Assembly: GCA_027021085.1 (NCBI GenBank)
Contig: JALUVB010000020.1
Location: 1-16,327, forward strand
Source of the DNA: a bacterium
GTDB taxonomy: Bacteria; CAIJMQ01; JAADFP01
Reading direction: 5' to 3'
DNA: 16,327 nucleotides
Shown here: positions 1-16,327 of the stretch, piece by piece
How the letters are laid out: every line of letters begins with the position of its first letter
Numbering within the stretch: position 1 is the first letter of the stretch
Made by a program: the position numbers and the translations under genes
The notes under the pieces: generated by a model
Told to the model about the DNA's origin: nothing
The model's database searches: none
What the model saw: the letters and a program-made list of their open reading frames with translations, nothing else

Positions 1-92
1 CTGCCTTCTTTCCTGTCAAAGCTTTAGTATGCTCCTGCCTGGATATACGGGAAGGGTTGTGAGTTGTGAGTTATTAGTTGCCAGTTCCCTGT

Positions 93-108
93 CCCGGCGC
101 ATGCCGGG
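93..108. repeat. GC-rich hairpin, R1 module a
   Basis: Perfect 6-bp stem CCCGGC / GCCGGG with a 4-nt loop GCAT. It corresponds to 6729-6744 in R2 and 16094-16109 in R3. It lacks the second, CCGATG-type hairpin that accompanies the other modules. Confidence 0.75.
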
Positions 109-275
109 GCGCCTATTCCCCCATGTTAGACTATAGACATCAGACTTTAGACATTAGACGGGAAAGACACATGATATGGGGGGCCAACTTACTATTTACT
201 ATCTTTCCTCATTACTTGTTACCATTCACTATTTTTCCGGTCTATAGTCTAAGAGTTGTGAGTTGCGAGTTATCC

Positions 276-306
276 CCGATGTCCATCGGTCCCGACGTAT
301 GTCGGG
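276..306. repeat. Paired hairpins, R1 module b
   Basis: Two adjacent palindromes: CCGATG-TC-CATCGG (276-289) and CCCGAC-GTAT-GTCGGG (291-306). Compared with the CCCGGC / GCCGGG stem of the other copies, one G-C pair has become A-T with both partners changed, so the stem is preserved. Confidence 0.75.
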
Positions 307-512
307 GCGCCTATTACCCGCCTTTTTAAAACCCCAAAATCTAAGGCAGTCTTGAGGAAACCATGAGACTTGCTCCCGGGAAACCAGGAAACCGAGATAC
401 CAGGATTACCAAGATACTAACCTACCATTCACTGTTTACTATTTACTGCTTACTATCTCCCGGTCTACAGTCTAAGGTCTATGGTCTAAAGTCTAAAACT
501 ACCCGCTACTCG

Positions 513-3500
513 CTACTTGTTATGCAATCTCTGGATTCTTCGCTCTGCCAGGTAGTAGAGGGTGGGAATAAGTATCAGGGTTACCAGGGTAGAAAGGGAA
601 AGGCCTCCTATGGCTGCCAGTCCCAGGGAATTCCATTCTTCCGAACCTTCTCCCCGCATTAAAGCCAGGGGCAGAAGTCCGAATATCGTGGTTAAGCTGG
701 TCATGAGCACAGGCCTTACTCTTCGCAGACCTGCTTTCAGGACAGCCTCCTTAAGCTCCGTTCCGCCTCTCAACAGTCTATTGGTGTAATCAACCAGGAT
801 TATGCCATTGTTAACCACTATACCTATAAGAATCACCGTTCCCAGGAGAGAGTCTACATTAAAAGTCTGCCCGGTGAGAAACAGCATCCAGAGCACGCCG
901 GTAAGGGCAAATGGCACTGAGAACATTATTATTAAGGGATGCAGGAAAGATTCAAACTGGGAGGCCATAACCATGTAAACCAGTATCATCCCCAGGATAA
1001 GGGAGAAGAAAAGGGTGCGAAAGGCCTTTGACTGTTCTTCCACGGCTCCGGATATCTTTACCGTAACCCCCGGGGGAGGGGTAAAATTATGCAGCTGAAC
1101 TTTCAGGTCAGCAAGGACATCGCTCAGCTTTCTTTTGAATAGATATCCTCCCACTTTTATTACTCTTTCCCGCGATTCTCTTTCAATGCTGGAAGGGCCG
1201 GAACGTATTTCTATGCGGGCTAAGTTTTTCAAGGGAACGGTCTTACCGCTGAGAAGATGTATGGGTGATTCCATTAAATCTTTCAAGCTTTTCCTGTCTT
1301 CTTCCCGCATGCGAATGAGTATATCGTATTCGTCTCCTCCTTCACGGAATTTGGTCGATTTTTTGCCATGGAACAGGTTTCTTATCTGGGTGGCTATGCT
1401 GGCAGTGCTACTTCCTGAAAAAGCAGCCTTTTCTTTGTCCACCACTATCCATATTTCCGGTTTGCCTTTTTTACGGGATACATCTACGTCAGTAACTCCC
1501 CCGATACTTTTCAGCATCTGCTTCACCTTTTCTGCTGCCAGGTAGGTTTTTTCCAGGTTATAACCGAATATTTTCACGGTAACTGGCTTCTCTCCTCCCA
1601 GGATAAGCGTTTCCAGGGGGTCTGCTGTCTCAAAGGTCATTTCCTCTATGCCGGGAACCTGTGAGAACTTTTTTCGCAATGCATTTGCCACTTCCTGGCT
1701 GGAACGCTTCCTCTCCTTCTTGGGAACAAGGTCCAGGATTAGCATGCCAATATTGGAACCTTCCTCCCAGCCCATAGCACTGTGGAAACCCTCGTCGGAT
1801 TGCCCCATACGCGCGAACATGTTTTCTCTTTCCGGGACTTCCCGGGCAGCGATTTTTTCGATTTCCTGCATCACTTTCTCTGTCTCCTCCACTCTCGTTC
1901 CTACCGGCAGCCTTACAAAGGCCTGAACCCAGCCCTGGTCTACACGGGGAAAAAACTCTTTTTTAATAAAGGGGAAGAGGGTAAAGCTTGCCAGGAGAAA
2001 GAAGAAGATAACCGTGAGTGTCCTGCCAGGAAAAGAGAGAGATAGATTGAGTATTCTCTCATACCTATTCTCCATCCTTTTTACCCACGGCCTGCGGGAG
2101 GGAACCCGGGGAAGTATGCGGGAGGCCAGCATGGGAGAAAGCGTAAGGGCCACTAAAAGAGAGCCTACCAGGACCACGATGATCACCCAGGCCATCTGGC
2201 GAAACATTATGCCCACTATCCCCCTGGAAAAGATAAGGGGAATAAAGATAGCTATGGTAGTGAAATATGAAGCCATCACCGCCATTCCCACCTCCCCTGC
2301 CCCTGCTTCTGCTGCTTCTTTCACTTCCCCTCCGCTCTCCCTTTTTCGGTAAATGCTTTCCAGCACCACTATTGCCCCATCTACCACCATGCCCAGCGCA
2401 ATCACCAGGCTGGAGAGCGAAATCCAGTTGAGAGTGTAATTATTAAGATAGAGGAATATAAAGGAAAAGATCAGGGAAAAGGGAAGCGTGATAAGAATGA
2501 TGAAACTTCCCCGCACATTACCCAGGAAAAGAATCACGATTATGGAGACCAGGATACTACCCCAGAAAAGGGTAGTGGCAAGGTTGCGAAGGGAGGCTAT
2601 AATAAACTGCGCAGTATCCCTCATTACACCGATTTTAACCTCGGGAGGTAAATCCTTGCTGATTTCTCTTAGCTTGGCACGCACTTTCTGGCTTACTGCC
2701 ACGGTATTAGCCCCGGATTGTTTCTGGACTATTACCACCAGACCTTTCTTTCCTTCTACATGGATTCTGCGGGACTGTTCCTTGTAGGCATCTTCCACCC
2801 GGGCAATATCTTTTAAATATACCGGGTTACCGTTCCTTATGCTCACTACGATATTGTTGATATCTTTTACTTTCTTAAATTCACCCGGTATCCTGATAAT
2901 GTAGTCATTAAGCCCGGTTTTCAGATTGCCGGCTGGCAGGGTAACATTTTCCCTTTGCAGGGAATCAGCCACATCTTCGACAGTGAGATTATAAGCTGTT
3001 AATTTATCTTTATCTACCCAGACCTTGATTTCCCTTTTCAATCCACCCTGAATCCATACGGTTCCTACCCCGGGGACCCTTTCCAGAGGTTCAACCACTT
3101 TTTTATCCACCAGCTTGTAAAGCCGGGAATAGTTTTCCTCTGCCCGGGCGGTAACCATGAGTATGGGCATCTCGGAAATATCAAATTTGAAGACAACGGG
3201 CTCTTCCGCACCATCGGGTAATTCCTTTCTGACAAAGTCAAGCTTATCCCTTATATCATTTGCCGCATCACCCAGGTTAGTACCCCAGGCAAATTTCAAT
3301 CGTACTACGGAGAGCGACTCCTGAGAAAGGGAACTGACCTTTTCTATGTTTGGCACAGTACTGACAGCATTTTCTATGATTTTGCTTACCCTCTCTTCCA
3401 CATCTTCCGGAGAAGCACCCGGATAAGTAGTGATTACAGATATGGAGGGCAGGGTTATTTCAGGCATCATGTCCAGGGGAAGATGAAAGTAAGAGACCAC

Positions 3501-3575
3501 CCCTATGAGAAAAATACCCAGAAAGAGCATCAGGGTGCTTACCGGTCTTCTTACTCCAAACCGCGGCAGGTTCAT
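513..3575 (-). CDS. RND-family efflux pump, inner-membrane permease (AcrB/HAE1-like)
   Basis: A 1020-residue proton-driven exporter, full length for the hydrophobe/amphiphile efflux class. It should trimerise in the inner membrane and work with the adaptor and TolC-like protein encoded upstream. The first membrane helix is residues 11-30, followed by the large periplasmic loop with YPGASPEDVE (51-60). The second half repeats the pattern, with membrane helices around 855-1005. In TM4, GMVVDGAIVV keeps one acidic relay residue (D399, equivalent to AcrB D407), but the second is glycine (G400). In TM10, VVNNG has Asn922 where AcrB has Lys940. The start is the ATG at 3575 because RND homology begins with MNLPRFGVRRPV. 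An in-frame ATG 33 codons upstream would add a Gly/Arg-rich stretch that is only the adaptor gene read in another frame. The start overlaps the adaptor stop by 1 nt (TAATG). The TAG stop is the first three bases of repeat R1. The substrate is unknown. Confidence 0.95.
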   Translation of the reverse strand: MNLPRFGVRRPVSTLMLFLGIFLIGVVSYFHLPLDMMPEITLPSISVITTYPGASPEDVEERVSKIIENAVSTVPNIEKVSSLSQESLSVVRLKFAWGTNLGDAANDIRDKLDFVRKELPDGAEEPVVFKFDISEMPILMVTARAEENYSRLYKLVDKKVVEPLERVPGVGTVWIQGGLKREIKVWVDKDKLTAYNLTVEDVADSLQRENVTLPAGNLKTGLNDYIIRIPGEFKKVKDINNIVVSIRNGNPVYLKDIARVEDAYKEQSRRIHVEGKKGLVVIVQKQSGANTVAVSQKVRAKLREISKDLPPEVKIGVMRDTAQFIIASLRNLATTLFWGSILVSIIVILFLGNVRGSFIILITLPFSLIFSFIFLYLNNYTLNWISLSSLVIALGMVVDGAIVVLESIYRKRESGGEVKEAAEAGAGEVGMAVMASYFTTIAIFIPLIFSRGIVGIMFRQMAWVIIVVLVGSLLVALTLSPMLASRILPRVPSRRPWVKRMENRYERILNLSLSFPGRTLTVIFFFLLASFTLFPFIKKEFFPRVDQGWVQAFVRLPVGTRVEETEKVMQEIEKIAAREVPERENMFARMGQSDEGFHSAMGWEEGSNIGMLILDLVPKKERKRSSQEVANALRKKFSQVPGIEEMTFETADPLETLILGGEKPVTVKIFGYNLEKTYLAAEKVKQMLKSIGGVTDVDVSRKKGKPEIWIVVDKEKAAFSGSSTASIATQIRNLFHGKKSTKFREGGDEYDILIRMREEDRKSLKDLMESPIHLLSGKTVPLKNLARIEIRSGPSSIERESRERVIKVGGYLFKRKLSDVLADLKVQLHNFTPPPGVTVKISGAVEEQSKAFRTLFFSLILGMILVYMVMASQFESFLHPLIIMFSVPFALTGVLWMLFLTGQTFNVDSLLGTVILIGIVVNNGIILVDYTNRLLRGGTELKEAVLKAGLRRVRPVLMTSLTTIFGLLPLALMRGEGSEEWNSLGLAAIGGLSLSTLVTLILIPTLYYLAERRIQRLHNK

Positions 3576-4675
3576 TATTCTACTACCTTTACTCTCATGC
3601 CATCCTTGAGAAATTTTTGTCCCCTGATGACCACCTCTTCCCCTGCCGCTACCCCGGCAAGCACCTCTACCCAATTCCCCTCCCGTATCCCCTGTACGAT
3701 ATTGCGAAGAGACGCTCTCCCTTCTTTAACCACAAATACGTTATTCCCCTTTACAACTGCTTCTCTTCTTATTTTTAAGGCATTATCATGTTCCTGGATT
3801 ATCACCTTTATGCGGGCGAACATGCCGGGTTTAAGGTAATGTTCAGGATTGGGCACTTTTATCTCTACCAAAGCAGTGCGGGAAAGGGGGTCAAAAGTAG
3901 GTGCAATCCTGGACACACTGCCCTGAAAAACTTTCCCGGGATAGGCATCCACATTGACTTCAACCCTTTCTCCTATTCTCAACCTGGTTATATCCTTCTC
4001 GTTCACACTGAGCGTGCCCTTGACTGTATCCATATCTACTATGGTAACCAGGGGAGTTCCCCTGAGCTGGATAGTGGCAGTAACCATATCACCTTCTTCT
4101 ACAAACTTCCGGGCAATAACACCCGCAATAGGAGCCGTAACAGTGGAATCAGCAAGCTGGATTTTAGCCAAGGAAAGAGCAACCTTCAGCTCTTCCACCT
4201 TGGCCCGGGCACTCTTGTAGGCAGTGCTTACATTATCCATTTTCTGCTGTGAGACTGCCTTTTTCCGGAAAAGATTCTTTACCCGTTCATACTCCTTCTT
4301 AAGGTTGGAAAGATTTACTTCCGCTGATTCCAGGGAAGCCTTCAGCCTCTTTTCCTGCAGGAGAAGCTTATCCTTCTCAATCTTAGCAATGAGAGCACCT
4401 TTTCCCACTCTATCGCCCACATCCACGGCAAGCTCTTTTACTTTACCCCCTACCTTGGAATACACGGTAACTGTGGCCTCAGGTATGATATTACCGGAAA
4501 AGGACAAAGTATCCATAATGCTCCCGGTGCTCACCTTTTCCACCCTTACCGGAATTTCTCTTTCTCTGGCTATCTTTTCTCCTCCCTTTCTCCCTGCTTC
4601 AATAATCCGGTAGACCCTGTATGCTCCCCCTCCTACAAGCACCAGAGCCACTATCCAGATAATTATCTTTTTCAT
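3575..4675 (-). CDS. RND efflux periplasmic adaptor (membrane fusion protein, AcrA/HlyD family)
   Basis: A 366-residue adaptor linking the RND permease to the outer-membrane channel. Residues 4-18 form one hydrophobic N-terminal segment with no lipobox cysteine, so it is probably anchored by this helix rather than by lipid. The first half of the split lipoyl-like domain is around 70-100 (VDVGDRVGKGALIAKIE). A long helical hairpin runs about 103-175 (rich in Leu, Lys, Glu). The second lipoyl half is around 176-197 (TVTAPIAGVIARKFVEEGD). A beta-barrel domain follows at about 200-290 (LKPGMFARIKV) and then a membrane-proximal domain to the end. This domain order is standard for the family. The ATG overlaps the TolC-like stop by 4 nt (ATGA), which indicates coupled translation. 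Confidence 0.95.
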   Translation of the reverse strand: MKKIIIWIVALVLVGGGAYRVYRIIEAGRKGGEKIAREREIPVRVEKVSTGSIMDTLSFSGNIIPEATVTVYSKVGGKVKELAVDVGDRVGKGALIAKIEKDKLLLQEKRLKASLESAEVNLSNLKKEYERVKNLFRKKAVSQQKMDNVSTAYKSARAKVEELKVALSLAKIQLADSTVTAPIAGVIARKFVEEGDMVTATIQLRGTPLVTIVDMDTVKGTLSVNEKDITRLRIGERVEVNVDAYPGKVFQGSVSRIAPTFDPLSRTALVEIKVPNPEHYLKPGMFARIKVIIQEHDNALKIRREAVVKGNNVFVVKEGRASLRNIVQGIREGNWVEVLAGVAAGEEVVIRGQKFLKDGMRVKVVE

Positions 4676-6009
4676 CTTTTTTCTCCTTTTTGGCTTGTAG
4701 CGCTGCCCCCTACCGCCCTTTCAAGGCCTGCTTTCGCTATCTGGTAACCGTATAAGGCACGATAGTAATCCATTTCTGCTCTGGTTAAAAGAGTCCGGGC
4801 ATCCAGGACATCTGTATTCGTGGCCATTCCTTCCTTGAACCTGGCGGAAGTATCCTTAAAATTCTTTTCTGCTTCTTTTACTGCTTCTTTCTGTACTTTT
4901 ATCCTCTCCTTCGCGGATAAAAGATTCAGGTATGCCTGGCGCACTTCCAGCTCCACCTGGTTTTTCAGCAAAGAAAAAGAGCTTTTTATCTGCTTCATCT
5001 GCGACTTTGCCTTTTCAAGTTCGTTCTTGTTCTCCCCCCAGTCCCATATGTCTATGCTCACTGAGATTACCGCGCTCCAGGATTCTTTCCATTTATCTAT
5101 GGGAATTTCTGCCCCTTTTTTCTTATCCCAGCTTCCTGTCAGCGCAACCTGGGGGAAAAAGCTTGCACGGGCTATTCTTACCTTTTCCTCCGCCATTCTC
5201 AATCTGTTTTGCATCTCCTTTATCTCGGGTCTATTTTTGTAAGCTTCCTTTATATAACCAGAAAGGTCACCCGTATCATTTTCAAATCCCGGCACATCCT
5301 TCAGTCTCACCTCTTTTCCCAGATCCCGGTTTAAAAGGTTATTAAAGTAGGCGCGGGAAAATTTGAGCCTATTTTCAACATTTATAAGTTGACGGTTAGC
5401 ATTTGCCAGCGCCACCTTTGCCCGCAAAACTTCCACTTCTGCCACCATTCCCTCGGCAAATAAATCTTTTAGCAATTTTAGGTGTGCCCCTGTCTGATTT
5501 AATGCTTCCTGTGCCACTTTTCTTAATCTTTCCGCCTCCAGGACTTTAAAGTAGGCTTCCTTGACCGCAAAGATTAAATCATTCTTCACCTTTTCAAAAT
5601 TATGCCGGTTTGCCGCAAGATTTTCTTTCTGCAGGTTGTAAAGAGAGATAAGTTTCCCTCCCGTGAAAAGCGGCTGGGAAAGGCTGAGGTTATAATCGTA
5701 GATTTCGTCATCGGAGAGCACAGGTGTTGGCATGGGGGGGTATCCCGGGATAGTAGGCAAGTTAATATCCATGGTTTTCTTTTTATCCAGGCGGGTGTAA
5801 GAAGACAGGGTGTAAATCCTGGGAAGGAAATTGCTGCGCGCTTTTTCTCTCTCGGTTTGCGCTTCTCTTATCTTCTCCCTGGCTATATCTATGGAGGGAT
5901 TATTTTCCAGGGCTATGGAGATACTTTCTTGTAAACTCAGAAGGTTATCCCCCGCAAACGCAAGCTGGGCCAGAAAAAGTAGAAAGGGAATTAGTAAAAA
6001 TTTCTTCAT
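4672..6009 (-). CDS. TolC-family outer-membrane efflux protein
   Basis: 445 residues. A clear signal peptide (MKKFLLIPFLLFLAQLAFA) has a likely cleavage site after Ala19. The mature part has two repeats of about 200 residues, each with long amphipathic helices (for example around 120-200 and 325-400) and short beta-strand segments, as in the outer-membrane efflux protein family that forms trimeric barrel-and-tunnel channels. Typical features are NPSIDIAREKI near the N-terminus and LFAEGMVAEVEVLRA / RFKEGMATNTDVLDA at equivalent places in the two halves, which shows the internal duplication. It overlaps marR and the adaptor gene by 4 nt each (ATGA). It should form the exit duct for the RND pump. 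The presence of this gene is the main reason to infer an outer membrane. Confidence 0.95.
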   Translation of the reverse strand: MKKFLLIPFLLFLAQLAFAGDNLLSLQESISIALENNPSIDIAREKIREAQTEREKARSNFLPRIYTLSSYTRLDKKKTMDINLPTIPGYPPMPTPVLSDDEIYDYNLSLSQPLFTGGKLISLYNLQKENLAANRHNFEKVKNDLIFAVKEAYFKVLEAERLRKVAQEALNQTGAHLKLLKDLFAEGMVAEVEVLRAKVALANANRQLINVENRLKFSRAYFNNLLNRDLGKEVRLKDVPGFENDTGDLSGYIKEAYKNRPEIKEMQNRLRMAEEKVRIARASFFPQVALTGSWDKKKGAEIPIDKWKESWSAVISVSIDIWDWGENKNELEKAKSQMKQIKSSFSLLKNQVELEVRQAYLNLLSAKERIKVQKEAVKEAEKNFKDTSARFKEGMATNTDVLDARTLLTRAEMDYYRALYGYQIAKAGLERAVGGSATSQKGEKR

Positions 6010-6437
6010 AAAAGCTGCTCCATTTTCCCTATCAACTCCAGAAGTTTTTTTCTTTCCTTAGAAGTAAACTTCTCTAAAGAATTTTCTAAAAGCTTACAGA
6101 ACTGGCTCCTGATGCGCAGGACAGTTTTTCTGCCTTTCGCGGTGAGAGAAGTAATAATAACTCTTCTATCCGCAGGGGAAAACTCGCGTTTTAAAAAACC
6201 CATCTTTACCAGGTTATCCACCAGGCTGGTTACTGCAGAAGCGCTTACTCTCAGGTATCGGGCAAGCTCCACCATCATTGCTTTTTCTCTTTCTACTAAA
6301 TAGGAAAGTATATGGAACTGGGGAAGGGTGATCTTACCGGAGGATAATTCATTGGAAAGCTTCGCCCTCATTTTTCTCTGCATGCTTAGAAAAATTCTAT
6401 CCAATTTATCTATGTCTTCTTTTAATTGTTCATCCAT
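6006..6437 (-). CDS. MarR-family transcriptional regulator
   Basis: 143 residues from the preferred ATG. A longer GTG-start version (6446) is less likely: its GTG abuts the GAGGG ribosome site, whereas the ATG at 6437 lies 8 nt beyond it (6446-6450). The winged helix-turn-helix spans roughly residues 35-100: LTLPQFHILSYL-type entry helix, MVELARYLRVSASAVTSLVDNL recognition region (about 55-76), and the wing with the family-typical DRR motif (D90-R92, SPADRRV). The long N- and C-terminal helices would form the dimer interface. As first gene of the efflux operon it probably represses its own promoter and responds to a ligand exported by the pump. This is inferred from position and family, not shown. 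A 13-bp palindrome just below the -10 box is a candidate operator. Confidence 0.92.
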   Translation of the reverse strand: MDEQLKEDIDKLDRIFLSMQRKMRAKLSNELSSGKITLPQFHILSYLVEREKAMMVELARYLRVSASAVTSLVDNLVKMGFLKREFSPADRRVIITSLTAKGRKTVLRIRSQFCKLLENSLEKFTSKERKKLLELIGKMEQLL

Positions 6438-6445
6438 ATACTTCA

Positions 6446-6450
6446 CCCTC
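6446..6450 (-). promoter_or_regulatory. Ribosome binding site that decides the marR start
   Basis: GAGGG on the minus strand lies 8 nt before the ATG at 6437 but directly against the alternative GTG at 6446. This favours the shorter protein. Confidence 0.6.
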
Positions 6451-6462
6451 TTAATAATTAAG
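6450..6462. promoter_or_regulatory. Candidate MarR operator (13-bp palindrome)
   Basis: Perfect inverted repeat CTTAAT-A-ATTAAG between the -10 box and the ribosome site of marR, so it would cover the first transcribed bases. MarR proteins commonly bind such short AT-rich dyads in their own promoters. Binding here is inferred. Confidence 0.45.
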
Positions 6463-6469
6463 CCTTGTA

Positions 6470-6475
6470 ATTATA
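6470..6475 (-). promoter_or_regulatory. Probable -10 box of the marR-efflux operon
   Basis: A perfect TATAAT on the minus strand, about 33 nt upstream of the chosen ATG. No good -35 hexamer is visible at 16-18 nt, so the promoter may be weak or activator-dependent. The -10 could also be shared with a TGTA/TACA half-dyad (6467-6478 region). Confidence 0.45.
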
Positions 6476-6508
6476 CAGTATCTGAACCAAAAAATCCACA
6501 GGCAGGTG

Positions 6509-6869
6509 GTTGTTAGTAGTGAGGGGAAGATAGTAAACAGTGAACAGTAAATAGTAAGCAGTAAGCAGTGAGTGGTGAATGGTGAGAAAGTAGTGAGGGG
6601 AAGGATAGTGAATGGTGACGAGTAACGAGGAAAGATAGTAAATAGTGAGTTGGCCCCCCGTATCATGTGTCTTTCCCGTCTAATGTCTAAAGTCTGATGT
6701 CTATAGTCTAACATGGGGGCATAGGTGCCCCGGCATGCGCCGGGACAGATGTTCATCGGGGACAACTCATAACTCACAACTCTCCCAGTATACAGGCGGG
6801 GACATAGGCGGAACTAACAACTCATCCCGATGAACATCGGGAGCAACTCACAACTCTCATACTATAGAC
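6509..6869 (+). repeat. Heptad-mosaic repeat element, copy R2
   Basis: Fills the space between the marR promoter and the 3' end of the DUF2062 gene; no gene is credible here. The order on the plus strand is AGTAAAC/AGTGAAC-like heptads (about 6520-6656), a C-run, GTCTAAT-type heptads (6678-6711), a hairpin (6729-6744), a CATC/GATG palindrome and AACTCAC heptads. A second CCCGATG-AA-CATCGGG palindrome (about 6826-6841) and one TATAGAC unit follow at the gene junction. By hand alignment, 6568-6773 matches 15933-16138 of R3 without gaps, with about 12 mismatches in 206 bases. Unlike R1 and R3, it lacks the upstream TTTAGAC block. Confidence 0.85.
6729..6744. repeat. GC-rich hairpin of R2
   Basis: CCCGGC-ATGC-GCCGGG, a perfect 6-bp stem with a 4-nt loop. 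The upstream GGGGC / GCCCC pairing (around 6716-6731) would compete with it, so two alternative folds are possible. Confidence 0.7.
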
Positions 6870-7320
6870 GGTTTATGGGTTTGGGTTTTTTAATAAATTT
6901 CAAGATAAGAAGTGAGAGGAGAAACGAGATAATTCCCAGGGCAATTCCCAAGGTAAACCCTCCCAGGAACAGGGAGAAGAGCACATCCTTTATTACTTTG
7001 TAATGGAAATCTTTGAAGCTTTGCAGGGTAAGGGTAAGGGATTTCCCCATGATTTTACTTCCTACCCAGTGGTCAAGGAAATAAACAAAAGGGACCAGGG
7101 GAGGGAGAGAGATTATACTGCTGGTGGAAAAGACGGATACTACGTTTACTTTTTTAAATATGCCCGCAATTAACAGTGTAACGGGTGTTTTAATTCCCTG
7201 GATGGGCAAAATACCTATAAAAAAACCAATACCTATCCCGGAAGCTATTTCCAGAGGGCTCCTGCGGGTGACGGCTTCGTGTTTCAGCTTTTTCAGGATT
7301 GCCTTGAGCCTGGCTTTCAT
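6862..7320 (-). CDS. DUF2062-domain membrane protein
   Basis: A 152-residue integral membrane protein resembling DUF2062, a family of unknown function. A basic N-terminus (residues 1-20) precedes three hydrophobic regions: about 25-54 (SGIGIGFFIGILPIQG, typical of the family), 58-87 and 112-141. A Lys-rich tail faces the cytoplasm by the positive-inside rule. It lies 82 nt downstream of the isomerase gene on the same strand with no clear terminator between, so it may be the last gene of the sugar operon or be independently expressed. I see no convincing promoter in the gap. The last two residues and TAG stop (CGT CTA TAG) fall in a TATAGAC unit of repeat R2, so the original C-terminus may have been altered. 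Confidence 0.85.
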   Translation of the reverse strand: MKARLKAILKKLKHEAVTRRSPLEIASGIGIGFFIGILPIQGIKTPVTLLIAGIFKKVNVVSVFSTSSIISLPPLVPFVYFLDHWVGSKIMGKSLTLTLQSFKDFHYKVIKDVLFSLFLGGFTLGIALGIISFLLSLLILKFIKKPKPINRL

Positions 7321-7402
7321 ATTTACAATTTACCACCATCCCCTTTTACCGGGAGAAAATCCCTGAGGCCAGAAATAATTTGAGGGAGTGTAAGATTCTA
7401 AC

Positions 7403-9121
7403 CTATACCTTTTTTGCCAGGGAAAGTTTACTGGCCACTTCTCCCCCGTTTATCAGGTAGAGCAAAGGAAGCGGCCTATCCACTCCCTCTATGTACTGGG
7501 GCCTCTTACTCCAGGGAGTAACAGAGAGAACGTTTGCCATGTCCATCCAGTACTCTAAACGCGCCGGCGGGAGATTCCAGGTCATGTGAAAGTGATTAGC
7601 CGGGGCATACTGCTTGTATTCGCCCATGCTGGCATACCGGGGAACTACAAAGGTGTGGGGCCAGGTATAGGTGGAGGTTTTACATACTGCTTCGGCAAGT
7701 TTATCCGGCAGGTCAACTGTTTCTGCTTCATCCCAGATGAGAGAGAATATGTTATTTATACTGCTGTAGGCGAGCCTTCCTGCTATTCCTTCTATTCCAC
7801 CCGGGGAGATGAAGGTGACAGAGTTGCCCAGGCCGGGGAAGTACCCTTCGTCAGCCAGAGGAAAAGATACCCTGGACATGATTTCTTCTACAGAATCACC
7901 CGGTTTACCTGCCCAATCAAAGGAAGCACTTCCCGAATTATCTCCATCTACAAATCCTCTCTTCTCCCATATGCTATCCCCGGAAAGTTTCACCCCTATC
8001 TTCTGAGCCAGCTCCTTAATTTCCCACGGTTCCCATACTTTCCTGAAATCCATGAAGAGGGGAGGATTGCCTCCGGTAAGGTAGGTGAAAAAGAGCATGG
8101 TTAGAAGTCCCTGCACGTCTGCCTCGGTGGCATAGGGAATAGGTGACTTCCTGCCCCTATGGTCAAAGGTAGAGTTGAAGAGAGATTCCATTATATCGGC
8201 TACGGGAAGAGGGATGCCTTTAGGGTCTGACCCCCATTCCAGCTGGCTCATAAATCCTCCCCCTACTGCGTTCAGGTCTTCCATTATGTCCCTCACAATG
8301 AGGTACATGGCTAATGATTTTTGCAGCCTTTCTTCATCATCTTCGTTTCTCAATTCGATTCTTTCCCCCACCAACCTGCCCAGCCAATCCCTCAATTCTT
8401 TCAACTCTTTTTCATTGTAGGCTTTCTTCTGGAGCATGTCCGCAAGTAATTTCATATCCAGGCGGGTAATCTCTATCCCGAATATGTTGCGGGTAGGAAT
8501 TACATGGGCAAGAGCAGTTTCCATGCCCATGGAATCGTGCCCGAATATCACCACTCTTCTCCCTTTTAATGCCTGGAAGGTAATAGCTGCATAGCACCAG
8601 TCAACCAGGGTTCTGGCTGTATTTTCCGTCATGCGGGGATTCATGCCCGTATCAGGCCAGGTCCCTACATTGATATGAATAAGCTTTCCGTATTGAGATA
8701 CAGCACCGCTCGCAGCATGGGTGTAAACTACTCCGGGTTTGGGGCCGCTATTGCCGCAGGTGAGGTTGAGGGGAGTGTCCTTGGGAAACTGCTGGATGAA
8801 AGAGATAAGGCTGGGTTGGGGAAATGCCCAGGTATCCGGCACTCCTACCAGTATGTTGACTCCCGCCTCTTCAAACTGCCTGGCCACTACATCCGCCTGC
8901 TTTTCTCCGTCAATAAGTAGTGTGCTGTAGACTACCCTGACCGGAGTGCCATCTGCCAGTTTTACTCTTTCCGCTATTATATCCGCTGCCATCTGGATAA
9001 TGTTTGCCACACGCTTGCGAGAAGGCTCATCTATGCGGGGGTCGCAAGGAGAAAAAACTCCTATTACAGGATTTTTAACTTTCGCAACCTCTCCCGCTCC
9101 CAATTTTATTGCTCTGCCCAT
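7403..9121 (-). CDS. L-fucose isomerase-family sugar isomerase
   Basis: A 572-residue aldose-ketose isomerase of the FucI family (E. coli FucI is about 590 residues). The family converts L-fucose to L-fuculose, and also D-arabinose to D-ribulose, using a divalent metal, usually manganese. The metal/catalytic residues can be placed by motif: Glu333 in ATEAD, Asp358 in FMDFR and His510 in PANHF match the E. coli ATEND, FADVR and ANHG motifs. NSTFD (316-320) and the Trp/Pro-rich TYTWPHTFVVPR (484-495) are also family-like. The N-terminal half is more divergent, so the substrate could be L-fucose, L-rhamnose or another sugar. The start at ATG 9121 has a strong AGGAGGAG site upstream. It follows the kinase gene by 11 nt in the same operon. 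Confidence 0.88.
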   Translation of the reverse strand: MGRAIKLGAGEVAKVKNPVIGVFSPCDPRIDEPSRKRVANIIQMAADIIAERVKLADGTPVRVVYSTLLIDGEKQADVVARQFEEAGVNILVGVPDTWAFPQPSLISFIQQFPKDTPLNLTCGNSGPKPGVVYTHAASGAVSQYGKLIHINVGTWPDTGMNPRMTENTARTLVDWCYAAITFQALKGRRVVIFGHDSMGMETALAHVIPTRNIFGIEITRLDMKLLADMLQKKAYNEKELKELRDWLGRLVGERIELRNEDDEERLQKSLAMYLIVRDIMEDLNAVGGGFMSQLEWGSDPKGIPLPVADIMESLFNSTFDHRGRKSPIPYATEADVQGLLTMLFFTYLTGGNPPLFMDFRKVWEPWEIKELAQKIGVKLSGDSIWEKRGFVDGDNSGSASFDWAGKPGDSVEEIMSRVSFPLADEGYFPGLGNSVTFISPGGIEGIAGRLAYSSINNIFSLIWDEAETVDLPDKLAEAVCKTSTYTWPHTFVVPRYASMGEYKQYAPANHFHMTWNLPPARLEYWMDMANVLSVTPWSKRPQYIEGVDRPLPLLYLINGGEVASKLSLAKKV

Positions 9122-9132
9122 TTTTTCTCCTC

Positions 9133-10563
9133 CTATTCCTTTAAAAGTTTTCTCAACAGGTCATATTTCTCTGCGAAGATATTCTCACCGGGCTGATAAA
9201 CCTTTAATGCAAACGAATTTCTTATAATTTCTCTTCCCTCTTCTATACTGGAAATTTCTCCCAGGGAAAGCATCTGGATAATACTGCTTCCTATGGTGGT
9301 GGCTTCGTAGGGACCGGCATAGACCATCTTTCCTGTAACGTCAGCGACAAGCTGATTCAGGAATTCGTTCTTTGCTCCTCCACCCACAATATGAACACGA
9401 GGATAATTTTTGCCGGTTAGATTCTCAATTTTTTCTATCACCCACCTGTATTTCAACGCAAGACTTTCAAATAGTATCCTTACTATTTCCAGTATGCTCT
9501 CTGGCGGTTTTTGTCCTGTTTCTTTCAGGTAGCTTACTATTTTTTCCGGCATACTGCCCGGCGTCTGGAACCTTGCCTCGTCCACGTCTATAATTGCGGA
9601 TGATTTTACCTGGTTTACCTTGAGGAGTTCCTGCAAACTTTTGTTCCATTTTCTCCTGCATTCCTCAAAAATCCACATGCCAGTCAGGTTCTTGAGAAAG
9701 GTTATCTTCCCTACTCCTCCTTCGTTGGTAAAGTTATTTTGCAGGGTCTCGGAATTTATCAGTGGCTGGTCAATTTCAATCCCCACCAATGACCAGGTCC
9801 CAGAACTTATATAAACAGAGTCCTCTGTCATGGGAGTGCCCACTATCGCCGAGGCAGTGTCATGGGAGCCTGTGGCTACTACCCGGGTATTTTGCAGGAT
9901 ATTCAGTGATTTTCTTACACTGCCGATGACTTTTCCCGGCCTGGTAACGGGCAGGAGGAAATGGGTAGGAATGGAAAGCGATTGCAGCAGCTCTTTTGCC
10001 CATTCATCTTTAGCCACTCTGTACATCTGGGTGGTAGTAGCGTTGGTATACTCGCATATTTTCTCACCGGAAAGAAAGTAGGTGAAAAGGTCAGGAATCA
10101 TAAGCAAGGCAGAAGAATTATCCAGAATATAGGGGAAATTTTTCCGGAGGGTATATACCTGGTAAAGGGTGTTTATAGGCATTATCTGGATGCCTGTCTC
10201 CAGGAAGATTTTCTCTCTGCCTAATTCGTTTATCACCTCTTCCGCCTTTTTTATGTGCTCAATGTCCCGGTAATGAGAGGGCAATTTTATTAACCTGCCT
10301 TCTCTATCCAGCAGGGCAAAATCCACTCCCCATCCGTCCACAGCAACGGAGGATGCTTCCTTAACCCGGGAAAGGATACCTTGTATCTCTTTCCAGAAAC
10401 GGGGAACATCCCAGACAAGTTTAAATCCGTTATCAAAGGGTAAGTTCGTTCCTTCCGTGGGGAATCTCCCCAGTTCTTGCAGGGAAAGCTTCTTATCTTT
10501 AAATTCCACCTCCATTATTCTCCCGCTGGTAGCACCCAGGTCTAAGCAAATATATTTACCCAT
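9133..10563 (-). CDS. rhaB: Rhamnulokinase-type FGGY carbohydrate kinase
   Basis: A 476-residue FGGY kinase that should phosphorylate the 1-hydroxyl of a ketose (L-rhamnulose or L-fuculose) with ATP. It follows the RhaB pattern closely: the phosphate loop LDLGATSGRI (7-16), WDVPRFW (51-57), DGWGVDF (76-82), HYRD (97-100), NTLYQ (131-135), EYTNATTTQ (171-179), the catalytic-base motif GSHDTASA with Asp235, SSGTWSL (253-259), NEGG (280-283) and the adenine-binding VGGGAKN (393-399). The length is normal. The ATG at 10563 is 1 nt after the aldolase stop, with GGAG inside the aldolase end. Paired with a FucI-type rather than RhaA-type isomerase, its real substrate (rhamnulose or fuculose) stays open; the rhaB symbol denotes family. 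Confidence 0.9.
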   Translation of the reverse strand: MGKYICLDLGATSGRIMEVEFKDKKLSLQELGRFPTEGTNLPFDNGFKLVWDVPRFWKEIQGILSRVKEASSVAVDGWGVDFALLDREGRLIKLPSHYRDIEHIKKAEEVINELGREKIFLETGIQIMPINTLYQVYTLRKNFPYILDNSSALLMIPDLFTYFLSGEKICEYTNATTTQMYRVAKDEWAKELLQSLSIPTHFLLPVTRPGKVIGSVRKSLNILQNTRVVATGSHDTASAIVGTPMTEDSVYISSGTWSLVGIEIDQPLINSETLQNNFTNEGGVGKITFLKNLTGMWIFEECRRKWNKSLQELLKVNQVKSSAIIDVDEARFQTPGSMPEKIVSYLKETGQKPPESILEIVRILFESLALKYRWVIEKIENLTGKNYPRVHIVGGGAKNEFLNQLVADVTGKMVYAGPYEATTIGSSIIQMLSLGEISSIEEGREIIRNSFALKVYQPGENIFAEKYDLLRKLLKE

Positions 10564-10564
10564 C

Positions 10565-12490
10565 TTATCTCATCTCCTGTCCCTGGCTTACATTGTAAGC
10601 CTGCCCGGTTTCTCCTCTCTGCTTAAGTATGTAAAAAATCGTGTGCATAACATCCTCAATTGTAGAAGCTCTCTTGAGAAGGGTAAGATTTTTATAGTAA
10701 TTCTCCACGTCTTTTCTTGTTTTTGCCCCGGGAACCTTGCCCGCTTTAAGGTACTGGTCAAGTAAACCTCCTTCCCGCTGCCATAGCTCCAGGTCCAGGA
10801 AGTTGCCGGGACAGATGGCATTTACGAAAATATTATGCGCGGCCAGGTCCATGGCTATGCTCTGGGTAAAACCAATGCCGGCAAACTTGGATGAGGCATA
10901 GGCAGAGTTCGCCTTGCTCCCCTTTTTGCCGGACTTGGAGTTAATCTGGATTATATCTCCGTATCCCTGCTCCACCATAACCCGGGCTGCCTTTTGCGCA
11001 CAGAGAAAATAACCGTAGAAGTTAACTTCTATTACTTTTCTGAATTTATCGTAGGGGAAACTTAAAATATTGTCCGCAATAAGGATGCCTGCATTGCTTA
11101 TGAGAATATCTATGCCTCCGAACCTTTTCACCGTAAAGGCCACCATATCCTGCACATCATCTTCCCGGGTAACATCCACCTGGCAGGGAACTGCTCTCCC
11201 TTCGCCAAAACTTTCTTCAAATTTCCTGGCTACCTTTTCAGCCATCTCATAATTTATATCAGCTATGACCACGTGTGCGCCTTCTTTGAGCAGTCCTTCT
11301 GCGATTCCCCTGCCCACTCCCTGCGCACCTCCTGTGACTATGGCTATCCTGCCTGCTATCTCTCCCCTCTTCCCCTCTGCTATCCGCCTTCTGTACCTCT
11401 CCACTTCCCAGTTATCAATAAATTTTACATATTTGCTGGGCAGGAATTTTGGCCCCCCAAAAGAGAAAGATGCCCGGTAAATTTTTATTATATCCCGGAA
11501 AATCAAGGCCGCATTTTTTGCCGTTTTCCAGCTCTCACCTATACCGAATATCCCCACTCCGTTAACAGCTATAATTTTTGCCTCGTATTCTTCCTTTTCC
11601 AGGCAATGCCTGATTTTCGCAATCAGTTTTTCCGGGGTAATATGCTCTCCCTCCATCCAGATTGCTTTCGGACCGCAGTAAACAATCTGGTCGGGAGTGA
11701 AGGCCCCCTTAACAATCTCTTCAGGAATTTCCAAGCATCTCAGGGAAAAGATTATTCTTCTCCTCTTCTCGCCCAGAGCTCTGCGAATCCAGAGAGAAAC
11801 CTCATCTAATTTAATCCTGGGCTCTTCTTTTTTTTCTTCCGGCAAGCTCAGGTGCGAGGCAACCTTATCTACTACCTCCCTTATCCTGTTTTTCACCTCT
11901 TCTGCACTTTCGCCTCCCACAATTACCCCGTGATTTTCCAGGAGAATGACCTGAGGATGTTTTTTGTGAATTTGGGCAAATTTCTTAATCTCACTTTCTA
12001 TTATCCTGGAGAGAGTATATCCGGGTGGACAGAAGTCTATCCAGAGAGTATCTTCCCCCAGAATCTTCCGGTAAACAGATTTCCCCTGCTTACTGCAGGT
12101 GAGAGCATTCACTGCCCAGGGATGGATATGCACTACCCAGGGATAATTTATAAGTTCATGAAAATAGGTTTCTACGGAAGGTATCTGCCCCAGCTCCGGG
12201 GCAATTCTTGCCGCAAGCAAGTCCTTTTTTACCTCTTCCTCCCTTAATTTTGCATCTTCGGAGTACTTTTTACTGCGGATAACTTTTAACTTTTCTCTGC
12301 TTAAAAGAACAAATCCCTCTTCGGTAATATTGCCCAGTTCAGACCCGCTTGCTTTAACCTGGATAATTTGCTCATCCTTGTAAGAAGTATTCCCCCCGCC
12401 TGCCAGTATGAGAGCCGAATCAGCCCCCAGGGAGCGAGAGAGAGCAACTAATTCCTGGGATACAGCCTTTTTTGTCTTTTCATTATTCAT
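10565..12490 (-). CDS. Bifunctional ketose-1-phosphate aldolase / lactaldehyde dehydrogenase (RhaEW type)
   Basis: A 641-residue fusion. Residues 1-340 are a class II aldolase/adducin-type domain: GGGNTS (31-36) for phosphate binding, catalytic Glu107 (SVETYF), and zinc histidines 121 and 123 (VHIHPW) and 187 (ENHG). It should split rhamnulose- or fuculose-1-phosphate into dihydroxyacetone phosphate and L-lactaldehyde. Residues 378-641 are a short-chain dehydrogenase: TGGAQGVG (386-393) nucleotide-binding loop, SNAG (465-468), Ser518 region, and Tyr531 / Lys535 (YASSK). In known RhaEW proteins this half oxidises lactaldehyde to lactate with NAD. The fusion would channel the reactive aldehyde. 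It is the first gene of the isomerase-kinase-aldolase operon, with a good promoter about 75 nt upstream. No frameshift or missing residue is seen. Confidence 0.92.
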   Translation of the reverse strand: MNNEKTKKAVSQELVALSRSLGADSALILAGGGNTSYKDEQIIQVKASGSELGNITEEGFVLLSREKLKVIRSKKYSEDAKLREEEVKKDLLAARIAPELGQIPSVETYFHELINYPWVVHIHPWAVNALTCSKQGKSVYRKILGEDTLWIDFCPPGYTLSRIIESEIKKFAQIHKKHPQVILLENHGVIVGGESAEEVKNRIREVVDKVASHLSLPEEKKEEPRIKLDEVSLWIRRALGEKRRRIIFSLRCLEIPEEIVKGAFTPDQIVYCGPKAIWMEGEHITPEKLIAKIRHCLEKEEYEAKIIAVNGVGIFGIGESWKTAKNAALIFRDIIKIYRASFSFGGPKFLPSKYVKFIDNWEVERYRRRIAEGKRGEIAGRIAIVTGGAQGVGRGIAEGLLKEGAHVVIADINYEMAEKVARKFEESFGEGRAVPCQVDVTREDDVQDMVAFTVKRFGGIDILISNAGILIADNILSFPYDKFRKVIEVNFYGYFLCAQKAARVMVEQGYGDIIQINSKSGKKGSKANSAYASSKFAGIGFTQSIAMDLAAHNIFVNAICPGNFLDLELWQREGGLLDQYLKAGKVPGAKTRKDVENYYKNLTLLKRASTIEDVMHTIFYILKQRGETGQAYNVSQGQEMR

Positions 12491-12562
12491 AATTTACCTG
12501 CCTCAGGAAGCACTCCCCCAGAGTACTGCTGCGAACATAACTCTAACTCTCCGCATGTCTGT

Positions 12563-12591
12563 AGTATAGTTTACCAAAACCTGCAAGTCAA
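12563..12591 (-). promoter_or_regulatory. Sigma70-type promoter of the deoxyhexose operon
   Basis: Minus strand: -35 TTGACT (12586-12591), a 17-nt spacer, and -10 TATACT (12563-12568). Both boxes differ from consensus at one base. Transcription would start near 12556, about 65 nt before the aldolase ATG. Confidence 0.75.
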
Positions 12592-12597
12592 TGCAGG
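12580..12597. promoter_or_regulatory. Perfect dyad over the -35 box (candidate operator)
   Basis: CCTGCA - 6 nt - TGCAGG, perfect 6-bp arms; the 6-nt centre is exactly the -35 hexamer. A protein bound here would block RNA polymerase, as expected for a sugar-responsive repressor. No regulator gene for it is in the window. Confidence 0.55.
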
Positions 12598-12686
12598 GAC
12601 TCAGTTCCGCACCAAGAGCCCCAGCCCAAGCAAAGGCTTTCGCTACAGGGAAAGAGAAGCAGGGCCACTCCCAGCAAGAGAAAGCC

Positions 12687-13832
12687 TCACTTCTCAGCCA
12701 GGAAAGAATTTATTTCAAATTCGCCTATCTCTCTCAGCTCCTCCAGACTCTTCCGGGTCCTTAGGCCTTCCTGGTCAACAAAACCTTCTTCGCCTATTTT
12801 TCTCAGGTACTGGTGAGCAGCCACGATACAGCAGCCCTCCCAGAAAATCTCTGCCAGTTCCTCGTCCATGTACTGGAGACCTTTCGGCAGTGGGGTAAGC
12901 AGGCCTCCTTTCAGGCTGTTATGTTCCGTCCCGCAGGTAACCACAATCCCTTCCCTCCTTAAAACTTTTACGTATTTCTTCAATACTTTATAACTATTTC
13001 GCGGCGGGATAAACTCAGCCATCCAGTATCCCATCTTTTTTAACTCTTTACTCAAAAGGTTAGGGCTTTTTTCCTTGTCAGTGAGAACAGGAGTCCCGTC
13101 GGATAAGACGGGATATACCGGTATGCCGCCCGAGTTAAGAAAGACCTGCCTGGCTTCCCGGGGACTTAAAAAAGCATCGTTGTCTTCCTCCACGTAAGCC
13201 ACTCCTCCAAACTTAAGCAACTTGCCCCTTAACTGCTCAGCTACACTGCCTGCTGTCTCCTCTATTCCCAAAAGCTGACATAATTTTAATTTTTCTTCCT
13301 CGTTCTCTGCAACTCTCGCGTATATTTCCTTGGCAATGTGTCTCTCCCTTACCCAGCCGGAAGGGGTAGAGTCCTTTATATCTTCGTAAGCCAGGGAAAT
13401 CTCCATACCTTTCCGGGAAAGGAAATCATTGACTTTTTCTACCATTTTTTTCATTCTTCTCTGTGAACAATCCTTTATCCGGCTGATAATAGAGAGTGTC
13501 CAATCATTAACTTCCTGTGGATACAAGAGCCCTTTGCCGCAGAGATAGATTCTTCCCGGGTTATTGGGGTCATTCCAGAGGATACCCTTCTTTTTATCTT
13601 CCAGGTTAACTGCAATTACCTCCAGGCCATACACAGGATAAATATTTTTCTCCAAACATTCTTCCGTAAATTCATCGTAGCCCTCTGTGGTATAGAAATC
13701 GTTAATCCCGAGAGCCACTATCCCCTCTTCCGCAGCCTTTTCCACCAGGGAAGAGACAGAGGAGAAGAAAGAAAAGGAATAGGGAGTGTGAACATGTAAA
13801 TTCGTAGAGGGAAATCCATTATTATTTTTCAT
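12687..13832 (-). CDS. PHP-domain metal-dependent hydrolase-like protein
   Basis: 381 residues with a PHP (polymerase and histidinol phosphatase) fold. Candidate metal ligands follow the family order: HVHT (His13, His15), Asp45 in GINDFYTTEG, Glu71 in GLEV, His165 in RERH, and CGTEHN (300-305). The common Asp-His pair of motif two is Asp-Phe here (residue 46). PHP proteins are usually phosphoesterases or phosphatases with two or three metals; the substrate of this one is unknown. An insert of roughly residues 80-215, Lys/Glu-rich, separates the motifs. It starts 8 nt after the URO-D-like gene with only a weak ribosome site, so its translation is probably coupled. Co-occurrence with sugar genes suggests a carbohydrate-related substrate (inference). 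Confidence 0.85.
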   Translation of the reverse strand: MKNNNGFPSTNLHVHTPYSFSFFSSVSSLVEKAAEEGIVALGINDFYTTEGYDEFTEECLEKNIYPVYGLEVIAVNLEDKKKGILWNDPNNPGRIYLCGKGLLYPQEVNDWTLSIISRIKDCSQRRMKKMVEKVNDFLSRKGMEISLAYEDIKDSTPSGWVRERHIAKEIYARVAENEEEKLKLCQLLGIEETAGSVAEQLRGKLLKFGGVAYVEEDNDAFLSPREARQVFLNSGGIPVYPVLSDGTPVLTDKEKSPNLLSKELKKMGYWMAEFIPPRNSYKVLKKYVKVLRREGIVVTCGTEHNSLKGGLLTPLPKGLQYMDEELAEIFWEGCCIVAAHQYLRKIGEEGFVDQEGLRTRKSLEELREIGEFEINSFLAEK

Positions 13833-13840
13833 GATAAATC

Positions 13841-14893
13841 TCAGTTTTTAAAATACTTCTCTATGGTTTCCATAATGGTTAGAAAATTCCCCTGCCATCT
13901 GTCCTCCGGGACATCCTCGGTAATCCCGATTAAAAACCGCGGGTATCCTTCTGCCTGTTCCAGCAGGTCTACCGTGGCCCCGGCTATCTTCTCTTCGCTT
14001 TTCAGGTGCACCGAGGAAGGGAAATTTATCCATAACGCCTTACCTTCCCAAAAAGAAAGCGCTTCTTTCAGGGTCAAATCCGTATCAGGGAACGGGGTAA
14101 AGGCCTCTATAAAATCGAGGGAGGTTTCGGCAATGTCTGCGGCTATCAACCTGCAATTGGCGTCAAAATGCGAGCCAATAAGTTTACCATATTTATGCAA
14201 ATATTCTGCTGCTTCTTCATAATTCGGCACGTAATACTTGCGAAAACCTTCCACCCCTACAATTTCCACTGTTACATTGCCTCCATAGTTAAAGTGAAAA
14301 CAGGGGGATTCGCTTAGCAAGGGATAGCTCCTCCTGCGCGCTTCCACAATAGCCTCATACAGGGCAAGAACTTCATCCCTCCTCTCCATCCACTCAAAGC
14401 AAAAAGTCTCGGTGCCCATCAGCTCAATAATCGCCTGGAAAGGTTCCAGGCCTATACTTCCCCTGAGAATAATATCCTCCCCCCGCAACTTTTCCATTTT
14501 GACAAAGTTCTCATAGTTTACCCGGTACTTATGATTCTGGAAGAAAAAAATGAGTTTTGCATAGTCCTCCGGACCGGCAAAAAGATGCCGCAAAACCCAC
14601 CGGGTATAGCCCCTGTCCTCCTGGAGAGAATAGAAATTGCCTTTTGGTGTTTCGTAGTCCACCCTGATATAACGCTTTCCCTCTTCCCGGTAGCGGGTCT
14701 CTCTCACCTTCACTTCAGGAGTTAACACCTCGAGTACCGGCACACTCCTTCTCACCACACACAACCCCATGTTTCTGAGTTTCCTCTCCACTGTGCAGCG
14801 GGGTAAAAACGTTTCATATACTGTGAAGGGAACCTTATCCACTTTCTCTCCCAGGAGAGCCCTGATTACCCTTTCTTTCGGAGTTAAACACAT
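13841..14893 (-). CDS. URO-D superfamily protein (uroporphyrinogen decarboxylase-like, not HemE)
   Basis: 350 residues with the URO-D / methyl-cobamide methyltransferase barrel: the N-terminal LTPKERVIRALLGEKVDKVP (family signature, residues 3-22), GSHFDANCR (240-248), LDFIEAFTPFPD (259-270), WINFP (288-292) and LIGITEDVP (321-329). True HemE's arginine-rich substrate motif near the N-terminus is absent, and no other haem genes are here. The His-x-Cys zinc motif of MtaA/MtbA methyltransferases is replaced by His242-Phe-Asp244. It therefore belongs to a divergent branch whose reaction I cannot name. The ATG at 14893 has GAGG 11 nt upstream and a TATAAT at 14921-14926. It is first gene of a two-gene unit with the PHP protein. 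Confidence 0.85.
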   Translation of the reverse strand: MCLTPKERVIRALLGEKVDKVPFTVYETFLPRCTVERKLRNMGLCVVRRSVPVLEVLTPEVKVRETRYREEGKRYIRVDYETPKGNFYSLQEDRGYTRWVLRHLFAGPEDYAKLIFFFQNHKYRVNYENFVKMEKLRGEDIILRGSIGLEPFQAIIELMGTETFCFEWMERRDEVLALYEAIVEARRRSYPLLSESPCFHFNYGGNVTVEIVGVEGFRKYYVPNYEEAAEYLHKYGKLIGSHFDANCRLIAADIAETSLDFIEAFTPFPDTDLTLKEALSFWEGKALWINFPSSVHLKSEEKIAGATVDLLEQAEGYPRFLIGITEDVPEDRWQGNFLTIMETIEKYFKN

Positions 14894-14920
14894 GCAACCA
14901 ACATCCTCATATCAGCTTAG

Positions 14921-14926
14921 ATTATA
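14921..14926 (-). promoter_or_regulatory. Possible -10 box for the URO-D/PHP unit
   Basis: TATAAT on the minus strand, 27 nt before the ATG. The -35 region is poor (TTCATT at a 17-nt spacing is the best seen). Confidence 0.35.
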
Positions 14927-14963
14927 GCATTAAGGCGGTTAACAATGAACCCTGGCCTTGCTA

Positions 14964-14992
14964 TTAAAAGAAATAAATCAACATGATATAAT
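14964..14992 (+). promoter_or_regulatory. Probable promoter of the SDR gene
   Basis: -35 TTAAAA (14964-14969), a 17-nt spacer, and -10 TATAAT (14987-14992). The leader to the ATG at 15023 is short (about 23 nt). It is divergent from the URO-D promoter, so one regulator could act on both. Confidence 0.55.
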
Positions 14993-15010
14993 TGCCTCTA
15001 CGAAAAGTAG

Positions 15011-15015
15011 GGAGG
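15011..15015 (+). promoter_or_regulatory. Ribosome binding site that decides the SDR start
   Basis: GGAGG with 7 nt to the ATG at 15023, but only 1 nt to the earlier in-frame ATG at 15017. The downstream ATG is therefore preferred. Confidence 0.7.
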
Positions 15016-15022
15016 CATGAAA

Positions 15023-15793
15023 ATGAGCGTAATTGATAAATTTCGTCTGGAAGGAAAAGTTGCCTTTATCACCGGAGGAAGCAAGGGGCTGGGAAAAGCC
15101 ATGGCAGAAGCCATCGCAGAAGCCGGAGCAAATGTGGCTATCTCCAGCCGGCACCCGGAGGAATGTGCCGAAGCAGCCGGAGAAATCCGGGATAGGACAG
15201 GCAAAGAAATCCTTCCCCTGAAAACCGATGTGAAAGTTCCCGTAGAAATAGAAAAAGCTGTAAAAGAGTGCCTGGAGAAATTCGGAAAGATAGATATTCT
15301 CATCACCAGTGCAGGAATAAATAAAAGATATGCGGCAGAAGAATTTCCAGAAGAAGATTTCCGGGAAATAATAGAAGTGAACCTCATGGGAACCTGGAAT
15401 GCCTGTAAAATCGTGGGAAAACACATGCTTCAAAGAAAATACGGAAGAATTCTTACTCTGGGCTCAATGCTGAGCGTAGTTTCAATTCCGCAAAGGAGTG
15501 CATATACCGCCAGTAAGGGAGGAGTGCTGCAACTCACCAGAACCCTGGCACTGGAATGGGCAGAGCATAATATCACAGTCAATTGTATCTGCCCGGGACC
15601 TTTTCATACCGCTATTAACGAACAAATATTTAGGAACCCGGAAATACGAAAATTCTTCCTGGATAATATCCCGCTGGGCAGATTCGGTAAACTGGAAGAA
15701 ATCGGAGCACTGGCAGTATTTCTTGCCAGTGATGCCTGTCCCTATATAACCGGCGCCTCCATATTTATAGATGGCGGATGGACCCTGAAATAA
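15023..15793 (+). CDS. Short-chain dehydrogenase/reductase (classical SDR, gluconate/deoxygluconate dehydrogenase-like)
   Basis: A 256-residue NAD(P)-dependent oxidoreductase of the classical SDR family, normal in length. Rossmann loop TGGSKGLG (17-24); the usual NNAG is TSAG (95-98); catalytic Ser148 region (LGSMLS), Tyr161 and Lys165 (YTASK); PGPFHT (191-196); and the C-terminal ITGASIFIDGGW (242-253), common to sugar-acid and polyol dehydrogenases. Position 41 is Ser in the SSR motif after beta-2, which with Arg43 suggests NADPH may be used, but this is uncertain. It is divergent from the URO-D/PHP unit with 129 bases between starts, probably functionally linked. The substrate is not determinable; gluconate 5-dehydrogenase and KduD-type enzymes are the closest named patterns I recognise. 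Confidence 0.9.
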   Translation: MSVIDKFRLEGKVAFITGGSKGLGKAMAEAIAEAGANVAISSRHPEECAEAAGEIRDRTGKEILPLKTDVKVPVEIEKAVKECLEKFGKIDILITSAGINKRYAAEEFPEEDFREIIEVNLMGTWNACKIVGKHMLQRKYGRILTLGSMLSVVSIPQRSAYTASKGGVLQLTRTLALEWAEHNITVNCICPGPFHTAINEQIFRNPEIRKFFLDNIPLGRFGKLEEIGALAVFLASDACPYITGASIFIDGGWTLK

Positions 15794-15803
15794 GGGAGGA
15801 ACC

Positions 15804-15816
15804 GGGGTAAGCCCCC
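15804..15816 (+). terminator. Possible weak stem-loop after the SDR gene
   Basis: GGGG-TAAG-CCCC, 11 bases after the stop codon. There is no following T-run, so it is at best a weak terminator or RNA-end stabiliser. Confidence 0.25.
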
Positions 15817-15861
15817 CCTAATTCAGTAGCGAGTAGTGAGTAGCGGGTAGTGAGGGGGATT

Positions 15862-16076
15862 TTAGACTTTAGACCGTAGACTTTAGACTATAGACTGGGA
15901 GATAGTGAGCAGTAAATAGTAAACAATAAGGAGTGAGTGGTGAATGGTGAGAAAGTAGTGAGGGGAAGGATAGTGAATGGTAACGAGTAACGAGGAAAGA
16001 TAGCAAATAGTGAGTTGGTTCCCCGTATCATGTTTCTTTCCCGTCTAATGTCTAAAGTCTGATGTCTATAGTCTAA
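15862..16076. repeat. Internal inverted arms of R3
   Basis: The left arm 15862-15899 and the right arm 16040-16076 are imperfect inverted repeats of about 37 bases (roughly 31 paired positions by hand). The equivalent arms in R1 are 459-498 and 126-162. In a transcript they could close a long hairpin around the AGTAAAT block. Confidence 0.6.
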
Positions 16077-16093
16077 CATGGGGGCATGGGCGC

Positions 16094-16125
16094 CCCGGCA
16101 TACGCCGGGACCGATGGACATCGGG
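16094..16125. repeat. Paired hairpins of R3
   Basis: CCCGGC-ATAC-GCCGGG (16094-16109) followed by CCGATG-GA-CATCGG (16112-16125). It has the same order as R1 module b. Confidence 0.7.
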
Positions 16126-16184
16126 GACAACTCACAACTAACAACTCCCAACTCTTGGACTATTACCCTGAAAGAGTATCCTGT

Positions 16185-16327
16185 TTAATTAAAATCCGCC
16201 TGTTTATATTTTTCTCTTTTCCTGGCTGACTCTCGCTTGGCCGCGTTTAACTCCATCTTACGCAGGCGAATATTACTGGGAGTAACTTCCACCAGTTCAT
16301 CCTCTGCAATAAATTCTATTGACTGGT
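16185..16327 (-). CDS. typA: TypA/BipA ribosome-associated GTPase, C-terminal end (partial)
   Basis: Only the last 47 codons are in the window; the gene continues beyond the right edge. The translated end contains SIEFIAEDELVEVTP followed by SNIRLRKMELN and a Lys/Arg-rich tail ending ADFN, then TAA (16185-16187). This matches the conserved TypA C-terminal domain end (the E. coli form reads FIEDDELVEVTP, then SIRIRKR). TypA is a translational GTPase that binds the ribosome and acts in 50S assembly and stress adaptation. The GTPase motifs are outside the window. It is convergent with the SDR gene, with repeat R3 between them; no clear terminator is seen. Confidence 0.88.
   Translation of the reverse strand, partial: QSIEFIAEDELVEVTPSNIRLRKMELNAAKRESARKREKYKQADFN

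Follow-up and report, generated by a model that had tools for sequence, protein, structure and literature searches.

The window, by which we mean the whole stretch of 16,327 nucleotides analysed here, is one contig (contig 20) of a 1.93-Mb draft genome in 307 contigs, and the source lineage is a small phylum represented by 7 genomes. According to Pfam, the region 512-6446 encodes an AcrB-type RND transporter, a membrane-fusion protein, an outer-membrane efflux protein and a MarR regulator, adjacent to one another and on one strand. The region 7403-14893 is probably a deoxysugar catabolic cluster, with an L-fucose isomerase, a sugar-kinase-like open reading frame (ORF), an aldolase-SDR fusion, a PHP protein and a weakly uroporphyrinogen-decarboxylase-like protein. 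Genes were called with our own codon model, which misses some real genes, such as the DUF2062 gene at 6862-7320.

Composition of the three repeat tracts

Three repeat tracts, R1, R2 and R3, lie beside these genes. They had been described in a first-pass annotation as copies of one repeat family built from 7-bp blocks and palindromes, and all three are present at the positions given there, each with period-7 arrays recognised by Tandem Repeats Finder (marked TRF below). The 206-bp ungapped alignment of R2 and R3 reported in that annotation was found at 94% identity, and an ungapped alignment of 244 bp has 93% identity; R1 is inverted relative to both. The palindromes proved equally real, those at 93-108, 6729-6744 and 16094-16109 being of the CCCGGC...GCCGGG type and those at 6827-6842 and 16112-16125 of the CCGATGNACATCGG type. 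In the following, T arrays are (NDTAGAC)n, A arrays are (YAGTRAR)n and G arrays consist of GAGTTNN units.

20-515, minus strand: R1, an inverted mosaic that starts at the contig end and reaches as far as the AcrB-type RND transporter gene's stop codon
56-80, plus: GAGTTGT-type heptads (G array; TRF)
91-185, minus: 95-bp core cassette, 97% identical to 6652-6746, including the palindrome 93-108 and a T array at 126-159 (TRF)
423-456, minus: A array (YAGTRAR)n, coding strand of the RND gene (TRF)
463-497, minus: T array (NDTAGAC)5, coding strand of the RND gene (TRF)
499-517, minus: TAGCGAG-type heptads, with the stop codon TAG of the RND gene (513-515) inside the block (TRF)
6509-6869, plus: R2, between the start of the MarR gene (6006-6446, minus) and the stop of the DUF2062 gene (6862-7320, minus), the latter gene's own stop lying at the edge of the tract
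6530-6651, plus: A arrays of YAGTRAR and TAGTGAG types (TRF, 6532-6569 and 6568-6586)
6652-6746, plus: 95-bp core cassette, the copy used as reference (about 30 complete or nearly complete copies genome-wide)
6678-6711, minus: T array (NDTAGAC)5 of this core (TRF)
6729-6744, unstranded: palindrome CCCGGCATGCGCCGGG, with one compensatory pair among 12 copies
6762-6782, minus: AACTCAC-type heptads (G array; TRF)
6827-6842, unstranded: palindrome CCCGATGAACATCGGG
15826-16160, plus: R3, the reported tract, 3' of an SDR gene (15017-15793, plus)
15825-15854, plus: TAGCGAG/TAGTGAG heptads (TRF)
15861-15896, plus: T array (NDTAGAC)5, coding strand of the SDR gene, about 65 bp past the gene (TRF)
15897-16016, plus: GGGAGA spacer unit and A arrays
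16017-16111, plus: core cassette (16021-16111 at 96% identity) with inverted T array at 16043-16076 (TRF) and palindrome at 16094-16109
16112-16125, unstranded: palindrome CCGATGGACATCGG
16127-16154, minus: AACTCAC-type heptads (G array; TRF)

Modules and their dispersal

The usual order of blocks is T array, GGGAG spacer unit, A array, TGGTNTCC octads and REP-like palindrome; in places a G array and the octad block TGGTNTCC follow, and the interleaved palindromes are of the kinds ATGCCTGC..GCAGGCAT, CCGGC..GCCGG and CCGATG..CATCGG. T arrays consist of exactly five units in 61 of the 97 cases in the source genome. Each position of TAGAC is conserved at 93-99% in the source genome (sister species, 88-99%), whereas the two leading positions of the unit vary freely, with C almost absent from the second. 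The consensus units NDTAGAC and YAGTRAR contain no GGG and no G-quadruplex motif. In the 95-bp core, a short linker is joined to an inverted T array and then a GC-rich palindrome. An A array follows a T array in the same orientation 39 times in the source genome and 31 times in the sister species, and in the opposite orientation 9 times and not at all, respectively; the spacing in 8 of the 9 opposite cases is 29 bp, as inside the core.

At least two modules recombine freely. The module of T array, A array, octads and palindrome is found alone and in chains, the core is found with differing right flanks, and the sister species has modules without the core. The ordered set of heptad families claimed for the repeat therefore stands in part: there are several families in fixed order and orientation, but this order belongs to separable modules and not to a single unit with fixed boundaries. 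Beside the heptads, degenerate 8-bp blocks of TGGTNTCC and GGGATTTG types are seen in sister-species tracts (e.g. loci L324 and L322).

That the window holds the only three copies is refuted, as the segment 6568-6773 has at least 56 matches in the source genome; with a copy number so far above three, the dispersed element proposed by the first-pass annotation is borne out. The core alone (6652-6746) has at least 47 matches on dozens of contigs, and some 30 places around the genome share full or near-full cassettes with identities of up to 99%. These numbers are lower bounds, scoring having covered 40 of the initial candidates and several copies being located at contig ends. The ends of contigs C20, C161, C239, C246, C255 and C280 carry many copies, which probably means that the assembly is interrupted by the repeat and that the counts are too low, a point of which those working with draft genomes should be aware. 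With respect to the ends expected of a MITE, CCCCC..CATGT and ACATGGGGG, which are imperfect inverted repeats, mark off the left part of the core; for this part, up to ACATGGGGG, the left flank is shared and the right flank is variable, and no target duplication was recognised.

The core cassette is absent from the sister species, where mainly its T-array part is matched; the best match there to the segment 6568-6773 is its T array alone (E 1.5e-7), and this segment has no match in the genome of a third family member. The statements that the tract belongs to no known named element and that no transposase lies within the window agree with our searches: no Rfam family matches the window, which speaks against a named RNA family, and no match was obtained among plasmids, so that a plasmid-borne repeat was also rejected.

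Period-7 excess, array turnover and position at gene ends

For the lag analysis, about 615 kb were taken from the source genome and 527 kb from the sister species. Some of these contigs had been picked for carrying matches, so the densities are inflated, and the comparison of one lag with another is much less affected. Intergenic DNA of the source genome has 110 lag-7 segments, compared with 13-27 at other lags from 4 to 15, lag 14 (120) excepted, and 11 lag-7 segments are found in its coding DNA. The sister species has 121 lag-7 segments as against 7-43 elsewhere, where lag 8 is the highest (43, compared with 7-18 at lags other than 7 and 14) and lag 14 is also high. In both species the period-7 excess is confined to intergenic DNA, with few such segments in coding DNA. 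Three consecutive GTCTAWN units are matched 221 and 121 times in the two genomes, as against 0 for the reversed control. A chance origin of the heptad tracts is excluded.

Near-identical cores differ from one another by whole heptads, with four units at L026 and three at L024 and L029. Neighbouring units within tracts share 56% of their bases, and background similarity is reached at five units apart; this decay, together with the whole-heptad differences, fits local duplication and loss in 7-bp steps. The earlier claim that the tracts did not arise by independent slippage thus holds in that cassettes are shared and did not originate separately at each site, and needs amending in that slippage takes part (L024, L026, L029). 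Among 18 aligned core copies, substitutions per site and copy amount to 0.0156 in TAGAC and 0.0333 at the free positions. Since change in TAGAC is only about twofold lower among these recent copies, its strong conservation either predates the spread of the core or reflects the making of arrays or selection. Such conservation is not predicted by plain slippage and decay, and could be due to selection.

T arrays are oriented with respect to genes. When a gene boundary lies within 80 bp on the 5' side of the array, the array follows a same-strand stop codon in 42 cases and an opposite-strand gene in 5; on the 3' side, boundaries at up to 80 bp number 6. The stop codon clearly precedes the array in many cases. 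At 194 orthologous gene ends, from reciprocal pairs with a median protein identity of 91%, a T array is present in both species at 6, in one at 7 and in neither at 181 (Fisher p=2.4e-7), and the arrays at shared ends differ between the species in their units and neighbours. One pair of loci resembles a filled and an empty site: about 60 bp with a T array come right after the TGA in the sister species (L312), and the source genome continues almost directly (L270), which may represent either an insertion or a deletion. At the end of an orthologous sugar-transferase gene (L283, L324), the stop codon TAG lies inside or beside the first heptads in both species.

Origin of the repeat and its relatives

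On balance, we favour the view that the tracts are an interspersed repeat, non-autonomous and specific to this genome, in which degenerate 7-bp microsatellites have been combined with REP-like palindromes. Arrays would be born and resized by polymerase slippage or short duplication in 7-nt steps, which would explain both the period and the prevalence of heptads in unrelated genomes. Cassettes may subsequently have been copied in trans or via recombination between repeats, and gene 3' ends may be places that tolerate their insertion. Because 7 cannot be divided by 3, consecutive units block every reading frame, and with stop triplets in nearly every T and A heptad the sense orientation would be harmless at gene 3' ends. 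A host function, if there is any, would be secondary. In searches for Y1 transposases and reverse transcriptases, no mobilising enzyme was found linked to the repeat: the sole two Y1-transposase ORFs lie in loci without T arrays, and reverse transcriptase (PF00078) is absent from the draft genomes of the three family members (94%, 86% and 64% complete); this argues against an origin of the telomerase, DGR or retron type.

Alternatively, the module of T array, A array and palindrome might be selected downstream of stop codons as a functional 3'-end element. Such an element might halt translation in all frames, or might provide the antisense strand with a C-rich Rho-type site that keeps antisense transcription from entering the gene. 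The strict sense polarity after stop codons, the occupation of the same gene ends by different sequences in two species and the conserved TAGAC core with free flanking positions are in line with this proposal, as is the presence of a stop triplet in 400 of 426 A units in the source genome, compared with 377 +/- 4.7 expected from shuffled columns. However, the excess in A units of the sister species is weak (163 vs 159 +/- 2.8), and in both species stops are rarer in T units than in their shuffled columns. Selection for all-frame stops was rejected, as a clear excess of stop-containing A units is seen in one species only. Moreover, arrays occupy a minority of gene ends, divergent gaps also carry arrays, the core is almost without covariation, and intrinsic terminators are rare with or without arrays. 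We regard a 3'-end function as rather unlikely.

Two narrower candidates were discarded. Replacement of intrinsic terminators was dropped because these are too rare to use, with 0 among 49 T-array ends and 24 among 298 array-free ends. A structured RNA in the core has a covariation term of -0.12 kcal/mol and compensatory changes in 1 of 26 pairs. The whole R3 tract forms a stem with a z score of -4.7 on the minus strand, which is not independent support, because it comes mainly from the inverted T arrays.

Mobilisation of a REP/BIME-type element by a RAYT (Y1) transposase, with the heptads as passengers between palindromes, seems improbable. Several REP-like palindromes are interleaved with the arrays, and a full-length Y1 ORF of 226 aa shares a 2.6-kb locus with one ATGCCTGC..GCAGGCAT palindrome. 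Against this, neither Y1 gene (L031, L032) is flanked by T arrays, by a matching palindrome pair or by CCGGC or CCGATG palindromes, the second Y1 match is a 105-aa ORF covering part of the profile, and the numbers of the palindrome types differ greatly between the species while arrays persist in both. The repeat resembles REP/BIME elements and their RAYT systems in its short intergenic palindromes and composite repeated arrangements, and differs from them in consisting mostly of heptad arrays and in having no linked RAYT.

A process in which exposed intergenic 3' ends are lengthened outward in 7-nt steps and then rejoined has little probability. It would yield arrays reading away from both flanking genes, often as inverted pairs. 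In the genus studied here, arrays point outward from the nearer gene 59 times and inward 16 times; in two unrelated lineages, TAGAC arrays near an ORF in an Anaerolineae genome do so 23 and 4 times, and those of a Bacteroidales genome 17 and 6 times. The GGGAATC heptads of Xanthomonas and Nostoc obey the same rule at both gene ends (PMC4692102). When uncurated ORFs are used and stops inside arrays are excluded, however, all sets together give 45 vs 30 (p=0.1), and the 5' gene boundaries are uncurated. No reverse transcriptase was found in the family genomes, and a longer template would be required to set different heptad families in a fixed order.

A general rule of outward polarity is suggestive at this stage. 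One might go further and propose a single placement rule for unrelated heptads in unrelated phyla, with arrays starting at a gene boundary and the purine-richer strand reading outward on either strand of the gene. They would then be products of one sequence-independent process at work in intergenic gaps, such as 7-nt extension of exposed 3' ends, and neither lineage-specific nor G-quadruplex elements; we consider this a speculative and rather doubtful generalisation.

The reading that we prefer, an interspersed repeat of microsatellite origin, can be compared with known heptads. The first-pass annotation had drawn a parallel to cyanobacterial STRR heptamers, which are tandem 7-bp units. Known heptad repeats do offer a parallel, and a closer one than was thought lies in the GGGAATC heptads of Xanthomonas and Nostoc, because these share dispersal, a four-unit preference, inverted pairs and stop-codon-abutting polarity. 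The heptads of the cyanobacterial tRNA-Leu intron are likewise degenerate tandem 7-bp units, variable in copy number within the intron, and pair with each other as RNA in one gene; in the repeat described here, by contrast, pairing is limited to inverted T arrays and draws hardly any support from compensatory change.

Among the longer simple repeats, heptamers are the most frequent class in most of the bacterial genomes that have been surveyed, and Mrazek and others are reported to have proposed that they arise by polymerase slippage (PMC4679880, PMC4692102). The GGGAATC / GGGGA(C/T)T repeats of Xanthomonas and Nostoc are dispersed and intergenic with a preference for four units, occur as inverted pairs in Xanthomonas, lie with their coding strand 0-50 bp after stop codons or overlapping them, and keep the same gene neighbours in related species while varying strongly in sequence (PMC4692102). 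Our arrays are similar in their 7-bp units, small preferred unit number, intergenic dispersal, inverted pairs, polarity next to stop codons and retention of position despite turnover. Unlike that single G-rich family, which has been discussed in terms of G-quadruplexes, they comprise several families without G-tract repeats, arranged in fixed order, joined to palindromes and including a 95-bp cassette that multiplies. In Beggiatoaceae, TAACTGA direct repeats form intergenic sets of 2-6 units that are oriented to genes, and some sets are split by related but different heptamers (PMC4679880). Those repeats are directed toward start codons and are mostly one exact heptamer, whereas ours follow stop codons and are degenerate. 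In the open-access papers searched, we found no description of several heptad families in fixed order with palindromes, or of a cassette that carries heptads and multiplies within a single species.

The preference of bacterial simple repeats for 7 bp and the closeness of heptads to gene ends call for an explanation. The published case of heptad placement was examined through G-quadruplexes, and this genus, with its comparable gene ends in two species, allows placement to be tested without them: since heptads lacking G-tracts are placed in the same way, a general explanation cannot lie in G-quadruplexes.

Heptad arrays recur in unrelated bacteria, and their cores differ. Four-unit GTCTAWN arrays turned up in a genome-wide pattern scan in Bacteroidales, Omnitrophota, Chloroflexi and other groups, and other heptad families were often next to them. 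In random samples, the TAGAC type was present in only 5 of 198 Bacteroidota genomes and 2 of 151 from Chloroflexota. The reversed control had 192 matches in one other genome, which probably lie in few arrays. A TAGAC family shared across phyla was rejected on this basis; the apparent sharing of the core is largely a matter of ascertainment.

In Bacteroidales, Nitrospinota and Anaerolineae, there are intergenic gaps with inverted TAGAC arrays at their borders (L125, L123, L380, L381, L387), and the paired inverted arrays at L123 and L125 are not mirror copies of each other. At the Anaerolineae loci L396 and L381, heptad families merge in the same phase, e.g. from GAGAATA to GACTTTA, and (YAACCRR)n has transition-type degeneracy, like YAGTRAR.
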